Notes under the pieces: generated by a model | What the model was told of the DNA's origin: nothing | The model's input: the letters and a program-made list of their open reading frames with translations, nothing else | Database searches by the model: none | Made by a program: the position numbers and the translations under genes | Source: Desulfallas thermosapovorans DSM 6562 | GTDB taxonomy: Bacteria; Bacillota; Desulfotomaculia; Desulfotomaculales; Desulfallaceae | Length of the DNA: 64,000 bases | Direction: 5' to 3' | Assembly (NCBI RefSeq): GCF_008124625.1 | Contig: NZ_VNHM01000009.1 | Location: forward strand, 62,001-126,000 | Shown here: positions 1-64,000 of the stretch, one piece after another | Position numbering within the stretch: the first letter of the stretch is position 1 | Layout of the letters: every line of letters starts with the position of its first letter

Positions 1-1706
1 TCCATAGTGGCTATTTCTGCAACATAGCGGTTTGTTTCAGTTTTTACCTTGTCGCGGTAATCCTCCAACTTGTTTAATTGCTGCTGCCGGGCTTTAATAT
101 CTTCTTCAGAGGGTACCTGCCCGGCGCTTTTGGCCGGTGCGGGATGTACCGCAGAGCCACACACGGGACAGGGCCGACCGGCAATTAACCCACTCGCCAG
201 TATGGAGGCCTGTCCTTTATACCACGTCTCCTGTAATGCGGACAACTCCTCTTTGGCCCGGGCGTAATCATTATCCGCCTGCCGGCATTTCCGCAGGACC
301 TGATCCATTCTTTTACGCAGCGGCTCCAACTGCCGGCGCAACAATTCCAGGTTTTTTCTTTTAGCGCTGATTTGTTCCGCTTCCCGGCAGGCCACCTCCA
401 AACCATGGCTCAGGGCAGCCTGGTTGGCAGCGTCATCGCGCAGTTTGGTCTTTTCTTCCATGGTCGCCTGTAAAGCAGTCAAAGAAGCCCTGGCTTTGTT
501 ATATTTATCTTGCAATGCTTTGGCCCGCCGTTGTGCCGTCGCCACATCTTCCCGGGCCCTGGCCAGGGAATCAACCTTGCCGGTCAAGTCATCCAGGCGG
601 TTAACCTCCCGCACAGCGGCCTCTCGCTGGTGCTCCCTGCTCTTTTCCACGGCCCAATTTTGCATCGCCTTTTCTCTGGCCTGTCGTGCCCTTTGCAGTT
701 CCGCCCGCCGGGAGGCCAGGTTTTTCTCCGCAGCAGCGGATTCCCTGCGGCGGGCCTGCAAAGTGCTTTCGGCATCCAGCAAACCAGCCGCCTGGCGGGC
801 ATTGGCCAGTTCCTCCCGGGCGGCCTTCACGCGCGGGATTTTTTGCTCCAGCTCAGCCACCTCAGCCAGAGCCCGTTTTTGCTCATCAAGCAACTCCCGG
901 GCCTTTTGCCCGGCGACCAGCTGTTCCCGGGCCCTTTCAACCTCTGCCCTGCAAGCAGCCACCTTTTCCACCGCCGCTTTCAATTCCAGTCTGTGGTCCT
1001 GCCAGCGCCGGTACAGTTCATCCGGTCCCTCCGCAGCGGCTTGCTGCAGTACCCATTTCCGCTGTTCCTGTACCCCTTCCACCTTTTTTTTCAGCTTGGT
1101 GGCTGACTCTTTAAGGCGTTCTTCAATCAAACGATATAACTCAATATGAAAAAGGGTTTCCATAATAACCTGGCGTTCTTTGGAATCCGCCACCAACAGT
1201 TTGCGAAATTCCCCCTGAGGCAACAGCACCACCTGGCGGAACTGGCTGCTTTTAAAGCCCAGCAAATTTTCCACCGCTGCCCGCACCTTTACCCACCCGC
1301 TGGCCAGCACCGACCCTTCCGCTCCCCCGGCGGTATCCAGCCCGGTTCTTTTCCACAGGGTGGCATCGGGCCGCATGGTGGTGGTTCCCGGGCCGTGTTT
1401 TTTGGGCCGTTCCTGCTCCGGGCGGCGCCGGACACGGTAAACACCGGACCCGATGGCAAAATCAAAGGTTACCTCGGTCACCGTATCGGGATTGGCATGA
1501 TCACTGCGCATTTGCTTGCCTTCCCGCTGGGCACCGCTGGTGTCACCGTACAGGGCAAAGCACATGGCGTCAAGAATGGTGGTTTTGCCCGCGCCGGTGG
1601 GCCCGTGAATCAGAAAAAAGGACCGGTCACCCAGTTCAGTGAAATCAATTTCTTGCACACCGGCATAAGGGCCAAAGGCGCACATAATGAGCCGCAGCGG
1701 CTTCAT
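1..1706 (-). CDS. sbcC: Exonuclease subunit SbcC (Rad50-like ATPase), 3' part outside window
   Basis: SbcC is the ATPase arm of the SbcCD (Rad50-Mre11-type) nuclease that opens hairpins and processes DNA ends. About 568 residues are visible. The N-terminus shows the Walker A loop GPTGAGKTT near residue 38 and the Q-loop LPQGEF near residue 162, followed by a long charged coiled coil. A zinc hook, CPVCG, lies near residue 510. The second coiled coil and the C-terminal ABC half run off the left edge. The start ATG at 1706 overlaps the sbcD stop (ATGA), so the two genes are translationally coupled. The gene looks intact as far as it is visible. Confidence 0.95.
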   Translation of the reverse strand, partial: MKPLRLIMCAFGPYAGVQEIDFTELGDRSFFLIHGPTGAGKTTILDAMCFALYGDTSGAQREGKQMRSDHANPDTVTEVTFDFAIGSGVYRVRRRPEQERPKKHGPGTTTMRPDATLWKRTGLDTAGGAEGSVLASGWVKVRAAVENLLGFKSSQFRQVVLLPQGEFRKLLVADSKERQVIMETLFHIELYRLIEERLKESATKLKKKVEGVQEQRKWVLQQAAAEGPDELYRRWQDHRLELKAAVEKVAACRAEVERAREQLVAGQKARELLDEQKRALAEVAELEQKIPRVKAAREELANARQAAGLLDAESTLQARRRESAAAEKNLASRRAELQRARQAREKAMQNWAVEKSREHQREAAVREVNRLDDLTGKVDSLARAREDVATAQRRAKALQDKYNKARASLTALQATMEEKTKLRDDAANQAALSHGLEVACREAEQISAKRKNLELLRRQLEPLRKRMDQVLRKCRQADNDYARAKEELSALQETWYKGQASILASGLIAGRPCPVCGSAVHPAPAKSAGQVPSEEDIKARQQQLNKLEDYRDKVKTETNRYVAEIATM

Positions 1707-2908
1707 GCCAGCACCCCCGTTTCCCGCTGTTCCGTAAGACGGGCCGCCCCGCCCCCCTGTTCAGGCCGGTAATCCTGGCGATAAATTTGTTCCACTATAC
1801 CGGCAATTACCCTTTGCTGCTCCGAGGTCAACTCCTCACCGGCCACCTGTTGGAAAAAGGATGCAAATAAATCCAACTCCCCCAAACGGCGGTGGTCGCC
1901 CCCCGGGCCGCGCAAATCACCGCCGCAGTTCAAATGGGGACGCTCAATATGCAGTACATTGGGGTAAACTTCCCGTAGCTTGCCCATGGCGTCCAATATC
2001 GCCCCCGAATCCCGCAGGGTCACCATAATATAATCCTCCCGGCTCACCCCCGGGGGCGGCCCCACCAGCAGGTCCCTTAAAAAACCGTCCAGGCGGCGCA
2101 CATCCCGGCGGGGGCATAGAGCAATTTCCTCCCGGGTAACTACTCCCCGGGCATCCATTTCCACCAGGGTCACGGATTTTTTATGCTCCGCTTCGGAGAA
2201 GGAATATTTCATCAAGGAACCGGCGTAGCGGATTTGCTCTTCCCCGGCGGGCTGGGCTTTGTGCAAGTGTCCCAGGGCTGTATAGTTAAAGGCCCGAAAG
2301 TGGGCGACCTGCACTTTATCCGCCCCGCCAATGGAAAGGGGCCGCTCCGATTCGCTTCCCTCCCCACCCGCTACAAAGGCGTGGGCCAGGGCCACCTTGC
2401 GGGCGCCCCCGGGCACCCGGGCCTGCCAGTAATCAACCAGCACGGCCATGGCGCTGTCATGCCCCCGGGCATCCTGTACCCCCAGGCAATCCCGCACCAC
2501 GGGCGGGTCAACGTAGGGTACGGGACAAAAATAAACCGGGCCGTGGCAGTCTTCAATGACCACCGGGGCCAGGTCGTTATCGGGTTGACTGGTTATGTGG
2601 AGACCCTGGCGGGCCAGCAGCCGGTGGCCAAAGCCCAATCGCCTGGCACTGTCGTGGTTACCGGCAATTATTAAAACAGGTACCCGGCAGTCCATAACTA
2701 TCCGGTAAAGTACCTCATCCAACAGTTGCACCGCTTCATGGGGAGGTACGGAGCGGTCATAGATATCCCCGGCAATTAAAACCGCATCCGGCCTGGCATC
2801 GTGAACGAGCCCGATAAATTGTTCCAAAACATAAGCCTGGTCATCCGTCAAATGCACACCGTGAAAAATACGGCCTAAATGCCAGTCGGCGGTATGTATG
2901 AAACGCAT
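1703..2908 (-). CDS. sbcD: Exonuclease subunit SbcD (Mre11-like)
   Basis: Metallophosphoesterase subunit of SbcCD, 401 residues, a usual length. The phosphoesterase motifs appear in order: DWHLG (about residue 8), GDIYD (about 47), GNHD (about 82) and GHLH (about 214), which bind the two Mn ions. The C-terminal part is the capping and SbcC-binding region. The gene is first in the sbcDC operon and overlaps sbcC by 4 nt. Nothing unusual is seen. Confidence 0.95.
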   Translation of the reverse strand: MRFIHTADWHLGRIFHGVHLTDDQAYVLEQFIGLVHDARPDAVLIAGDIYDRSVPPHEAVQLLDEVLYRIVMDCRVPVLIIAGNHDSARRLGFGHRLLARQGLHITSQPDNDLAPVVIEDCHGPVYFCPVPYVDPPVVRDCLGVQDARGHDSAMAVLVDYWQARVPGGARKVALAHAFVAGGEGSESERPLSIGGADKVQVAHFRAFNYTALGHLHKAQPAGEEQIRYAGSLMKYSFSEAEHKKSVTLVEMDARGVVTREEIALCPRRDVRRLDGFLRDLLVGPPPGVSREDYIMVTLRDSGAILDAMGKLREVYPNVLHIERPHLNCGGDLRGPGGDHRRLGELDLFASFFQQVAGEELTSEQQRVIAGIVEQIYRQDYRPEQGGGAARLTEQRETGVLA

Positions 2909-3152
2909 GTTACATCACCCCGTTTTATCATACAATCGTTTAAAAATCAAAACCGGATGTGGCCCTGGCCCACTCCCCGGTGTCAATGTATCATTACCCG
3001 CAGGACCCCGGTCACTTTGTTTGACCTTTTATTAATATTTCGTCGCTTTATTGCCTTTACCTTTTTCATCAAAAAATACAATCCGCCCCTTAATACATAA
3101 AGAATGACCATAAACTCCTAAACCCGGGCAGTGTTATACCACTTTTATCCTA

Positions 3153-3181
3153 TTGACTTAACCCAACAACAGCAATACAAT
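3153..3181 (+). promoter_or_regulatory. Sigma-A-type promoter for the 3227 gene
   Basis: TTGACT, a 17-nt spacer and TACAAT lie about 45 nt upstream of the start at 3227. Apart from this, the 318-nt gap between sbcD and the next gene (2909-3226) shows no gene or repeat that I can support. Confidence 0.5.
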
Positions 3182-3226
3182 AATAACAAACAAATGTTTG
3201 GGTTTCCAGTGGGAGGTGAAGCAAAT

Positions 3227-3520
3227 ATGGAAGACAATGTTTTATGGGAAAAACACCGGTTATACCTGCCCGAAATGCGCCGCCGGGCCATCCACCGGTG
3301 CCGGCATTGTAAATTCTTTGTCGCCATCAAAGGCAAGGAGGAAACACGACATGGCTGTATTGTGCATATCAAGGCCTATGGCCGCTTGAAAAAACGTATT
3401 CCCCCTGTTTTGCCGGTTATGGATATCATTAAATATGTAGGGCTTGAAGGACTGGGGGAGTGTTTAAAACACAGTAATCCCGAGGCACAAAGCTGCGGGG
3501 AATTTAAACTCAAAGTTTAA
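3227..3520 (+). CDS. Small Cys-containing protein, unknown function
   Basis: A 97-residue protein that I do not recognise. The start at 3227 is chosen because GGAGGTG lies 7 nt upstream; a longer reading frame starting at 3131 has no such site. The protein is basic and has CRHC near residue 25 plus three further cysteines (HGC, GEC, SCG), which could bind a metal, but the spacing matches no zinc-ribbon family I know. It has its own promoter and lies between divergent sbcD and the MFS gene. Its last codons and stop form one arm and the loop of a 15-bp hairpin. Confidence 0.6.
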   Translation: MEDNVLWEKHRLYLPEMRRRAIHRCRHCKFFVAIKGKEETRHGCIVHIKAYGRLKKRIPPVLPVMDIIKYVGLEGLGECLKHSNPEAQSCGEFKLKV

Positions 3521-3528
3521 ATTCCCCG
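3496..3528 (+). terminator. Perfect 15-bp hairpin spanning the stop codon of the 3227 gene
   Basis: CGGGGAATTTAAACT, loop CAA, then the exact complement. The TAA stop (3518-3520) is inside the 3' arm. No T-tract follows (ACTAATTAAC), so it is not a textbook intrinsic terminator; it may act as a 3'-end stabiliser. Confidence 0.45.
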
Positions 3529-3611
3529 ACTAATTAACCCGCACCTTCTTTTAAATAACGCCGGTGTGCTTTATAATAAGAAGGTTAATTTATAAATTGA
3601 GGTAAACTAAC

Positions 3612-4718
3612 ATGGGACCAATCAACTCTATACAGCTGGTCAGCACGGTAAGTTTTTTAATGAATTTCGCCATCCAGGGATCGCTTATCTATATCCCCCT
3701 GTTAAGCGCGCAAATGGGCGCTTCGGATTTTGAAGTGGGGATAATCGGGGCCTGCTACGGCAGCGCATACCTGTTATCCTCCCTTTATTTCGGGCGTCAA
3801 TCCGACCGGTTGGGCAGATTGGGCTTTATCCGCAGCGGGCTGTTGCTTTGCGCCCTGACCTTCGCCGCCCAGCTGCTGGCGGGTCATATTTTCACCCTGG
3901 GCCTGGTACGGGCCGGGGTGGGCTTGGCTCTGGGTATAACCACCGCTGCCCTGGTGGCCTACGCCTTCGAAGCAGGGGCCAATATGGGGCGTTTCAGTTC
4001 CTACGGATCCCTTGGCTGGATAGCAGGGGCGTTGCTGGCAGCTTATTTAAGCAATATTGCCTATCTTTTTGCGGTAAGTTCCCTGTGCTGCGCAATCGCT
4101 TTTTTTATCTCCCTGCGGTTTCCCGGGGAAACCACAGGGAAGCGAAATTCCTCCAAGGCGCAGTTGCCCAGTTTGAAAAATGTTTTTAAGGAGGGCTGGC
4201 CGGTTTACCTGGCTGTTTTTTTGCGGCATCTGGGTGCCGCGGCGGTTTGGATTATCCTGCCCCTTTATTTTATCTCCCTGGGCCTGGAGCAGTTTTGGGT
4301 GGGAATACTGTGGGGAATTAACTTTGCCGTACAATTTATCGTCATGCGCCATTTGGAACGTTTCAACCCCAACTCGATTTTTACCTTCGGCCAGGTTTTG
4401 TCCATTGGCGTATTTTTAGCCTATGTTCTGGCCAACCAGCTCTGGCAGTTGGTGATGATCCAGATAATGCTGGGGGTAACCTGGTCCTGCCTCTATGTGG
4501 GTGCATTGCTGCTGGTACTGAAAACCGGAGAGGATAAAGGTACCGCCAGCGGTATTTTCCAGGCCACCCTCAATCTTTGCAATGCCGCCGGGCCTTTTCT
4601 GGGTGGTATGATAGCCCACGGGTGGGGCTATAACGGGGTGATGATATTTGCCGCTGCGCTGGGCATGGCCGGGCTTGCCACGGCTATTCCCCGAGTCCAA
4701 AAACAACAGGCAGCTTAA
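3612..4718 (+). CDS. Major facilitator superfamily transporter
   Basis: A hydrophobic membrane protein of 368 residues with about 12 predicted membrane segments. The loop after the second helix reads GRQSDRLGRLGFIRSG, which is the MFS signature (G-x-x-x-D-R-x-G-R). The substrate cannot be told from sequence; drug or metabolite export is the usual guess for this class. The gene stands alone, with convergent nhaP2-type antiporter downstream. It is slightly short for the family (usual length about 390-400) but both halves are present. Confidence 0.85.
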   Translation: MGPINSIQLVSTVSFLMNFAIQGSLIYIPLLSAQMGASDFEVGIIGACYGSAYLLSSLYFGRQSDRLGRLGFIRSGLLLCALTFAAQLLAGHIFTLGLVRAGVGLALGITTAALVAYAFEAGANMGRFSSYGSLGWIAGALLAAYLSNIAYLFAVSSLCCAIAFFISLRFPGETTGKRNSSKAQLPSLKNVFKEGWPVYLAVFLRHLGAAAVWIILPLYFISLGLEQFWVGILWGINFAVQFIVMRHLERFNPNSIFTFGQVLSIGVFLAYVLANQLWQLVMIQIMLGVTWSCLYVGALLLVLKTGEDKGTASGIFQATLNLCNAAGPFLGGMIAHGWGYNGVMIFAAALGMAGLATAIPRVQKQQAA

Positions 4719-4766
4719 GCAGTATAATTAAATAATGTTAAGCCGCCTGGACCATATATCATTTTA

Positions 4767-6266
4767 TTATGCCTTATTTAAATTGGCAGCAACGCTCCGG
4801 CGATCTTTGGAACGATTTTTAGGATCTTTTTGGGGCAGAAAAACTTTTTTTACACTCTCACGCTTAGTTTTGTGCACCATGACATACAATATATCACCTA
4901 AGAGTATTTTCGTGCCTCCATATGGTGTAATGACCTTATCGTTGCGTATTATGGCGGCAATCAAAACGTCTTTGGGCAAATTAAGGTCCTGCACTTCCCG
5001 GTTCAAAGCGTTGGATTCTTCCTTGATGATGATTTCCATTATTTCCGTATTGGTTTTACCCATGGAAACAAGCTCGAGAGTATGGGTGGGGGTTACCTTT
5101 TCGCCTGCTGTCAGCCCTAATAAATTGGCTAAATAGGAAATGGTTGAGCCCTGGATAAGGGCGGAGGTGAGAACCACGAAAAACACTACATTGAAAATTA
5201 AACTGCTGTTTTCCAAGCCGGCAACCAGGGGGTATGTTGCCAGCACAACGGGGACGGCCCCCCTTAACCCCGACCAGGATATTAATGTTTTATCCCTTAA
5301 AGAAAAGCCCATTTTAGTCGTACTGATAAACACCGCAATAGGCCTGGCCACAAAGATTAGCAGTGCCGAAATAACAATCCCCTGCCAGGTTACCTGGAAA
5401 AGTTCATTGGGAAATACCAGCAGCCCCAGCAAAGTGAACAGGAGAATTTGGGACATCCAGGCAAATCCTTCATGAAAACGCACAATCGGTTGACGAAAGG
5501 TTAAATCCGCATTTCCCACTACTAAACCGGCCACGTATACAGCAACGATACCACTTCCTTTAAGTAGTGCCGTTGAACCATAGGTGAATACAGCAAACCC
5601 CAAAGCTAAAACAGGGTATAAGCCGGAGGTATCAAAGTTAATTTTATTGATACTCCACACCGCCAGTTTGCCCATTAAAATCCCCATAGCTAACCCAAAG
5701 CCCATTTGCCAGAAGAAACTTAAAAAAACCCCCAAAAAGTTCATATCGGGCATTTGGATCAACTGGATAAATGAAATGGTTAAAAACACCGCCATGGGGT
5801 CGTTGGAACCGGACTCGGCCTCCAGGGTTGTCTTCAACCTGGGTTTGATATTTTTATCTCCAAGTACCGCAAAGACCGCCGCGGCATCAGTTGATCCCAC
5901 AATAGCACCGAACAATAGTCCTTCCAACCAGGTAATATCCAGGATTAACTTGGCCAGAACTCCAATGGACAATGAAGTTAACAAAACACCAACGGTGGCT
6001 AAAGAAATGGAGGGAATAAGAACCGGGCGCACATCTTCCCATCGTGTCTGCATACCGCCCTCAAACAAAATCACAACCAGTGCCATCATGGCACCCAATT
6101 GAGCCAGGGAGGCATTATCAAAATAAATAAAATTGTTCAGGAACATGCCCACGGCGATATACAGGATAAGCGAGGGGACACCCAATCGTGCAGAAAATCT
6201 GGTGGTAATAATACCGGCAATTAGTAAAATAGCAAATAAAAATATTATTTGATCTGTACTATTCAT
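4767..6266 (-). CDS. K+/H+ (or Na+/H+) antiporter, NhaP2/CvrA type
   Basis: CPA1-family cation/proton antiporter, 499 residues. About 12 membrane helices fill the first 390 residues, including the conserved GSTDAAAVF stretch with paired acidic residues and the EAESGSNDP segment typical of NhaP proteins. A soluble C-terminal RCK_C/TrkA_C-like domain (about residues 400-480, DVLIAAIIRNDKVITPYGG) probably senses nucleotide or cations. It exchanges cytoplasmic K+ or Na+ for H+. Monocistronic, convergent with the MFS gene. Confidence 0.9.
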   Translation of the reverse strand: MNSTDQIIFLFAILLIAGIITTRFSARLGVPSLILYIAVGMFLNNFIYFDNASLAQLGAMMALVVILFEGGMQTRWEDVRPVLIPSISLATVGVLLTSLSIGVLAKLILDITWLEGLLFGAIVGSTDAAAVFAVLGDKNIKPRLKTTLEAESGSNDPMAVFLTISFIQLIQMPDMNFLGVFLSFFWQMGFGLAMGILMGKLAVWSINKINFDTSGLYPVLALGFAVFTYGSTALLKGSGIVAVYVAGLVVGNADLTFRQPIVRFHEGFAWMSQILLFTLLGLLVFPNELFQVTWQGIVISALLIFVARPIAVFISTTKMGFSLRDKTLISWSGLRGAVPVVLATYPLVAGLENSSLIFNVVFFVVLTSALIQGSTISYLANLLGLTAGEKVTPTHTLELVSMGKTNTEIMEIIIKEESNALNREVQDLNLPKDVLIAAIIRNDKVITPYGGTKILLGDILYVMVHKTKRESVKKVFLPQKDPKNRSKDRRSVAANLNKA

Positions 6267-6471
6267 TGCTCACTCCCTTTCATCCCGTGTATTATAATTG
6301 TATCATAAAAGGCCTATTATTTCTATTTTATCATATACTTATATAACAATATATACGGACAAGATATACCCGGCAGTCGTAACTGTTATAGAGTCCGCTT
6401 CAATACCCGGCACCAACTCTTCTGCACACAGCGGTTTCAAATCTTAATCAAGTTATCCCCGGTATCAGTAA

Positions 6472-6510
6472 AAAACAACACCTTGCCCGAGCTTTGCAAG
6501 GCGTTGTTTT
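6472..6510. terminator. Bidirectional intrinsic terminator
   Basis: A 14-bp stem with one mismatch (AAAACAACACCTTGC paired with GCAAGGCGTTGTTTT) and a 9-nt loop. The A/T flanks give a T-run in both directions. On the minus strand it ends the flavoenzyme gene that stops at 6536. Confidence 0.8.
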
Positions 6511-6535
6511 TCATATAATAACTTACTGTAATAAT

Positions 6536-8560
6536 TTACTGTAGAAAATGCTCCTGCTGCTGCTCCCGGTAAGGTTGCTGTACGGGGAAAGGACGGTACG
6601 GACGGGCAAGGGATTCGGCCTGGGTGATCCGGTGTGCAGTTAAGAAGCCGTCGCTGATGGCGTGATTCAGTTTGCGCGGCTGCTTGGCGTCACCGACAAC
6701 AAACACCCGCATGCCACGCTGCCTTAGTTCCTCTGCCAGGTGGTTTAGCGGCTGTGCCCCCACCGACAATACCACGTGGGTACAGGGAAGCCAGTGTTCC
6801 CGCCAATCACGGTCCACCGCCACCACACCGTCGGGCTTGATTTCCCGCACATTAAAACCGGTGATGGTATGCACGCCGGATTTACGCAGTTCATCCAAAA
6901 GTGCATGCCGGGAGATGGGCTCGGTATCCACAGCCAGTTCATCAATCATTTCCACCACGGTTACATCAATCCCGCGGTGTTTCAAATAGAGCGCGGTTTC
7001 ACAGCCTACACTGCCGCCGCCTACCACAACCACCCGGTTACCAACTTCATATCTTCCGGCCAGCAATTCCCAGGCCGTGGTAACAGTGGGGTTATGAACG
7101 CCCGGTATATCCGGTATCAAAGGAGCGGCCCCCGTGGCCACGATGGTGGCATCCACATTCATGCCGGAAAGCATATCTGCGTTGACCTCGGTGTTTAAAT
7201 GCACTTCCACACCCAGCTTGTGGATTTGGGTTTTCAGGTAGTCGATGGACCATCTTATTTTATCTTTGCCCGGTGGTACACAGGCCAATAATATTTGACC
7301 GCCCAGTTCAGGCTGTCTTTCAAACAGCGACACCCGGTGTCCCGCAGTGGCCAGTACCCGGGCCGCCTCCATACCGGCGGGTCCCCCACCCGCTATGGCA
7401 AAATGCATGGGGGAAAGGGTGGAAGTAATCTGTGGATACTCCAACTCCCGGCCAGCCACCGGGTTTACCGTGCAGCGCAGGTGAAGGTTTTTAAATACCC
7501 GCTCGCCAATGCACCAAATATTACAGGTAATACACTTTCTGATATCTTCGGTTCGTCCTTCCAGTGCTTTAAAGGGCCATTCGGGGTCGGCAATGAGGGT
7601 GCGCCCCAGGGCCACAAAATCAGCCCGCCCATCGGCAATAATACCCTCGGCCACCTCGGGAGTGCGAATGACTCCCACGGTAATTACAGGTATGTGTACT
7701 TCCCTTTTGATATTTTCCGCCAAATAAACCCGCCAGCCCTCGGCATAACTCATGGGCTCCAATATGGTGTTCATAGAGGCATAAACACCGGAGGAGATAT
7801 CCAGGGCATCCACCCCGGCATCCTGCAGCATGCGGGCTATTTGTTTGGCCTCGTCAAGGTGGACACCGCCTTCCACGAATTCATCGGCGCTCATGCGAAA
7901 TACCACGGGAAAGTTACTGCCCAGCTCATTCTTAATACCCCGTACAATCTCCAGCGGAAAGCGCATCCGGCCGTTCAAATCACCACCGTAAAGGTCGGAG
8001 CGACGGTTACTGAAGGGAGACATAAACTGGCCGATCAGGTAGCCATGGGCGCCATGCAGTTCCACACCGTCGTAACCCGCATTACGCGCGCGGGCGGCCG
8101 CCCTGATGAACATTTCCACGAGGTCCTGTATTTCCTCAACGGTCAGTTCCCTGGGCAGTACCTGCAAGTGCGGGTCCGGTATGGCGGAAGGTGCCACCGG
8201 CTGTAAACCAAAAGTGGATTCAGGGGTGGTCTGGCGCCCGGCATGATGCAACTGGGTGATTATCTTGGCACCGTGCTCCTTAACCGCCTCCACCAGCTCG
8301 TTATGCCCGGCTATATACGAGTCGTCGGATATACACAACTCGTTGGCAATGGCATTGCCCTGGGGTGCATCCACACAGTTTATTTCGGTAATGATTAACC
8401 CGACGCCCCCCTTGGCCCGCTCCCGGTAATAATGGATCATGGCCGGGGTAACAGCACCGTTTTCATTGGCCAGGTTGGTACCCATGGCAGGCATTACCGT
8501 ACGGTTACGAATGCGCATCTGGCCGATTTGGCCTTCCCTAAATAAATTGGGAAATCTCAA
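6536..8560 (-). CDS. NADH:flavin oxidoreductase / 2,4-dienoyl-CoA reductase-type enzyme
   Basis: A 674-residue Old Yellow Enzyme-family reductase with FadH architecture. An N-terminal FMN TIM barrel (residues 1-330) carries GAHGYLIGQFMSPFSNRR. A [4Fe-4S] cluster motif follows (CITCNIWC, then a fourth Cys 11 residues on). FAD- and NAD(P)H-binding Rossmann folds come next (GGGPAGMEAA and GGGSVGCETA). FadH enzymes reduce enoyl or dienoyl-CoA using NAD(P)H; close relatives act on other enones, so the substrate is open. Upstream on the same strand is a PaaI-type thioesterase, suggesting linked acyl-CoA metabolism. Confidence 0.85.
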   Translation of the reverse strand: MRFPNLFREGQIGQMRIRNRTVMPAMGTNLANENGAVTPAMIHYYRERAKGGVGLIITEINCVDAPQGNAIANELCISDDSYIAGHNELVEAVKEHGAKIITQLHHAGRQTTPESTFGLQPVAPSAIPDPHLQVLPRELTVEEIQDLVEMFIRAAARARNAGYDGVELHGAHGYLIGQFMSPFSNRRSDLYGGDLNGRMRFPLEIVRGIKNELGSNFPVVFRMSADEFVEGGVHLDEAKQIARMLQDAGVDALDISSGVYASMNTILEPMSYAEGWRVYLAENIKREVHIPVITVGVIRTPEVAEGIIADGRADFVALGRTLIADPEWPFKALEGRTEDIRKCITCNIWCIGERVFKNLHLRCTVNPVAGRELEYPQITSTLSPMHFAIAGGGPAGMEAARVLATAGHRVSLFERQPELGGQILLACVPPGKDKIRWSIDYLKTQIHKLGVEVHLNTEVNADMLSGMNVDATIVATGAAPLIPDIPGVHNPTVTTAWELLAGRYEVGNRVVVVGGGSVGCETALYLKHRGIDVTVVEMIDELAVDTEPISRHALLDELRKSGVHTITGFNVREIKPDGVVAVDRDWREHWLPCTHVVLSVGAQPLNHLAEELRQRGMRVFVVGDAKQPRKLNHAISDGFLTAHRITQAESLARPYRPFPVQQPYREQQQEHFLQ

Positions 8561-8636
8561 TTTATATTCCTCCTCTCACATGTTTGATGGTAGTATTTAT
8601 AGTTGGAGGAATATTTAATCACGTTTTTAAAATTCG

Positions 8637-9080
8637 TTATCTATAAATTTCAGGGGCTTGACGGCGGGTAATGGCTTTGGTAACCCTGGCCTCGGCCAGC
8701 AATTCCCCACCAGGACCCAAAACCTCTACGTTCATAAAGGCCAACCGGTGGGCACGCCTGGCAACCCGGGCATGGAAAGTGACAGGCCCGGAGCCGGTAC
8801 CCCGGTAGATGCTGCATTGATAATCAATGGTTACAGCAAATTCACCGGGCTCCAATAATGAACTCAAGGCTAAAAAAGCCGCCACATCGGAAACGGTATA
8901 AGTTACCCCCCCATGCAGTTTACCGGCCACATTCAGCGTATTGCTATTGATTGGTATACTAACCCGGGAATCCCCCTCACCCAGTTCTTCAACTTTTAAA
9001 CCCAGGAACCGGTGCAGTGGCAAACTTTCCATGCTTTCCTTATAAATGCTCAACCTGTCTTTCATATTACAACACACCAT
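8637..9080 (-). CDS. PaaI-type hotdog-fold thioesterase
   Basis: A 147-residue single hotdog domain. The HGGVTYTVSDVAAF segment (about residues 57-70) matches the PaaI/YbgC-like pattern in which the HGG turn and an acidic residue serve acyl-CoA hydrolysis. The start is uncertain: GAGGG lies almost against the ATG at 9080, and an internal ATG at 9065 has poor spacing. It lies 76 nt upstream of the FadH-type gene on the same strand, and the two may be cotranscribed. Confidence 0.8.
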   Translation of the reverse strand: MVCCNMKDRLSIYKESMESLPLHRFLGLKVEELGEGDSRVSIPINSNTLNVAGKLHGGVTYTVSDVAAFLALSSLLEPGEFAVTIDYQCSIYRGTGSGPVTFHARVARRAHRLAFMNVEVLGPGGELLAEARVTKAITRRQAPEIYR

Positions 9081-9158
9081 CCCTCAAAAAAATGTAAAAA
9101 AGCACAAAAAAAGCCGGAACAGCAATACTCCGGCTCTTTCTATAGAGGCCTTTATTTA

Positions 9159-9455
9159 TTACCAGTTGTTACGGGACCTGTAACAATCCCGGCAGTACAC
9201 GGGTTTATCGCCACGGGGTTGAAAAGGCACCTGGGTTTCTCTGCCGCAGGCCGAACAAACCGCGTCAAACATTTGGCGTCTTTCACGGCCAAAATTGTTG
9301 CCCCCCCTGTTGGCGGCTTTACGAGCGGCGCGGCACTCGGGGCAGCGGCCGGGTTCATTGGCAAAGCCCTTTTCAGCGTAAAATTGTTGCTCGGAAGCAG
9401 TAAAGATAAAATCAGCACCACAGTCTTTACAATTTAAAGTTTTGTCTTCAAACAC
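9159..9455 (-). CDS. Zinc-ribbon domain protein with four CxxC pairs
   Basis: A 98-residue protein of the short zinc-ribbon type often annotated as CxxC zinc-binding protein. The pairs CKDC, CPEC, CSAC and CRDC are evenly placed, enough for two zinc sites. The start is GTG at 9455, with GAGGAGG 7-8 nt upstream. Function is unknown; such proteins occur singly in many Clostridia. The following 258-nt gap to 9714 holds nothing I recognise beyond the promoters expected for two divergent genes. Confidence 0.75.
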   Translation of the reverse strand: MFEDKTLNCKDCGADFIFTASEQQFYAEKGFANEPGRCPECRAARKAANRGGNNFGRERRQMFDAVCSACGRETQVPFQPRGDKPVYCRDCYRSRNNW

Positions 9456-9713
9456 CGGAGAACCTCCTCTAATTGATTGCCCGTGCCGGGGATTAACAGT
9501 TTGATTCTTCCCCAGTCAAACAACAATAGAGAAAGTTACACCGTAATTCCAAGCATTTATCGAGCTAGAAGCATTATATCTTGCACCCCGTAAAAATGCA
9601 ACATATTTCCCGTCCCACAAATAAATATTCCAAAGCAATAAATATTTTTAAAGGGAATTTTCGCTTTGTGGATAATAGTTTATTTAAATTTATTTATATG
9701 AGGTGTAATAAAA

Positions 9714-10016
9714 ATGAGCAATGACAACGAGCTAAAACAGCTGGAAGTTATGCAGGAGCAGCTTAAAATGCTTGTAGATACAGTCGCCAAACTTCAACAG
9801 GAGTGCCACTGGTTAAGAAAAAAAATCACTCAACTGGAAGGCCAGCTAGCCGGTTACCCCAGGGGGAGCGACAAACACATTGGCGCCGGCGGCAAGTGTG
9901 ATGGTATGGGCTACCTGCGCGCCAGGGCTCAACGCGAAAAATGCAACCTGAGAAACGATATGGCCTGTACCAGTTGTGGTGAGTGCGGTAAAAAACCTTC
10001 CAAAATGCATCCATAA
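9714..10016 (+). CDS. Coiled-coil protein with C-terminal Cys cluster, unknown function
   Basis: A 100-residue protein. Residues 1-45 form a heptad-like coiled coil (KQLEVMQEQLKMLVDTVAKL). The C-terminus is Gly- and Cys-rich, ending in ACTSCGECGK, so a metal or Fe-S site is possible. I do not recognise the family. It is followed 67 nt later by a tetR-type gene on the same strand. Confidence 0.6.
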   Translation: MSNDNELKQLEVMQEQLKMLVDTVAKLQQECHWLRKKITQLEGQLAGYPRGSDKHIGAGGKCDGMGYLRARAQREKCNLRNDMACTSCGECGKKPSKMHP

Positions 10017-10083
10017 TGGACTATGTTCAGCAGGTTCGACCCGCTTTAAAACTTACAGGACTACCCCACAAAGGAGTAAAGCA

Positions 10084-10722
10084 ATGAAGGCAAAGAAACT
10101 AAGCAGAAAGGGAACCATTATGCGTTCCAGGATCATCCACGCTGCTATGAAGGTATTTGCCGCATATGGATTTAAGGGTGCATCGACATCAATTATAGCA
10201 AAGGAAGCCGGCATAGAAAGCAGTCATATATTTATTTACTTTAAATCAAAGAAAGAACTTTACCTTACAGTATTGGAAAAGTTTACAAAGGACCAGCACA
10301 AGTTTATTTTTAATCCATATTACTTTTCTATAAAAAATGATCCCGAACTGCAGGTTCGCACCTTATTATCCAATTGGATATTATTTCTGGCTCACAACCC
10401 TGATTATCTCAGGCTTTATCGTTGGGAAATCAGTAATGGCAACTCCTTTTTACTCCAACTGAAATCCAAACCACTGATAAGCAAGGACCCATTCACTGTA
10501 GAATTATACAAAGTACTCTGTGAAGGAGTGGACAAGGGAGTATTTAACCCCACCGCCAAAAGGGTGGAAACCTTTGTTTCCCTAAACAATATATGTTTTG
10601 GCCTGTTCGTGAGAATGGAATTCTTTCAAGAACTGGGCTTGGACGTCGTAAAGTTAGCTAAGGCGGATGCCAATTACAGGAATTACATTATTGACCTCTG
10701 CCTGAAGCTGGTCAAGTGCTGA
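10084..10722 (+). CDS. TetR/AcrR-family transcriptional regulator
   Basis: A 212-residue regulator. The N-terminal helix-turn-helix (residues 12-60) has the family pattern of A-x-x-x-F-x-x-x-G-F-x-x-x-S followed by IAKEAGI and the IYFKSKKELY end motif. The C-terminal ligand domain is not assignable. The start at 10084 has AAGGAG 8 nt upstream; the reading frame is open further upstream but overlaps the preceding gene. Its target is unclear. Confidence 0.85.
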   Translation: MKAKKLSRKGTIMRSRIIHAAMKVFAAYGFKGASTSIIAKEAGIESSHIFIYFKSKKELYLTVLEKFTKDQHKFIFNPYYFSIKNDPELQVRTLLSNWILFLAHNPDYLRLYRWEISNGNSFLLQLKSKPLISKDPFTVELYKVLCEGVDKGVFNPTAKRVETFVSLNNICFGLFVRMEFFQELGLDVVKLAKADANYRNYIIDLCLKLVKC

Positions 10723-10736
10723 GAAAGATTAAATAT

Positions 10737-11924
10737 TTATTTATACTTCAACGCATCGCGCAGCTTGATAAAGGCTTTTAATATACCCGTAGAAGCGTGC
10801 ATCAAACTCTCTATATTTTGGGACGTGCAGTCATCGACCAGTTTTTGCCCGTATTCATGCACCTTACGATGCGGTTCATCAATTTCCTTAAACGCCTCTA
10901 TGTGACCGTAACGCTCCCTGTTCTCATCATACCATTTGCCAAAGGCGCATTCGTGATAATTGGTTACCCTGGTACCGTTTCCTGCTTCTGATATTATTTT
11001 TTTTAAGAAATTGGCATGGTCAACAAGTTTGTTGGCCAGGATGTTGGCAGTGGTACCGCTGTCTGAAATTTTAAGGCTGGGACCGATTATCTGCCCTAAA
11101 TAATTGGATTCCCTGGTTAACACATTAATCACATAGTCCGTCGTTAAAGATAATTCTTCGGCCATATCGGATAGTTTCTCAGCTGTGGCCGTGTTCTCTT
11201 CCGTGGCGTTTGTTATATTCTCCACCATTGTGGCGCATTCCCCTACGTGGGCACTACTTTCCTGGATTAACTTATTCACTACACCAGAACTATCAATATA
11301 ACGCTCAAAGATATCTTTAACATCATTAACGTTTTGAACAGTCAAGACCGACTTGGTATTCATATTATCTGAAATTTGTTTCACATTACCCACGGCTTGC
11401 TTTGTCTTCGCTGCTAATTTACGAACCTCCTCGGCCACCACATTGAAACCCTTTCCCGCATCCCCCGCCCGGGCCGCTTCAATAGCTGCATTTAACGCTA
11501 ACAGATTGGTTTGGTCGGCTATATCGGACACACCCTGGGTTATATCATCAATATTTTTCACCTGGCCGCTAAGCTCTTCGGTATTATGTATCATATCCAT
11601 TAAAACAGATTCCGTATATTTACCTTGTTCAAATAATGTCTCCATCTTGTTCACACTTTCTTCAGCTCCGCTGGCAACAGCCTGCATGGAAGCGTTAATT
11701 TGCTGTACTGAAGCCGCAATTTCATCGGACATAGCAGCCATGTTCTGGCTAATTGATGTGATATCGTGTGTTCTTTGGGCCAACTCCTTGATTTTTATAA
11801 TAGATAAAAACGAATACAGCTCAGTATGGGCAAGGGAAAAATAGGCCAGAGAAGCAATAAAATCCGCATTATCACCCTCGATTTTATTTTCATGTCTATT
11901 TTTTGTTTGTTTAAAGAAAGCCAT
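10737..11924 (-). CDS. Soluble methyl-accepting chemotaxis protein with CZB domain
   Basis: A 395-residue chemoreceptor without a membrane segment. The cytoplasmic signalling hairpin contains the conserved tip ([26 protein letters not shown]). The C-terminal about 110 residues are a chemoreceptor zinc-binding (CZB) domain with the CAFGKWY core and flanking His residues, known to sense zinc or hypochlorite in other bacteria. The start ATG at 11924 follows GGAGGGG; the reading frame extends 14 codons further without an RBS. It signals to CheA in a cytoplasmic array. Monocistronic. Confidence 0.9.
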
Positions 11925-12257
11925 GGGACCCCTCCTATAGATTTCCACCATAAAAACTAACAACAAAAAGTTAGTTGTTGCTAATTTTTATATGTGAAGA
12001 TATAATTCGCCAAAGTTTTCCCTCCTTCCTGTTAATCGTCAAAATAAACTTGATAATTTACCATTTACAGCAACAATTTTTAAAATTAACTAAAGGCATA
12101 TGTGCAAAATGATTATATACATTTGTTATGCTATAATATAGAATAATTAATGCACTGAAGGTAAAAGCCGGTATTGCCCGGCCAAACCATAACAGATTTA
12201 CCGGCAATCATACAAAAGACGCGCGGGTACAAAGATACTGACAGGAGTGATAAGACG

Positions 12258-12446
12258 GTGGATAAATACGCAGATATTTTTTTGTGCCTGGGAGTTTTTT
12301 TATTTTTTTTAGGAGGCGCGGCGCTGGCTTTTAGCACAGTTGCCAGTGACAGCCCGTTATTACCCGTAATAGCTATTCTATCAATAATCTTGATCGCTAT
12401 TGGTGGTTTTCTAAAAAAAAGAACTTTTAAAGGGGATGACCATTGA
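12258..12446 (+). CDS. Small two-helix membrane protein
   Basis: A 62-residue protein with two hydrophobic segments (IFLCLGVFLFFLGGAALAF and LPVIAILSIILIAIGGFL) and a basic C-terminus. The GTG start at 12258 is preceded by GGAG. Its stop overlaps the start of the YaaR-like gene. No function is assigned. Confidence 0.55.
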   Translation: MDKYADIFLCLGVFLFFLGGAALAFSTVASDSPLLPVIAILSIILIAIGGFLKKRTFKGDDH

Positions 12447-12865
12447 AGATATCCGCTATTGACAAAAACATAAATAAGGGGTTTAAAGCCAGTGCGGTAA
12501 AGGTAAACAAAGGCAAAGAATTTCAGGACTCCCTGGACATGGCTAAAAAAAACCAACAGCAGTTGGAAATAAGTAAAATGATTAAAAAAATCAAGGAATC
12601 CGGTGAAAGATTAAAGAATACCCGCAGCATTGTTGACGTAAGGGTTTATAAGCAGTATATTGCCGATTATTTAAAATATGTATTGAGCTATTGCTATTCT
12701 GTAACCCATTCCCACGGGTACCAGGGTTTGCTTTCCAGGGTGGAAATTATAAATAAAAAGCTGGAGGAATTAACCCAGGAAATATTAATCCAGCAAAAAC
12801 AAAACATCGCCATAGCAAGTCGAATAGATGAAATAACCGGTTTACTAATTGACCTGCATACCTAA
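12443..12865 (+). CDS. YaaR/DUF327 family protein
   Basis: A 140-residue helical protein of the YaaR (DUF327) family, recognised from the central segment KNTRSIVDVRVYKQYIADYLKYVLS and the C-terminal IASRIDEITGLLIDL. In Bacillus the gene lies near DNA-maintenance genes; a flagellar link has been suggested for the family. The probable start is TTG at 12443 with AAGGGG upstream, overlapping the stop of the membrane-protein gene, so the two are coupled. Confidence 0.75.
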   Translation: MKISAIDKNINKGFKASAVKVNKGKEFQDSLDMAKKNQQQLEISKMIKKIKESGERLKNTRSIVDVRVYKQYIADYLKYVLSYCYSVTHSHGYQGLLSRVEIINKKLEELTQEILIQQKQNIAIASRIDEITGLLIDLHT

Positions 12866-12938
12866 AGACTTGTGCAACACTCGAAAGCAACATATTTAAA
12901 AAGTCTGTTCGAAAACATGTTGAATTGACATCACTGAC

Positions 12939-13030
12939 GGTGCCAGGTGTTAAAAGTTTGAAAGTCAATATCCTTTTTGGGGCACAAAACGCTATGAAAG
13001 AATTTTTTTCAAGCTTTCACACCCGTCATC
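12939..13030. repeat. Dispersed intergenic repeat, copy 1
   Basis: This stretch begins GGTGCCAGGTGTT, contains TTGAAAGTC and the core GGGCACAAAACG followed by ATGAAAGAATTT, and ends in TTTCA and CACACC. The same order of words occurs at 58023-58139. It lies between yaaR and comM. It looks like a small non-coding repeat of MITE or REP type. Confidence 0.6.
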
Positions 13031-13038
13031 AAGGCCGG

Positions 13039-13075
13039 TACGGAAGGCGCCCGCGATATGTGGGCGCCTTCCGTA
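13039..13075. terminator. 14-bp hairpin downstream of comM
   Basis: TACGGAAGGCGCCC and its exact complement surround a 9-nt loop. It lies 26 nt after the comM stop and beside the dispersed repeat. There is no good T-run on either side, so termination is inferred from position and stem strength. Confidence 0.55.
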
Positions 13076-13101
13076 TTTGAAAGATACGGTATTCCCCCCA
13101 T

Positions 13102-14536
13102 TCACTGCCAGTACTTTCTTTCCATACTACGGTATTGTATTGCCTCGGCAATGTGTTCCGCACGTATGTCTTCACTTGCAGACAGATCCGCCAGGGTTCG
13201 GGCTACTTTGATAATTTTGTTATATGATCTGGCGCTCAGACTCAACCGTTCAAAGGCTGTACGGAGCAACCCGGCCCCTTCCTTATCCATCCGGCAATAC
13301 TTCTTCAATTGCGCCGGGCTCATAACGGCATTAACTGCGTCCGGGCCGAAACGGCTATATTGAATTTCTCTGGCCCTTTGCACCCTCCTGCGTATGGTTT
13401 CCGATGCCTCCCCCGGCGGGCTTTGCACCAAATCGTCATATGATAGACGAGGTACATCGATATGCAGGTCTATTCGATCCAGCAACGGTCCCGATAACCG
13501 GTGTAAGTATCTTTGCACCTGTCCGGGGGTACAGTTACATTCCCTTTCGGCGTCGCCCAAAAATCCACACGGGCAGGGATTCATAGAGGCCACCAGCATT
13601 ATTCTGGCGGGATAAGTAACCGAGGCATGAACCCGGGAAATGGTAACTACACCATCTTCCAAAGGCTGGCGCAACGATTCCAGGGCGTCCTTTTTAAATT
13701 CGGCAACCTCGTCAAGAAAAAGTACCCCCAGGTGGGCCAGGCTAATTTCACCCGGCCTGGGGTATTTGCCTCCCCCCACCAGCGCCGAAGTGGATATATT
13801 GTGATGTGGAGAACGAAAAGGGCGTTCCGTTACCAGCGGCTTGCCGGGCTGCAGCAATCCCGCCAGGCTGTACAGATTAGTTACTTCCAAAGCCTCTGCC
13901 AGCGACAATTCCGGCAGTATACCAGGCAACCGGCGGGCCAGCATGGTTTTTCCCGAGCCCGGTGATCCCAGCATCAAAATGTTATGCCCGCCGGCCGCAG
14001 CCACTTCCAGGGCACGCTTCACGGCCAGTTGTCCACGCACCTCTGACATATCCGCTATGACACGGCGACCATTCCAAAATTTATGCGTATCAACAGCATG
14101 CGGTTCTATGGGTTTCTTCCCTTGCAGGTGGCGGATTAAAGAAATTAGATTGGTAGCGGGGTATACGTTGATTCCCTGAATTAATGCGGCCTCGTCGGCA
14201 TTTTCGGCGGGCACGACCACTTGCCCACAGCCATCATAAGGAAGTAGCGAAACCCGGGGTAGTACCCCGTTTATGCCCCGGATAGAACCGTCCAGGGACA
14301 ACTCACCTAAAAAGACATATCCGTCAACCAATCCATAGTCGATTTGCTCCGTAGAGGCCAATATGCCCAGAGATATGGCCAGGTCATAAACCGGGCCCTC
14401 CTTTTTTAGATCCGCCGGGGCAAGATTCACTGTGATACGCTTGGCCGGGAAAACAAATCCGGCGTTTTTAATAGCCGCCCGGACTCTATCTTTGGCCTCC
14501 CGCACCGCAGCATCCGGTAAACCCACGATTTCAAAC
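13102..14536 (-). pseudogene. comM: comM (Mg-chelatase-like AAA+ ATPase), C-terminal 474 codons, split by prophage
   Basis: ComM/YifB is an AAA+ ATPase that, in Gram-negative bacteria, acts as a branch-migration helicase in natural transformation. This part holds the Lon-like S5 region, Walker A GSPGSGKTMLARRLP, Walker B LFLDEVAEF and the C-terminal Mg_chelatase region. It begins abruptly at the codons for VGLPDAAVREAK; the expected first 33 residues are missing here and occur in frame at 53697-53795. The upstream codons at 14537-14565 are phage sequence ending at a TAA. The joined gene would encode 507 residues, the normal length. The split copy has no RBS or proper start. Confidence 0.92.
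14528..14536. other. attL core of the prophage
   Basis: ATTTCAAAC, identical to 53698-53706. The phage-side arm GTTGGCCCGCATTCCAGA (14537-14554) is the inverted partner of TCTGGAATACGGACCGAC at 53679-53696 (15 of 18 positions). Joined as attP, the dyad centre falls on the TC dinucleotide at 14531-14532, a plausible crossover site for a serine integrase. Confidence 0.85.
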
Positions 14537-14565
14537 GTTGGCCCGCATTCCAGATGCGAACACCG

Positions 14566-14886
14566 TTAAATATACAAATAAACATCTCGCTGAATATCCT
14601 CCAGGGTGACCACTGTGAACCTGATCTTCGCCATGTTTTCTTCTTTTAGAATCTTATTTATCTGTTCTTGTCGATCAGTTACTACCAACACCCGGGGGAA
14701 TTGATAAACGCCATCTGGTGAAGGTTGCGCCCACCACTTATTTACCCAGGCTTTTGATTGATAATATACTGTGTACTTTGCCACCTTGTCAAATTTATTA
14801 TTGCTTGCACCCCGATCCACCTCGATAAACACAGGGTGCAAGCGTTTTTTCACAGTGTTTTTCAATACCACCAGAGCATCAGCCAA
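14566..14886 (-). pseudogene. C-terminal fragment resembling replication-relaxation family protein
   Basis: About 106 codons plus about 16 further open codons upstream, ended by a TAG at 14935-14937. ADALVVL followed by VFIEVDRGA and a Tyr-rich KYTVYY segment resembles the core of the replication-relaxation family, whose members are usually over 200 residues. The N-terminal DNA-binding part is absent. No good start or RBS is seen (the first candidate is TTG). It lies directly inside attL, with its stop 30 nt from the core. I read it as a decayed gene; a short functional form cannot be excluded. Confidence 0.5.
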
Positions 14887-14904
14887 TAGGTGGTCATCTC
14901 CCCA

Positions 14905-14934
14905 TTGACAGAAGTATTCCCGCTTAAATATTGT
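14905..14934 (+). promoter_or_regulatory. Candidate promoter for the 14948 small membrane gene
   Basis: TTGACA, an 18-nt spacer and TATTGT. The expected transcript start is within about 10 nt of the ATG at 14948, so the mRNA would be almost leaderless, which weakens the case. Confidence 0.35.
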
Positions 14935-14947
14935 CTACTATCCTGTA

Positions 14948-15109
14948 ATGATCTTACTGGGGCTTGCTTCAATGGCATTACTTATGATTATTCCGGAGTT
15001 TATTGCTTACTTATTCGGTGCGGCTTGTATTCTAGGTATAGTTGTGTGGCCTTGTATTAAACTGCATGAATGGTTAACTAGTAGAAAGCAATACAAAAGG
15101 GGGGTTTAG
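14948..15109 (+). CDS. Small membrane protein at the prophage left end
   Basis: A 53-residue frame. Residues 1-20 and 21-37 are hydrophobic and could form two short membrane helices; the tail is basic (TSRKQYKRGV). It is on the strand opposite the lytic genes, has a candidate promoter and ends in a hairpin terminator, the layout of a lysogenic-conversion (moron) gene. It could be a superinfection-immunity protein of the small membrane kind, but no family match is recognised and the RBS is weak. Confidence 0.4.
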   Translation: MILLGLASMALLMIIPEFIAYLFGAACILGIVVWPCIKLHEWLTSRKQYKRGV

Positions 15110-15117
15110 TGCCCCCT
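15098..15117. terminator. Bidirectional terminator between the small membrane gene and the late operon
   Basis: AGGGGG pairs with CCCCCT around an 8-nt loop. On the plus strand TCTTTATTTT follows; on the minus strand TTTTGT follows, placed just after the stop of the 1769-codon gene at 15120. It closes the late operon. Confidence 0.7.
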
Positions 15118-15119
15118 CT

Positions 15120-18100
15120 TTATTTTAACCTTTCCTTACCCAAAGCAACTCTGGCCGTATTGGTTGCCAGTTTATTTAATTTGGTTAGCTCGGCCCGTTT
15201 GCGCTGCGGGGACATTGTTTTACTGTTTAAAATATCCCGCTCACGTTTTCTTAAATCGCTCAATCTGTCGGAAACTTTTCTAAGGCGCTTTAACTCGCTC
15301 ATACTAAAGCCTTTCGGTGGCTTTTGCTTTAAGTTCTTTATTGTCTGGTATTGCCTTTCCAACTCGTCCAATCTTTCATAAAAATCATTTTCGCTTTGGG
15401 TATTATTATAGGCGGTCGTCATTAGTGCTTTCAGTCCTGGTATTTCTTCCATGGTTAACGCCGGCCTGGAGGTACGATCAAGCACACCAAACACCTCAGC
15501 CAAACCCTCGCCAAGCTTAATTGTATACATACCCAAACCACCGGTATAGCCGCGGATTGTATTTTCAATCTTGCGCGGTGACATATTTAGCAATTCGCCC
15601 AATTTCTTGGCTGTTTCCGTTGTATATACAGTAAATTGCTCACTGGGCTCTATCTTTTGTTCGCGCTGCGGCACGATGGGGCGTTTCATAAAGAATGAAT
15701 AGTTAGATTGTGCTTCGATAATTGGTAGAAGCGCCGTAGGCAGGTAGCCGGGCAGCATACCTTCCAGGACCGTTTTGCCTAATTCATCAAACGCCTTAGG
15801 GTCCTTGCTATCTATCCACTGTAAAATACGTTCCGGTACGGTACCAAATAAAATACCCATCTCGAAGGGTTTGGGTATCCGCCATAGATGCTCCTTTGTT
15901 GGGATAATCCAGAACATATCCTTTTGCCACTGCGGTAACTCCTGATAGCGTGGGTCATTGCGGTTGTGTAGATACAGCAACACACTTGGCGCGGTAATGG
16001 ACAAAGCAGTCCTAACGCTCGTTTGTAGTGGCTTTTCTATAAACTGCCGTCTTATTTTATCCGCACCCTGAAGCGCGGCATTAAAAAAGGCAATAATTCT
16101 GTTTACTTGTTTTGTATGTGCCCCGTGACGCCCAAAGTCAATAGATACATCCCTGGAGGCGATTGCCGCTTCCAATGGATTAGCTCCACTCTTTACGCCT
16201 TTGCTAAACTCGCCAAGCCTGGTACCCAGCTCGGTAAACTCGGAAAGTGATCTTAACATTTCCAGGTATGTCTTTGGATTCACCACGGTTATTATTTTAT
16301 CCTTGGTTGACCTGGAGTTTTTAAACATCTCACGGATGTTCTTTTGTAGGTAATCCCGATCAATACTCACCAGTGTAGATTGTGCGCCTCCGGAGTTCAT
16401 CCACTGCCAGTATAAGTCATCTTTTTTAACCGCATGGAATACTCCCTTAACTGTATCCCAGCCAGGAATAAAACCATATTTTGAGTTTATAAACGCCGAA
16501 AACCCGTCACGAATAGGGTTTCTGACCATAAAGTCAGGTGACAAAACAGCACCGGCCCGCAACCATGAAGCCGGGTAACTAAGTATTTGCACCACTGTAT
16601 TGGTAGATTCCTTGTCTAATGCTAATGTGGCCCGGTATAAATCAGGGTCAAGTTGATAGTGCTCTGGCTCGCCATTGCGGAATACCTTGAGCACGTTTTC
16701 TTTGCTGAAACGGTTGCCGTCAACCTTTTCCACGAAGCGGCCCAGGCCATCCCCTTGCTCGGCAAGTTCTACAATGGCCCGGCCTACCTTGTTTTTCTCC
16801 GCTATATTGGTGAATAGATAGGTGTTTTTAATAATGGATTCCAGCGGGTCAAGTATATCCCTGGCGGAACCTTTCATCTTTTTAATCGGGTTATTTAAAT
16901 TAGCATACCCGCCCCTGGATAACCACTCGGTAACTACAGCGGGGTCGTCGCTAAATTCCCGGTAAAATGGTATATAGTTTGGATACGCTTCCCGCATAGC
17001 TTTGATGGAGCCTTTCTTCATAACCCCTGCATCAGCCAGCATTTCAAGCAGGTTATCCTGGTACTTAACCAAATCATTAAGGGTATCCTGATATTTTGCC
17101 GGGGAATTATTGATAACTTCCAATGCATCCTTATCTGCAATGCCGGTTTCCTTGCCCTGTGCTTTGACCTCCAAGGAGTGCTTGGCCACGATATAGGCCC
17201 GGAAATCATCTAATTCGTTCTCAACGGTTTTTAGTATTTCGTCTAAAGACTTACCCACTTTTTTGCCGTCTTTATCCATTGGGCCATGTTTTAGCAGTGT
17301 TTCCGCTTTACCCGCCCAACCACGGGCAAGCCAGGCTAATTTATAGGGGTCTTTTTCAATCGGCAGGTCTTTAACACCCACCTGCCTTACAAAGCCTTTT
17401 AGCGGGTGCACTTCATCGAACGTCATTGTGTATAGGCTATCCAGGCTCATTTTGCGGCTGCTTTTTTCGCCTATAGACATACTACCGAGTATCCTTGCTT
17501 TTGCCGGCTGGTTGTACCAGGTGTAAATATCCCTTTGCGCTGTCCTTAGGGCATCGTCAATATCCTTATTAGCTTTAATCTTTTGCTCAAAGCTGGCAAA
17601 GAATTTAGGCGCGGCTTTCTTTGCAGCGGCTTCATCTGTAAGGAATAGCCTCACAAATTCAGCTACGCCCTCTGCTCTTACCTGTTCCGGGGTATAGTTT
17701 GGCAGAGAGGTTTGCTTGCCCAATGCCATTAACTCGCTATCAAAGGCCGAATCCGCTAATTTAAGTTGCTTGTCAAGAAAGTGCCCAACTTCGTGGGATA
17801 TGGCGGGTATGTCATTAGCAATACGGCTCCTGATTACCTCCGGCTTAATTTTAAATATACCCAGCGCCTTTTGTTTGAATCTACCGGTACGAATTGGTAC
17901 GTTAAGTTTTTCGTCAAGGAATTTGATTATATCCCTGCGTTTAACCGTTTTGTCTGTTTTACCCCCGCCAGGCGGTGGTGCGGCTGGGCTTGCCATAGCC
18001 TGCACCCCATCATCAACGGGCGTGGCACTGGCACGCTTTTGTTTTTTCCTAGCCTTGACCTTCGCTGCATCGGTAGCACCTTTAGCCGCTACCTTAGCAC

Positions 18101-20429
18101 CTTTAGGCGCAGCCTTTGTTTTTGTCTCGCCAGCTTTAGGTTCCTTAGTGGTCTTTACTTTATTAACCTTTGCCTTGGCTTTCTCTACTTTGGCAGCCTT
18201 TGCGGTAGCTTTCCTTTGCATCTGCTCATACTCAGCTCTAAGTCCCGGGAAATCAGGAAAGGCATCAATAACCTTGGCTGCTCTCTCCGGGTTATTGGTC
18301 CTTCTAAGGATAACCCGTGCGGCTGCTAGTTCAGCCTTGCGTGGGTTAATCGCTTCCGCCGGCTGCGGTTGCTCCGCTACCCGCGGCGCATTGGCCTTTC
18401 CCCGTTGTGCTTTCTCAATACGCTTAACCAAGCTTTTAAATTGCGGCTTTAGTTCCGGGTAGGTATCCAGTATCTTAGCCGCCCGGTCCAGGTTTTTGGT
18501 TGTATGCAGGATGCCCCGCGCCGCGTTTAATTCAACCACCGGCTTGTATGACTTACTTTGCTGCGGCTTGGCTGCTGGCTTACTATAATATGCTTTTTGT
18601 TTGGCCACAATATATTCCTGTACAGGCGGCAAATCCATGCCGTCAATGGTTTTTGTGCCCCGCGTCAAGTTATCATCAATAATTAGTTCAATCTTTTTGC
18701 TTAGCGCGTTATTTTCAAGTCCTTTATCGTGCACCAACTTGCCAAGCGCTTGCCCTATTTCAACATAACTTGCACCTGTCTCATCTTTTATCCGTTCAAT
18801 TGATTCACTTGTTAAACGTTTAGTACCACTGAAGAATGCTTCACCATTATATTCGGTATAGGTACGCTCGCCCTTAATGGTGTCCATAACCTCGCCCATA
18901 AGCCGGTTAGCTTCCTGCCGTATAAATGGCGCAAGTTCAGGATGTTCGTATGATGCTGCCTTGATGGAACGCCTGCCTACTTCGTCGAAGGTACGGGTAT
19001 CTAATGGAGTATCTGCTGTCTTACCTGTAAGTAATTTTCTTTCGGGCACACCTTTCTGCCAGATGCTTGTATCAACCTTACCTGTGAGCAGTGGCACATT
19101 AACCACATTATCCACCTGTTGCCTTGCTGCCGCCTCTGCTTGTGTCATGGGGAGCTGTGCCGGTTCGGTAAAGCCACGCTGCCGTATTACCCCGCCAGTG
19201 TCGCTGCCCCATTCAGGTAGCCGCAGATCGCTACCAGCAGGAAGCACGAGCCTTTCTTGTATGCCAGGTAAAGCAACTCTTTCTTGCGGACCAGGTAATG
19301 CAGGAGTATTTAATCTGTCAGCCTCGGTAACCCTTACAGGATTACGCAAGTCAAGATTACGGATAGTATTAAGCTGCTCAGCTTGATTGGCCGCCCTGGC
19401 CGCCCTGGCCAGCTTCGGCATCCTTGCAACGCCATGTGTGGCCGCACCCAGCAGAGCATTTACGGCTGCCGCTACACCCATATCCTGCAGTGACATGGGA
19501 CGGTTGTTAACTAAAGCGGCCGCACCTTCATAGCCCACAGCACCACCAGCAAGCCCTGCTGCCGTATTTAGTATTGGCCTGGATTTTACGGCCTTGGGCA
19601 GCACCTTTTCGGTCGCCTTTGTACCGAGGTTAAACAGATTGGCACCTACGTTTACAGTACCGGCGGGATTGGCGGCAAAGCCCATTAATGAACCCCAAAG
19701 GTCGGCAGTAATATCACCGGCTGTACTGCCGGTGCTTACTATATCCGGTCTATCTTGTAAGGTCATAATCTCGCTGCCGGTCTGCCCGGCTCGTTCAAAC
19801 CAGGACAGGTCACTAAGAGCGCGGATAGGCGCGGTTACGGTTTCCGCTATTTTGGTGAAGGTTGGGTGTTTGGCCGCAAATTCCGGATTAACGTTATCCA
19901 CAGTCGAAACGTATTTAGACTTGGTAGCTGTAGGTGTAGGTGCTGCCTTTGGTGGCGTATATGGCTTTGCGTACTGCTCCTGGAACTGCTGCAGGTAACT
20001 TGTCTTTGGTCGCTGGGTGCCTCTTGATACCGGCTTAATAGTCGATAAGTCGCCCAGGCTATTTATAATTGAGGACACATAGTTCCTGGTCTCGGCAAAC
20101 GGTGGTATGCCGCCGTATTTCTCCACGTTTCCAGGCCCGGCATTATAGGCGGCCAAAGCAAGGTCAACGCGGCCAAACTTGTCCAACTGTTGGCGTAGGT
20201 ATTTGGCCCCGCCCTCAAGGTTCTGCTCCGGGTCCCACGGGTCGGTGACGCCGAGGCTTTTAGCCGTACCGGGCATGAGCTGGGTTAAACCCATTGCACC
20301 GGCGGGGCTTTTGGCCTTTGGGTTAAAGTTGGATTCTTTCTTTACCAGCTCACGTAAAAGCTTTGGCGGCAGACCGTATTTATTCGCTTTTTCATAGATG
20401 AGCAAATCAAGGGATGCCATATTAACCAC
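15120..20429 (-). CDS. Giant virion polyvalent protein: lytic transglycosylase, HExxH zincin, LPD38-like region
   Basis: A 1769-residue protein at the end of the late operon. Residues about 10-130 form an SLT lytic transglycosylase domain (KKESNF with the catalytic Glu near 31, GLTQLMPGTA, AAYNAGPGNV). Residues about 730-800 are a Lys/Ala-rich linker. Near residue 878, ISHEVGHF gives a zinc-protease HExxH motif. The region from about 1000 resembles the large-polyvalent-protein associated domain LPD38. Such proteins travel inside the capsid and enter the host with the DNA; the transglycosylase would open the peptidoglycan. The start ATG is at 20429 or four codons in; it overlaps the 20422 gene. 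Confidence 0.8.
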   Translation of the reverse strand: MVNMASLDLLIYEKANKYGLPPKLLRELVKKESNFNPKAKSPAGAMGLTQLMPGTAKSLGVTDPWDPEQNLEGGAKYLRQQLDKFGRVDLALAAYNAGPGNVEKYGGIPPFAETRNYVSSIINSLGDLSTIKPVSRGTQRPKTSYLQQFQEQYAKPYTPPKAAPTPTATKSKYVSTVDNVNPEFAAKHPTFTKIAETVTAPIRALSDLSWFERAGQTGSEIMTLQDRPDIVSTGSTAGDITADLWGSLMGFAANPAGTVNVGANLFNLGTKATEKVLPKAVKSRPILNTAAGLAGGAVGYEGAAALVNNRPMSLQDMGVAAAVNALLGAATHGVARMPKLARAARAANQAEQLNTIRNLDLRNPVRVTEADRLNTPALPGPQERVALPGIQERLVLPAGSDLRLPEWGSDTGGVIRQRGFTEPAQLPMTQAEAAARQQVDNVVNVPLLTGKVDTSIWQKGVPERKLLTGKTADTPLDTRTFDEVGRRSIKAASYEHPELAPFIRQEANRLMGEVMDTIKGERTYTEYNGEAFFSGTKRLTSESIERIKDETGASYVEIGQALGKLVHDKGLENNALSKKIELIIDDNLTRGTKTIDGMDLPPVQEYIVAKQKAYYSKPAAKPQQSKSYKPVVELNAARGILHTTKNLDRAAKILDTYPELKPQFKSLVKRIEKAQRGKANAPRVAEQPQPAEAINPRKAELAAARVILRRTNNPERAAKVIDAFPDFPGLRAEYEQMQRKATAKAAKVEKAKAKVNKVKTTKEPKAGETKTKAAPKGAKVAAKGATDAAKVKARKKQKRASATPVDDGVQAMASPAAPPPGGGKTDKTVKRRDIIKFLDEKLNVPIRTGRFKQKALGIFKIKPEVIRSRIANDIPAISHEVGHFLDKQLKLADSAFDSELMALGKQTSLPNYTPEQVRAEGVAEFVRLFLTDEAAAKKAAPKFFASFEQKIKANKDIDDALRTAQRDIYTWYNQPAKARILGSMSIGEKSSRKMSLDSLYTMTFDEVHPLKGFVRQVGVKDLPIEKDPYKLAWLARGWAGKAETLLKHGPMDKDGKKVGKSLDEILKTVENELDDFRAYIVAKHSLEVKAQGKETGIADKDALEVINNSPAKYQDTLNDLVKYQDNLLEMLADAGVMKKGSIKAMREAYPNYIPFYREFSDDPAVVTEWLSRGGYANLNNPIKKMKGSARDILDPLESIIKNTYLFTNIAEKNKVGRAIVELAEQGDGLGRFVEKVDGNRFSKENVLKVFRNGEPEHYQLDPDLYRATLALDKESTNTVVQILSYPASWLRAGAVLSPDFMVRNPIRDGFSAFINSKYGFIPGWDTVKGVFHAVKKDDLYWQWMNSGGAQSTLVSIDRDYLQKNIREMFKNSRSTKDKIITVVNPKTYLEMLRSLSEFTELGTRLGEFSKGVKSGANPLEAAIASRDVSIDFGRHGAHTKQVNRIIAFFNAALQGADKIRRQFIEKPLQTSVRTALSITAPSVLLYLHNRNDPRYQELPQWQKDMFWIIPTKEHLWRIPKPFEMGILFGTVPERILQWIDSKDPKAFDELGKTVLEGMLPGYLPTALLPIIEAQSNYSFFMKRPIVPQREQKIEPSEQFTVYTTETAKKLGELLNMSPRKIENTIRGYTGGLGMYTIKLGEGLAEVFGVLDRTSRPALTMEEIPGLKALMTTAYNNTQSENDFYERLDELERQYQTIKNLKQKPPKGFSMSELKRLRKVSDRLSDLRKRERDILNSKTMSPQRKRAELTKLNKLATNTARVALGKERLK

Positions 20430-21054
20430 CTATCATATCAAAGTATCCACGTATGGGATCGCCTTCCACCTGATACTTCCTTACCCAGGGTTCTTCGCTG
20501 TATTCAGCATTTTTGGCTTCTTCCAGTAGCCTGTCGTAGGTGCTCTTACCCAATAGCCTTATAATGTCTGTGGCGTTTCTCTCCAAGCTGGCTTTATAAT
20601 CTTTGGGGCTGGCATAGTATTCACGTAATCCGTACAGGTCGGCCTCATAATCGTTTTTGGTGTAGTTGGCAGTATCTTTACCGCTTGATTCGTAAGCCTT
20701 AAACGCATCAATAGCCACTCTTTGAGTATCCAAACCCAACTGTGCGTCCTGGTAAGCTTTCTGCTGTTCAAGTTCCTGTTTCGCTAAAGTGGGAGTACCG
20801 GCTGGAAACGGTATATAAACCGGGTTCTTCGCCCGGTGCGACCGTATTGCATTTAGAACGCTGCCTAAGTTCTGCTGCCACGTTTTATTGGGCACCTCAT
20901 CGCCGTAAGACACTCGCTGGTTGTCTGGCACCACATACACCGGAGGGTTAGTGCGCTGCTTTGCGTTTACAGCCGAATTTACCAGCTCATTTTGAGGTTG
21001 CCTTGCATTTGTCAGTAAGCCTATCAACTCGTTAATATTGGCCACAGTAGCCAC
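20422..21054 (-). CDS. Virion-associated protein (probable internal or ejection protein)
   Basis: A 210-residue soluble protein, no family recognised. It lies between two candidate internal proteins, which suggests a structural or ejection role. Residues about 47-95 contain QRVSYGDEVP followed by IRSHRAKNPVYIPFPAGTPTL. The same motif occurs in the secreted prophage protein at 50984-51445. A weaker match follows (DYKASLE here, DFKSSIE there). The C-terminal half is charged and helical. Confidence 0.6.
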   Translation of the reverse strand: MATVANINELIGLLTNARQPQNELVNSAVNAKQRTNPPVYVVPDNQRVSYGDEVPNKTWQQNLGSVLNAIRSHRAKNPVYIPFPAGTPTLAKQELEQQKAYQDAQLGLDTQRVAIDAFKAYESSGKDTANYTKNDYEADLYGLREYYASPKDYKASLERNATDIIRLLGKSTYDRLLEEAKNAEYSEEPWVRKYQVEGDPIRGYFDMIGG

Positions 21055-21061
21055 CTCCTAT

Positions 21062-22291
21062 TTAAAACAAACCAGCAAGCGCACTTTCGGGGATATACCA
21101 GGCCCCGTTCTGGTTATACCCACCCATATTCTGCAACTGACTGGATGAATACCTTTTCCCGTTGATAATAACTTCCTTGGTTGCCGGATCCCAGTCAATA
21201 CTGGCCCCTCGCTGTGCAGCGTAACTACGAATTGGCACCGCTGCTGCAGCAGAACTCGTCTGAGGTAAAGTAGCTTCCGGGACCTGTCCCATAACCTGAG
21301 TCCAATCCAGTGGCTGTGCCTGCCTCTGCGCCTCGGTTAACCCAAAATAAGGCAATAGATTAAGACTATACTGCTGGCCAAACTGCTGTGCCTGGGTAGC
21401 CATTTGCATAAGGTTTCTGGTTGCGTCCATAACCTGCTGCCAGTTGCCGACAGCCTGGGCCTGGGCAAGGTTCCGTAGTTCAGCCAACCGGTTAGCCTCT
21501 AAAGTGCCCAACCTTTCGGCAAGCTGTTCTCTTTTCTCCCCGGCCTGTTGTTCAGTAAGCGCCAGTGCCTGGGCAATAGCATTTAACGCCGCCGTTTTCT
21601 TGGCTTGCTCAGTGGTGGCCTGCTCCATGATCGGAGCCTGCTGTTTATTGGTAAGCCATTCCACGGCCCCCGACCGGCCCCCGCCACGGGCGATAGCACT
21701 TTCCAGTGCCCGGGACGCCGCTTCCTGCAACATCCGGTTCACCGTGTCCTCAAAGCCGGCATAATTCGCTTCAATCTCCTGGCGTTGACTAGACGCCGCA
21801 GTCCTGGCCTGTTCAAGTGACCGGTCGATAGCTTGCAACAGCGGATTAATCTGCAAATTCGCCCACTGGCTGGCCTGCTGGGCCAGCTCCTGCTCAGACG
21901 GTGGTTCGTACTTCGGGAATTGGGACAAAGCGTCCCGGTACATCTGCTCATAGGGCATCAGGTACTCTTTTAGCGGGCCTGTTAGTTGGCCCAACACATC
22001 ATCCATGCTTGTGGGCTTGTTATATACCGGTGCCGGGGAAGTGTTGTATTTGGGCGTTGAATTACTTGGCTTAGGGTAGCTTGGTTGCGATGAAGGTGTG
22101 CTACCCCCTACCCAGCCCTTGGATGTGCTCCATCCCGTTCCTGATGCAGTGCCCGATTTTAACTTTTTAGCCGCTGACAATGCCTGCTGACCGTAAGGGT
22201 CTTGTTCAAGATACTTATAGTTGCTGGCCGGGACAAACTGACCGTTCTTGTAAATATTGCCCTTGCTGTCCACAGAATAACTATGAGCCAT
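21062..22291 (-). CDS. Virion internal/ejection-type protein, coiled coil
   Basis: About 409 residues from the ATG at 22291, which has AGGTGGTG upstream; the open frame continues 22 codons further without an RBS. The N-terminal 110 residues are Ser/Pro/Lys-rich and flexible. Residues about 130-330 are a long Gln/Ala/Glu-rich coiled coil. The C-terminus is compact (VIINGKRYSSSQLQNMGGY). This composition is typical of podovirus internal-core proteins, but there is no specific family match. Confidence 0.6.
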   Translation of the reverse strand: MAHSYSVDSKGNIYKNGQFVPASNYKYLEQDPYGQQALSAAKKLKSGTASGTGWSTSKGWVGGSTPSSQPSYPKPSNSTPKYNTSPAPVYNKPTSMDDVLGQLTGPLKEYLMPYEQMYRDALSQFPKYEPPSEQELAQQASQWANLQINPLLQAIDRSLEQARTAASSQRQEIEANYAGFEDTVNRMLQEAASRALESAIARGGGRSGAVEWLTNKQQAPIMEQATTEQAKKTAALNAIAQALALTEQQAGEKREQLAERLGTLEANRLAELRNLAQAQAVGNWQQVMDATRNLMQMATQAQQFGQQYSLNLLPYFGLTEAQRQAQPLDWTQVMGQVPEATLPQTSSAAAAVPIRSYAAQRGASIDWDPATKEVIINGKRYSSSQLQNMGGYNQNGAWYIPESALAGLF

Positions 22292-22342
22292 GGTATTTAA
22301 ACACCACCTGTGGTAAAATTTGTTCATAAAGGAGGGATGTCT

Positions 22343-23284
22343 ATGAAAATATGGCAAAGAAAACTTGCGTTGGCGTTGGTTTTGGTAATGGTGTTCATGT
22401 GTGTTAGTCCGGCAGTTGCTGTTATACCAAAAGATGCACTGGATGAAGTCACAAAAGGTGGTAAAAAGAGCACCGACTTAATTACCCACAGCATTATTGA
22501 CCTGGTTTACGTTTCTAGCGGCTCGGTGACAACTTACACATATAAAGGCGCTAACGAAGAATTAACCATTAACAAATTTACCGTTACCCCGCAAAGTCCC
22601 ACATCGGCAAGCCAAAAAATAACACCTTTTGTTTTTGAGTTAACCAATCAATATAGACCGGAAACGGATATAGCCGTCACAGCAGTAGGGCCAGACGACA
22701 CAGTACACACTTATACCTACGGGAAATATAAAGATAATGCCATGTTGGCTATTATCACCGGATTACCCGATTGTCTAGGTAACCCACCTGTCCATCTTGA
22801 TAAAAGATCGAGTTCATGGACAAGTAAGTATTCCCCGGAAGAAATGACCAAAGAACCTGTTGTTTCGTTTGTGGTGACCACTTTTGCATTAGATAGTACC
22901 ACATACACTGTCACTAGCGATTCCGGCACAGTTGAAACTAAAACTATGGATGTGGAACCAATCGTGCAGGATGAAAGAACTTTCGTTCCGATACGTTACC
23001 TCTCATACGCCCTGGGTGCGACTGAAGATGATGTCGCCTGGGATAATGTCGCCAAAACAGCCAGTATAGAAATCGGCGAAATCACCGAAACATTAACAGT
23101 CGGATCAACTACCTTACTGGTTAACAACAATCCCGTTGAAATGGACACCGCCCCGTTCATCGAGAACGGTCGGGTATTTTTACCGGCCCGGTGGATAGCT
23201 GAACCTTTTGGTGCGGAAGTCGAATGGAACACCGAAGGTCAGCAAACCATTATAAAGATTCCTTTGCTACCGGATCAGGAATAA
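22343..23284 (+). CDS. Exported protein with two copper-amine-oxidase-N-like (stalk) domains
   Basis: A 313-residue protein with an N-terminal signal peptide (KIWQRKLALALVLVMVFM, likely cleaved near AVA). The middle is a beta-rich region of no known family. Residues about 205-310 carry two stalk repeats (ERTFVPIRYLSYALGA and NGRVFLPARWIAEPFGAEV), a fold common in clostridial surface proteins. The start at 22343 has GGAGGG 6 nt upstream. It is transcribed against the late operon, between tail-fibre and internal-protein genes, and its 3' end overlaps the convergent 23250 gene by 35 nt. It is probably a lysogenic-conversion gene; function unknown. Confidence 0.65.
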   Translation: MKIWQRKLALALVLVMVFMCVSPAVAVIPKDALDEVTKGGKKSTDLITHSIIDLVYVSSGSVTTYTYKGANEELTINKFTVTPQSPTSASQKITPFVFELTNQYRPETDIAVTAVGPDDTVHTYTYGKYKDNAMLAIITGLPDCLGNPPVHLDKRSSSWTSKYSPEEMTKEPVVSFVVTTFALDSTTYTVTSDSGTVETKTMDVEPIVQDERTFVPIRYLSYALGATEDDVAWDNVAKTASIEIGEITETLTVGSTTLLVNNNPVEMDTAPFIENGRVFLPARWIAEPFGAEVEWNTEGQQTIIKIPLLPDQE

Positions 23285-23513
23285 CAGGAGCAGGGTCAAT
23301 TACTGGCTCTGCTTTTTCATCCAGAGCATCAAGCATTGCCTTAATTTCTTCTGCCCTGCGCTTTAAAGATTTTACCTGCCTTACTATGCTTGCCAGCTCT
23401 ATTTTAAGAGATTGTTTTATCTCATTTACTCTGTTGGTATCGGTAACTTGTATTTCTTCTTTTCTTATAAATACACCTTTTTCGGCATTAAACTCAATCC
23501 GTTTACCCATCAT
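23250..23513 (-). CDS. Small coiled-coil phage protein
   Basis: An 87-residue protein, mostly one charged helix (IVRQVKSLKRRAEEIKAML) with a Pro-rich tail. It overlaps the fibre gene start by 4 nt, so it is translated with the late operon. It may be a fibre chaperone or small virion protein; no family is recognised. Confidence 0.5.
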   Translation of the reverse strand: MMGKRIEFNAEKGVFIRKEEIQVTDTNRVNEIKQSLKIELASIVRQVKSLKRRAEEIKAMLDALDEKAEPVIDPAPVIPDPVAKESL

Positions 23514-26500
23514 AGTAATTCATCCTCCCAACCGGAAGTTAACACCGTTTCATCAATTTCAATCTCTATTAGTTGCATGTATTCATCTTCCCAGTTAGAC
23601 TCCAATAAGTCTAAATTATAATCGCTGTACGGCTCCAACCAATTATTTTCAAACCCTCTACGGAGAGCTGATAGTCTCCAAAAAAATTGTCCATTGCTTC
23701 CCGCTAGGTCACGGAAAACAAGATATGTGTCTCCTATTTCAGCTACATAAAGTCCAGGCATGGAGGACATATAAGGGGTGGCATGAACTAACCACCTATA
23801 ATCATCACTATGAGGCACCACACATTCCAAGAATATCGGGTCAATTTCTACTTTGCACTCGCCGTTTTCAAGTTGCGCTATATCTTCAATTTCAAACCTG
23901 ATATCTGGAGATTCCCTGGCAGACAGTATCCTTCTTCCATAATTATCTGTGAATTGAACAGCATTTTTTTCACCTGTTACATAAAGATTTTCAATATCTG
24001 CGTCACCATCTACCTCTAGGTAATCATACACTCTAGTAAACATTCCAAAGTTTTTAACACCTAAAGTTATACGGTCCCCAATAAGTATCAAATCTTTATG
24101 ATTTGTATTATTATCCTCAGCACTTATAACTAATCCATCACCCAAACCATATGGGCCTGTATCTTTGTACGCCGCAATGTATCCTTTTCGACTACCATCG
24201 TTTGCATCATAAAACTCTACAATACCGCCTGTACCTCCGGTTATACCGATATTCTGTGATGTCCATATGTTTAACGCCGGTTTATTGTTTCTGATTACTT
24301 CAATAGGAGAATTACCACTACCTATTTGTACATAACTGGAAGACGCTTCATCACCAGACTGGAATCTGGTACCAAATATTTGTGATCCTCTTATTATACT
24401 ACCTTCTATTTCTCCGCTCTTACTGGCAATACCAAACTTGCGAATACTTGGTTGTAAGTGGCCGTCGCAGGACATGAGGTAGGTGGTTGCGTCGTCCACC
24501 GAGAGGGGGAGGCCGCTGTTATACTCCGCCTGGTGCTCGGCCAGGGTGCGCAGGATATTTGAGAACCTAACATCATGGATGATACCATCTGCCTGCCCAT
24601 GTCCACCGGTGAAGTAGCCTATACACATCTCAGTTGGCATGGTTCCTGCTGGTGGCACATAGCTACTGGTGCCGATCAGTTGACCGTTCTTCATCAGATA
24701 GAACGTCGACCCATCCCCAGTAATAGTTATGTGATACGTCTTACCTGGTACCAGAACCTCGGAATCCGTGATAAAGTATGTGACATTCTCACTGCGCAAC
24801 CTTGCCTGCAACCTACCATCTGTCATGACATATAGCGCATAGTTGTTGGCTAGGTCAGGATACCCGAGATCTATCCTCCATAGGTGTGGTGTGTTAGCCA
24901 TACCCCAACTACACGTTGGAGTATATATCATGTCCATGGCCCATGCACCAGGATTGAATACGTTCTCCGTGGGCACATTAAGCTTCTCTCCGTACCTAAT
25001 GCCATTCACAAAGGAAGTGGCCATAGGGAGAAGCTCAACCTGCACGAAATCAACTTCAATCGGTCTCTTTGAGAACGAGAATATCCTGAAGTTGAATGAG
25101 CTCGGAGGAGTACCCGTATTCATACCGTCACGTTTAAACGTGGCGAATGTTGTGCATATCTGGGTACTTGGTATAGTCAACTGTTGGTCATTGCTGTCAT
25201 AACCAGTCCCTGAGAAGTCCACATACAAAGATCCATTTGCACCCGGATCAGACTCGTCTGTGTACCTAGCCCTCACGGAGAATGACACTGCTGTGTTAGC
25301 TGGCACATTGGTCATTACGCACTGCGCTATAGCCACGGATGAACCATCTGGGCTTTGCAACCTTAACTTACCACCAGATACAGAAGTATTGGGATTCAGG
25401 CTCCACCCGGTTGCATCTGAGAAGTCTGCTGTGGCCCCAGCATTGGTTTTGACAAGGTTGGAGGTGCTTTCCTCCACCATCACGCCCTGCTGGACATAGT
25501 AAACAGAAAAGTCAAGATAACGATCTGAACCAGTAGAACCGTGATGTCGCAACCCAACGCCGCCGCCCGTGAAGGTGGTGTCGGTGACGCTGATAACCTT
25601 CACGCCGTCAAAGTAGGCTTCGAGGCGGGAGCCGTGCAGGGTGAACTTGATTTGTTTGGACGTGCCACGGGGCCAAGTTACGTCAGCATAAGCCAACGAT
25701 GTATACGTTCCGCCAACACGCTTATAAAGCCTAATATTTTGCGTTGGGGCAACCCCTGAATCATCATACAAGGCCAACAGGTAATAATTGTTGTTATCCT
25801 GATACCGTGCAATAATCCCGCCATCCTGCGCCTGGTCGCTGGTCAATACAATCTCACAGTCCTGCAACAGTAGGTCATTCTTTATCAGCGTTGCCTGACT
25901 ACCACCCGTCCCCGTCAGCACCCCGCCTGATACCGCCCACGTCGCCGGACTATCCCCGCCGCTGGTATATTGCGAAAGCTGGTTGGTGTCGAAGGTGTCC
26001 TGCCATACCGGATAGGGTAAAGCGGTATACTCGTAACGGGGTTGGTCAGCCGCAACCTGCGTGCCGTCCTGCTTGTAGGCAACACTGTTGCGAGTGAAGG
26101 TGGCAGTTTGGGGGCCAAGTCCTTCGTAGTGACCTATCTGTACCACAGAATTGCCGGATTCATCCTTGCCTACAATATTGACGAGACCGGCAAGTATCTC
26201 ACCGCCGATAATCTTGTTTCCAATTATACCATTAGCACTAATGTGGTCAGATGTGATTGCCCCAGCCATAATATGCTGGGCGGCTATAGCATTGGCCGCT
26301 ATAGCCTCCGCCCCTACTGCCCCCGCCGCTATTTTATCAGAACTTATCGAACCAGCTAAAATCTTATTGCCCGTGATGGCATTAGCGGCAATAGCATCGG
26401 CCATGATGGATTCAGGGACAATCAACCCTCCATCAACCACAGAAGCTGTTGGAACAGTCATGTGGGTGCCATTTTTATTGAGTAAAACTAAAACGTCATC

Positions 26501-27817
26501 CTCGGTAAGTTCAGGTAATGTATTAGAAGACTGCAATTCATACGGTTTATCAAAATCCCACCAAACGTAAGTACCGTTTGTGTATCCATCAGCAATGTCA
26601 TACATCATGCCCTGGTATCCAATGGATAAATTCTCCCACTGGATATATCCCGACTGTGGAGTGTTATCATAAACAACATACTTACCTTCTTTATCCCTAA
26701 GGGTCAAATCAAATGACAGTTTGCAAGTGGTATAACCATCTTTAGGTAGTGGTTGATTACTGACATAGGCATCGGCGATTTCTTCGTCAGTTAGAGCACG
26801 GTTAGAGATACGGAGGTCGTCGATCAAGCTTGAATAAACACTATTACTATCAAACCTACCAATTTGTGCTATTGAAGGCAATGATGATGGTAGGTTTGTA
26901 GTCACTTCAATCAATTTGACGGCATCAACATAAACCTTAGCCACAGTACCGTCCCAAGAAAGCGCCCAATAGTGCCATCCAGTTACGTCAGGTATACTTG
27001 ATGATGAGTATGCGGTCCGTTGGGTGCCATCAAACCACGACAACAAAGCACGGCTATTAGCCCCAATTGAGACATAAAATTTCGGCCAAGCAGAAAATAA
27101 TACATGGTTTCGATTAAACTCAAAACTCTTTTTACAAAAAAATTCAACCGTCCATGGCCCGGAATCAGTTAACACCTCTGCCGTAGGAATGGTCAATACT
27201 TCTGGGTCGCGGGTGCCTGGCGTGAAGGAGGTGGCGTATGATTTTAGCTCCACCTGAGGAAGTGCAAATTCACATTCCCCGGGTGCGTTATCTATCCATA
27301 CAAAAACACTTCCACCACCAGACAATGTATTAGGAGAACCATCATGTGTAGTTGTAATGCGAACCCATTCACCTAATGGCAAGTCAGACAGGTTAAAAAA
27401 CTTTTGACTAGTAATAAGCCCTCCGCCACTGCGTTGGGCATCAACATACATACATGCAATTCTACCTGTTGAAGATAACGCCCGCACATAAATCGAGTGG
27501 TTATAAACAGAACCAGTCATTCCAGAGAGAAAACCTTTTTTCCCGTATCGTCCCGTGCCTGTGTCTGTTTTCTTTAATCTTAATACTTTACCTCTTAATT
27601 CATCCTGTCGAAAATACATCTCACCGATAGATTCGCCATCAGTATAATTAACCCAACTTTCAAAATCTACCGTTGTTAACCTATTCGTCGTCCCTTCCTC
27701 CACCATTATGGCCTGACCAAACTTGCCATTCTCAAACCGGGGAACGTTGGGGCGAACCAGTGTACCGTCTGAAAGATAAGCATCTGAGTCTCTGGTAAAA
27801 CTTGCTGTCACGGGCAT
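23510..27817 (-). CDS. Tail fibre/spike with duplicated LamG-type lectin modules
   Basis: A 1435-residue protein. The first module begins TASFTRDSDAYLSDGT and holds a concanavalin/LamG-like domain (about residues 215-350, GWHYWALSWDGTVAKVYVDA). A run of short hydrophobic repeats follows (AIAANAITGNKI, SSDKIAAGAVGAEAI; about 470-550). A second module begins TATFTRNSVAYKQDGT and carries a second lectin-like region (ending near residue 1110). The C-terminus is unique and acidic. Such proteins form the host-binding fibres. The two modules are clear duplicates, separated by the repeat linker. Confidence 0.8.
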   Translation of the reverse strand: MPVTASFTRDSDAYLSDGTLVRPNVPRFENGKFGQAIMVEEGTTNRLTTVDFESWVNYTDGESIGEMYFRQDELRGKVLRLKKTDTGTGRYGKKGFLSGMTGSVYNHSIYVRALSSTGRIACMYVDAQRSGGGLITSQKFFNLSDLPLGEWVRITTTHDGSPNTLSGGGSVFVWIDNAPGECEFALPQVELKSYATSFTPGTRDPEVLTIPTAEVLTDSGPWTVEFFCKKSFEFNRNHVLFSAWPKFYVSIGANSRALLSWFDGTQRTAYSSSSIPDVTGWHYWALSWDGTVAKVYVDAVKLIEVTTNLPSSLPSIAQIGRFDSNSVYSSLIDDLRISNRALTDEEIADAYVSNQPLPKDGYTTCKLSFDLTLRDKEGKYVVYDNTPQSGYIQWENLSIGYQGMMYDIADGYTNGTYVWWDFDKPYELQSSNTLPELTEDDVLVLLNKNGTHMTVPTASVVDGGLIVPESIMADAIAANAITGNKILAGSISSDKIAAGAVGAEAIAANAIAAQHIMAGAITSDHISANGIIGNKIIGGEILAGLVNIVGKDESGNSVVQIGHYEGLGPQTATFTRNSVAYKQDGTQVAADQPRYEYTALPYPVWQDTFDTNQLSQYTSGGDSPATWAVSGGVLTGTGGSQATLIKNDLLLQDCEIVLTSDQAQDGGIIARYQDNNNYYLLALYDDSGVAPTQNIRLYKRVGGTYTSLAYADVTWPRGTSKQIKFTLHGSRLEAYFDGVKVISVTDTTFTGGGVGLRHHGSTGSDRYLDFSVYYVQQGVMVEESTSNLVKTNAGATADFSDATGWSLNPNTSVSGGKLRLQSPDGSSVAIAQCVMTNVPANTAVSFSVRARYTDESDPGANGSLYVDFSGTGYDSNDQQLTIPSTQICTTFATFKRDGMNTGTPPSSFNFRIFSFSKRPIEVDFVQVELLPMATSFVNGIRYGEKLNVPTENVFNPGAWAMDMIYTPTCSWGMANTPHLWRIDLGYPDLANNYALYVMTDGRLQARLRSENVTYFITDSEVLVPGKTYHITITGDGSTFYLMKNGQLIGTSSYVPPAGTMPTEMCIGYFTGGHGQADGIIHDVRFSNILRTLAEHQAEYNSGLPLSVDDATTYLMSCDGHLQPSIRKFGIASKSGEIEGSIIRGSQIFGTRFQSGDEASSSYVQIGSGNSPIEVIRNNKPALNIWTSQNIGITGGTGGIVEFYDANDGSRKGYIAAYKDTGPYGLGDGLVISAEDNNTNHKDLILIGDRITLGVKNFGMFTRVYDYLEVDGDADIENLYVTGEKNAVQFTDNYGRRILSARESPDIRFEIEDIAQLENGECKVEIDPIFLECVVPHSDDYRWLVHATPYMSSMPGLYVAEIGDTYLVFRDLAGSNGQFFWRLSALRRGFENNWLEPYSDYNLDLLESNWEDEYMQLIEIEIDETVLTSGWEDELL

Positions 27818-27831
27818 TTTTTTTCACCACA

Positions 27832-28782
27832 CTAATAAAGCATATGTTGTGCAATGTTTAGGTTGCTTTCTCCAATAGCACCTGCCCCTATTTTAGAGCC
27901 GGTTATAGCACCATCCTTTATGGCTCCTGCTTCAACAACGCCGGTTCCGAAAATAGAACTGTTATTTATAGCACCAGCCGCAATCTTACCAGCCTTAACA
28001 GCCCCATCAGCTATCTTGGCGTCCGTTACGGAATTACTAGCCAAAGCTGTTGAATTTACAACGCCGGAGCCAAACAGCGAAGCCGCATTTATAGCCCCTG
28101 AGGCAATCTTACCTGCTATAACCGCCCCGCTGGACAACTGTGCACTACCCACAGTACCATTCATCAATGCTGACCCAGAAATCAATTTTCCGGGTGCCAA
28201 TAATACGTTCGGATGGCCACCCTCATTTATACAAACTAATACATCGTCCGCATCTAATTCCGGTTGTGTATCACTGGTTTTAAATTGTGTAGGAGTGTCA
28301 TTATCCCAATAAATGTACTTCTTATCTGTATTACCATCTTGAATGGTGTGGTCTTGACCTTTGTAAACAATATGACACCCAGCCCAAGAAACACTTCCAG
28401 CACTTGGTGAGTTAGCTGTAAAAGAATAGCCGTCCAGTATGTGAGTTGCTAAATTCAAATCCCTTGAACCCACCCTGTTTACCGGCTTACCCTCGGCACG
28501 GTCAAGCACTTCATACAACAGATTAATTCTGTAATCAACGTCATGTAGTAAGGCTTTTAACCTGGAATCCAAAGCTTTTTCCACAGCCTTGTCGATACTG
28601 TTATCTTCAGAAATTTCGGGTTTAACATCAATACATTCCTGTTGGCCTGTATCAGAAGTATCTAGCATGGAATTAGACACTTCCTCAACCATCCGGCTAA
28701 CCAGCTTTACTGCACCGTTTAACATTTTTTCGCGTTCACGCATAATCAAAGCCTGAGTGCTTTGTGGTAACATTATGTTCAT
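27832..28782 (-). CDS. Tail fibre protein with AxxI-type repeats
   Basis: A 316-residue protein. After a helical N-terminus (about 1-110) and a beta region, residues about 205-310 consist of repeats such as GAVIAGKIASGAINAASLFGSG, which form beta-helical or collagen-like shafts in tail fibres. It ends in NIAQHMLY, similar to the STHRLY end of the next protein. It lies between the large fibre and a shorter fibre-like protein, consistent with a fibre shaft or adaptor. Confidence 0.7.
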   Translation of the reverse strand: MNIMLPQSTQALIMREREKMLNGAVKLVSRMVEEVSNSMLDTSDTGQQECIDVKPEISEDNSIDKAVEKALDSRLKALLHDVDYRINLLYEVLDRAEGKPVNRVGSRDLNLATHILDGYSFTANSPSAGSVSWAGCHIVYKGQDHTIQDGNTDKKYIYWDNDTPTQFKTSDTQPELDADDVLVCINEGGHPNVLLAPGKLISGSALMNGTVGSAQLSSGAVIAGKIASGAINAASLFGSGVVNSTALASNSVTDAKIADGAVKAGKIAAGAINNSSIFGTGVVEAGAIKDGAITGSKIGAGAIGESNLNIAQHMLY

Positions 28783-28795
28783 TATCCATAACCCC

Positions 28796-29221
28796 CTAAT
28801 ACAGTCTATGAGTAGACCAGTTTGCTTTTTGATCTAAGACGGCCTCAGCCGCCAACTTCATATTGGTAATTGCCCCATCAGCAATGTGAGGGGTTTTAAT
28901 GGCCCCGACAGCAATTTTTGCTTCGGTAACCGCCTGTTCAGCCAACTGCAATTCGTGCTGGAGGCCAACCAATTTATCACTCAGCTTACTTGTATCAAAA
29001 GTGCCATCCTCGTTAATACTACCTGACCTGTCCCACACATTGGCACGGGAAGGCAGATCCTTTACCGCCCCGCCGGTGGCTTGCTTGGCGTAAAGCTGTA
29101 ACTGGCTTAACATCCGTTCCACTTCAATAAAACAACGCTGCACTGCCAAAGCGAAATCCTCGGGCCGGGTGTGGTCAAAAAACCTCACCGGTAACTGAAA
29201 AACATCCTGCTCACGTGCCAT
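28796..29221 (-). CDS. Short tail fibre/adaptor protein
   Basis: A 141-residue protein that shares the repeat style of the 27832 protein (ITEAKIAVGAIKTPHIADGAITN) in its C-terminal half and a similar C-terminal end. The N-terminal half is probably the tail attachment part. It is the first fibre-like gene after the tail hub candidate. Confidence 0.65.
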   Translation of the reverse strand: MAREQDVFQLPVRFFDHTRPEDFALAVQRCFIEVERMLSQLQLYAKQATGGAVKDLPSRANVWDRSGSINEDGTFDTSKLSDKLVGLQHELQLAEQAVTEAKIAVGAIKTPHIADGAITNMKLAAEAVLDQKANWSTHRLY

Positions 29222-29233
29222 CTATAACACCTC

Positions 29234-30652
29234 CTACGAAGCCCTGCCAAACGGTTTGTAGAGCACCTTTAGGCCCCGCACTTCACAGCCGCCTAGACCT
29301 GAATACATTAGCTTAGGCTGCAGGTACCGTCCGTTATACGTGCTATAAAAGTTATACCTCCGCACCAGTTCATCCCCACCATCTGGCACCAGGGAAGCAA
29401 ACTGGCCATAATCAATGGTCACCTGCAAGTCAACATCATTGGCGCCGGGGCTGTCCTGTATAAACGCCCGCAAAAAGCGATTCTTCTTATCCGCTTCACC
29501 GATAGCGAACGTCTTACCAACCCAGTACGCCTCAATAGGGTTACCAAAGTCATCCGTTCCCACATCCTGCTGGTTTACATTACCTGATACAGCATCACCA
29601 CTGTATAACAATAGGCGCTCGCCATTGTTATACGCCTGAAAACAAGAAGCTTTTATACCACGCCAGGGCCAGAACTTGCCGCCCGCCGCCCCGTCAGCGG
29701 GTGGAATATAAGCTATGACTAAGTTGTTATGTAGGCTAGACCCCTCTGGAAGGGCAAACCAAACTAACCCATCCCATACCGTTACTGCAGCTTTATGTAA
29801 CTGTTCCGTGTTGATTGTGCTCCATAAATTCGGAATAAACTCCCGAGACAAATTAACCACCCGCGCCCCGTTAAAAACGCATATTCCTTCATCGCTGACA
29901 AAATATAAATAGGGACCGTCAGCAGCCGCCGCAAAGGGACCGGTGCAACCCACCCGGGCGTCTACTTCATCCAGGCGGAAATCATCCAAGCTCGTTCCCC
30001 TCAGCACGCTCAGTGACCGGCGTTTAAAAATCACCAATTCCCCCAAGTGGCTGCGCAAGCAGGTAATTTTATCGCCATCACCTTTGCGTATGTCCCAATA
30101 ATTCACTGCCTCCCATGTTTCAGGGGCAAAGCTATTTGACCACCTCAAAGTTGACGGCTCAGATGTTGGCACAGTAAACAGTTTCTCCTTGTGTAGTACG
30201 CAAAACTGGCCGTCCTCGGGCGCGCCGGCAAGTGTAGAAACATCAGCGCCGTCATATTTCCAAGGTGCATTCACACCGTTAAATGCTACCATGTAGTTTG
30301 CACAGGTTTCAAAACAAGTCAAAGCGCCGACATCAAGGCCCGTTTTAAGGTTTACAAAAGACTGCGTGTCCGGATCCCAATAGGCTACCACTCCACCGGC
30401 AGCCACCACCAATTTGCGGTTTTCGCCGAAAAAATCACCGTAGTAATAAGCATGTAAACCCTGCACAGGCCCTGGCAGTGCGGCAGTGTTAAGCCGGGCC
30501 TGGCCGGGGCGTGGTTTCATGCTGCCCACTTTCCTGCTTATGAAATTCTGGCAGTCCTTAGCTGCATTATCCGGCAACAGGTTATCATCAACCCGGTCAA
30601 TAAGCCCTGCGGAAAAGTCCATGATCTCCCATTCCTGCACTGCCAATTTCAA
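29234..30652 (-). CDS. Tail hub/nozzle-like protein, beta-propeller type
   Basis: A 472-residue beta-rich protein with regularly spaced strand motifs (VVAAGGVVAYWDPDTQSFV, PYLYFVSDEGICVFNG), suggesting a propeller. Podoviruses often encode such a protein between the adaptor and the fibres. The start overlaps or abuts the adaptor gene stop (30653). The assignment rests on position and fold-like pattern. Confidence 0.55.
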   Translation of the reverse strand: MKLAVQEWEIMDFSAGLIDRVDDNLLPDNAAKDCQNFISRKVGSMKPRPGQARLNTAALPGPVQGLHAYYYGDFFGENRKLVVAAGGVVAYWDPDTQSFVNLKTGLDVGALTCFETCANYMVAFNGVNAPWKYDGADVSTLAGAPEDGQFCVLHKEKLFTVPTSEPSTLRWSNSFAPETWEAVNYWDIRKGDGDKITCLRSHLGELVIFKRRSLSVLRGTSLDDFRLDEVDARVGCTGPFAAAADGPYLYFVSDEGICVFNGARVVNLSREFIPNLWSTINTEQLHKAAVTVWDGLVWFALPEGSSLHNNLVIAYIPPADGAAGGKFWPWRGIKASCFQAYNNGERLLLYSGDAVSGNVNQQDVGTDDFGNPIEAYWVGKTFAIGEADKKNRFLRAFIQDSPGANDVDLQVTIDYGQFASLVPDGGDELVRRYNFYSTYNGRYLQPKLMYSGLGGCEVRGLKVLYKPFGRAS

Positions 30653-31168
30653 CTACCTCCAAACACGCACATTAACAAGCTTGGCATTTTTCTGCAACTG
30701 TGTCCTGACCCGTTCCAGCCTAGTCTGGTACTCTGAAAGCCAAGCCAGGGTAGCATTTTCCCCGGGGAAGTCCCGGGCCTCGAACCGGTAAGCTATATAA
30801 TAAGCCAGTGCCCGGTGGAATACCTCCGGGCACTCCGGCACCTGCTCCCCATCAGCAAGGGCAATAGGCGGGCGGTAATAGCGCAAAGTAAACGTTCCAT
30901 CATCTGCCAACCGGATCCGCTTCCTGTCCGCCTCCCAACCGTAATAATCGCATCCGGTACTGTCCCGTACCTCATATACTTTCAGGCAATCGGCGGGCAA
31001 ATCGTTCCATACTCCTGCTACAGAAACGATAGCCTGTTCTTTAAACAGCCCAGCATCAACGCCCATATCCTCCAAGGCATCGTTTAACCAGCCAAGACCG
31101 TCCGCTGTATCCATTGCTTTTTTTAGCAGCCGTTCGGCCGTATATGTGATAATCTCCTGGGCAGTCAT
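30653..31168 (-). CDS. Head-tail adaptor-like protein
   Basis: A 171-residue, mostly helical protein with a central beta section (TGCDYYGWEADRKRIRLADDGTFTLRYYRPP). The pattern of N-terminal helices, a small beta domain and C-terminal helices, and its position between lysis genes and tail genes, fit the gp6-like/gp4-like adaptors that bind the portal. No exact family is claimed. Confidence 0.5.
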   Translation of the reverse strand: MTAQEIITYTAERLLKKAMDTADGLGWLNDALEDMGVDAGLFKEQAIVSVAGVWNDLPADCLKVYEVRDSTGCDYYGWEADRKRIRLADDGTFTLRYYRPPIALADGEQVPECPEVFHRALAYYIAYRFEARDFPGENATLAWLSEYQTRLERVRTQLQKNAKLVNVRVWR

Positions 31169-31169
31169 T

Positions 31170-32357
31170 CTAAACCACCCCTTTAATAAACTCCTTAACC
31201 CTACTTATCCGAATGGCATAGTTTTGGTTATCCCACGAATGGTCAAGTGCTATTTTGTGTGACGGTACACCAATAAGCTCACCCTTGGCATTCAGCATAG
31301 CCCCACCGCTATTGCCCGGATTAATCCGCGCATCTGTTTCAATATAATCGCCACGGTCATTATGGCTCACAATCCCAGCAGTAACGCTTTGCCATTCACC
31401 GCCGGGATTGCCCAGTACAAGGCAAAACTCACCGTGTATCGCCCCGTCAGCCAGTTTTAAGGGCGTATACTGGCGGTCAATTTGCACCAAGGCGAGGTCA
31501 ATGTATTCGTCCCTCTTGATTACCTTGCCCTGCATCTTGCCAGTATCCGAGTGGTTATCATGAGTATCCACGGAAACGGTGGCATTGTTGCCCACCACAT
31601 GAGCGTTGGTTAAAATTATAGATGGTGACACAAAACTACCACTGCCAACTGTTTGATATTGCCCGCCCTTAGCCCAAATTCGCACCACCGAAGGCAAATA
31701 CTTTTTCACCATATCCGGTATCTTCCACACATTGTCTAACATAGCATGTTGCCGCAGGTCCATAATCCAGCCCTGCTCACGGGTCAGCGGTTCCTTGGGG
31801 GCCAGATATAAGCCATCTTCACGCTGAATACCGGCCACCAAGCCGAGTTCAACAGCTTTTTTGGCAAGGTCAGGGTACCAGCATTTATCTAAATCCTTAA
31901 AACTCATTCCTTCACTCTCCTGTAAACGTTTTTGCAATACATCCCAGGGAAACAGGCGGCCCGGACAAGCCGTGGCTATTAAATGCTTGTGCCCCACTAT
32001 ATTTGCATCCGGGTAAAGCTGCTGCAAACTCTTAACTAATCGCACCAGCGAATCAACCTGTGCTGTGGTTGGCCTGTGATGCTCAAAGCTCCCGGTAAGA
32101 CAAATGCCCAGCGAAACGCCGTTTTTGCCTAGCACATGGGCACCTTCGGCCCAATGTGGGCGGCCTTCCTCAGCTGTACCGTCAGCACGGATAATGTAAT
32201 GATAGCCAATACCAAGCCATCCTTTAGCCAAATGCCAGCGGTGTATTTCCGCGGCCGGGACATCACCGCTGGCACTGTGGTGCACGACTATATAATCAGT
32301 TGACTTACGCTTATTAAACTTGGTACCCTTTGGCCATTGAAATAGTCTTATACTCAT
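31170..32357 (-). CDS. Endolysin fusion: N-acetylmuramoyl-L-alanine amidase, SLH-like segment, HtrA-like serine protease
   Basis: A 395-residue protein with three parts. Residues about 18-165 form an amidase_2/PGRP domain (DYIVVHHSAS, HYIIRADG, GHKHLIATACPG supply the zinc ligands). Residues about 172-225 resemble an SLH surface-layer repeat (KAVELGLVAGI, EPLTREQGW). Residues about 230-395 are a trypsin-like HtrA domain with His in TNAHVV, Asp in DLALV and Ser in NPGNSGGAM, so the full triad is present. The amidase cuts cell-wall peptide links. The protease part is unusual for an endolysin. The gene overlaps the holin gene by 4 nt, forming a lysis cassette. Confidence 0.85.
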   Translation of the reverse strand: MSIRLFQWPKGTKFNKRKSTDYIVVHHSASGDVPAAEIHRWHLAKGWLGIGYHYIIRADGTAEEGRPHWAEGAHVLGKNGVSLGICLTGSFEHHRPTTAQVDSLVRLVKSLQQLYPDANIVGHKHLIATACPGRLFPWDVLQKRLQESEGMSFKDLDKCWYPDLAKKAVELGLVAGIQREDGLYLAPKEPLTREQGWIMDLRQHAMLDNVWKIPDMVKKYLPSVVRIWAKGGQYQTVGSGSFVSPSIILTNAHVVGNNATVSVDTHDNHSDTGKMQGKVIKRDEYIDLALVQIDRQYTPLKLADGAIHGEFCLVLGNPGGEWQSVTAGIVSHNDRGDYIETDARINPGNSGGAMLNAKGELIGVPSHKIALDHSWDNQNYAIRISRVKEFIKGVV

Positions 32358-32773
32358 TTCGCACCACTGCCTTTATTTTTGAGCTGTTCAAGTGCTTCGT
32401 GTAACGGTACCGGGATAGACACCCCCGCTCGGCCCAAGTTTTCAAGTATACTTAAGCCCTCATTTGCTATGTAAAACCATATGGCCAGGCTGCGAAGTAT
32501 ATCCTGCCCGGTAACTTGGTCCAACCAGTAAGCAACAGCAATGGGTACAAATAAAAGGATTTTCTTTGCAATGCCCTTGAATCCAGTGTTGCTGTTTAAC
32601 TCTCCCTGGTACCATGCCGCCACCAGGCCGGTCAAATAATCGCATACAACGAATATGACCAGCACTTTTAATGCCATGTCCCAGCCTCCTAGAAAAGTGG
32701 TAATTGCGGTACCGACCGCAATTATTACCCGCTTAGCGGCGGTCAGGTAACTGGCCAGACTATCCATCGGCAT
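32354..32773 (-). CDS. Holin, phage_holin_4 (toxin secretion/lysis holin) family
   Basis: A 139-residue membrane protein with about three to four helices. The segment KVLVIFVVCDYLTGLVAAW with the later GFKGIAKKILLFVPIAVAYWLDQ is characteristic of the TcdE/phage_holin_4 family. It would perforate the membrane at lysis to release the endolysin encoded directly downstream. It overlaps the zinc-finger gene by 14 nt. Confidence 0.85.
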   Translation of the reverse strand: MPMDSLASYLTAAKRVIIAVGTAITTFLGGWDMALKVLVIFVVCDYLTGLVAAWYQGELNSNTGFKGIAKKILLFVPIAVAYWLDQVTGQDILRSLAIWFYIANEGLSILENLGRAGVSIPVPLHEALEQLKNKGSGAK

Positions 32774-33077
32774 TGCCTCCGTTATCCTTATCGTAGTTGT
32801 CGTCCTGCTTATGCGTCCTCATGTGCGCTGCCAGCGCCTGTTGACTTTTGAACACCTTGTCACACCCCTCCACCGGGCAAAAATGCACATCTACAGTCAT
32901 AGCTCCGGAAGGGCTCTCCACCTCGGTCAGCGTGCACCCGTAATCCTGATGCTCCCGCAGGTATGAAATAACCTGCTCGTCTTTAGTAGACAGCCTACCC
33001 CGCTCAAACTTTGCTACCTTGTCGCTTTCCGGTATCTTGTATCTAATCCCCTGGTATGTGCTAATAAACTGTGCCAT
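32760..33077 (-). CDS. Phage protein with a classical C2H2 zinc finger
   Basis: A 105-residue protein. Residues about 68-91 match the classical C2H2 pattern: CPVEGC (C-x4-C), 12 residues, then HMRTH (H-x3-H), with the Phe and Leu at canonical positions. The N-terminal 65 residues are unassigned; the tail is Asp/Asn-rich. RBS AAGGAG lies before the ATG at 33077. It lies in the late operon between capsid and holin genes, just after a terminator and a parS-like palindrome. Confidence 0.75.
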   Translation of the reverse strand: MAQFISTYQGIRYKIPESDKVAKFERGRLSTKDEQVISYLREHQDYGCTLTEVESPSGAMTVDVHFCPVEGCDKVFKSQQALAAHMRTHKQDDNYDKDNGGNADG

Positions 33078-33096
33078 CTAAACCACTCCTTTAGGA

Positions 33097-33112
33097 TATT
33101 TCACGTGAAATA
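33097..33112. promoter_or_regulatory. parS-like palindrome, site 1
   Basis: TATTTCACGTGAAATA, a perfect 16-bp palindrome in the short gap between the capsid and zinc-finger genes. It differs from the chromosomal parS consensus TGTTNCACGTGAAACA only at positions 2 and 15. Near-copies lie at 42011 and 52065. Confidence 0.65.
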
Positions 33113-33118
33113 AATATA

Positions 33119-33138
33119 GGGCGGGCGATTACCCGCCC
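33119..33138 (-). terminator. Intrinsic terminator after the capsid gene
   Basis: GGGCGGG and CCCGCCC around a 6-nt loop, 6 nt after the capsid stop; on the minus strand TATATTTATTT follows. It would reduce transcription of downstream late genes relative to capsid. Confidence 0.7.
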
Positions 33139-33144
33139 CACCTT

Positions 33145-34266
33145 TTAGCCAGTAGCGTTTTTAATCGTCATATGGGCTTTTTCCACCCGGAACTCCAACC
33201 CGGCCTCGGTTAAATACTCGTCCAGGAAGCCGTCTACGTCCGGGGCCTGAATATTACGCCGCAACTTGGTATCCCGCAGTGCACGGAAGGACACGTATTT
33301 CATGTCAATGACAAAGCTGTGGTAGGCGTAATACTGCTCCAGTATGCGCGAAGGTGCAATCACCAAGCGGCCATGCGGCGAGATATACTCTTGCAGATCC
33401 AGACCGTACTCCTTGGCGCCCTGGGAAACCTGAAGCTTATCTTTGGCAAAGCCGTTGATAATGGACACCATACGGGGAGAGGCTACCAGCACTTTACGTT
33501 TGGTGCCGTACTTAAACACGGGTTCACATACGTTCTGGTCAAAGTCAGCTTCGGTCATTTCCCCGCCGGCATCGTAAACGTTTGTGGTAATGAACTTTTC
33601 AATGCCGCGGCTCATGCGCCGTTTGTTCGTAGCGTCCTCTTTCCGCTCACCGAACAGCAACATTCGCTCCAGGGACAACCGGTGATCCACACCCTTGTCC
33701 CTGGTCAGCCGCGCCCGCTCCTGCTCGTTGGTCACCTGTTGCTCCGCCAGCACCGTGCCGGAACCTCCAAAAGTTGTACGTGTAATACCGCAGTAGTTAT
33801 ACATCTTGACAGGTTGCAGAATTTTTTCTTGCGGCGCGCTGGACCGTTCCTCCATCGCGTTACCCAAGCACAATACGTAATCATCGTCGTTAATGGCCGC
33901 AGCTGCCGTTTCACCGTACCCGCGCATAACAGTAATAGTGTTGGTGCCAGTGTTGACAGCGCTGACAAACATAACCTCACCGGTGCGCGGGATTTTTAGG
34001 ATATCCTTGGGAGCAAAAATTGAAGCATCGTCCACCACAATATCAGTGGCGGTGTCATCATAGCCTGCCCCACTATTCACCTGGGTCCAGTAGCCATATA
34101 CGTCCTCTTCCCACCAGAAGAACTGCGCGGTTTGGGTGCCTTTCTTCCGGCTTTGCAGTAACATAACAGTCCAGGGGGTTTCGTCCGGCATATACCGGGC
34201 AATATCACGGGCAACGTCAAGGTCCCGCCGTTGTGTATCTAAATCAAAGGTCAATACAGGCGGCAT
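33145..34266 (-). CDS. Major capsid protein, DUF5309/SU10 type
   Basis: A 373-residue protein between scaffold and lysis genes. The family pattern includes an N-terminal arm, a beta-rich insert (IVVDDASIFAPKDILKIPRTGE), the TTFGGSGTVLAEQQVTNEQERA segment, and a C-terminal HK97-like core. This resembles SU10-type (DUF5309) capsid proteins. RBS and stop are clear, and it is followed by a terminator. Confidence 0.8.
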   Translation of the reverse strand: MPPVLTFDLDTQRRDLDVARDIARYMPDETPWTVMLLQSRKKGTQTAQFFWWEEDVYGYWTQVNSGAGYDDTATDIVVDDASIFAPKDILKIPRTGEVMFVSAVNTGTNTITVMRGYGETAAAAINDDDYVLCLGNAMEERSSAPQEKILQPVKMYNYCGITRTTFGGSGTVLAEQQVTNEQERARLTRDKGVDHRLSLERMLLFGERKEDATNKRRMSRGIEKFITTNVYDAGGEMTEADFDQNVCEPVFKYGTKRKVLVASPRMVSIINGFAKDKLQVSQGAKEYGLDLQEYISPHGRLVIAPSRILEQYYAYHSFVIDMKYVSFRALRDTKLRRNIQAPDVDGFLDEYLTEAGLEFRVEKAHMTIKNATG

Positions 34267-34279
34267 TTAAACCACTCCT

Positions 34280-35068
34280 TTAGAAATCAAACATTTTCCT
34301 CTTTCCGTTAAAATCGCCAAAAATCGCTTTACGCATCTTTTCTTCCTCGGTTTCCGGCTTCGGCGGCTCGCCTTTGCCGCCCTTCGGCATGGCCGCCGCC
34401 TGCTTAGCTGCCGCTGCCTGGGCAGCTTTATCATCACCGGTGGCTTTACTTACTTTTGCCTCCAATCGGGCTATCTTTGCCTGCATATAAGCCTTTTCCA
34501 ACCAGCCGGGCTGGTTAATGAGGTCGGGCTTAGCTTGCAGAATGGCCGCCATGTCATTGGCATACTCAACTGCATCCGGCACTGCCGACATAAACTGCTG
34601 CACTTGGTTATTAACTATCTGCTGCTGTATAACCGGCATAACCGGCCCAAGGCGCTCTTGAAGTTTCCGATCAGCTATTTGTTCAGCCAGCTCGGTTACA
34701 ACCTCGTCCGGGGCTTCCATCAATCGCTCAATTAGCTTTTCCCGGTATTCCTTCGGGTCTTGCTCCTTCGGCTTGGGTGTCAGCATTGCCTTTAGCTCAT
34801 CAAGCTGGCGCTTTAGCTCCGCCTTCTCTTGGCGGTCGTTGTGGAATCCTCGTTCAGCTTCCTTGTAGGCAGCTTCCAGTTCCTCAACGGTCTTATATTT
34901 ACCGGCGTAAAGTTTTTCCGGTTCCGGGTCTTGCTCCGGTTCTTCCGGCGGCGTGTCCGGGTCTTGCTCCGGGGCCTTCTTCAGTTCCGGGTCATTATCG
35001 TTGTTGGGGGCGGGATCTCCGGTATCCCCACCAAAAATATCCTTAATCATTTGATCATCAGTTGGCAT
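34280..35068 (-). CDS. Capsid scaffolding protein
   Basis: A 262-residue, strongly charged protein: the acidic Pro/Asp-rich N-terminus (about 1-50) is followed by long helices (RQEKAELKRQLDELKAML) and an Ala/Lys-rich tail ending in a basic stretch (NGKRKMFDF). Composition and position directly upstream of the capsid gene fit a scaffold whose C-terminal helix binds the capsid protein. Confidence 0.75.
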   Translation of the reverse strand: MPTDDQMIKDIFGGDTGDPAPNNDNDPELKKAPEQDPDTPPEEPEQDPEPEKLYAGKYKTVEELEAAYKEAERGFHNDRQEKAELKRQLDELKAMLTPKPKEQDPKEYREKLIERLMEAPDEVVTELAEQIADRKLQERLGPVMPVIQQQIVNNQVQQFMSAVPDAVEYANDMAAILQAKPDLINQPGWLEKAYMQAKIARLEAKVSKATGDDKAAQAAAAKQAAAMPKGGKGEPPKPETEEEKMRKAIFGDFNGKRKMFDF

Positions 35069-35070
35069 AT

Positions 35071-35316
35071 TTAGTCTCCTTTCTGCAGCGCCTCGCGGTA
35101 TCTACGTAGACGGTCTTGCAGGTATGTATTGATTGCCCTAAACCCGGCTATCTCTCCTTGCAGCCGAGCCACCCGGGCTAAATCCACAAATTCCTTGCGC
35201 TCCAGGTCCTTCAAGCGTGCCCCAATCTGGTCTTGGATGTACTGCTCCACATATCCCCATCCAGCAGACCGGGCCATATCCTCCAGGGCCTGGCCAATTT
35301 GCATATCTTGGCTCAT
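35071..35316 (-). CDS. Small helical phage protein
   Basis: An 81-residue helical protein with a Glu/Arg-rich coiled coil (ARLKDLERKEFVDLARVARL). It lies between portal and scaffold. Its ATG overlaps the stop of the 40-residue gene upstream. Such proteins are frequent in this position but of unknown role. Confidence 0.55.
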   Translation of the reverse strand: MSQDMQIGQALEDMARSAGWGYVEQYIQDQIGARLKDLERKEFVDLARVARLQGEIAGFRAINTYLQDRLRRYREALQKGD

Positions 35317-35435
35317 TTCTTCTTACGCCCCGCTTTCTTTAGCGCGGCTACCGCAAACCCGGCCATCTGCTGGTCTTGCACCTTTTGTTTGCCTTTCGGG
35401 GGTGCTTTCTTACCCTTGGTTACCTTGCGGGCCAC
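35313..35435 (-). CDS. 40-residue Lys-rich phage protein overlapping the portal 3' end
   Basis: GTG start at 35435 with GGAGGTGG 5 nt upstream; stop TGA at 35313-35315 overlaps the next start (ATGA). The first 26 nt overlap the portal gene. The protein is highly basic (14 Lys/Arg of 40) with a short hydrophobic patch (AGFAVAAL). The RBS and coupled stop make it a real gene in my view. Confidence 0.55.
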   Translation of the reverse strand: MARKVTKGKKAPPKGKQKVQDQQMAGFAVAALKKAGRKKK

Positions 35436-37317
35436 CCTGCCCACCTCCAATCATTTGCAGTAGTGCTGCCAACTGATCCGGCCCCATCGGTGGCGCTGCC
35501 CCTGGCTGCTCCGGAGGTGCGCCCGGTGGAACTCCCGGCGGTACCATTGCCGCTAACTGCTGCTGAGCAAGCTCCTCGGGTGTTAGCAGGAGCTTATCTA
35601 CCGACCGGATATCATAGCTCTGAATGAGTAGCCTAATCAATTCGGGTATCTTAACATGCTGCGCAACAAGCTGGTTTTGAGATACAATCATAAGTAGCTC
35701 GTTAAGCTGTTGCCGGCGAATTTCCTTATTGGCCATCGGGTCAACGCTGCTGCCCGCCGGTGCGTAATCATGCTCACCAAGGATTTCCCACGGCTCGATC
35801 CGCTTCCACTCCATGCCCTGGTCACCATACACCCGCACCAGCCGGGCCTGGTCGATGAACTGCTGGTTGTTGCAATCCATGAGGTAGGCCATACGCTTCA
35901 GACAAAGGGCCTCGTACAGCATCACCTTTACGTCGAACCTGAATCCGGCACTGGTGTTCTTGGTAACCACTTCCGTGGCCGTCTGCTTTCCGGGTGGTTC
36001 AGCACCCCGCACCACCGCCGGAACGCCAATCACGTTCTCCATGTCCTCCTTGATGATTCGCTCCTCGTTATAGCTGCTAGAGGTTACGTCATTCATGCTC
36101 AGCTCGGTTACGTCATCCGGGCTATCCACCCATACAACGCCATGGGGCCTGGAAATAAGCTCGTTCGGGTTTATATCCGCTGACCGGCGCACCTTCCACA
36201 TGCGGTTTAGCACCAGGCTCACGTTGTCAATGCGCTGGTTCCGCGTGGTGTTAAGCTCGTGCTGCAGGTGTTCAATAAGCTGCACCGCACTCAGTCCGTA
36301 AAACTCGCCCGGCAACGGGTCAAAGCTGGTCGCAATAAACGGTTTCTTGCCGTGCCGGTGGTAAGGGTTCCGCCCATCATAAAGGGTTTCTGTGCGGTTC
36401 ACCAGCAAAGCGTGCCGGTCATCCTCCCAATAGTGCAGCACCTCCATGAGATACCCCTTCTTGGGCTCCCGCCAGTACCCTTGCGTACTATCGCTGCCAA
36501 GGCCAATAGCAGCAAGCCGATCCTCCCGGCCATCCTGCAGCTCACCGGCAGCACCGGCCAGGGCGTTCCAGTCCTGCGGCTCGTATACTTTGCCGCCACC
36601 TGCCCGCTTGAGTAAAGCTAATTTTGCTTGCAGTTCCGGCACCGTCAGCCATTCACGTTGAAAGCAGAACCGGCAGGAATCTATATCCCGCCCCCGGGGG
36701 TCCGGCCAGAAGTCGAAGAAGTCCACCGGTTGGAAATCATTGTCGTCATACTCCGCAACCTCTTGCTCCACTTCCTCCATGACTATAGTCGGCTGGGCCT
36801 GCGCACCCTGCAGTGCTGCCCGCACCTGGTCCATGAACGTAGGGGGGATAAGCTTTTGCTGCTTGGTCTTAACTTTGCGTACCTCGTAGCGCCAGCCAAT
36901 GGAGGCAATGGCCGCCGGGTACACTAGGAAACAGGTAATGAAATCGTAGAACGCCGGGATAATGGCCGCTAGCTGGTCATCCAGGATAGCGCCGGCAATC
37001 TTTGCTTTGGCCTCCATCTCCTGCAGTTGTTCCGGTGATACCGCCGCCCTGGGCCTGGGCAGGAAGTCAATGTATGGCCTGCTACTGAACAGTGCTTTTA
37101 AGAACCGGCTCCGGAGTGTGTCTATTTCCTCATAGGTACGCGGTATGTGCAGGTTTGACCGGCCCTGCAATGCCTTCGGCAGCGCATCACGCCAGCCAAC
37201 GTATAGCTTATACCACTCCAATGCGCGGGTATCGTATTGTTGCCTCCAGGATTCAGCATAGTAGAAACGCTGGATTAGTTCTGCAGTTGTCTCCCGGGAA
37301 TCATAAATGTCCGGCAT
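35410..37317 (-). CDS. Portal protein
   Basis: A 635-residue portal of the long podovirus type. Characteristic parts are an N-terminal SNLHIPRTYEEIDTLRSRFLKALF, a central region with PFIATSFDPLPGEFYGLSAVQLIEHLQHE (the portal stem-wing signature) and a Pro/Gly/Gln-rich tail. It forms the DNA-passage dodecamer at the capsid vertex and docks the terminase. It follows terL. Confidence 0.85.
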   Translation of the reverse strand: MPDIYDSRETTAELIQRFYYAESWRQQYDTRALEWYKLYVGWRDALPKALQGRSNLHIPRTYEEIDTLRSRFLKALFSSRPYIDFLPRPRAAVSPEQLQEMEAKAKIAGAILDDQLAAIIPAFYDFITCFLVYPAAIASIGWRYEVRKVKTKQQKLIPPTFMDQVRAALQGAQAQPTIVMEEVEQEVAEYDDNDFQPVDFFDFWPDPRGRDIDSCRFCFQREWLTVPELQAKLALLKRAGGGKVYEPQDWNALAGAAGELQDGREDRLAAIGLGSDSTQGYWREPKKGYLMEVLHYWEDDRHALLVNRTETLYDGRNPYHRHGKKPFIATSFDPLPGEFYGLSAVQLIEHLQHELNTTRNQRIDNVSLVLNRMWKVRRSADINPNELISRPHGVVWVDSPDDVTELSMNDVTSSSYNEERIIKEDMENVIGVPAVVRGAEPPGKQTATEVVTKNTSAGFRFDVKVMLYEALCLKRMAYLMDCNNQQFIDQARLVRVYGDQGMEWKRIEPWEILGEHDYAPAGSSVDPMANKEIRRQQLNELLMIVSQNQLVAQHVKIPELIRLLIQSYDIRSVDKLLLTPEELAQQQLAAMVPPGVPPGAPPEQPGAAPPMGPDQLAALLQMIGGGQGGPQGNQG

Positions 37318-37326
37318 GGCGGCCTC

Positions 37327-39015
37327 CTAATATCCAGTAATACTACTTGCAGCCACAACCTGCGGCTGCCCTCGCTTAATATTCTCCGTCATTCTCCTGG
37401 TGGGCATTTTCCTTTGCCTTGCGATCTCATAGTAAACAGTGGCATGTGCAAAGTGGTCCGGCCCGCTGTTTTCCCACGTACGAATTACATTCCCCATGCG
37501 GTCCTTCTTTACGATGTTCACATCCTGCCCATCCGCACCCACGGTGTACAGCGTCTCCCAGTGGTCACACAGGCAATTTTCGATCACACCCGGTTTACCT
37601 TTACCAACCAACTGCGGGTCATTCGGGTGGATGTAAACGTAAATCTCGCCGGTATCAAACACGCTGATGGTGTGGTCAATCAACCGGGTCCGGTGCGCCC
37701 AAACAACGCCCTCTTTGTCCTGGCGCACTGTTTTGGCCTGCATAATATCCGACCATTCGATCATTTCCTCCCGCTCATTGTCGTAGTCGTAAATACAGCG
37801 GAACGCCCTGCCCCGGAAGTGCCGGCAGAACTTCGCCGCCTCTTCGGTTTCCGGCGCGTTATCCACCACCGTAAGGTTGATACCCTGCGACCGGATATAA
37901 GCGTGTAGGTCATCCCAGCCCGGCAGTGTGAAAACCCGTGTAATCCCGTTTTCGGTGCCTTGCACACAGTGCAGGACTTTCCCCACATCCACGCCCAGTA
38001 GTTTCCATCGGCCCGCTGGTGCCTGCTCTGTGCAGCACTGCAGGATAATCGACCGGCTCACCTGGTTAGCACCGCCGATCACCGGCAGGCCTAGCACGAA
38101 GTTGTAGAAATACTCCTGGGTCTTGGTTTCTTCGGCCTCAATGATCTCCTTGGCAGTAATCCACGGTGCCATGAGCTGGCTGATATGGTACCCCGACCAA
38201 TCCCGGCCGGGATGCTCCGGTACCCACTCGCCGGTAAGCCTGACCTCATCCGGTAATACCTCATGGCACTTGCGACATATGAACTTCCGGCGCTCCTTGC
38301 ACACGTTCACGAAATAATCCAGCGGCTGCCACTCGTTACAGCGCGGGCACTTGATATGCCATTGTTTTTTGTCTGACCGCTGCCAGTAGATGTCTACCCC
38401 CACCTTTGGCCGGCTGGGGTTAGAGAATATCCAGCGCCCTTTATAATCGCTGTGGGCAACACGGCTTTCGTAGGTTTCTACTGTGGCAAGGTCGCTGCGG
38501 TCCAGCTCGTCATGCACGTTCAGGTCAGAGGTAATCATAATGCCCTTGCTCTGGCCCTTGGTGCCCTGCCAGAATATATGCGCGTCTCCAACTTGCTTTT
38601 GGTAAATACTGTCCACCTCGGAGCTAATCATGCCTTCCAGTGCCGGATTGTTCCGAATCATCGGCAGCACCTTGGATTTCGCGAAGGCCCTCACATCGTC
38701 GTCAGTGGGCAGGGTGTAGATGCAGTTACGTGCTTGCTTTCCCGCTGCCCATATTGTTTTTAGTATGGCCATCGTGGAAAAGCCAATTTGAGCAGCTTTT
38801 ATACACACCAGGCGCGGACTCCAATCACGGTATGGCTGCAGTAAAAATGCGTGCTGGCCAAACTCCATCGGCAGGCCCTTTTCGTTTTTAATCCCCCGGT
38901 GTAATATCCAGGAGATAATGTCAGTCCGGGCCCGTTTCTCAATCAGCGCCTTGGCCAGTAATTCCTTTCGCTGCCTCACTGATAAGCGCGTCAAGTTCTG
39001 CATCGGATAAGCCAC
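37327..39015 (-). CDS. Terminase large subunit (GpA-like)
   Basis: A 562-residue packaging motor. The N-terminal ATPase part has the segment KAAQIGFSTMA in place of a standard Walker A and a later NVHDELDRSDL (Walker B-like DE). A zinc-binding insert follows (CPRCNEW, CRKC), as in GpA-type terminases. The C-terminal nuclease part contains VDVGKV and the acidic segment VVDNAPE. Start GTG at 39015 with GAGGTGG 6 nt upstream; it overlaps terS by 77 nt. Confidence 0.88.
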   Translation of the reverse strand: MAYPMQNLTRLSVRQRKELLAKALIEKRARTDIISWILHRGIKNEKGLPMEFGQHAFLLQPYRDWSPRLVCIKAAQIGFSTMAILKTIWAAGKQARNCIYTLPTDDDVRAFAKSKVLPMIRNNPALEGMISSEVDSIYQKQVGDAHIFWQGTKGQSKGIMITSDLNVHDELDRSDLATVETYESRVAHSDYKGRWIFSNPSRPKVGVDIYWQRSDKKQWHIKCPRCNEWQPLDYFVNVCKERRKFICRKCHEVLPDEVRLTGEWVPEHPGRDWSGYHISQLMAPWITAKEIIEAEETKTQEYFYNFVLGLPVIGGANQVSRSIILQCCTEQAPAGRWKLLGVDVGKVLHCVQGTENGITRVFTLPGWDDLHAYIRSQGINLTVVDNAPETEEAAKFCRHFRGRAFRCIYDYDNEREEMIEWSDIMQAKTVRQDKEGVVWAHRTRLIDHTISVFDTGEIYVYIHPNDPQLVGKGKPGVIENCLCDHWETLYTVGADGQDVNIVKKDRMGNVIRTWENSGPDHFAHATVYYEIARQRKMPTRRMTENIKRGQPQVVAASSITGY

Positions 39016-39409
39016 TTAAATCCACCTCGTGCTGTATCGGCCCGCCTCCCTTGCCGGTGTGCTCCTGGTGTACACGCTCCTTGTACTTCTCGGGCATTGC
39101 CCCTTTAAGGAGAAATATGAGCAGAGTGTCGCTGTATTCTTGCACCACCCCAACTTGTTTCCCACCTTGAAATACTGGCTTTTGCACACCTTCTACAGCT
39201 CTGCGTCTGGCCTCCTGTTCCAGTCGATCACATGCCTGTTGGTCTGCCTCATAGAAAAGTTCCGGGTAATCCGGGTCGTTTTTCATCCAATCGTAATGAT
39301 TTTTTCTGTCGATTCCGGCTATTTCAGCCGCCCGTGTAATGTTTCCAACTTCCGCAAAGGCGGCAAGAAAAGCCCTCTTTTTTTGTTGTAGAGTTCTGTA
39401 TTTAGCCAA
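38939..39409 (-). CDS. Terminase small subunit
   Basis: About 156 residues. The N-terminus holds a helix-turn-helix (FAEVGNITRAAEIAGIDRKNHYDWM) as in TerS proteins that bind the pac site. The middle is helical (oligomerisation) and the C-terminus is acidic. The open frame extends to 39451, but an intrinsic terminator T-run falls at 39438-39442, so a start inside the frame after it is more likely: TTG at 39409 with GGAGGTGG upstream. GTG at 39415-39421 is also possible. Confidence 0.75.
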   Translation of the reverse strand: MAKYRTLQQKKRAFLAAFAEVGNITRAAEIAGIDRKNHYDWMKNDPDYPELFYEADQQACDRLEQEARRRAVEGVQKPVFQGGKQVGVVQEYSDTLLIFLLKGAMPEKYKERVHQEHTGKGGGPIQHEVDLSGLSDAELDALISEAAKGITGQGAD

Positions 39410-39437
39410 TCTCACCACCACCTCCATCCATAAACGC

Positions 39438-39482
39438 AAAAAGGCCGACACTGCTCGCGTCTAAACGAAACAATGTCGGCCT
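39438..39482 (-). terminator. Intrinsic terminator in the leader of the late operon
   Basis: A 9-bp stem (AGGCCGACA with TGTCGGCCT) around a 23-nt loop, followed on the minus strand by TTTTT. It lies between the strong promoter at 39518-39547 and terS. Confidence 0.75.
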
Positions 39483-39517
39483 CCAGTTTTCTGGTCAGCC
39501 AAGTATTTATTTGCATA

Positions 39518-39547
39518 ATAATACCAGGAATAAGTGTTTTATGTCAA
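39518..39547 (-). promoter_or_regulatory. Strong sigma-A-type promoter, probable late promoter
   Basis: Consensus TTGACA (39542-39547), an 18-nt spacer and TATTAT (39518-39523) on the minus strand. The -35 box begins 4 nt after the stop of the last early gene (39551). Transcription should start near 39511 and meet the terminator at 39438-39482. Confidence 0.7.
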
Positions 39548-39550
39548 TGG

Positions 39551-39730
39551 TTAATTATCCGTAAACTTCACCTTCTCGGTCACCTTCTCAGCCATCACCG
39601 GCAGCCCATCCTGCACCTTCACCTCCAGGTTGGCATACCGAAGCTTCCGCAGGTACTCCACAAACCGCCTCTCCACCGGGTGCAGCATTACCGCCTGGTA
39701 TTCAGTTTTGCTGCCCCCGGTTTTCTTCAT
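39551..39730 (-). CDS. Small phage protein, unknown
   Basis: 59 residues from the ATG at 39730 (GGGGAGG upstream). It is basic and helical (ERRFVEYLRKLRYANLEVKVQDGLP). It is the last gene before the late promoter. No family match; an antiterminator role is possible from position only. Confidence 0.5.
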   Translation of the reverse strand: MKKTGGSKTEYQAVMLHPVERRFVEYLRKLRYANLEVKVQDGLPVMAEKVTEKVKFTDN

Positions 39731-39806
39731 GGCTATAACCTCCCCGGCCAATTTATCACCCCCGCTGCTGTCGTTTCATGGCTGGTTTTGCAAACTGGAC
39801 ATTGTG

Positions 39807-39980
39807 TTATTGTCCCCCCAGCTCCGGATTCCCCTTTAACGCCCGGGGATTTTCAATGCCCATTTCTCGGGCCACCAACCGGACCTGCTCTTCAATTAGC
39901 GGTAAGCCTAGCTCGCGGGCAAGTGCCCGGGCCAGGGTGGTTTTCCCTGTACCCTGCGCACCGCATAACCCGATTTTCAT
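39807..39980 (-). pseudogene. Truncated P-loop ATPase/kinase (AAA_28-like), N-terminal 57 residues
   Basis: Starts at 39980 with GGAGG upstream. It shows a good Walker A (GLCGAQGTGKTTLARAL) and EEQVRLVAREMGI, as in NadR/AAA_28-like P-loop proteins, which are usually about 170 residues. The frame ends after GNPELGGQ and no continuation is seen in other frames, so about two thirds of the domain is missing. Confidence 0.55.
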
Positions 39981-40183
39981 CCGGTGGCCTCCCTTCCATC
40001 CGCCCAGGCCACGCACATCCCGGGGCTAATGCCATCGTACCGCTCCGGGTCCCAGCGCTGCGGAAAATGCACTACTATCGCCAAGCGGCGCTTCGCCCGT
40101 TCCCTTGCCCGGCGCTGGCGCTCTAGTCGCGCCGTTCGGCCAGGACGTTTATGTTGACATGCCAACCTAACCACCCCCCTCAA
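39977..40183 (-). CDS. Small basic phage protein
   Basis: 68 residues, Arg-rich in the first half (RTARLERQRRARERAKRRL). Overlaps both neighbours by 4 nt, which supports its being translated. Possible nucleic-acid binding; no family recognised. Confidence 0.5.
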   Translation of the reverse strand: MRGVVRLACQHKRPGRTARLERQRRARERAKRRLAIVVHFPQRWDPERYDGISPGMCVAWADGREATG

Positions 40184-40650
40184 TCAAAACCCCACACGAA
40201 TACCTCCATCCTCGGCCTGTCCCGGTCAATGTCCAACTTCGGCACCATCACCCGTACCCAATCCCCACGGTCGTCCTCCAAAATCCCGCCCCGTACCAGC
40301 GCATCCATGAGAAACTTCTGGTTGTAATTGTCCGCGGGGTCCCTGATACGCCGCACCGGGAAATAGATTATCACCTGCACTGTAGCCCGGCGGTACCTGG
40401 GCAACTTCATGGCCAATACCAGACCGCGGATTGCCTCGGTCAAATCCTGCTTGTACCGCTGCTGCTTCGCCCAGTGCCAGTTCTTCCATACGTTCAGACT
40501 TGGCGGTACATGTGGCACCTGTATCCATACGCCTCCGGGAATGTGACGTGCATCCCACTGAACTTGCGATACACGTACCGTCTTCTTTTTCTTAGCCTGG
40601 CCGGGAAGCAACCCCAACTCCCGCGCCCGGGCCTCGCCGATCCTTGTCAT
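40180..40650 (-). CDS. RusA-family Holliday junction resolvase
   Basis: About 156 residues. The RusA pattern is clear: PPSLNVWKNWHW near the N-terminus, then RDPADNYNQKFLMDALVRGGILEDD with the catalytic acidic residues. RusA dimers cut four-way junctions during phage recombination or packaging. The preferred start is ATG 40650 (GGTGG 6 nt upstream); the frame continues to 40677. It is cotranscribed with the parB-like gene upstream. Confidence 0.85.
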   Translation of the reverse strand: MTRIGEARARELGLLPGQAKKKKTVRVSQVQWDARHIPGGVWIQVPHVPPSLNVWKNWHWAKQQRYKQDLTEAIRGLVLAMKLPRYRRATVQVIIYFPVRRIRDPADNYNQKFLMDALVRGGILEDDRGDWVRVMVPKLDIDRDRPRMEVFVWGFD

Positions 40651-40813
40651 TTTCATCCACCTTCTCAATATTGGCATACTGCAATTTAGTTATGTGGTAA
40701 TATGACGGCCCATACTGCACCACGGCTCTGCCACGGTAGTCATGTAGATACACACCGGTTTTTCCCCTGTTCTGCCCCCAGCGAATGCGGACCCGATCGC
40801 CTGGCTTAAGCAC
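40592..40813 (-). CDS. Small KOW-like phage protein
   Basis: 73 residues starting at GTG 40813. The N-terminus, KPGDRVRIRWGQNRGKTGVY, resembles a KOW/SH3-like barrel. It overlaps the start of the RusA gene in another frame by about 60 nt. Function unknown. Confidence 0.5.
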   Translation of the reverse strand: MLKPGDRVRIRWGQNRGKTGVYLHDYRGRAVVQYGPSYYHITKLQYANIEKVDENDKDRRGPGAGVGVASRPG

Positions 40814-40831
40814 AGCTCAATCCCCATTTCA

Positions 40832-42484
40832 CTAAATAGCTTGCTTATCCAAACCAGAGCGCAAGCGATAATGTGGGCAGTGTTGGGGTAGCGAAGGTCT
40901 TTCAAAGCCGTAATAAGCGCAAATATTTTCTTCATCAATGTTCGCACAGTCCCCGCAGCGTTTAAGCTTGCCCGTTGCTGCGGATATCGTGTCAAATTCG
41001 GATTCCTCAATTTCCGAGCGTTCCTCAGATTTTGATTCCTCTTTCGGTTTCGTTTCCCGCTGCAGTATCCACCCCGGGGCACCGTCCAGGCCGTGGGCCA
41101 CAGCCGGCCATTCAAATATAAGTTCCAACAGTTGTTCATCTGTCAGCGTATCAAGCAGTTGGTGAAAAGTGTCCCAATCATTCTGTGTTAGCCCGTAATC
41201 CCCGCGCTTTAGCACGTCATGTTCCCAACCGTATTTATTCTGCAGATACCGATATAAGGTGATTTTCCGATCTTCCCACGGTTTAACACATGCTAAGATC
41301 ATGGCCGCGATGTAAACCAGTTCAGGTTTATCCAGCACGGCAGCGGGTAGGTTAACACTAAACTTTTTAACCACCCGCGCCGCTTTTAGCCCGGCCATAA
41401 TGCCGATCTGGTTAGCCTCTTTTTTGAAGGCTTCCCGGGCCTCCTTGTTCCTCTCCCGGGTTGCGGCCATCTGTTTTTTCTTGAAACATGATGGCTGAAA
41501 ACACGCCTCGGTCAGTTCATCCCAAAATGACCGCTTGGCCACTTTTTTATGTTCGCAACTCTCACATTCGGACAAGTCCATGCCTTCGGTTTTGTAATCC
41601 ATGAATACTTCATACTGGTTCCAGTCGAACTTGTCCAGTTCAAGCACGCCCTGGCCTTTCTTTTCTGCCTTTTTCACCCGGTCCAAAAGGGCCTGTTCCC
41701 GGGCCTGCCTGACTTCCTGCTGTTTTTTTTCCCAGCAGCTAGGTTTTATGCAGTATGGTTTATCCTCCCCGTATCCCCACTGGTTACCCATAACACGATA
41801 TTCGCACTTCTCACAGCCCTTGGTCTTAAACTCCGGCTTACTGTCATAATCATTAAACAGCGGCTTGCCCTGATCGGCAATAACCTTTGCTATTGCCTCC
41901 TGAGCCTTGGCCACCGACACCTTTTCTTCAGCCATCACTTCGGCCGCCTTTTTCATCATCGCCGGCGCCTTCTCCAGTTTCAGCAGGGCATGGGCATGGC
42001 CGGCGGAAATTATTTTACGTGAAATATTCTCCTTCACTTCCTCGGGTAGCCGTAACAGTCGCAACCGGTTCGCAATGTGTCCCTGGCTACACCCCAGCTT
42101 TTCGGCCAGGGCCTCCTGGGTGTACCCACCTTCCTCCAGGAGGGCTTTCATCCCCTGGGCTTCTTCGATGGGGTCAATATCCCGGCGCTGCAGGTTCTCT
42201 ATGATCATCACTTCCAGTTCCTGCTCCGGGGTAAGTTCCCTGACCACTGCCGGCAGTTCCGTCATACCCGCTTCCCGGGCAGCGCGGTACCGGCGTTCGC
42301 CGGCAACCAGGCGGTAACGGGTTACGGTTTCGTCCTCGTCCCGGACCAGCACCACCGGCTGCAAAATCCCGACCTGGCGGACGCTGGAAACCAGCTCCGC
42401 CATAGCCTCCGGGTCAAAGTTTTTCCTGGGGTTGCGCGGGTTCGGGTATATCATATCCACGGGTATATACATCAACTTTCCCAC
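40832..42484 (-). CDS. ParB-like DNA-binding protein with zinc clusters
   Basis: A 550-residue protein. Residues 1-95 form a ParB CTPase-type domain (NPRKNFD, GERRYRAAREAG, ENLQRRDIDPIEEA). The HTH follows (about 115-145: TQEALAEKLGCSQGHIANRLRLLRLPEEV). C-terminal to it are Cys groups that differ from chromosomal ParB: CEKC..CIKPSC, CESC..CFQPSC and CGDC..CAYYG..CPHY, probably three zinc sites. Start GTG 42484 with GGAGG 8 nt upstream. ParB proteins load on parS sites using CTP; three parS-like palindromes are in this prophage. No ParA is seen, so partition is less likely than gene regulation or DNA spreading. Confidence 0.8.
   Translation of the reverse strand: MGKLMYIPVDMIYPNPRNPRKNFDPEAMAELVSSVRQVGILQPVVLVRDEDETVTRYRLVAGERRYRAAREAGMTELPAVVRELTPEQELEVMIIENLQRRDIDPIEEAQGMKALLEEGGYTQEALAEKLGCSQGHIANRLRLLRLPEEVKENISRKIISAGHAHALLKLEKAPAMMKKAAEVMAEEKVSVAKAQEAIAKVIADQGKPLFNDYDSKPEFKTKGCEKCEYRVMGNQWGYGEDKPYCIKPSCWEKKQQEVRQAREQALLDRVKKAEKKGQGVLELDKFDWNQYEVFMDYKTEGMDLSECESCEHKKVAKRSFWDELTEACFQPSCFKKKQMAATRERNKEAREAFKKEANQIGIMAGLKAARVVKKFSVNLPAAVLDKPELVYIAAMILACVKPWEDRKITLYRYLQNKYGWEHDVLKRGDYGLTQNDWDTFHQLLDTLTDEQLLELIFEWPAVAHGLDGAPGWILQRETKPKEESKSEERSEIEESEFDTISAATGKLKRCGDCANIDEENICAYYGFERPSLPQHCPHYRLRSGLDKQAI
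42011..42026. promoter_or_regulatory. parS-like palindrome, site 2
   Basis: TATTTTACGTGAAATA, one mismatch from site 1. It lies inside the parB-like coding sequence, encoding ISRK on the minus strand. ParB genes of other replicons often carry or neighbour their own sites. Confidence 0.5.
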
Positions 42485-42487
42485 CGG

Positions 42488-42730
42488 TTATTCCTCCTTC
42501 GCCCAGTGCTCCCTTATCCTGCTTACTAGCACCTCACCCGTCTGCACATCCACCCGCACAATGGGATTCTCCATGCGCTTTGCCAGGCTCAGCGGCTTTG
42601 GCCTGGGCGGTGCCGTCAGCGGCGCCGGCTCAAACGGATTCTGTGGCTTCTTTCGGGATTTGTGGGGTTTGCGGCCCAGCACGGCCAGAATGGATTCTTG
42701 CACCTTCGCCTTTTTCGCAGCCTGGGCCAT
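42488..42730 (-). CDS. Small Pro/Lys-rich phage protein
   Basis: 80 residues, basic, with a Pro-rich centre (FEPAPLTAPPRPKPLSLAKR) and a more regular C-terminus. It lies 3 nt upstream of the parB-like gene and could be a partner of it. No family recognised. Confidence 0.5.
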   Translation of the reverse strand: MAQAAKKAKVQESILAVLGRKPHKSRKKPQNPFEPAPLTAPPRPKPLSLAKRMENPIVRVDVQTGEVLVSRIREHWAKEE

Positions 42731-42733
42731 GTC

Positions 42734-43507
42734 CTACACCTCGATTTCCACGGTATCGAATACCTTGTCAATGTGGCTCAGTTTGGCGCTATGTTCTTCC
42801 AGGTGGTCAAATAATAGCTTCGCCAGCTTCGGGGCCACTTGCTTAATATCAGGGCTTATAACTTTCTCGGCGTAGGAAACCTCATTTTGCGTTTCTTCAC
42901 GTAGCTTAATTGCTTTAGCAATGGTCATCTTGGTAACGGTGGTTTCTCCGGCCTTATCGCCCGTCAATCCCCACTCTTTTTTCAGCACGTAAAACACATC
43001 ATTGGGAATATCAAACTGTTCCATGATCTCCTTGTCTTTTAGGTCCTCACCCTTTAGCTTCAGGTATTTTTCTTTGCTGAGCTTCTCCCGTGCAACTTCA
43101 AGCCTGGTCTTTTTCCGCCCTGCATCCTCGGGGTAAGTCTTAAACCCACCGTTAGTAGTTTGGGTATTGTCGTTGCTTTGAATATCCACGTTTTTATCCT
43201 CCTTTAGCCGGCCTTTTTTGTCCAGTTTAAGGCCGTATTTTTCACACATAATTAGCAGCTGCCGCTTGGGTATCATGTTTTTTCTCGCTACAATCCCCAC
43301 GGTTTCGCGCCGCAACATATCAGCTAGGCTTTTCTTGTCCAGCTTAGGCTTGCGGGACTTGCGCTGCATTTTTTGCGGTGGCCCGTACCGCTTAGCTATC
43401 TCCTCCGGGCTGAGGTGGTACGTGACCACCGGCCCGTTGGCAGACTCCAGGTCTTCGTCCGTGTGCGGCTCGCCAAGCTGGCAGCGGGTGTAGTTGTCAA
43501 GGCCCAT
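42734..43507 (-). CDS. Phage regulatory-type protein, unknown
   Basis: 257 residues. An early SPEEIAKRYGPP segment, then RRQLLIMCEKYG, then DKEIMEQFDIPNDVFYVLKKEWGL each look like HTH units, with basic linkers between. This suggests a DNA-binding regulator (possibly for late genes), but no family is certain. Confidence 0.5.
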   Translation of the reverse strand: MGLDNYTRCQLGEPHTDEDLESANGPVVTYHLSPEEIAKRYGPPQKMQRKSRKPKLDKKSLADMLRRETVGIVARKNMIPKRQLLIMCEKYGLKLDKKGRLKEDKNVDIQSNDNTQTTNGGFKTYPEDAGRKKTRLEVAREKLSKEKYLKLKGEDLKDKEIMEQFDIPNDVFYVLKKEWGLTGDKAGETTVTKMTIAKAIKLREETQNEVSYAEKVISPDIKQVAPKLAKLLFDHLEEHSAKLSHIDKVFDTVEIEV

Positions 43508-43549
43508 CGTACCACCCCTTTTTATTCGCGTGGTGTTGCGTATTGATGG

Positions 43550-43810
43550 TTAGAGCATTAGCTCTGGGTTATCGTGGATGTTGCCGATAACCTTGCTATT
43601 CGGTATCCAGAAACCTTCTTCGTCATACTCCACTACATCGCTAAGTCCGGTGTACCGGCCAATGGTTTCAGGGATTAAGTCATGTATTACCATTGAACCA
43701 TCGGCAGGATGCTGGCTTATATGTGATACCACTCCGTCATGGTGGCATATGTCGCCATAAAACCATTGTCTTGTTTTTGAGGACTTTCCCCTAAACTTAA
43801 TCTCCCTCAT
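43550..43810 (-). CDS. YopX-family protein, short form
   Basis: 86 residues. The N-terminus MREIKFRGKSSKTRQW, the GRYTGLSD motif and the C-terminal VIGNIHDNPEL identify the YopX family of phage proteins. The usual acidic KEIYEGDIV block appears shortened, so this is a compact member (usual length about 120-140). Function unknown. Confidence 0.75.
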   Translation of the reverse strand: MREIKFRGKSSKTRQWFYGDICHHDGVVSHISQHPADGSMVIHDLIPETIGRYTGLSDVVEYDEEGFWIPNSKVIGNIHDNPELML

Positions 43811-44121
43811 ACCACACCCCTTACCAACCGATCATCACTTGGCCCTAAGTATTTGCCACTATCAGCACCATAAGCGGCCAGCTCCAACACACGGCGTACA
43901 ATATTGGCATCCCTGATTGTCCCATTCGGAATATTTATACCCTGACGGTATTTCATAAACACCAAGTCACTTTCTATGTTCCGGGCTCTTTGCAACGCCC
44001 AGCGGGCAGCCCCTTGATTCCTAAAGTCATTCAAGAACAAATACGTATCCTCGTCATAGCGGTATGAATCAAGAATTATTTGCCATATCTGACCTTCTAA
44101 GCCGCTTTGCAATGCAATCAT
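43807..44121 (-). CDS. Phage protein, unknown
   Basis: 104 residues, mixed helices, no motif recognised. It overlaps the yopX-like gene by 4 nt and follows the helicase-loader gene by 14 nt, so it belongs to the replication operon. Confidence 0.5.
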   Translation of the reverse strand: MIALQSGLEGQIWQIILDSYRYDEDTYLFLNDFRNQGAARWALQRARNIESDLVFMKYRQGINIPNGTIRDANIVRRVLELAAYGADSGKYLGPSDDRLVRGVV

Positions 44122-44135
44122 TTTTCACCCTCCAG

Positions 44136-44642
44136 TTAACTAACTGTTTCCTCCGGCAACGCCGGCATTTCTGGCATTTTAAGTCCTAACTTTTTAAACA
44201 ACGGCAGTATTTTAGCGTTTTCAACTTCGCGCTTGCGATAGACTTCATAAATTTTCAAAAAGTGGGCTCTCTCAACTCCTATTTCCTCCGACCAGCACAG
44301 GTTTGTCCACCCGATAGCATTAACCGCCTTTTTAATCGCCGGGTGGCTGAACTTAGGCGCTCCGTAAGATCCAATCTTGGAGATTTGCTCCATAACTTCA
44401 CACCAGGCATCTGATGCGCTTGGCGTTTTGTTGGTGAGTGATAAAGCAGCATCACGCAATTCGGCAATTGTGGGGAAATATTGACTTACAGCAATATGCT
44501 TAGTCACTGCAGCCCTGGCCAGGTTAAAATCAAGGTCCTGCAAAAACTGCTGATACAGCTTTATTGTGGCCTTAGGCGCTTCAAACTTCGGGTATGCGGC
44601 AAATAGCATTCCCACCAAGGTGATAGCCTCTTTTTCAGTCAA
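44136..44642 (-). CDS. Replicative helicase loader/inhibitor, G39P-like
   Basis: 168 residues. The N-terminal pattern (YPKFEAPKATIKLYQQFLQDLDFNLA, AVSQYFPTIAELRDAAL) matches the phage SPP1 G39P-type loader and inhibitor family, which delivers the replicative helicase to the initiator-bound origin. It is coupled to the upstream DnaD-like initiator (4-nt overlap), a common pairing in Firmicute phages. Confidence 0.75.
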   Translation of the reverse strand: MTEKEAITLVGMLFAAYPKFEAPKATIKLYQQFLQDLDFNLARAAVTKHIAVSQYFPTIAELRDAALSLTNKTPSASDAWCEVMEQISKIGSYGAPKFSHPAIKKAVNAIGWTNLCWSEEIGVERAHFLKIYEVYRKREVENAKILPLFKKLGLKMPEMPALPEETVS

Positions 44643-45595
44643 TGTATACCCTCCTCGGAGATGTACTCACGCAGCGCCTTAAACCCCTTGGGTTCTGCCG
44701 GTGGCGCTCTGTGGTTGTTTAAAATTGGCCCGTGTAAATAATCCTCATACGGTTTACTCGGTCCCAGGAACGTCTTGGCGTGCTTAATAAACCGGTCCTC
44801 GGTGCCGTTTTCTCTGCAACTAATGGCGTAGTTTTTGGACGCAGTTATTAGCAAATCAGGCGATACACCCTCTTTAAGCCTGGTATTCCATGCCTTGTAT
44901 GCACCCTGCTTTTCAACCCTGCGTGGATAGAAGGACCAGAACTCCTCAAACTCAGGTGAATAATTGCCTTTGCCAGCCTTGCGCTGCGCTCCACCCTTTT
45001 CGGGTTTCTCAGCCGGGGCATTTTCATCCGGGTTCGGGCCGTCAAACACACATATGTTTTTATTACTATCTGTATCTGTATCTGTATCTGTATCTGTATC
45101 TGTATCTGTATCTGTATCTGTATCTGTATCTGTATCTGTATCTGTGTTGCGACTTACTTGCGACATGTTTGCATTACTGCTGTTTGTATCACCGTTAACA
45201 CCTTGTGGCTGTTGACTTTCCAGCTTCTTGCGACTTCGTTCTTTGGCCTTTTGTTTTCTTCGTGCTTCTGGTGTCCAGGATTTAAATTCATACTGCAGCT
45301 TGTCCCAGTTGTTAATATGGATAACGCCATTATCATCAACCTTAATTAGCTGCAACTTTTCCATAACACCAAGCGCAGCGACAGGATCGCCTTCACGACA
45401 TCCTGCCCCACGTGCTAATATTTCAGGCTCATACCCAACCCCTGGTGCCACATAGACAACTCCCCGTTCGCTTGATTCTGAAGCCAGGCACCAGATATGT
45501 ATGATTAGCCTAAATTCATAGTCTGAGAGATGTTGTATTTTAGGGTCCTGTGTCATTCTGTTATAAAGGCGAAACCAATCGCGGCCACTTGGCAT
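44639..45595 (-). CDS. Phage replication initiator, DnaD/replisome-organizer type, with Asp-Thr repeat
   Basis: 318 residues. The N-terminal about 110 residues resemble the winged-helix of phage replisome organizers (DWFRLYNRMTQDPKIQHLSDYEFRLI, INNWDKLQ). A basic linker and about 13 Asp-Thr pairs (residues about 150-177) follow. The C-terminal segment (FEEFWSFYPRRVEKQGAYKAWN) is the phage replication-protein C-terminal motif. It should bind the phage origin and recruit the helicase through the G39P-like protein. The linker is encoded by a 78-bp hexanucleotide repeat. Confidence 0.8.
   Translation of the reverse strand: MPSGRDWFRLYNRMTQDPKIQHLSDYEFRLIIHIWCLASESSERGVVYVAPGVGYEPEILARGAGCREGDPVAALGVMEKLQLIKVDDNGVIHINNWDKLQYEFKSWTPEARRKQKAKERSRKKLESQQPQGVNGDTNSSNANMSQVSRNTDTDTDTDTDTDTDTDTDTDTDTDTDSNKNICVFDGPNPDENAPAEKPEKGGAQRKAGKGNYSPEFEEFWSFYPRRVEKQGAYKAWNTRLKEGVSPDLLITASKNYAISCRENGTEDRFIKHAKTFLGPSKPYEDYLHGPILNNHRAPPAEPKGFKALREYISEEGIH
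45067..45144. repeat. Hexanucleotide tandem repeat, 13 perfect units
   Basis: TATCTG repeated 13 times without a mismatch (plus strand), encoding alternating Asp and Thr on the minus strand. As the unit is 6 nt, gain or loss changes linker length but not frame. Confidence 0.97.
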
Positions 45596-45684
45596 TTGAA
45601 TTCCCCTTTGCGAAATTATTGATCAATTACTTGCGACATGTTTGCGACAAGAATGTTGATGAATTTAAAAGTCTTTTAAAAAGA

Positions 45685-45882
45685 TTACTTGAAGAGGAGT
45701 AAGGCCCCTACTTTCTTGTCTTTCGTTTGCCGCTCGGTAAACCCCCGTAGCACCGGCTTCAAGTGTCCCCTGGCCCTCTGCCACGCTTGCAGTTTCTTTT
45801 GGGCCTGCCGCATTTCTTGGTGATGTCTGGCCATTTGCTCGCTAGTTAGGTAACGTCTGTTCTTTCTGCCCAAATATTCCAC
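45685..45882 (-). CDS. Small basic phage protein
   Basis: 65 residues, Gln/Arg-rich helix (ARHHQEMRQAQKKLQAWQRARG). It lies between the bet module and the replication initiator. No family match; weak evidence beyond length and position. Confidence 0.4.
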   Translation of the reverse strand: MEYLGRKNRRYLTSEQMARHHQEMRQAQKKLQAWQRARGHLKPVLRGFTERQTKDKKVGALLLFK

Positions 45883-45918
45883 CTCCGATAGGTATACAAA
45901 TAGCGGGTACCATGCGGA

Positions 45919-46212
45919 TTAGGCACCCGCTACAACTCTTTTCTCTCCAGGCTTGTCCCGGTCTGGGTGATAGAACTTGTTTACCGCCCCGGACCGGTGA
46001 ACGATTTCTATATAATCTTTTGTTATAGCCCCCAGCTTGTCCCCCGGGCGCATCAGCGCAGCCAAGCCGGGCCGGTTTCGCCTGTTCACCAGATGCCAAA
46101 ACCGGCTTTCCCACAAATCCCCGAAGGCCCACCCGGCGGCCAGGGCTTCGGCTTCCCTGGCCCGGATCCGGGCGGCCACCTTGGGGTTAATCTTCGGTGC
46201 TGGCCTGCTCAT
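45919..46212 (-). CDS. Phage protein, unknown
   Basis: 97 residues; basic helices then a small beta part (DKLGAITKDYIEIVHRSGAVNKFYHPD). Its start overlaps the stop of the bet gene, so it is coupled to the recombination module. Confidence 0.5.
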   Translation of the reverse strand: MSRPAPKINPKVAARIRAREAEALAAGWAFGDLWESRFWHLVNRRNRPGLAALMRPGDKLGAITKDYIEIVHRSGAVNKFYHPDRDKPGEKRVVAGA

Positions 46213-47246
46213 TACGCTGGAAGCTCCGCTTCCCTGAAGGGTATCTCAGCTAGCGACCGTAAGTAATCCATAAAACTGTCCAGATCATCCTGCATCTTAA
46301 TGCCTTCCGTAAGGCTTACCAAGTCAGGCATGTTTAAGTATCGTCTGGCCTCATCATGGACAGATTCATTGGTATAGCCCCAGTCTTTCACTGCTGCCCA
46401 AAACACCGGCCAGTTTGGGCCGCCGTCCTCGGCCTGGCTGTTTTGATTACCGTTGCTCTTGTTGCGCAGAGCCTCAATTTTAGGCTGTGCGCACTCCTGG
46501 CACAGCACTTTGTCGAACTGCTTCTTACCGAACTCCGCTACCTGGGCAGCGGTGGCCTTGGGTGTGGCTAGTACCTCTTGCCCGCACTCCTGGCAGAATA
46601 TTTTGGCCGGCTGCTGTGACAGCTCCCGGCGTGATGTTTGTTTTGTCTGTGGTGGAGGCACTTGATGCTCATTATCTGCCTGTCCCATCTCCTCATCGCT
46701 ATATACTCCGCACAAGTCAGCAGGGAACGCCATCCTTAACGCAGCCGCTTCAGCACACTTTTTTATCATGGTTTCCGGCATTTTAGCCCACAGGCCAGCG
46801 GGCCTACCATCCCTGGTTAGTTGGCAATATTCTTTAAACGGGGCTTCTTCCCGGGCCGGCTCTGACCAATCTTTGCGGTACACTTCCGCCCACCCGTGGG
46901 TTATATTGCCCTTGCTGTCCTTTATTACGCCCCGCTTAATCCCGGCCAGCTTACCGGTACGGTCAGCAATAATACGAAAGCCGTCAATGCCTACTTGGAT
47001 GGTGGCCGTGTTCTCATATTGACCCGTGTCCGGGTTCTTGCGCCGCCGCTTTACAAAGTGTATCTGACGGGAAAGCGGGTCCAGGCCCAGCCGTTTAGCG
47101 GTGTATAAAAACAACTGCAACTCGCTGTCGCTGGCACCATAGGCCACTGTGCGCTTTACCAACTCTATTTGTTCTCTGGTAAGCTGCCCCGCCGGGACTG
47201 CGGGGGCCTGTACCCCCTGCCCGGCCAGTGTTAAAGCTTGCGTCAT
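46212..47246 (-). CDS. bet: Single-strand annealing recombinase, Bet (Red-beta/RecT-like)
   Basis: 344 residues. The Bet-family core is present: LFLYTAKRLGLDPLSRQIHFV, ATIQVGIDGFRIIADRTG, and KCAEAAALRMAFPADLCGVY with EEM. The C-terminus carries two CxxC pairs (CQECGQE and CQECAQP), an added zinc finger not present in lambda Beta. It anneals single strands during phage recombination. It lies between a Gam-like gene and small genes. Confidence 0.88.
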   Translation of the reverse strand: MTQALTLAGQGVQAPAVPAGQLTREQIELVKRTVAYGASDSELQLFLYTAKRLGLDPLSRQIHFVKRRRKNPDTGQYENTATIQVGIDGFRIIADRTGKLAGIKRGVIKDSKGNITHGWAEVYRKDWSEPAREEAPFKEYCQLTRDGRPAGLWAKMPETMIKKCAEAAALRMAFPADLCGVYSDEEMGQADNEHQVPPPQTKQTSRRELSQQPAKIFCQECGQEVLATPKATAAQVAEFGKKQFDKVLCQECAQPKIEALRNKSNGNQNSQAEDGGPNWPVFWAAVKDWGYTNESVHDEARRYLNMPDLVSLTEGIKMQDDLDSFMDYLRSLAEIPFREAELPA

Positions 47247-47250
47247 TGCC

Positions 47251-47850
47251 TTACACCCCCGTCAACTTAATGGTGAATTTCGGCGGTCGCTCGGTTATGG
47301 CCACGCTCGGCACCACGGTGCCCGTTTCCACATCAACAGCCCGGCCATCGCCGGTGGCCTGCAGTGATTTTTTCAAGGTGGCCCAATCGAGCTTTGGTTC
47401 TTGCGGCACTAACAATTCCGGCCTGTTTTCCTTCGCCCACACCTTCACGGCATCGTCGCTTTTGACATACTCCGGCTGCTGTTTTCTTATTTGCAGCTCC
47501 CCGTGGGGGAGTTTGATGGTTTTCATCTTCGGACTTTCTGCCAGTACCCGCCGGTGATAATCCTCCAACAACATGTCCAGGTATTCCCGTGCCTGGTCGG
47601 CCCGTTTTTCCTCCCCTGCCAGCCAGTCTTGAATACGGTAAATCTCCGCCTGTGCGGCTTCCTGGGCCTCCTTCCTGGCTCGTTCGATAGCCGCTATTTT
47701 CCTTAGCGCCCAAATGGCATGCTCCTTGGTTTCAATCTGGAACCTGGGTTTACCGCCAATAATGATTGTTTCCACCGTTTGACCTTGCTGTTCAAAGGTA
47801 TCAATCATCTGTATAAGGTAATCATCCAAACGTGCTAACGCTTTATCCAT
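47251..47850 (-). CDS. Gam/Gp157-like host-nuclease inhibitor or recombination accessory protein
   Basis: 199 residues from ATG 47850 (GGAGGG upstream). It has a long coiled coil (about 55-110: ERARKEAQEAAQAEIYRIQ), then a beta segment TIKLPHGELQIRKQQPEYV, as in Mu Gam and Gp157-like proteins. Such proteins shield DNA ends from RecBCD/AddAB or assist annealing. Position directly upstream of bet supports this. The exact family is uncertain. Confidence 0.65.
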   Translation of the reverse strand: MDKALARLDDYLIQMIDTFEQQGQTVETIIIGGKPRFQIETKEHAIWALRKIAAIERARKEAQEAAQAEIYRIQDWLAGEEKRADQAREYLDMLLEDYHRRVLAESPKMKTIKLPHGELQIRKQQPEYVKSDDAVKVWAKENRPELLVPQEPKLDWATLKKSLQATGDGRAVDVETGTVVPSVAITERPPKFTIKLTGV

Positions 47851-47970
47851 ATTTACCCTCCTTTTCCAAAAAGACACCCCAGCCGGAATAGCTGATATCC
47901 AAGGCGGTGATTCTCACCTGCCTTTGTTTAATCTCATCCGGCCAATGTTCCGGCTGGGCTGCCGGTGTGG

Positions 47971-48213
47971 TTAATTTTGCTTCGCTGTTTCGGCTGTCTC
48001 AAAGGATTTCAACTCAGCGCGTATTTTCTCAATAGCCTTTTCCGCGCTCATGCCAGTGTCGTTCATATGCTCAATTATTCCGGTTATTGCGCCAATTAGC
48101 ACATAAGGCCGGAAGTCTCTGTTTATGTTTTTGTAATTCACATAGTTCCCCTTCCTTGCCCAGCACACCACTTCCGTGGTATACTGAGTTATCAGCTTAT
48201 CTGGCCCCTGCAA
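47971..48213 (-). CDS. Small phage protein, unknown
   Basis: 80 residues, helical, with no recognised motif (RPYVLIGAITGIIEHMNDTGMSA). It overlaps the upstream HTH gene by 22 nt. The 120-nt gap that follows shows only short frames. Confidence 0.45.
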   Translation of the reverse strand: MQGPDKLITQYTTEVVCWARKGNYVNYKNINRDFRPYVLIGAITGIIEHMNDTGMSAEKAIEKIRAELKSFETAETAKQN

Positions 48214-48485
48214 GGGGTTTTATTTTTTTGCCTTTCTATCTCTTCACAGATCGGGCAAATCCTACAATACAAGTAAAGTAAATCCCGGCGGCCATAAACT
48301 GCGGCCATTGCGGCAATTTCCTCTGCGGAAGGCTTTTTCTTACCCAGTTCGATACGCGTCAGTGTACTTTCGCTCATTGGCAGGTCCTCCACCGCAGCTT
48401 CTCTGCTCCGGTAACCAGCACCAATTCTAGCCAGCATATACACACTTGGCCGACTAATTGACATACTCTTAGCCTGCGCTGACAT
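48192..48485 (-). CDS. Small HTH (XRE-like) early regulator with a CxxC pair
   Basis: 97 residues. Residues about 15-70 match an XRE HTH (RIGAGYRSREAAVEDLPMSESTLTRIELGKKKPS). The C-terminus contains CRICPIC, a possible zinc site. ATG 48485 has GGAGGTGG upstream. A second Cro-type regulator of early genes is likely. Confidence 0.65.
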   Translation of the reverse strand: MSAQAKSMSISRPSVYMLARIGAGYRSREAAVEDLPMSESTLTRIELGKKKPSAEEIAAMAAVYGRRDLLYLYCRICPICEEIERQKNKTPCRGQIS

Positions 48486-48585
48486 TTACATCCACCTCCT
48501 CCCGTGGTGTAATAGATGCATAACCTCCCTGCATACCTCCCCATACCCGGCCGGCTGGTACCAGTTGGTCGGGTCTACTCCCTCC

Positions 48586-48954
48586 TTATAGAAAATCTGC
48601 CACTTGCAAATAAATAATCACGCCCTCTTTTGTGCTGTTGTACGTGCATCCCTTGGCTTCTAGTAATTCACACGCCTTTTCCAACTGCCACGTTTCAGTC
48701 TCATAGTATTCCAGCGCGATGGTGTTCCTGGCCTCTGCGAAAAAGTTCTTCTGGCAGCCATCCATGGTATCGTCAAGGCGATCCAGGAACTCCTTCGTGC
48801 TCATGTACTGTACCTCATATGCCAGGTGATCTAACCGGCAGTCACGGCATAGCCCGGTTGATGGAGTACCGCAACGCGGACAGGTTACTTGAGGCACGGG
48901 CCGTGTTAACTCATACGGCCCCGGTACGGAAAAACGCTCTAAACAAACCTCCAT
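48586..48954 (-). CDS. Phage protein with N-terminal zinc-ribbon
   Basis: 122 residues from ATG 48954 (AGGAGG upstream; the frame continues another 23 codons). CPRCGTPSTGLCRDC gives two CxxC pairs. The rest is helical. Unknown function. Confidence 0.55.
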   Translation of the reverse strand: MEVCLERFSVPGPYELTRPVPQVTCPRCGTPSTGLCRDCRLDHLAYEVQYMSTKEFLDRLDDTMDGCQKNFFAEARNTIALEYYETETWQLEKACELLEAKGCTYNSTKEGVIIYLQVADFL

Positions 48955-49069
48955 TGTTAAACCTCCTATCGAAGAAATAACAGCCATATTGGCGTCAAGC
49001 ACAGCGCCCCCAGCGCTAGCCATAATGCTTGCAGTGGCCGGCAGCGCTCATGATTCCAGCGCCACCGGC

Positions 49070-49255
49070 TCATTTGCTTATCACTCCCTTTCTTACCAGC
49101 ATCTCGTGCTCGTCGATCATATTATTTAAGGCCCGTATACCCTGCTTGAATCTCCGGCGTTGCTCCTCAACCGGCAGGCTGCAGGGCAGGTAGTGCACTT
49201 TGTATGTGACCGGCTTTTGGGCCTTCCGCTGCTTGGTTTTCTGTACCTGTGGCAC
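49070..49255 (-). CDS. Small basic phage protein
   Basis: 61 residues, rich in Lys/Arg/Gln, with EEQRRRFKQGIRALNNMIDEH. Early operon, no family recognised. Confidence 0.45.
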   Translation of the reverse strand: MPQVQKTKQRKAQKPVTYKVHYLPCSLPVEEQRRRFKQGIRALNNMIDEHEMLVRKGVISK

Positions 49256-49283
49256 CCCCTAATTCAACGTGAAATTGAGCGAA

Positions 49284-49490
49284 TTAATAGACGTTAGGAA
49301 AAGTTAATCGCATATAAGCGCCGATTAACCTTGCTTCTGCATCAATGTAGGTTGCGGTAGTATTTATATCCTCTGGACCCCAACTACAACGTTTTGCAAT
49401 CTGCTCATGCAGTAACTCAATCTGCTTAAACAGCATGTTTTTGATTGCAGAATGTTCATTCATACCAACGGCGCATTGCTTTTCCCCCAT
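49284..49490 (-). CDS. Small early phage protein
   Basis: 68 residues, helical, no motif. Second gene after the Cro-like gene in the early operon. Confidence 0.45.
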   Translation of the reverse strand: MGEKQCAVGMNEHSAIKNMLFKQIELLHEQIAKRCSWGPEDINTTATYIDAEARLIGAYMRLTFPNVY

Positions 49491-49506
49491 CTTCCCTCAC
49501 CTCCTT

Positions 49507-49767
49507 TCATTCGCCATCGGTGCCGGTGGGTTCTATATTTGTGCTATTGGTATTACCAAAAGGTAATGCCTTGCGAAAAAAAATATCCCCAGGTGACATT
49601 CCTATCTTTATTAACCCTTCTATAAATTTTCTTCCAGGTTGCCTATCGCCCCGAAGAACCCTAAATAGGTAGCTATAGCTAATACCCATTGCCTCAGAAA
49701 GTGTTTGTTCATTGTAATCATGTTCTTTCATAAATACTACAACATTATCTAGGTTAATTACTGGCAT
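49507..49767 (-). CDS. Cro-like HTH repressor
   Basis: 86 residues with an XRE/Cro HTH (EQTLSEAMGISYSYLFRVLRGDRQPG). It is the first gene of the leftward (lytic) operon and divergent from the CI-type repressor; the two share the operator region. It would favour lytic growth by turning down the repressor gene. Confidence 0.75.
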   Translation of the reverse strand: MPVINLDNVVVFMKEHDYNEQTLSEAMGISYSYLFRVLRGDRQPGRKFIEGLIKIGMSPGDIFFRKALPFGNTNSTNIEPTGTDGE

Positions 49768-49784
49768 ATCATTTTCACCACCTT

Positions 49785-49886
49785 ATTACCTTTTGGTAAT
49801 AGAATAACAGGAAGTATTACCTTTTGTCAACATCAATTTACCATTTGGCAATACATTTTTTTGATATCATCTTGCCAATTGGCAAT
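49785..49886. promoter_or_regulatory. Operator array of the CI/Cro switch
   Basis: Four related sites of the form TTRCC-N4-GGYAA: 49785-49800 (ATTACC TTTT GGTAAT, perfect), 49816-49831 (weaker right half), 49837-49852 (TTTACC ATTT GGCAAT) and 49871-49886 (TTGCC AATT GGCAA, perfect). Centre spacings are 31, 21 and 34 bp, close to two and three helical turns, so repressors would sit on one DNA face. Confidence 0.75.
49801..49830 (-). promoter_or_regulatory. Lytic (leftward) early promoter
   Basis: TTGACA at 49825-49830, 18-nt spacer, TATTCT at 49801-49806. It is overlapped by the 49816 operator and followed immediately by the 49785 operator. Confidence 0.6.
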
Positions 49887-49899
49887 ACTGCGTTACAAT
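49872..49899 (+). promoter_or_regulatory. Repressor promoter
   Basis: TTGCCA, 16-nt spacer, TACAAT. The -35 box is inside the 49871 operator, so the repressor (or Cro) would control it. Confidence 0.55.
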
Positions 49900-49919
49900 T
49901 GATACAGGCGGTGATTGCC

Positions 49920-50816
49920 ATGGATAACAATTTTGGAGAAACACTTAGGGAGTTAAGAGAAAGCAAGGGATTTACAGTTAATCAACTGGCAATAAAGTCA
50001 GGGGTTAGCGCTGCTCATATATCTAGACTTGAAAATGAACGCAGGTCTGTACCAAAGCCTAAAACTATAAAAAAGTTAGCCAAGGCATTAGGTAATCTTG
50101 ATAAATTAATGGAAGCCGCAGGTCATTTAATTAATAAGAAACAAGTAGATATAATTGACGCCCTTGCCAATGAAGACACTGAGGTTCTCGCTGGTGGTCA
50201 GTTATTAACCCCGGACCAGCGACTTGCTATTGCTCGCGCCCTGGATAACCCCTCTATGTTCAAGAAAAACACCATCCCCATCCTTGGCAAAGTCCCAGCC
50301 GGCATACCCATCATGGCCATTGACGAATGGGACGGTGAACTGGAGATCCCCTCCGACATTGAAGCTGACTTCGCCCTGCAAGTTAGAGGCGACAGCATGA
50401 TTGGGGCCGGTATCCATGACGGAGATTACGCCATCTGCCGGGAGGCATACGGGGCAAACTCGGGCGATATTGTCGTTGCATTGGAAGATGTAGGCCCAGA
50501 GTATTCGCGAGGAACCCTTAAATATTACATACAGGAAAATGGCCGGGATGTGCTCAGGGCAGCAAACCCCAGCTATGAGGATATCCCCCTGGGTGGTAAC
50601 CACCGGATTACCGGCATAATGATTGGCCTAATTAGGATGGGCTCTACGCCGCTTAGTTATTACAGGGAGTACATAGCGATACGCGATTATCACTTGAAGA
50701 AGTGGAATGACGTGATTGAAGAGTTGGCCAAGTATGGCATGGAGCCTTCCGCGGTAAAACAGATTTTGGTGCCGCAGTTGGAGTATCTGAATAGGATTGC
50801 TAAAGGTGAGAAATAA
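49920..50816 (+). CDS. CI/LexA-type prophage repressor with S24 autoprotease domain
   Basis: 298 residues from ATG 49920. Residues 5-65 form an XRE HTH (TLRELRESKGFTVNQLAIKSGVSAAHISRLE). The C-terminal domain is S24: the VPAGIP cleavage site (near residue 128), Ser in GDSMIGAGI, and a Lys in GTLKYY. So it should self-cleave with RecA during the SOS response, inducing the prophage. Loops around residue 200 are longer than in LexA. The gene is divergent from the Cro-like gene. Confidence 0.85.
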   Translation: MDNNFGETLRELRESKGFTVNQLAIKSGVSAAHISRLENERRSVPKPKTIKKLAKALGNLDKLMEAAGHLINKKQVDIIDALANEDTEVLAGGQLLTPDQRLAIARALDNPSMFKKNTIPILGKVPAGIPIMAIDEWDGELEIPSDIEADFALQVRGDSMIGAGIHDGDYAICREAYGANSGDIVVALEDVGPEYSRGTLKYYIQENGRDVLRAANPSYEDIPLGGNHRITGIMIGLIRMGSTPLSYYREYIAIRDYHLKKWNDVIEELAKYGMEPSAVKQILVPQLEYLNRIAKGEK

Positions 50817-50983
50817 CCCGCACCGGAAGGTGGCGGGTTTTGTGATAAATATACGGTTCGACAAGAACCAACAAAAAAATAGGGCTATAATGATGTGTCG
50901 GTCCAGGAAATTGCGGCAGCGTATGCTATGAAATAAACCTATTGTTAAACATTTTAAATTCACATAGGAGAGGGGGTGAAAAG

Positions 50984-51445
50984 GTGAAAAAATGTACGCT
51001 AGTTTTAGTAATAACATTCTTGATTATCTTTGGCGCTTGCTCATCCGCATATGCAGATCCTGGTTATGATAAGGTTCAAGCACAGCGGGTACCTTACGGA
51101 GACGAAGTGCCCAAATTAAGCGACATTATCAATTTAATACAGTCACACCGAGCAAATAATCCTTTATATATTCCTTACCCCGCAGGAACACCCACACTTG
51201 ATGCACGTATAAAGCAGCTAAAAACATTAATACTTATGCATCATAATGGAAATTTACCTGATAATGATTTTAAATCCAGCATAGAGACGATAAAATATTC
51301 ACCCAATAGTATCTTGACTACCAATGGGCAGTACTTCCAAACCATTGCAAATTTATTACAAACCGGTGCCATAAATGATGAACAAGCATTTGATGTGTTG
51401 CAAAAGCTTGAATTAGTAATAATACTTGAAAAGGTATCTCAATAA
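50984..51445 (+). CDS. Secreted prophage protein sharing a motif with the 20422 virion protein
   Basis: 153 residues from GTG 50984 (GAGAGGGGG upstream). A signal peptide (KKCTLVLVITFLIIFGACSS) ends in AYA before Asp, a good signal peptidase I site; a lipobox reading (FGAC) is poor. The mature start holds QRVPYGDEVP, then SHRANNPLYIPYPAGTPTL, matching the 20422 protein in order and wording, and DFKSSIE against DYKASLE. The rest is helical and unassigned. It lies between repressor and integrase on the lysogenic strand. I infer export from the lysogen and interference with incoming phage, unproven. Confidence 0.65.
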   Translation: MKKCTLVLVITFLIIFGACSSAYADPGYDKVQAQRVPYGDEVPKLSDIINLIQSHRANNPLYIPYPAGTPTLDARIKQLKTLILMHHNGNLPDNDFKSSIETIKYSPNSILTTNGQYFQTIANLLQTGAINDEQAFDVLQKLELVIILEKVSQ

Positions 51446-51491
51446 TCGTTAAAGCTTTAGCTTATAACTCTTTATAAAATGGGGTGAATAG

Positions 51492-52061
51492 ATGAAGCGC
51501 TGCAAGTTATTTGTTACTACAGTGGCCCTTTTGTTTCTTTTATCTATTAGTCAGTTTGCTATCGCCCACCCAGGACGCACTGATGCAAATGGCGGGCACT
51601 ATTGACGGACAAACTGCGAGAGGTGGGGCCTCTCATACGGGGAGTATCATTACCACAATGGCGGTAGTAGCTCAAGTAGTAGCAGTAGGACAAGCTCAAC
51701 ATACACACCCGCACCGTCCCTGCCACCGGTACAGGTCTATGTAAACAGTCAAAGGCTCCCTGAAGAAGCCACAATAGATGATGGCAGGGTTTTAGTGCCG
51801 CTGCGGTCGATTATGGAAGCTTTGGGGGCTAGCGTTCAATGGGACGCTGGGACGGAAACCATCACAGCGCAAAAACAAGGCCTGGTTATATCCTTAAAAA
51901 TCAGCAGCAAAACTGGTTACTGCAATAACAAACCAGTATCGCTTGATACACCAGCAAAAATAAAGAACGGTAGGACAATGGTTCCCGCAAGGTTTGTTTC
52001 TGAATCTTTTGGTTCAACGGTTCAATGGGACAACAATTCCAGAACAGTGTATATAAAGTAA
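51492..52061 (+). CDS. Exported YHYH-motif/stalk-domain protein with in-frame UGA at codon 38
   Basis: The frame from ATG 51492 is open to TAA 52061 apart from one TGA at 51603-51605. Codons 1-25 are a signal peptide ending AIA. Mature HPGRTDANGGHY, then UGA, then RTNCERWGLSYGEYHYHNG, is the YHYH motif; from memory of the family a Cys is usual at the UGA position. A Ser-rich linker and two stalk repeats (VLVPLRSIMEALGASV, TMVPARFVSESFGSTV) follow. A hairpin lies 12 nt after the UGA. It is either a selenoprotein or a gene with a nonsense mutation; if the latter, only a 37-residue peptide would be made. Confidence 0.55.
51618..51634 (+). promoter_or_regulatory. SECIS-like hairpin after the UGA
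   Basis: GAGAGG, loop TGGGG, CCTCTC: a 6-bp GC-rich stem in a 17-nt unit, starting 12 nt after the UGA, with G residues in the loop. The E. coli fdhF element has a 17-nt upper stem-loop 11 nt after its UGA, from memory. It is within coding sequence, so it could be chance. Confidence 0.35.
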
Positions 52062-52064
52062 AAT

Positions 52065-52080
52065 TATTTCACATGAAATA
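52065..52080. promoter_or_regulatory. parS-like palindrome, site 3
   Basis: TATTTCACATGAAATA, one mismatch from site 1, just after the stop of the YHYH gene and about 90 nt before integrase. Confidence 0.5.
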
Positions 52081-52167
52081 CCCGGCCCTCTGGCCGGTAT
52101 ATTTTCATCCTCACAATAAAAAGGTCCCCCTGTTTCACTTTTATTATCCATAACAGGAGTGAAAAAG

Positions 52168-53664
52168 GTGACAATCAACGAAGCCATCATGTATTTGCGA
52201 AAAAGTAGAGACGATATAGAACGCGAACAGCGCACCGGAGAGGATGTACTACAATTACACCGTACCCGCTTATCTGAGTTTCTCACCGGCCGGGGTATTA
52301 AGTGGGCGGAACGTGCCGAAGTGAAAAGCGGCGATACCATAAAGGCCCGGCCAGTGTTTCAAAAGGTGTTAAAAGAGGATATACCCTCCGGCCAATACCA
52401 AGCCATCTGTGTAACCGAAATATCCCGCCTGGGCCGGGGCGACATGGAGGATGCCGGTCGCATCTACAAGGCCCTCATTAGGTACAACATATGGGTAATT
52501 ACCCCCCACAAAGACTATAACCCACAGAACCCTGCCGACCTCCGGCAAATCCGGTTTGAACTGTTTCTCTCCCGGGAAGAATACGAACTAATTAAAGAAC
52601 GATTATGGTCGGCGAGGGACCAGCGGGCAAAGCAAGGATTTGCTGCAAACTACATTGTTACCCTTGGTTATGAGCAATCCCGGGGGAAGGTTTTTGTCGT
52701 ACCGGAGGAAGCGGAGCTAGTCAGAGAAATATTTGAGATGCGGGCAGACAATATGTCCTACCAGGAGATAGCTGATGTACTGAACCAGCGCGGGCTAATC
52801 ACTAAGCGGGGAACGCAATATTATAGTTCAACTATCCAAAAGATAATTAAGAACCAGCGCTATATAGGTAAATCAAAATGGCGTGGGCAATACTATGACA
52901 GCCAGGCCCCGGCTATTGTGCCCTTGGAGCTATGGAACCAGGTACACCGGGAGGTAAATCCCAATAGGACGGTACGAAAAAAACTATCCAGGCTGGATAA
53001 TCCTTACCTAGTTGAGCTCTACTGCCACGATTGCGGCAGCCGGATGTACGGCGAAAGGGCTACTATAGACAGGGTATTAGCCAATGGCCAGTATGTGCGG
53101 TATAACGAATACGGAATATATGTTTGTGTCGGTAGGAAAAACAAGGAGAATAAATGCGTCCACCGGGTAAGGGCGGAGCTTGTACATGATGCTGTAAGGC
53201 AGGAGCTGTCTAAGATGGCATACGACAAGGCGATAATCAAGGAGCTTATCCGTGATAGGCAGCAGCGGCTTGAATTTGATACCGGCGGTCTCCAGGATAA
53301 GATAGACAGTAAAAACAATCAGATTAAACAAAAAGAAGCCTTCCTGTTAAAGTGCAAAGAGGATTATAAAAAGGGGGAGCTGGCAGCAGCTCTGTACTCT
53401 GAGTTTTACGAAGATACTATTAAAGAAATTGATGTACTAAAAGCGGAGATAAAAACAATCAAGCGAAAATTGGAAAAGGCTACTATTAAGGTTGAAAGCC
53501 CGGAATTGGTCCTGCAGAAACTGAGGGCCACCCTGGACGATTGGGAACACATACCGAACAGGGATAAGAAGATAACTATAGCTTCGTTTCTCCCCAGGGT
53601 TGAAATATCTAAAAACGGGGTGCTGTTCATCGAAAGAATAATACCCCCCATTTTTGGGGGGTAA
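52168..53664 (+). CDS. int: Large serine integrase
   Basis: 498 residues from GTG 52168 (GGAG 8 nt upstream). An N-terminal resolvase domain has the nucleophile in YLRKSR and the ISRLGRG motif. A recombinase domain follows, then a zinc ribbon (CHDCG ... CVGRKNKENKC) and a coiled coil (about 385-440) that controls synapsis. It sits immediately beside attR, and would recombine attP with attB inside comM. An excision factor (RDF) is not recognised by sequence. Confidence 0.93.
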   Translation: MTINEAIMYLRKSRDDIEREQRTGEDVLQLHRTRLSEFLTGRGIKWAERAEVKSGDTIKARPVFQKVLKEDIPSGQYQAICVTEISRLGRGDMEDAGRIYKALIRYNIWVITPHKDYNPQNPADLRQIRFELFLSREEYELIKERLWSARDQRAKQGFAANYIVTLGYEQSRGKVFVVPEEAELVREIFEMRADNMSYQEIADVLNQRGLITKRGTQYYSSTIQKIIKNQRYIGKSKWRGQYYDSQAPAIVPLELWNQVHREVNPNRTVRKKLSRLDNPYLVELYCHDCGSRMYGERATIDRVLANGQYVRYNEYGIYVCVGRKNKENKCVHRVRAELVHDAVRQELSKMAYDKAIIKELIRDRQQRLEFDTGGLQDKIDSKNNQIKQKEAFLLKCKEDYKKGELAAALYSEFYEDTIKEIDVLKAEIKTIKRKLEKATIKVESPELVLQKLRATLDDWEHIPNRDKKITIASFLPRVEISKNGVLFIERIIPPIFGG

Positions 53665-53666
53665 AG

Positions 53667-53795
53667 TTAACTACTGTGTCTGGAATACGGACCGACAATT
53701 TCAAACCCGGGTAAACCCCTGGAAACATCTACTTCGACCCGTACAATATAAGCTTCCAACCCGTTTAAAGCCAGACTTTTCACAATGGTTAGCAT
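53667..53795 (-). pseudogene. comM: comM N-terminal fragment, 42-codon frame
   Basis: ATG 53795 with GGAGG 10 nt upstream. The reading MLTIVKSLALNGLEAYIVRV, then EVDVSRGLPGFEIVG, is the ComM start. It passes attR at the FEI codons, runs through eight phage codons (PYSRHSS and a preceding Gly) and stops at TAA 53667-53669. Joined to 14536 it restores the complete gene. Confidence 0.9.
53698..53706. other. attR core of the prophage
   Basis: ATTTCAAAC, as at attL. The phage-side arm is 53679-53696. The bacterial arm, AAACCCGGGTAAACC, and its attL counterpart GGTAAACCCACGATT are imperfect inverted repeats (10 of 15), giving a plausible attB. Confidence 0.85.
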
Positions 53796-53849
53796 AGTAT
53801 AAATACCTCCGCCCACATTTTTCGGCAAAAAGGTTACCAAACCCTGCTA

Positions 53850-53877
53850 ATTGTATAAAAGAACGCCTGGTTTACAA
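53850..53877 (-). promoter_or_regulatory. comM promoter
   Basis: TTGTAA, 16-nt spacer, TACAAT on the minus strand, about 50 nt before the comM ATG. It would now drive only the 42-codon fragment. Confidence 0.4.
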
Positions 53878-53948
53878 ACTATTCAATCGCCAAATTAAAG
53901 TAAATAATACCAGGGAAAAATTATAAAAAAAAGAATAAATGTATTGTA

Positions 53949-54007
53949 GTTATTGGCAAGAAATTAAGGAAGACTATACCAGCCTTCCCTGATTTCTTGC
54001 CAATAAC
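53949..54007. terminator. Long hairpin upstream of the 54094 gene
   Basis: Arms of about 24 bp (GTTATTGGCAAGAAAT at the base), with a mismatch and an 11-nt loop. TGTTTTTC follows on the plus strand. It lies between divergent comM and the 54094 gene, so it may be an attenuator in the 54094 leader rather than an operon end. The 298-nt region 53796-54093 holds nothing else that I recognise beyond the comM promoter. Confidence 0.6.
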
Positions 54008-54093
54008 TGTTTTTCTTAATTGAAGAAAAAAGACTTACATTATATAATCTATTTAATATTTAAAAGTGAAACACTAAATTGAGGTGATAGCAA

Positions 54094-54501
54094 GTGAACA
54101 GTCATCCATTGCTGCTGGTACAGAAAACCTCTCCGGATATTGCTCGATCTGAAACAACCGCCGATAGTGAAATTATCGCTATTGCCATCTATGGAAAAAA
54201 TATTGATGTACCTGTGCAGGTAACAACTCAACGAATATTTGAAGGAGAAGTTCCTTTCCGTTTCCCCACTGAAATTACCCGGGGGACCGCCAAGTGCAGA
54301 ATTGTCTACCGCTACACGCTGGCGCAGTGGCGCGAATTACTGGAAACCACCACAATGCCGGCCTCCCCGGCCGCTTTAAAACAGCTGATGATCCCCATGT
54401 TGTTGTACATGCAACAAAATTTCCCGGATATTTTTAAGGATATTGAATATGACCGTGAATTTAACACTGACCAGTATGCAGAATTGATGGCTCTGGCGTA
54501 A
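54094..54501 (+). CDS. Unknown small protein
   Basis: 135 residues, beta-rich N-terminus (EIIAIAIYGKNIDVPVQVTTQRIFEGEVPFRF) and helical C-terminus (LKQLMIPMLLYMQQNFPDIFKDIEYDREF). A start with weak GAGGTGA upstream at 54094. No family recognised. The gene is separated from the following dehydratase operon by 192 nt. Confidence 0.6.
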   Translation: MNSHPLLLVQKTSPDIARSETTADSEIIAIAIYGKNIDVPVQVTTQRIFEGEVPFRFPTEITRGTAKCRIVYRYTLAQWRELLETTTMPASPAALKQLMIPMLLYMQQNFPDIFKDIEYDREFNTDQYAELMALA

Positions 54502-54693
54502 AATAATTTACTCTGGATTAAATAGCGTAACTTAAAGGGGAATTTATTGGCCTGAAATGAATAATGGTTCAGTATAAAACCCGGATAATTTTCTAAATAT
54601 TTTTTAAAGATTAACAAAAACGACTATTTAATGAACCGGTCTGAAGTAAGCGGAATCGTTCTCAAGTTCATTCCCGGTGGAGGTTACAATTAT

Positions 54694-55815
54694 ATGCATA
54701 AAAAAAGCCGATCGTATACACCAATTGATTATTTAGAATTGCTTCTGGAAGAAGCCGCCCTTAACGGCACAAAGCGCAGGGAGCGTTACCCCGGGCGGCA
54801 TTTTTTCGGGTATTTTTGCAGCTATTGGCCTGAGGAATTTATTCTGGCTGCGGGCTTTGAGCCCTTGCGCATCCTGCCCACCAGCACCCGGGGTACCCCG
54901 GCGGAATTGCCGGCTTACTGCTGCTCACTGGCCAGGATTAGTCTGGCCACAGCCATATCCGGTGGTTACCGGGACCTGGCCGGGGTCGGTTTTGCGCATA
55001 CCTGCGATACCATGCAGTGCCTGGGAGGTGTATGGAACCAGACCACCCAAAGTGGAACCATCCTGTCAATGGTTCCACCGGTACTCCCGAACGCCCCGGG
55101 AGCCCACCGGTATTATGAGGGCGAATTGAAATCCTTGCTCGCCCAAATGAGCAGCCTGGCGGACTGCCAGATAAGTGATACGAGATTAAGGCCAGCAATG
55201 GAGCTATGCCATAGCATCCGCCAACTGGTGGCTGAACTTGACCATATGCGCCATGACCTGCCTTCGCCACTGGTATCGGCATTAATGCGTGCCGGGCAGG
55301 TAATGCCCCGCACTGATTATGCCCGGGCTTTGGAAGCCGCATTGCCCGCCGTTAGGGAAAAAACCAGCCGTGGCCAGAAACGCCTGCGGGTTATGATCAG
55401 CGGGGCTGTTTTTGAAAATGACAGCTTGTTTCAAATGGTTGAGGAATTGGGCGGACGGGTAGTGGCCGATGACACCTGTACCGGATTTCGTCACTATGAA
55501 GCCGGCAATAAATGGGACTATACCGACCCGCTAAAAGCGCTGGTGCAGCGTTATGCCAACATGCCCCCCTGCCCATGCCGCCATCGTGGACTGGAAGAGA
55601 GAATAAACTATTTGATAAAACTGGCCCGGGATAGGCAAGCCACCGGTGCTGTACTGGTGATTAGAAAATACTGTGAACCCCATGCCTGGGATTGCGTGCC
55701 CCTGACCAGTGGATTGCGTTCAGCAGGTATAAACACGCTGGTACTGGAATTGGAGGGGGCGGTTCCCGGGGGGCAAGAGCGCACCAGGCTGCAAGCTTTT
55801 TTGGAAAGTCTGTAA
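54694..55815 (+). CDS. 2-hydroxyacyl-CoA dehydratase D-component-like subunit (first)
   Basis: About 373 residues from ATG 54694 (GGTGGAGG 10 nt upstream; the frame extends to 54631). It belongs to the HgdB/HgdC/FldC/BcrC family. Cys in AYCCSLAR, GFAHTCDTMQCLGG and others are candidate ligands of the [4Fe-4S] cluster. In the family, paired D-component subunits hold the clusters and dehydrate R-2-hydroxyacyl-CoA or reduce aromatic-CoA rings. Genes for a second subunit and the activase follow, so the complex would be heterodimeric. Substrate not predictable. Confidence 0.8.
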   Translation: MHKKSRSYTPIDYLELLLEEAALNGTKRRERYPGRHFFGYFCSYWPEEFILAAGFEPLRILPTSTRGTPAELPAYCCSLARISLATAISGGYRDLAGVGFAHTCDTMQCLGGVWNQTTQSGTILSMVPPVLPNAPGAHRYYEGELKSLLAQMSSLADCQISDTRLRPAMELCHSIRQLVAELDHMRHDLPSPLVSALMRAGQVMPRTDYARALEAALPAVREKTSRGQKRLRVMISGAVFENDSLFQMVEELGGRVVADDTCTGFRHYEAGNKWDYTDPLKALVQRYANMPPCPCRHRGLEERINYLIKLARDRQATGAVLVIRKYCEPHAWDCVPLTSGLRSAGINTLVLELEGAVPGGQERTRLQAFLESL

Positions 55816-55858
55816 TTTTTTGGCGCCACATAAACGCCAGACATAAGGAGAGATAAAA

Positions 55859-57088
55859 ATGGCTACAAAGCGTCGTTATCTACCACTGGCCAGTACGCGG
55901 CACCTGGAAAAAATGATGACTAAATATTATGCCTTATCCCGCTATCACAGGCTTTGGGGTAAACCTTTAAAGCGACCGCTGGCCTGGATAACCAGCGGTG
56001 CCCCGGTGGAGCTATTGCGGGCATTTAATATACATCCTGTTTACCCGGAAAACTACGGGGCAATATGTGGTACGAGACGGGTATCCACCGATCTCTGCCA
56101 GGTGGCCGAAGCTGCGGGATATTCCCAGGACCTCTGCTCCTATGCCAGATCCCATATCGGCTCGATTCTGCGTCCCGACCTGGCCCCCATGGGCGGCCTG
56201 CCCAAACCGCCTGATATGCTGGTATGCTGCACTAACATTTGCGGCACCGTGCTTAAATGGTACGAAGCACTGGCCCGAATATTCAACGTGCCGCTGCTGG
56301 TGCTGGACACTCCCTTTCTCCCCGGTGACTTGACCGCTCATGCCCGGCAATATGTGCTTGAACAGCTAAAGGAAATGGTAACCGCGCTGGAACGTCTAAC
56401 CGGTCGCCCTTTAAATAGAGATGAATTAAACCGGCAACTGGCCCGGAGCAGCGAAACCATCCGGCTTTGGAAGGAAATACGTCAATTATGCCGTGCCACG
56501 CCGTCGCCGCTGAACGCACCGGACTTGTTCATTCATATGGCCCCCATAGTAACCTTGCGGGGAACCCGGCAGGCGGTTGATTATTACCGTAGATTAAAGG
56601 ATGAGGTTAAACAAAGGGTACAGCAGGGCCAGGGTGCGGTGGAGGGAGAAAAAATACGCCTTGTTTGGGACAATATTGCCATTTGGTACCAAATATTCGG
56701 GTTTTTTAAAATGTTTTCCCAGCAAGGCGCTTGCTTCGTTACCGATACTTACAGCGGTGGATGGGTTATGGAATTATCACCGGGCGACCCGCTGGAGAGC
56801 ATGGCGGCCACATATACAGAGATTTTTTTAAACCGCTCCCCGGAATTTCGGGCCCGGCAAATGATTGAATTGATACAGGATTACAAAGCCGACGGTTTTG
56901 TCATGCACTCCAATAGATCCTGCAAACCTTATTCGCTGGTGCAGGAGGTTATCCGCCGCCGGGTAATGCAGCAGACCGGCGTTCCGGGGCTGGTGGTGGA
57001 AGCGGATATGACCGACCAAAGGGTTTATGCGGAAGAACCAATCCGCAACCGGGTGCAGGCCTTTCTGGAAACTGTGGGCGGCTTATAA
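55859..57088 (+). CDS. 2-hydroxyacyl-CoA dehydratase D-component-like subunit (second)
   Basis: 409 residues. The family pattern is clear: CSYARSHIG, LPKPPDMLVCCTNICGTVLKWYEALA (Cys cluster ligands), then a C-terminal HSNRSCKPYSLVQEVI. It is 43 nt after the first subunit gene, with AAGGAG upstream. It is the closer match to canonical HgdB/FldC; the first subunit is more divergent. The active enzyme would be reduced by the activase encoded next. Confidence 0.85.
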   Translation: MATKRRYLPLASTRHLEKMMTKYYALSRYHRLWGKPLKRPLAWITSGAPVELLRAFNIHPVYPENYGAICGTRRVSTDLCQVAEAAGYSQDLCSYARSHIGSILRPDLAPMGGLPKPPDMLVCCTNICGTVLKWYEALARIFNVPLLVLDTPFLPGDLTAHARQYVLEQLKEMVTALERLTGRPLNRDELNRQLARSSETIRLWKEIRQLCRATPSPLNAPDLFIHMAPIVTLRGTRQAVDYYRRLKDEVKQRVQQGQGAVEGEKIRLVWDNIAIWYQIFGFFKMFSQQGACFVTDTYSGGWVMELSPGDPLESMAATYTEIFLNRSPEFRARQMIELIQDYKADGFVMHSNRSCKPYSLVQEVIRRRVMQQTGVPGLVVEADMTDQRVYAEEPIRNRVQAFLETVGGL

Positions 57089-57184
57089 TAACCCTGCCCG
57101 GCTACCTGTGACCCCTTAAAGGCACAGCTTTTTTAACTATAAACCGTAATGTTTATATTTTTAGAAAAATGGAGGTCCATTAAA

Positions 57185-57967
57185 ATGGGACAATACTTCT
57201 TGGGAGTAGATATAGGCTCCCTTACCACCAAGGTGGTGCTGGTGAACACCGGGAGCGAAATGGTAGCCAGGGCCACCGGGCGTTCAGGTTACAGCGGTCG
57301 CACTGTGGCCGAACGGCTGGTGACTGAACTACTGCGTGAAAGGGGTATGAACAAAAATGAAATAGCGGCAACGGTGGCTACCGGCTATGGCCGGGTTACC
57401 TTTCCCGCGGATCGTGAAGTATCCGAAATCACCTGCCAGGCCCGGGGCATTGCTCACCTGTTCGGTGACGCCAGGACAGTAATTGACATAGGCGGCCAGG
57501 ACAGTAAAGTAATCAGACTGCTGCCCGGTGGCAAGGTGATTGACTTTGCCATGAATGACAAATGCGCGGCTGGTACGGGGCGGTTCTTGGAGGTCATGGC
57601 CCAAGCCCTGGAATTAAGGGTGGAGGACTTGGGCGAACTGGCCGCAGTAGCCCGGAAGCACTGTAATATTTCATCATTCTGCACGGTTTTTGCAGAATCT
57701 GAAGTAATTTCCCACGTGTCCGCCGGTGCACCAAAGGCAGATATCGTGGCCGGGGTTTGTGATGCTGTGGCCGCACGGGTGGCTACCATGACTTCCCGTA
57801 CCGGCTTGGAACCGGAAGTGGTATTCACCGGTGGAGTTGCCCGCAACTCCGGTGTTGTAAATGCCCTGGCCAAACAACTGGGCTGCCCCTTGCAAGTGCC
57901 GGGTGAGCCGGAAATTACCGCGGCTTTGGGAGCCGCTCTATTCGCTCGGGGCATAATAGGTGATTGA
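57185..57967 (+). CDS. CoA-substrate-specific enzyme activase (BadF/HgdC-like)
   Basis: 260 residues from ATG 57185 (GGAGG 9 nt upstream). ASKHA-fold ATPase: DIGSLTTKVVLV, ATGYGR, DIGGQDSK, NDKCAAGTGRF (Cys for the shared [4Fe-4S] cluster), CTVFAESEV and FTGGVARN. The homodimer holds one [4Fe-4S] cluster and uses ATP to drive low-potential electrons to the dehydratase or reductase. It completes the three-gene operon. Confidence 0.92.
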   Translation: MGQYFLGVDIGSLTTKVVLVNTGSEMVARATGRSGYSGRTVAERLVTELLRERGMNKNEIAATVATGYGRVTFPADREVSEITCQARGIAHLFGDARTVIDIGGQDSKVIRLLPGGKVIDFAMNDKCAAGTGRFLEVMAQALELRVEDLGELAAVARKHCNISSFCTVFAESEVISHVSAGAPKADIVAGVCDAVAARVATMTSRTGLEPEVVFTGGVARNSGVVNALAKQLGCPLQVPGEPEITAALGAALFARGIIGD

Positions 57968-58022
57968 GCACGATATATACCGGTTAGCAGCACCGTACAA
58001 AAAAAGCACCCGGAGGTACTTT

Positions 58023-58139
58023 AGTGGCAGGTGTTGTAAGGTTGAAAGTCAGTAGACTTTCAACCTTATATTCATGCCTTTCCCGGGCACAAAACGTCAT
58101 GAAAGAATTTCTTTCAGACTTTCAACACCTGGCACCATC
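58023..58139. repeat. Dispersed intergenic repeat, copy 2
   Basis: Begins TGGCAGGTGTTG and ends CAACACCTGGCACCA, giving terminal inverted repeats. Inside is a perfect hairpin (AAGGTTGAAAGTC, AGTA, complement; 58037-58067) and the core GGGCACAAAACG followed by ATGAAAGAATTT, as in copy 1 at 12939-13030. No ORF is present. The element lies in the 282-nt gap before yraN, which holds nothing else recognised. Confidence 0.65.
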
Positions 58140-58249
58140 AACATGGTGGCTTTGTAGATATGAGATTCAGTTGGTACAAAAGAATGAATATGTTTCAAAT
58201 TAAATGCTTTAAAATTTAAAATATTCCAAGAATTAAAAAACTATAACCT

Positions 58250-58603
58250 TTAAAACGCATTTTCGATATGATTAATAGTAGTCTCCCCGGCACAGTGTAC
58301 AGCCAATACATCAAAACGCACATCCACGTTATATATCGACCTTTTCAACAGGTATACCTGGGACAACCGCCGCAGTTTATTAATTTTGGCGGCAGTTATA
58401 CTTTCCTGGGGTAAACCGCACGCTCCGCTGCTTCTGGTGCGCACCTCCACAAAAACCAGGCAATTCCCCTGCCGGGCAATGATATCAATTTCCCCCAGGC
58501 GGCACCGAAAATTACGTTCAACAATTTGTAACCCTTTTCTTTGCAGGTATTCAGCGGCCATGTTTTCGCCGGTGATACCCAGATTGCGTCTCCACAAAGT
58601 CAC
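58250..58603 (-). CDS. yraN: YraN-family (UPF0102) nuclease-fold protein
   Basis: 117 residues. A restriction-endonuclease-like core: GEIDIIARQGNCLVFVEVRTR gives the E-x-D ... E-x-R signature; GLPQESITAAKINKLRR follows. Function unknown, possibly DNA repair or recombination. It overlaps nothing and lies 11 nt before the next upstream gene on the same strand. Confidence 0.88.
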   Translation of the reverse strand: MTLWRRNLGITGENMAAEYLQRKGLQIVERNFRCRLGEIDIIARQGNCLVFVEVRTRSSGACGLPQESITAAKINKLRRLSQVYLLKRSIYNVDVRFDVLAVHCAGETTINHIENAF

Positions 58604-58613
58604 CGCTTCTAAC

Positions 58614-59078
58614 CTACTTTCCCCGGGGCAGCAAATCCTTGTCCATTAAATATTCAGTCAACAACTTGGCGGTATTACCGGTTATTTTGAGGCAATTAAC
58701 CATATGCTCGCGACTGTCTATTTCGTGGGGGTTTAACACCCGGCAGCAAGTAGCCCCGAATTTTTGTTCAAAGCGATCATGCAACTCCTTGGACAGGCGG
58801 TAGCAAACGTCCCGGTCCCCCATATCGGTACCAACTCGGCCTTTAATTAAACTAACCATGGCCGCCGATGCTGTCAGTGCACCGCACATACAGCCGGCAT
58901 GTCCCAATCCCCCCCCGAATGCGGTAAACATTTTAACCAGGCCCGGGTCAACATCCGGTGCCACCAATTCCCGGAAGGCAAGAAAAATTGCTTCTGCGCA
59001 GTTGTGCCCGATCTTAAAATTGTCTCCGGCTTTGTTTCTCATTTCAATGGCCAGATCTTTTTCCATGTTGTCAACCAC
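58614..59078 (-). CDS. C_GCAxxG_C_C family redox protein
   Basis: 154 residues. The family signature is complete: NCAEAIFLAF near 25, GCMCGALTASAAM near 60 (the GCAxxG-like segment), CYRLSKEL and ATCCRVLN later, and a final C in NCLKI. Such proteins are thought to be redox-active, with clustered Cys. It is in a minus-strand group with yraN and the VWA gene. Confidence 0.85.
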   Translation of the reverse strand: MVDNMEKDLAIEMRNKAGDNFKIGHNCAEAIFLAFRELVAPDVDPGLVKMFTAFGGGLGHAGCMCGALTASAAMVSLIKGRVGTDMGDRDVCYRLSKELHDRFEQKFGATCCRVLNPHEIDSREHMVNCLKITGNTAKLLTEYLMDKDLLPRGK

Positions 59079-59105
59079 TCCTTTTTTTAATTTGGGATCT
59101 ATATA

Positions 59106-60302
59106 TTATTTTTTTACCCTGAGCTTTTTAATAGCAGCATTTAAGCCATCCAGGGTCAATTCATACATAGGAAATACCTTGCGAATCAATCCAATGGTAT
59201 AGCTACCCTCCACCGTATCCCAGTACTGTCCGGGTACAGGATTTAGCCATACACTGTGTTCAAAGTGGCCGGCCAGTCTTTGCAACCACACCATGCCCGG
59301 TTCCTCGTTATCAGCCCCCCATTCCAACGCCCCGTAAGGCATCAGCAATTCCCCGGCACCCATGCTGGCATCACCCACCATGATAAGCCGGTAATCCGAG
59401 CCAAACCGGCGCAAAAAGTCAAAAGTATTAATGGAATTACGTCTCATGCAAAAGGGATCCTTAAAAATAATCTCATATACACAGTTATGAAAATAAAAAA
59501 ACTGCAGATCACGAAAATGTGTGGATTTGTTGGCAGCGTTAAACAACCGGCTGCAAAGCCTTTGGTAAGGATTCATGGAACCACCGGAATCCATCAAAAT
59601 AAGCAGCCTAATTTTATTTTTGCGCCCCCTGGTCCACACCAGTTCCAAGCGACCGGCGTTGCGTCCGGTGGCATCCACAGTGGCATCCAGGTCGAGCACA
59701 TCCCGCTCTCCATCCACCGCTGTACTGAGCAGGCGTAATTTACGCAGGGCCAGCTCAAACTGCCGGGTGCTCAATGTTTCATCCGAGCGGAAATCACGGT
59801 AGGCACGCTGGGCGGCCACTTTGACCGCTGAACGGTTAACAGATTCTCCCCCAATGCGCACACCGGCCGGGTGGTAACCGGAATGACCGAAGGGTGAAGT
59901 ACCTCCAGTACCAATCCAATGAGAACCCCCGTGGTGCTGCTCCGTCTGCTGCATTAAACGCTCGGCTAGTTTTCTTTTCAACTCTTCTAGGTTCCACTGC
60001 AGTTCCGGTTTTTTATTCGCCGGGTTTACCTTAAGGGGTGGCAGCGCATTTTCCAGCCATTTGAGCACTTCTGCCGTTATTTCCGGTGGCGTTTCAATAC
60101 CTTCGAAACACTTTAAAAAGGCACGGTCAAAGGCGTCGTACTGGGTTTCACTTTTTACCAATACTGAGCGGGCCAAATAGTAAAAACTTATCAAACTGCT
60201 ATTGGCTAATCCATACTGCAACGCCTCCATCAATGTCAACCATTCGGTAAGGGAAACATTAACTCCTTCCCGGCGTAAACCATAAAAAAGCCCGGTAAAC
60301 AT
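59106..60302 (-). CDS. VWA-domain protein (CoxE-like)
   Basis: 398 residues. The N-terminal part is a helical region; residues about 215-370 form a VWA domain with LILMDSGGSMNPY (MIDAS D-x-G-x-S). Followed by a MoxR-type ATPase gene 4 nt upstream on the same strand; such pairs act as maturation chaperones that insert metals or assemble complexes. The client is not identifiable. Confidence 0.85.
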   Translation of the reverse strand: MFTGLFYGLRREGVNVSLTEWLTLMEALQYGLANSSLISFYYLARSVLVKSETQYDAFDRAFLKCFEGIETPPEITAEVLKWLENALPPLKVNPANKKPELQWNLEELKRKLAERLMQQTEQHHGGSHWIGTGGTSPFGHSGYHPAGVRIGGESVNRSAVKVAAQRAYRDFRSDETLSTRQFELALRKLRLLSTAVDGERDVLDLDATVDATGRNAGRLELVWTRGRKNKIRLLILMDSGGSMNPYQRLCSRLFNAANKSTHFRDLQFFYFHNCVYEIIFKDPFCMRRNSINTFDFLRRFGSDYRLIMVGDASMGAGELLMPYGALEWGADNEEPGMVWLQRLAGHFEHSVWLNPVPGQYWDTVEGSYTIGLIRKVFPMYELTLDGLNAAIKKLRVKK

Positions 60303-60306
60303 TAGA

Positions 60307-61188
60307 TCAACTCCGCCAGTAACCCGTTATATGTTTATTTCCCGCTACCCGGGCGTTATTACCGGCACCACCGCCGTGCCTGCGCCGCCATAAGGCCATA
60401 TCGTTGTCTTTTTTAAGCAGCACCCCGGGCAGGGGTATCTCCTTTTCTATAGTACGCGGGTCAATGCCACCAACCGCCAGGGCCTGTACCCAATCCAAAA
60501 GCTCGCTGGTGCTAGGCTTTTTTTGCAACCCGGGCAGGTTTCGGATACCGTAAAAAGCATTTACAGCAGCCCGCACCAACTCTTGGGGCAGGTCCGGGTA
60601 ATGCACATTGATAATTTGGCGCATCATCTCTTCATCCGGAAAGGCAATGTAATGGAATATACACCTGCGCAGGAATGCATCCGGCAGTTCCTTTTCAGCA
60701 TTGCTGGTAATAATTACGATAGGACGGTGTTTGGCCGTAATTGTTTCGCCGGTCTCGGGAATGTAAAAGCTCATTTGATCCAATTCCCATAGTAAATCAT
60801 TGGGAAATTCTATATCAGCCTTATCAATTTCATCAATCAGCAATACAACCCGTTCCGGCGACATGAACGCTTCGCCAAGTTTACCCAACCTGATATACTG
60901 CTTGATATTACCAACATCCCCTTCGCCAAACTGGCTATCGTACAAACGCTGCACGGTATCATAAATATACAGGCCATCCTGGGCTTTGGTGGTGGATTTG
61001 ATGTTCCAGATCAGCAAGGGCATTTTTAAATTGTCGGCAATACTAAGGGCCAGCATGGTTTTACCGGTACCCGGTTCGCCTTTGATTAAAAGTGGCCGGT
61101 TAAGGGCTGCCGCCACATTAACGGCACTAATTAACTCTTCAGAGGCAATGTACTTTGCCGAGCCATGATACACCATGTTGTTCTTCAT
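60307..61188 (-). CDS. MoxR-type AAA+ ATPase (CoxD-like)
   Basis: 293 residues. Walker A GEPGTGKTMLA, Walker B VVLLIDEIDKAD, sensor-1 IVITSNAEKELPDAF and arginine finger LRRC. It is first of a two-gene operon with the VWA gene. Start ATG 61188 with GAGGTG upstream. Confidence 0.9.
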   Translation of the reverse strand: MKNNMVYHGSAKYIASEELISAVNVAAALNRPLLIKGEPGTGKTMLALSIADNLKMPLLIWNIKSTTKAQDGLYIYDTVQRLYDSQFGEGDVGNIKQYIRLGKLGEAFMSPERVVLLIDEIDKADIEFPNDLLWELDQMSFYIPETGETITAKHRPIVIITSNAEKELPDAFLRRCIFHYIAFPDEEMMRQIINVHYPDLPQELVRAAVNAFYGIRNLPGLQKKPSTSELLDWVQALAVGGIDPRTIEKEIPLPGVLLKKDNDMALWRRRHGGGAGNNARVAGNKHITGYWRS

Positions 61189-61220
61189 TCATGCACCTCG
61201 TCAAGGTTAAATTTGACCTA

Positions 61221-61229
61221 ATTATACCA
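61221..61229 (-). promoter_or_regulatory. Extended -10 promoter for the MoxR/VWA operon
   Basis: TGGTATAAT on the minus strand, i.e. TGnTATAAT, 33 nt before the ATG at 61188. No convincing -35 box, as is usual for extended -10 promoters. Confidence 0.55.
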
Positions 61230-61255
61230 CGAATTATGAGCTTACAGCACAAAAA

Positions 61256-61284
61256 AAGCCTCCCATCTTAAAATGAGAGGCTTT
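61256..61284. terminator. Intrinsic terminator after nuoN
   Basis: AAAGCCTC and GAGGCTTT with a further 3-bp inner stem; on the minus strand it is followed by a T-run. It ends the nuo operon 18 nt after the nuoN stop. Confidence 0.8.
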
Positions 61285-61301
61285 CACATTTACATAACAT
61301 A

Positions 61302-62759
61302 TTAATGTAAGAAGAATGTATGAGCTGCGTTATTAACCACTTCGGAAAGCGGTCCCGGATAAACACCAATAACCAGCGTTGCTATGGTAGCCACAATCAA
61401 CGTCACAGCCACCGGACTGGATACCTTGATTGGTGTTGCGTCAACGGGATCATCGCGATACATGACCAGTGCCACCCGCAGGTAGTAGTACACTGACACC
61501 ATACTCATGATCAAACCGATAAACACCAGCCATAGATAACCGTCCACAATGGTTTTGAATAGGTAGAATTTGCCTGCAAAACCAGCCAGCGGAGGAATAC
61601 CGGCCATACTTAGGAGTGCCACCAGCATCACCGCTGCCATTAAAGGAGAGCGCTGGGCCAAACCGGCATAATCCTTTAACTCGTCACTACCGGTCACGTT
61701 GTAGTAATAAGCCACCACTGTAAAGGCCGCCATAGTGGCAAAGACATACAGGAAAGCGTAGAACATGACACCTTTGATTCCGGCTTCTGTTGCGGTCACC
61801 AAACCCACCATAATATAACCTGCCTGGGCGATACTGGAGTAAGCCAGCATCCTTTTGATGTTGGTCTGGGGTATGGCCACCAGGTTGCCGACAATTATGG
61901 TCACAGCGGCCAAAATGGCTATCACCATAGCCCAGTGTTCCCAAATTCCCGGTAAACCGGCAATGAACAACCGCACAATAATGGCCAGCGAAGCCGCCTT
62001 GGAACCCACTGCTAGAAATGCCGTCACCGGAGTGGGAGCACCTTCGTAAACGTCAGGTGACCACATATGGAACGGCACAGCGGATATTTTGAACCCGAGG
62101 CCGGCGATAACCATCACAACAGCCAGCATCAGGGCAGGTGACAGAGGCTGCATTGCAATGATCCTGCTCACTTCAAGTATGGTTATGCTGCCGGTAAGGC
62201 CGTAAATCAGGCTTAAACCATACAGAAGCACTGCCGAGCTCATTCCAGCCAGCAGCAAATATTTAATGCCGGCTTCCACTGATTTGCTATCTGATTTGCG
62301 GAAGCAAACCAGAATGACAAAGGATAAGGTCATCAACTCCAGACCCAGGTAAAAAGTTATAAAGTCACCCGCTGAGGCCATGACCATCATACCCAGCGTC
62401 GCAAATACCGTAAGACTGTAATACTCGGTCTGGAAACCCGTGTCATCCACATAACGCATGCAGCCAAGTATTACCAGCGCAGCCGCCGTCAGGAATGTGA
62501 TTTTCCAGAACAGCGCGTAATTGTCCAGCAGGTACATACCGCTTAGCAGTTCCCGGTTATCGCCCCACAGGGAAACCGCCACAGCCATGATACCCAATAT
62601 ACCCAGCAAGCTGACCCAGCCAAGGCCGTGCTTGGATCCTCTGGGTACAACAATGCCCATGATGAGCACTCCCAGTGCCAGTACGGCAGTAAGCATTTCC
62701 AGCGTCAATGCGGAAGGGTCAAATGGTAACGTGAAAACAAACATATTATCAGCTGGCAT
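61302..62759 (-). CDS. nuoN: NADH-quinone oxidoreductase subunit N
   Basis: 485 residues, about 14 membrane helices, with the proton_antipo domain (YLLLAGMSSAVLLYGLSLIYG, FKISAVPFHMWSPDVYEGAP) including the conserved Lys and Glu of the antiporter-like channel. It is the last subunit of complex I and pumps protons. It starts next to the nuoM stop (62760). Confidence 0.95.
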   Translation of the reverse strand: MPADNMFVFTLPFDPSALTLEMLTAVLALGVLIMGIVVPRGSKHGLGWVSLLGILGIMAVAVSLWGDNRELLSGMYLLDNYALFWKITFLTAAALVILGCMRYVDDTGFQTEYYSLTVFATLGMMVMASAGDFITFYLGLELMTLSFVILVCFRKSDSKSVEAGIKYLLLAGMSSAVLLYGLSLIYGLTGSITILEVSRIIAMQPLSPALMLAVVMVIAGLGFKISAVPFHMWSPDVYEGAPTPVTAFLAVGSKAASLAIIVRLFIAGLPGIWEHWAMVIAILAAVTIIVGNLVAIPQTNIKRMLAYSSIAQAGYIMVGLVTATEAGIKGVMFYAFLYVFATMAAFTVVAYYYNVTGSDELKDYAGLAQRSPLMAAVMLVALLSMAGIPPLAGFAGKFYLFKTIVDGYLWLVFIGLIMSMVSVYYYLRVALVMYRDDPVDATPIKVSSPVAVTLIVATIATLVIGVYPGPLSEVVNNAAHTFFLH

Positions 62760-64000
62760 TTAAAACTTCCCCCCTAACTGGAGCGCGTCGCTTATCGCAG
62801 CATGCAGGGGCACGACGCCGCTGTTAATCATGTCAAACAACAGGGAGGGGAGGAAACCTCCAACCACCAGTACGGTGCCCAGTACTACCAAAGGCACCAT
62901 TTCCGGTCCCCTGATATCTTCCAGGTGATCATATTCCGCACGTGGCGGGCCGAAAAGGGTGTTGGCACCGGCACGTAGTACATACAGAGCGGTAATAATG
63001 ATACCCGCAATACCGATAACCGCCAGGCCGCCATAGGCTTTAAAGCTGGCAATAAAGATGGTGAACTCGGGAATAAAGCTAACCAAGCCCGGCAATCCCA
63101 GGGAAGCCATAGCCGCCAGCATAAATCCCACAGCCAGTCGCGGTGTTTGGCGAGCCAAACCGCCCATATCCGGAATCCAGCGGGTATGGGTTTTTTCGTA
63201 AATAAAGCCGATCATGGAGAAGAATAACGCGGCCATTACACCGTGGGCGAACATGTTGGCCACGGCACCATTTAAGCCAATGACATCCAAACAGGCCACT
63301 GCTAAAATGACATAGCCCATGTGGCTGACACTGGAATAACCAACGACATATTTGAGGTCTTTCTGGGCCAGGGCGCCCATGGCGGCGTAAGCGACGCCGA
63401 TAACACCCAGCACGGCCATATACGGGGCCCAGAAGGTAGCACCCAGAGGTAGCATGTAAACCGCAATTTTAATTAAACCGTAACCGCCGATTTTTTTCAA
63501 TACACCGGCGTGGATCATACTCACCGCAGTGGGAGCCCCGGCATAACCGTCGGGTGACCAGGAGTGGAATGGCCACATGGATATAAGTGAACCAAAACCA
63601 AGCAGCATCAGCGCAAACAGCCAGATTTGATCAAATCGTTCCAGCTGTTGGGCCACCACGGCCAACCCGGTGAAACTCATGTCCGGAACCCCGGCCAGGG
63701 CCGTTGTTTTTACGAACAGGGCAATTACACCCACCAGCAGGAACCCGCTTCCGATCAGCAAGTACATGGTCAGTTTCATACCGGCGTATTCCTTGGTAAC
63801 CCGTTTGGAACTACCCCAGATAACCACCATGACATAAATGGGAATAACCACTACTTCATAGAACAGCAGGAAGATAAACAGGTCGTGAGCGATAAAGGTA
63901 CCCATAACACCGGCAATCAACAGCAGCAGCAGAATGAAAAATTCCTTGGGCCGGTTATTGACATTCCAGGAGGCGAATATCGCCGAAAATCCAATCAAGT
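62760..64000 (-). CDS. nuoM: NADH-quinone oxidoreductase subunit M, 5' end outside window
   Basis: At least 412 residues of the antiporter-like subunit M, with WPFHSWSPDGYAGAP, KKIGGYGLIKI and GYSSVSHMGYV. The reading frame continues through the right edge; about 80-100 N-terminal residues are missing here. It is upstream of nuoN in the usual order. Confidence 0.95.
   Translation of the reverse strand, partial: LIGFSAIFASWNVNNRPKEFFILLLLLIAGVMGTFIAHDLFIFLLFYEVVVIPIYVMVVIWGSSKRVTKEYAGMKLTMYLLIGSGFLLVGVIALFVKTTALAGVPDMSFTGLAVVAQQLERFDQIWLFALMLLGFGSLISMWPFHSWSPDGYAGAPTAVSMIHAGVLKKIGGYGLIKIAVYMLPLGATFWAPYMAVLGVIGVAYAAMGALAQKDLKYVVGYSSVSHMGYVILAVACLDVIGLNGAVANMFAHGVMAALFFSMIGFIYEKTHTRWIPDMGGLARQTPRLAVGFMLAAMASLGLPGLVSFIPEFTIFIASFKAYGGLAVIGIAGIIITALYVLRAGANTLFGPPRAEYDHLEDIRGPEMVPLVVLGTVLVVGGFLPSLLFDMINSGVVPLHAAISDALQLGGKF

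Follow-up and report, generated by a model that had tools for sequence, protein, structure and literature searches.

A secreted protein encoded beside the repressor of a Desulfallas thermosapovorans prophage shares a segment with a probable ejection-cassette protein of the same phage and may act as an exported decoy

The window, by which we mean the whole stretch of 64,000 nucleotides analysed here, carries a prophage of about 39.2 kb within comM/yifB, a gene of the Mg-chelatase family. Both parts of the split comM lie on the minus strand, the C-terminal part from 13102 to about 14540 and the N-terminal part near 53.69-53.8 kb. The prophage genes include an SU10-type capsid protein, a portal and a terminase, and the phage looks short-tailed, judging from its SU10-type capsid and portal. 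The two genes considered in this work both belong to this prophage, and one of them, 50984-51445, is placed in the lysogeny module between the repressor and the integrase. The features of the prophage ends and of the lysogeny region are as follows:

14528..14536, no strand: prophage end on the comM C-terminal side, with the 9-bp core ATTTCAAAC
49824..50816, plus strand: repressor with HTH and S24 peptidase domains
50886..50891, plus strand: TATAAT, a possible but weak -10 box of the moron, with no good -35 box and not among the promoter-scan output
50984..51445, plus strand: gene of the secreted protein, an AT-rich moron of 153 aa with a GTG start at 50984
50984..51058, plus strand: predicted signal peptide, residues 1-25, assigned by eye and from a predicted N-terminal helix
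51059..51199, plus strand: shared segment in the secreted protein, residues 26-72 (DPGYDKVQAQRVPYGDEVPKLSDIINLIQSHRANNPLYIPYPAGTPTL), beginning at the predicted mature N-terminus
51200..51442, plus strand: C-terminal bundle of four helices, residues 73-153, which is conserved in the G001 homologue and unrelated to the late protein
51492..52061, plus strand: secreted protein with YHYH and Cu_amine_oxidN1 domains, second gene of a likely two-gene unit, with one in-frame TGA
52082..52097, plus strand: terminator-like hairpin after 50984-51445 and 51492-52061
52159..53664, plus strand: serine integrase, which integrates the prophage in comM/yifB
53698..53706, no strand: prophage end on the comM N-terminal side, with the same 9-bp core ATTTCAAAC

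The base composition of 50984-51445 (GC 36%, GC3 29%) was compared with that of the other prophage genes measured, which have 44-56% GC. The position of the gene and its AT-rich composition suggest that it is expressed in the lysogen, and its location is that of known exclusion genes such as ltp in phage TP-J34. Inspection by eye revealed that the signal peptide ends with AYA followed by DP, a signal peptidase I-type site, while the only lipobox candidate (FGAC) is a weak one that lacks the usual residue at -3; the secreted homologue in a sister species of the same genus (G001) has no lipobox. The signal region is the sole clear hydrophobic stretch, and the remainder was modelled as a soluble helical bundle. 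In the AlphaFold2 prediction, made from two input sequences, residues 17-43 and 58-64 form a low-confidence arm (below 50) interrupted by a helix at 45-58, and the four main helices make up the C-terminal bundle at 72-152, with block confidence mostly 69-90. The fold search retrieved nothing beyond generic four-helix bundles (best Foldseek E 1.1); the best Z, 8.3, belonged to a designed protein and lies within the background for helical bundles. Searches of Pfam, PHROGs, NCBIfam and PADLOC gave no useful match for either the secreted or the late protein, nor did a PDB sequence search with the secreted protein. The Lipoprotein_Ltp repeat domain was not detected in the secreted protein by Pfam at E up to 0.1 or by PADLOC.

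The adjacent gene, 51492-52061, is interrupted by a single in-frame TGA at about 51603, between HPGRTDANGGHY and RTNCERWGLSYGEYHYH, and could be a selenoprotein gene or carry a one-base nonsense mutation. The G109 homologue has Cys (TGT) at the place of the TGA, and a tRNA-Sec match above the cut-off was found in the genome studied here. A hairpin, GAGAGG-UGGGG-CCUCUC, lies 12 nt past the TGA, with a stability not above that of shuffled sequences.

The second gene of the pair, 20422-21054, is located in the late operon together with the following features:

15120..20429, minus strand: 1769-aa protein with an SLT transglycosylase and an LPD38 domain, a probable ejected protein and candidate partner of the segment
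20422..21054, minus strand: late protein of 210 aa, a probable ejection-cassette protein from gene position and a distant homologue
20785..20946, minus strand: shared segment in the late protein, residues 37-90, from the alignment to the secreted protein
21062..22357, minus strand: late protein of 431 aa in the same cassette, also a candidate partner of the segment

The order of the late operon suggests a three-protein ejection cassette, since the 210-aa gene follows the 431-aa gene and overlaps the start of the SLT-LPD38 gene. The large product, which the sequence-only reading had listed simply as a 1769-residue protein, was confirmed as an SLT transglycosylase with LPD38. A place next to a transglycosylase ejection protein within a cassette, as expected of podovirus ejection proteins, was also found for 20422-21054. 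In the structure model of the 210-aa protein, residues 1-127 scored below 50 and residues 128-208 formed a confident helical domain. This domain is common to a 489-aa protein of a related prophage in G034 (L037:8493-9962; 36% identity over 72 residues), which directly precedes a 1226-aa protein, and in another related prophage (G048) a 475-aa protein stands at the matching position, before an LPD38 protein. From gene position and a distant homologue, the 210-aa protein is a probable virion protein. Its N-terminal part is absent from both relatives. An internal repeat within the 210-aa protein is suggestive only, as 58 of 2000 shuffles were as good.

Several minor features were noted in the same region. 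The 431-aa protein (21062-22357, minus strand) ends with a stretch, residues 365-400, that weakly resembles Cu_amine_oxidN1, with an E of 0.004 that does not reach the Pfam cut-off; this is the domain type of the secreted gene beside 50984-51445. A 324-aa secreted stalk-domain (Cu_amine_oxidN1) gene at 22310-23284 lies on the plus strand, opposite to the late operon within which it is found, and adjoins the ejection cassette. At 23510-29221 (minus strand), related stretches occur among three successive tail-fibre-like proteins of 1435, 316 and 141 aa. Besides an open LPD38 gene that is 58% identical to its counterpart in the window, the 1769-aa gene, G048 contains another one that is disrupted by several stop codons (G048:C1:2849777-2851382).

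The sequence-only reading had proposed that the exported protein resembles this late protein in two motifs occurring in the same order, and both genes, their coordinates and the two motifs were found as described. Alignment of the secreted and 210-aa proteins over PGYDKVQAQRVPYGDEVP------KLSDIINLIQSHRANNPLYIPYPAGTPTL gave 30 identical residues out of 48 with a single six-residue gap. The pair had a local score of 147, whereas 1000 shuffles averaged 30.7 (sd 5.1) and never exceeded 60. When all window ORFs were compared with each other by BLASTP, the pair had an E of 1e-14. A search of the whole 2.96-Mb genome with the secreted protein returned only the protein itself and the product of 20422-21054 (E 1.2e-11). 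The alignment and BLASTP results showed that the segment is common to an exported protein of the lysogeny region and a late ejection-cassette protein of one prophage. A third similarity, DFKSSIE against DYKASLE, did not hold up: after the segment the two proteins scored 26 where shuffles averaged 24.2, and 643 of the 2000 were as good, so that this resemblance is attributed to chance and the C-terminal halves beyond the segment are regarded as unrelated. In both structure models the segment lies in a low-confidence N-terminal arm adjoining a helical core, and because the two cores are unrelated, the segment may be regarded as a portable module.

The segment might have been a common motif of unrelated proteins, and this was rejected within the collections searched, as no credible match was obtained in 398 genomes of the phylum, in phage records or in IMG/VR except for the own provirus. 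A model of the segment retrieved from the 398 genomes only the present genome and two weak partial matches at E 0.005; the 50,697 phage records gave one 31-residue match (E 0.9), and IMG/VR only the provirus of this genome. The expectation that other prophages hold the same pair was not borne out in the 398 phylum genomes, 84,980 genome records (searched by peptide pattern only), IMG/VR and the 50,697 phage records, and the related prophages of G048 and G034 have no similar secreted/late pair. The sole secreted homologue found was that of G001, with 157 aa and 43% overall identity; two further candidates for the family are probably chance matches between signal peptides. The gene of the G001 homologue, AT-rich and equipped with its own terminator, forms a self-contained cassette at the end of a mobile element of roughly 12 kb (L005:7490-17990, G001:C29), which has tyrosine integrase, primase, helicase and RusA-like genes and in which no structural genes were found. 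This element is possibly a phage satellite, and a search for a virion protein paired with the G001 segment found none.

Comparison of the two segment copies at the codon level revealed strong constraint. For the 32 codons of the two conserved blocks, dN between the secreted and late genes was 0.13-0.16; the dS estimate was 1.5 with YN00 and saturated with NG86, and it was 1.0-2.0 when all 47 aligned codons of the segment were taken. Different codons are used at 18 of the 26 identical residues, and therefore the copies were not made recently and the protein segment is strongly constrained. Judging from these substitution patterns, the copies split long ago and were kept alike by purifying selection in both genes, whereas recent duplication or gene conversion is rejected by the saturation of synonymous sites.

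The relationships of the segment differ from those of the rest of the secreted protein. The secreted protein and its G001 homologue are 56% identical in the bundle (45/81) and only 34% identical in the segment (15/44), while against the late protein of its own phage the secreted segment reaches 62% identity; the G001 segment is 31% identical to that of the window's late protein. All three segment comparisons were better than every one of 2000 shuffles. Fisher tests on the identity counts gave p values of 0.025 and 0.007, from small counts and with residues treated as independent. These identities show a segment that is general in the secreted family and yet here resembles the resident virion protein more closely than it does the secreted orthologue, which argues that it tracks the protein of the resident phage. 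The proposal that secreted copies generally lie nearest to the virion copy of the phage that encodes them has one pair and one outgroup in its favour.

The best explanation of these data, which we nevertheless hold tentatively and at somewhat less than an even chance, is that 50984-51445 is an exclusion moron exporting a decoy, which would vie with the incoming ejection protein for its binding partner. In the sequence, the signal peptide leads directly into a copy of a segment of the probable ejection protein, with an unrelated helical bundle behind it. Both copies of the segment would bind the same partner, and the virion protein would need this contact while the ejection proteins pass out of the capsid and through the envelope. 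Stationed on the outer side of the lysogen's membrane, the secreted copy would occupy the partner, and DNA delivery by the same or related phages would be stopped. The partner might be one of the other incoming ejection proteins, with the products of 1769 aa (transglycosylase/LPD38) and 431 aa as candidates, or it might belong to the host envelope. Of the two, an incoming phage protein is somewhat favoured, since a partner differing from phage to phage would suit a segment that tracks the protein of its own phage.

In favour of the decoy, similarity far above chance in the only such pair of the genome was considered together with the strong constraint, the incongruence of the segment, its start at the mature N-terminus, the probable portable arm and the location between repressor and integrase, as well as the known parallels Ltp, SieA and pIII, which lend plausibility to the individual steps. 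Against it, the collections searched yielded a single pair, the G001 homologue belongs to a small element free of structural genes and no virion counterpart to it was found, and the prophages of G048 and G034 are without such a pair. In addition, the secreted protein might diffuse away, as no lipid anchor is certain, and the phage must avoid harm to its own release or infection.

The main rival, which we consider unlikely, is that both proteins bind the same host surface component, such as cell wall, S-layer or an envelope protein, with no exclusion involved. The secreted protein would then serve lysogenic conversion or act as a surface protein of other benefit, together with the neighbouring YHYH/stalk protein, and the late protein would use the module to hold or cross the wall. 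The conservation of both segment copies is consistent with this, as is the presence in the same unit of 51492-52061, whose secreted stalk-domain product is of a common surface type. The weak presence of the segment in the G001 homologue also points this way, since an element without structural genes indicates that the segment can exist with no virion partner in the same element. However, a common host ligand within one genus should keep all three segments alike, and it is left unexplained why the segment follows the copy of the resident phage and not the secreted orthologue. Capture of a domain, in which the segment was exchanged once by recombination between the moron and the late gene and each copy was then kept separately, appears distinctly unlikely. 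Phage genes are mosaic, and the lack of the late protein's N-terminal part in the G034 and G048 relatives agrees with such an exchange, but the protein segment has remained alike despite saturation at synonymous sites, and two independent uses would be expected to diverge more than the secreted orthologues did. Finally, a weapon of a satellite or rival element against phages with matching ejection proteins, protecting its own host as a side effect, would suit the stand-alone AT-rich cassette of G001, with its own terminator in a 12-kb integrase-primase-helicase element free of structural genes, but is very improbable given that the closest match in the window is the resident phage and that a search for a victim phage matching the G001 segment gave none.

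The proposed decoy can be compared with several known systems. According to the sections of the study of Ltp from Streptococcus phage TP-J34 drawn on here (PMC3952083), Ltp is a product of the lysogeny module made in the prophage state that acts outside the membrane, binds the tape measure protein of long-tailed phages via a charged repeat domain, and is still active in a secreted form without the lipid anchor. Like Ltp, the product of 50984-51445 is a small exported protein with a helical domain, encoded by a temperate phage of a Gram-positive host in the lysogeny module beside the repressor; unlike Ltp, it has no Ltp match in Pfam and its lipobox is doubtful, and those sections (PMC3952083) report no copy of a protein of its own phage for Ltp. 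SieA blocks the entry of P22 DNA, and escape mutations map to the ejection proteins gp16 and gp20 (PMC10883804). The block proposed here would likewise be prophage-expressed and aimed at DNA entry through the ejection proteins of a short-tailed phage, with the difference that the protein is secreted, having a hydrophobic signal region only and a soluble bundle in the model, and is not an inner membrane protein. SieA targets ejection proteins, and here the copied segment itself would derive from a probable ejection protein. Tab, the tail assembly blocker of a Pseudomonas prophage, targets a structural protein, the tape measure (PMC10884400), and is similar as a prophage-encoded defence against a structural protein, if our proposal is correct; however, it acts on assembly inside the cell, is not exported and is not described as a copy (PMC10884400).

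The sequence-only reading had regarded copying of the phage's own protein as a different principle, and this can be maintained in part. In filamentous phages, pIII displayed in a cell already infected engages TolA, the entry receptor, and thereby prevents superinfection (PMC11082904), and it is a precedent for a virion protein that blocks superinfection by the same principle of competition as proposed here. With pIII, however, the virion protein itself acts, whereas here a dedicated second gene of a tailed phage would carry one segment fused to another domain. A separate, dedicated secreted copy of a segment in a tailed prophage appears to be new.

It is possible, though on balance doubtful, that temperate tailed phages more generally can encode, in a dedicated gene, a secreted version of the segment with which their own ejection protein binds; lysogens would use it to pre-empt or poison the entry machine of superinfecting kin, and it would evolve in concert with the resident virion protein. 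Were this so, screening exported prophage proteins for short stretches also present in virion proteins of the same phage could reveal exclusion genes, a search that would need no known family, and the segment shared here is short enough for testing as a peptide. As a further observation, the IMG/VR provirus record of this genome (L004, IMGVR_UViG_2599185175_000001) ends, by coordinate arithmetic, at window position 50816, the last base of the repressor, and therefore the secreted gene and the integrase were cut from the record; viral collections may miss similar lysogeny genes located between repressor and integrase.
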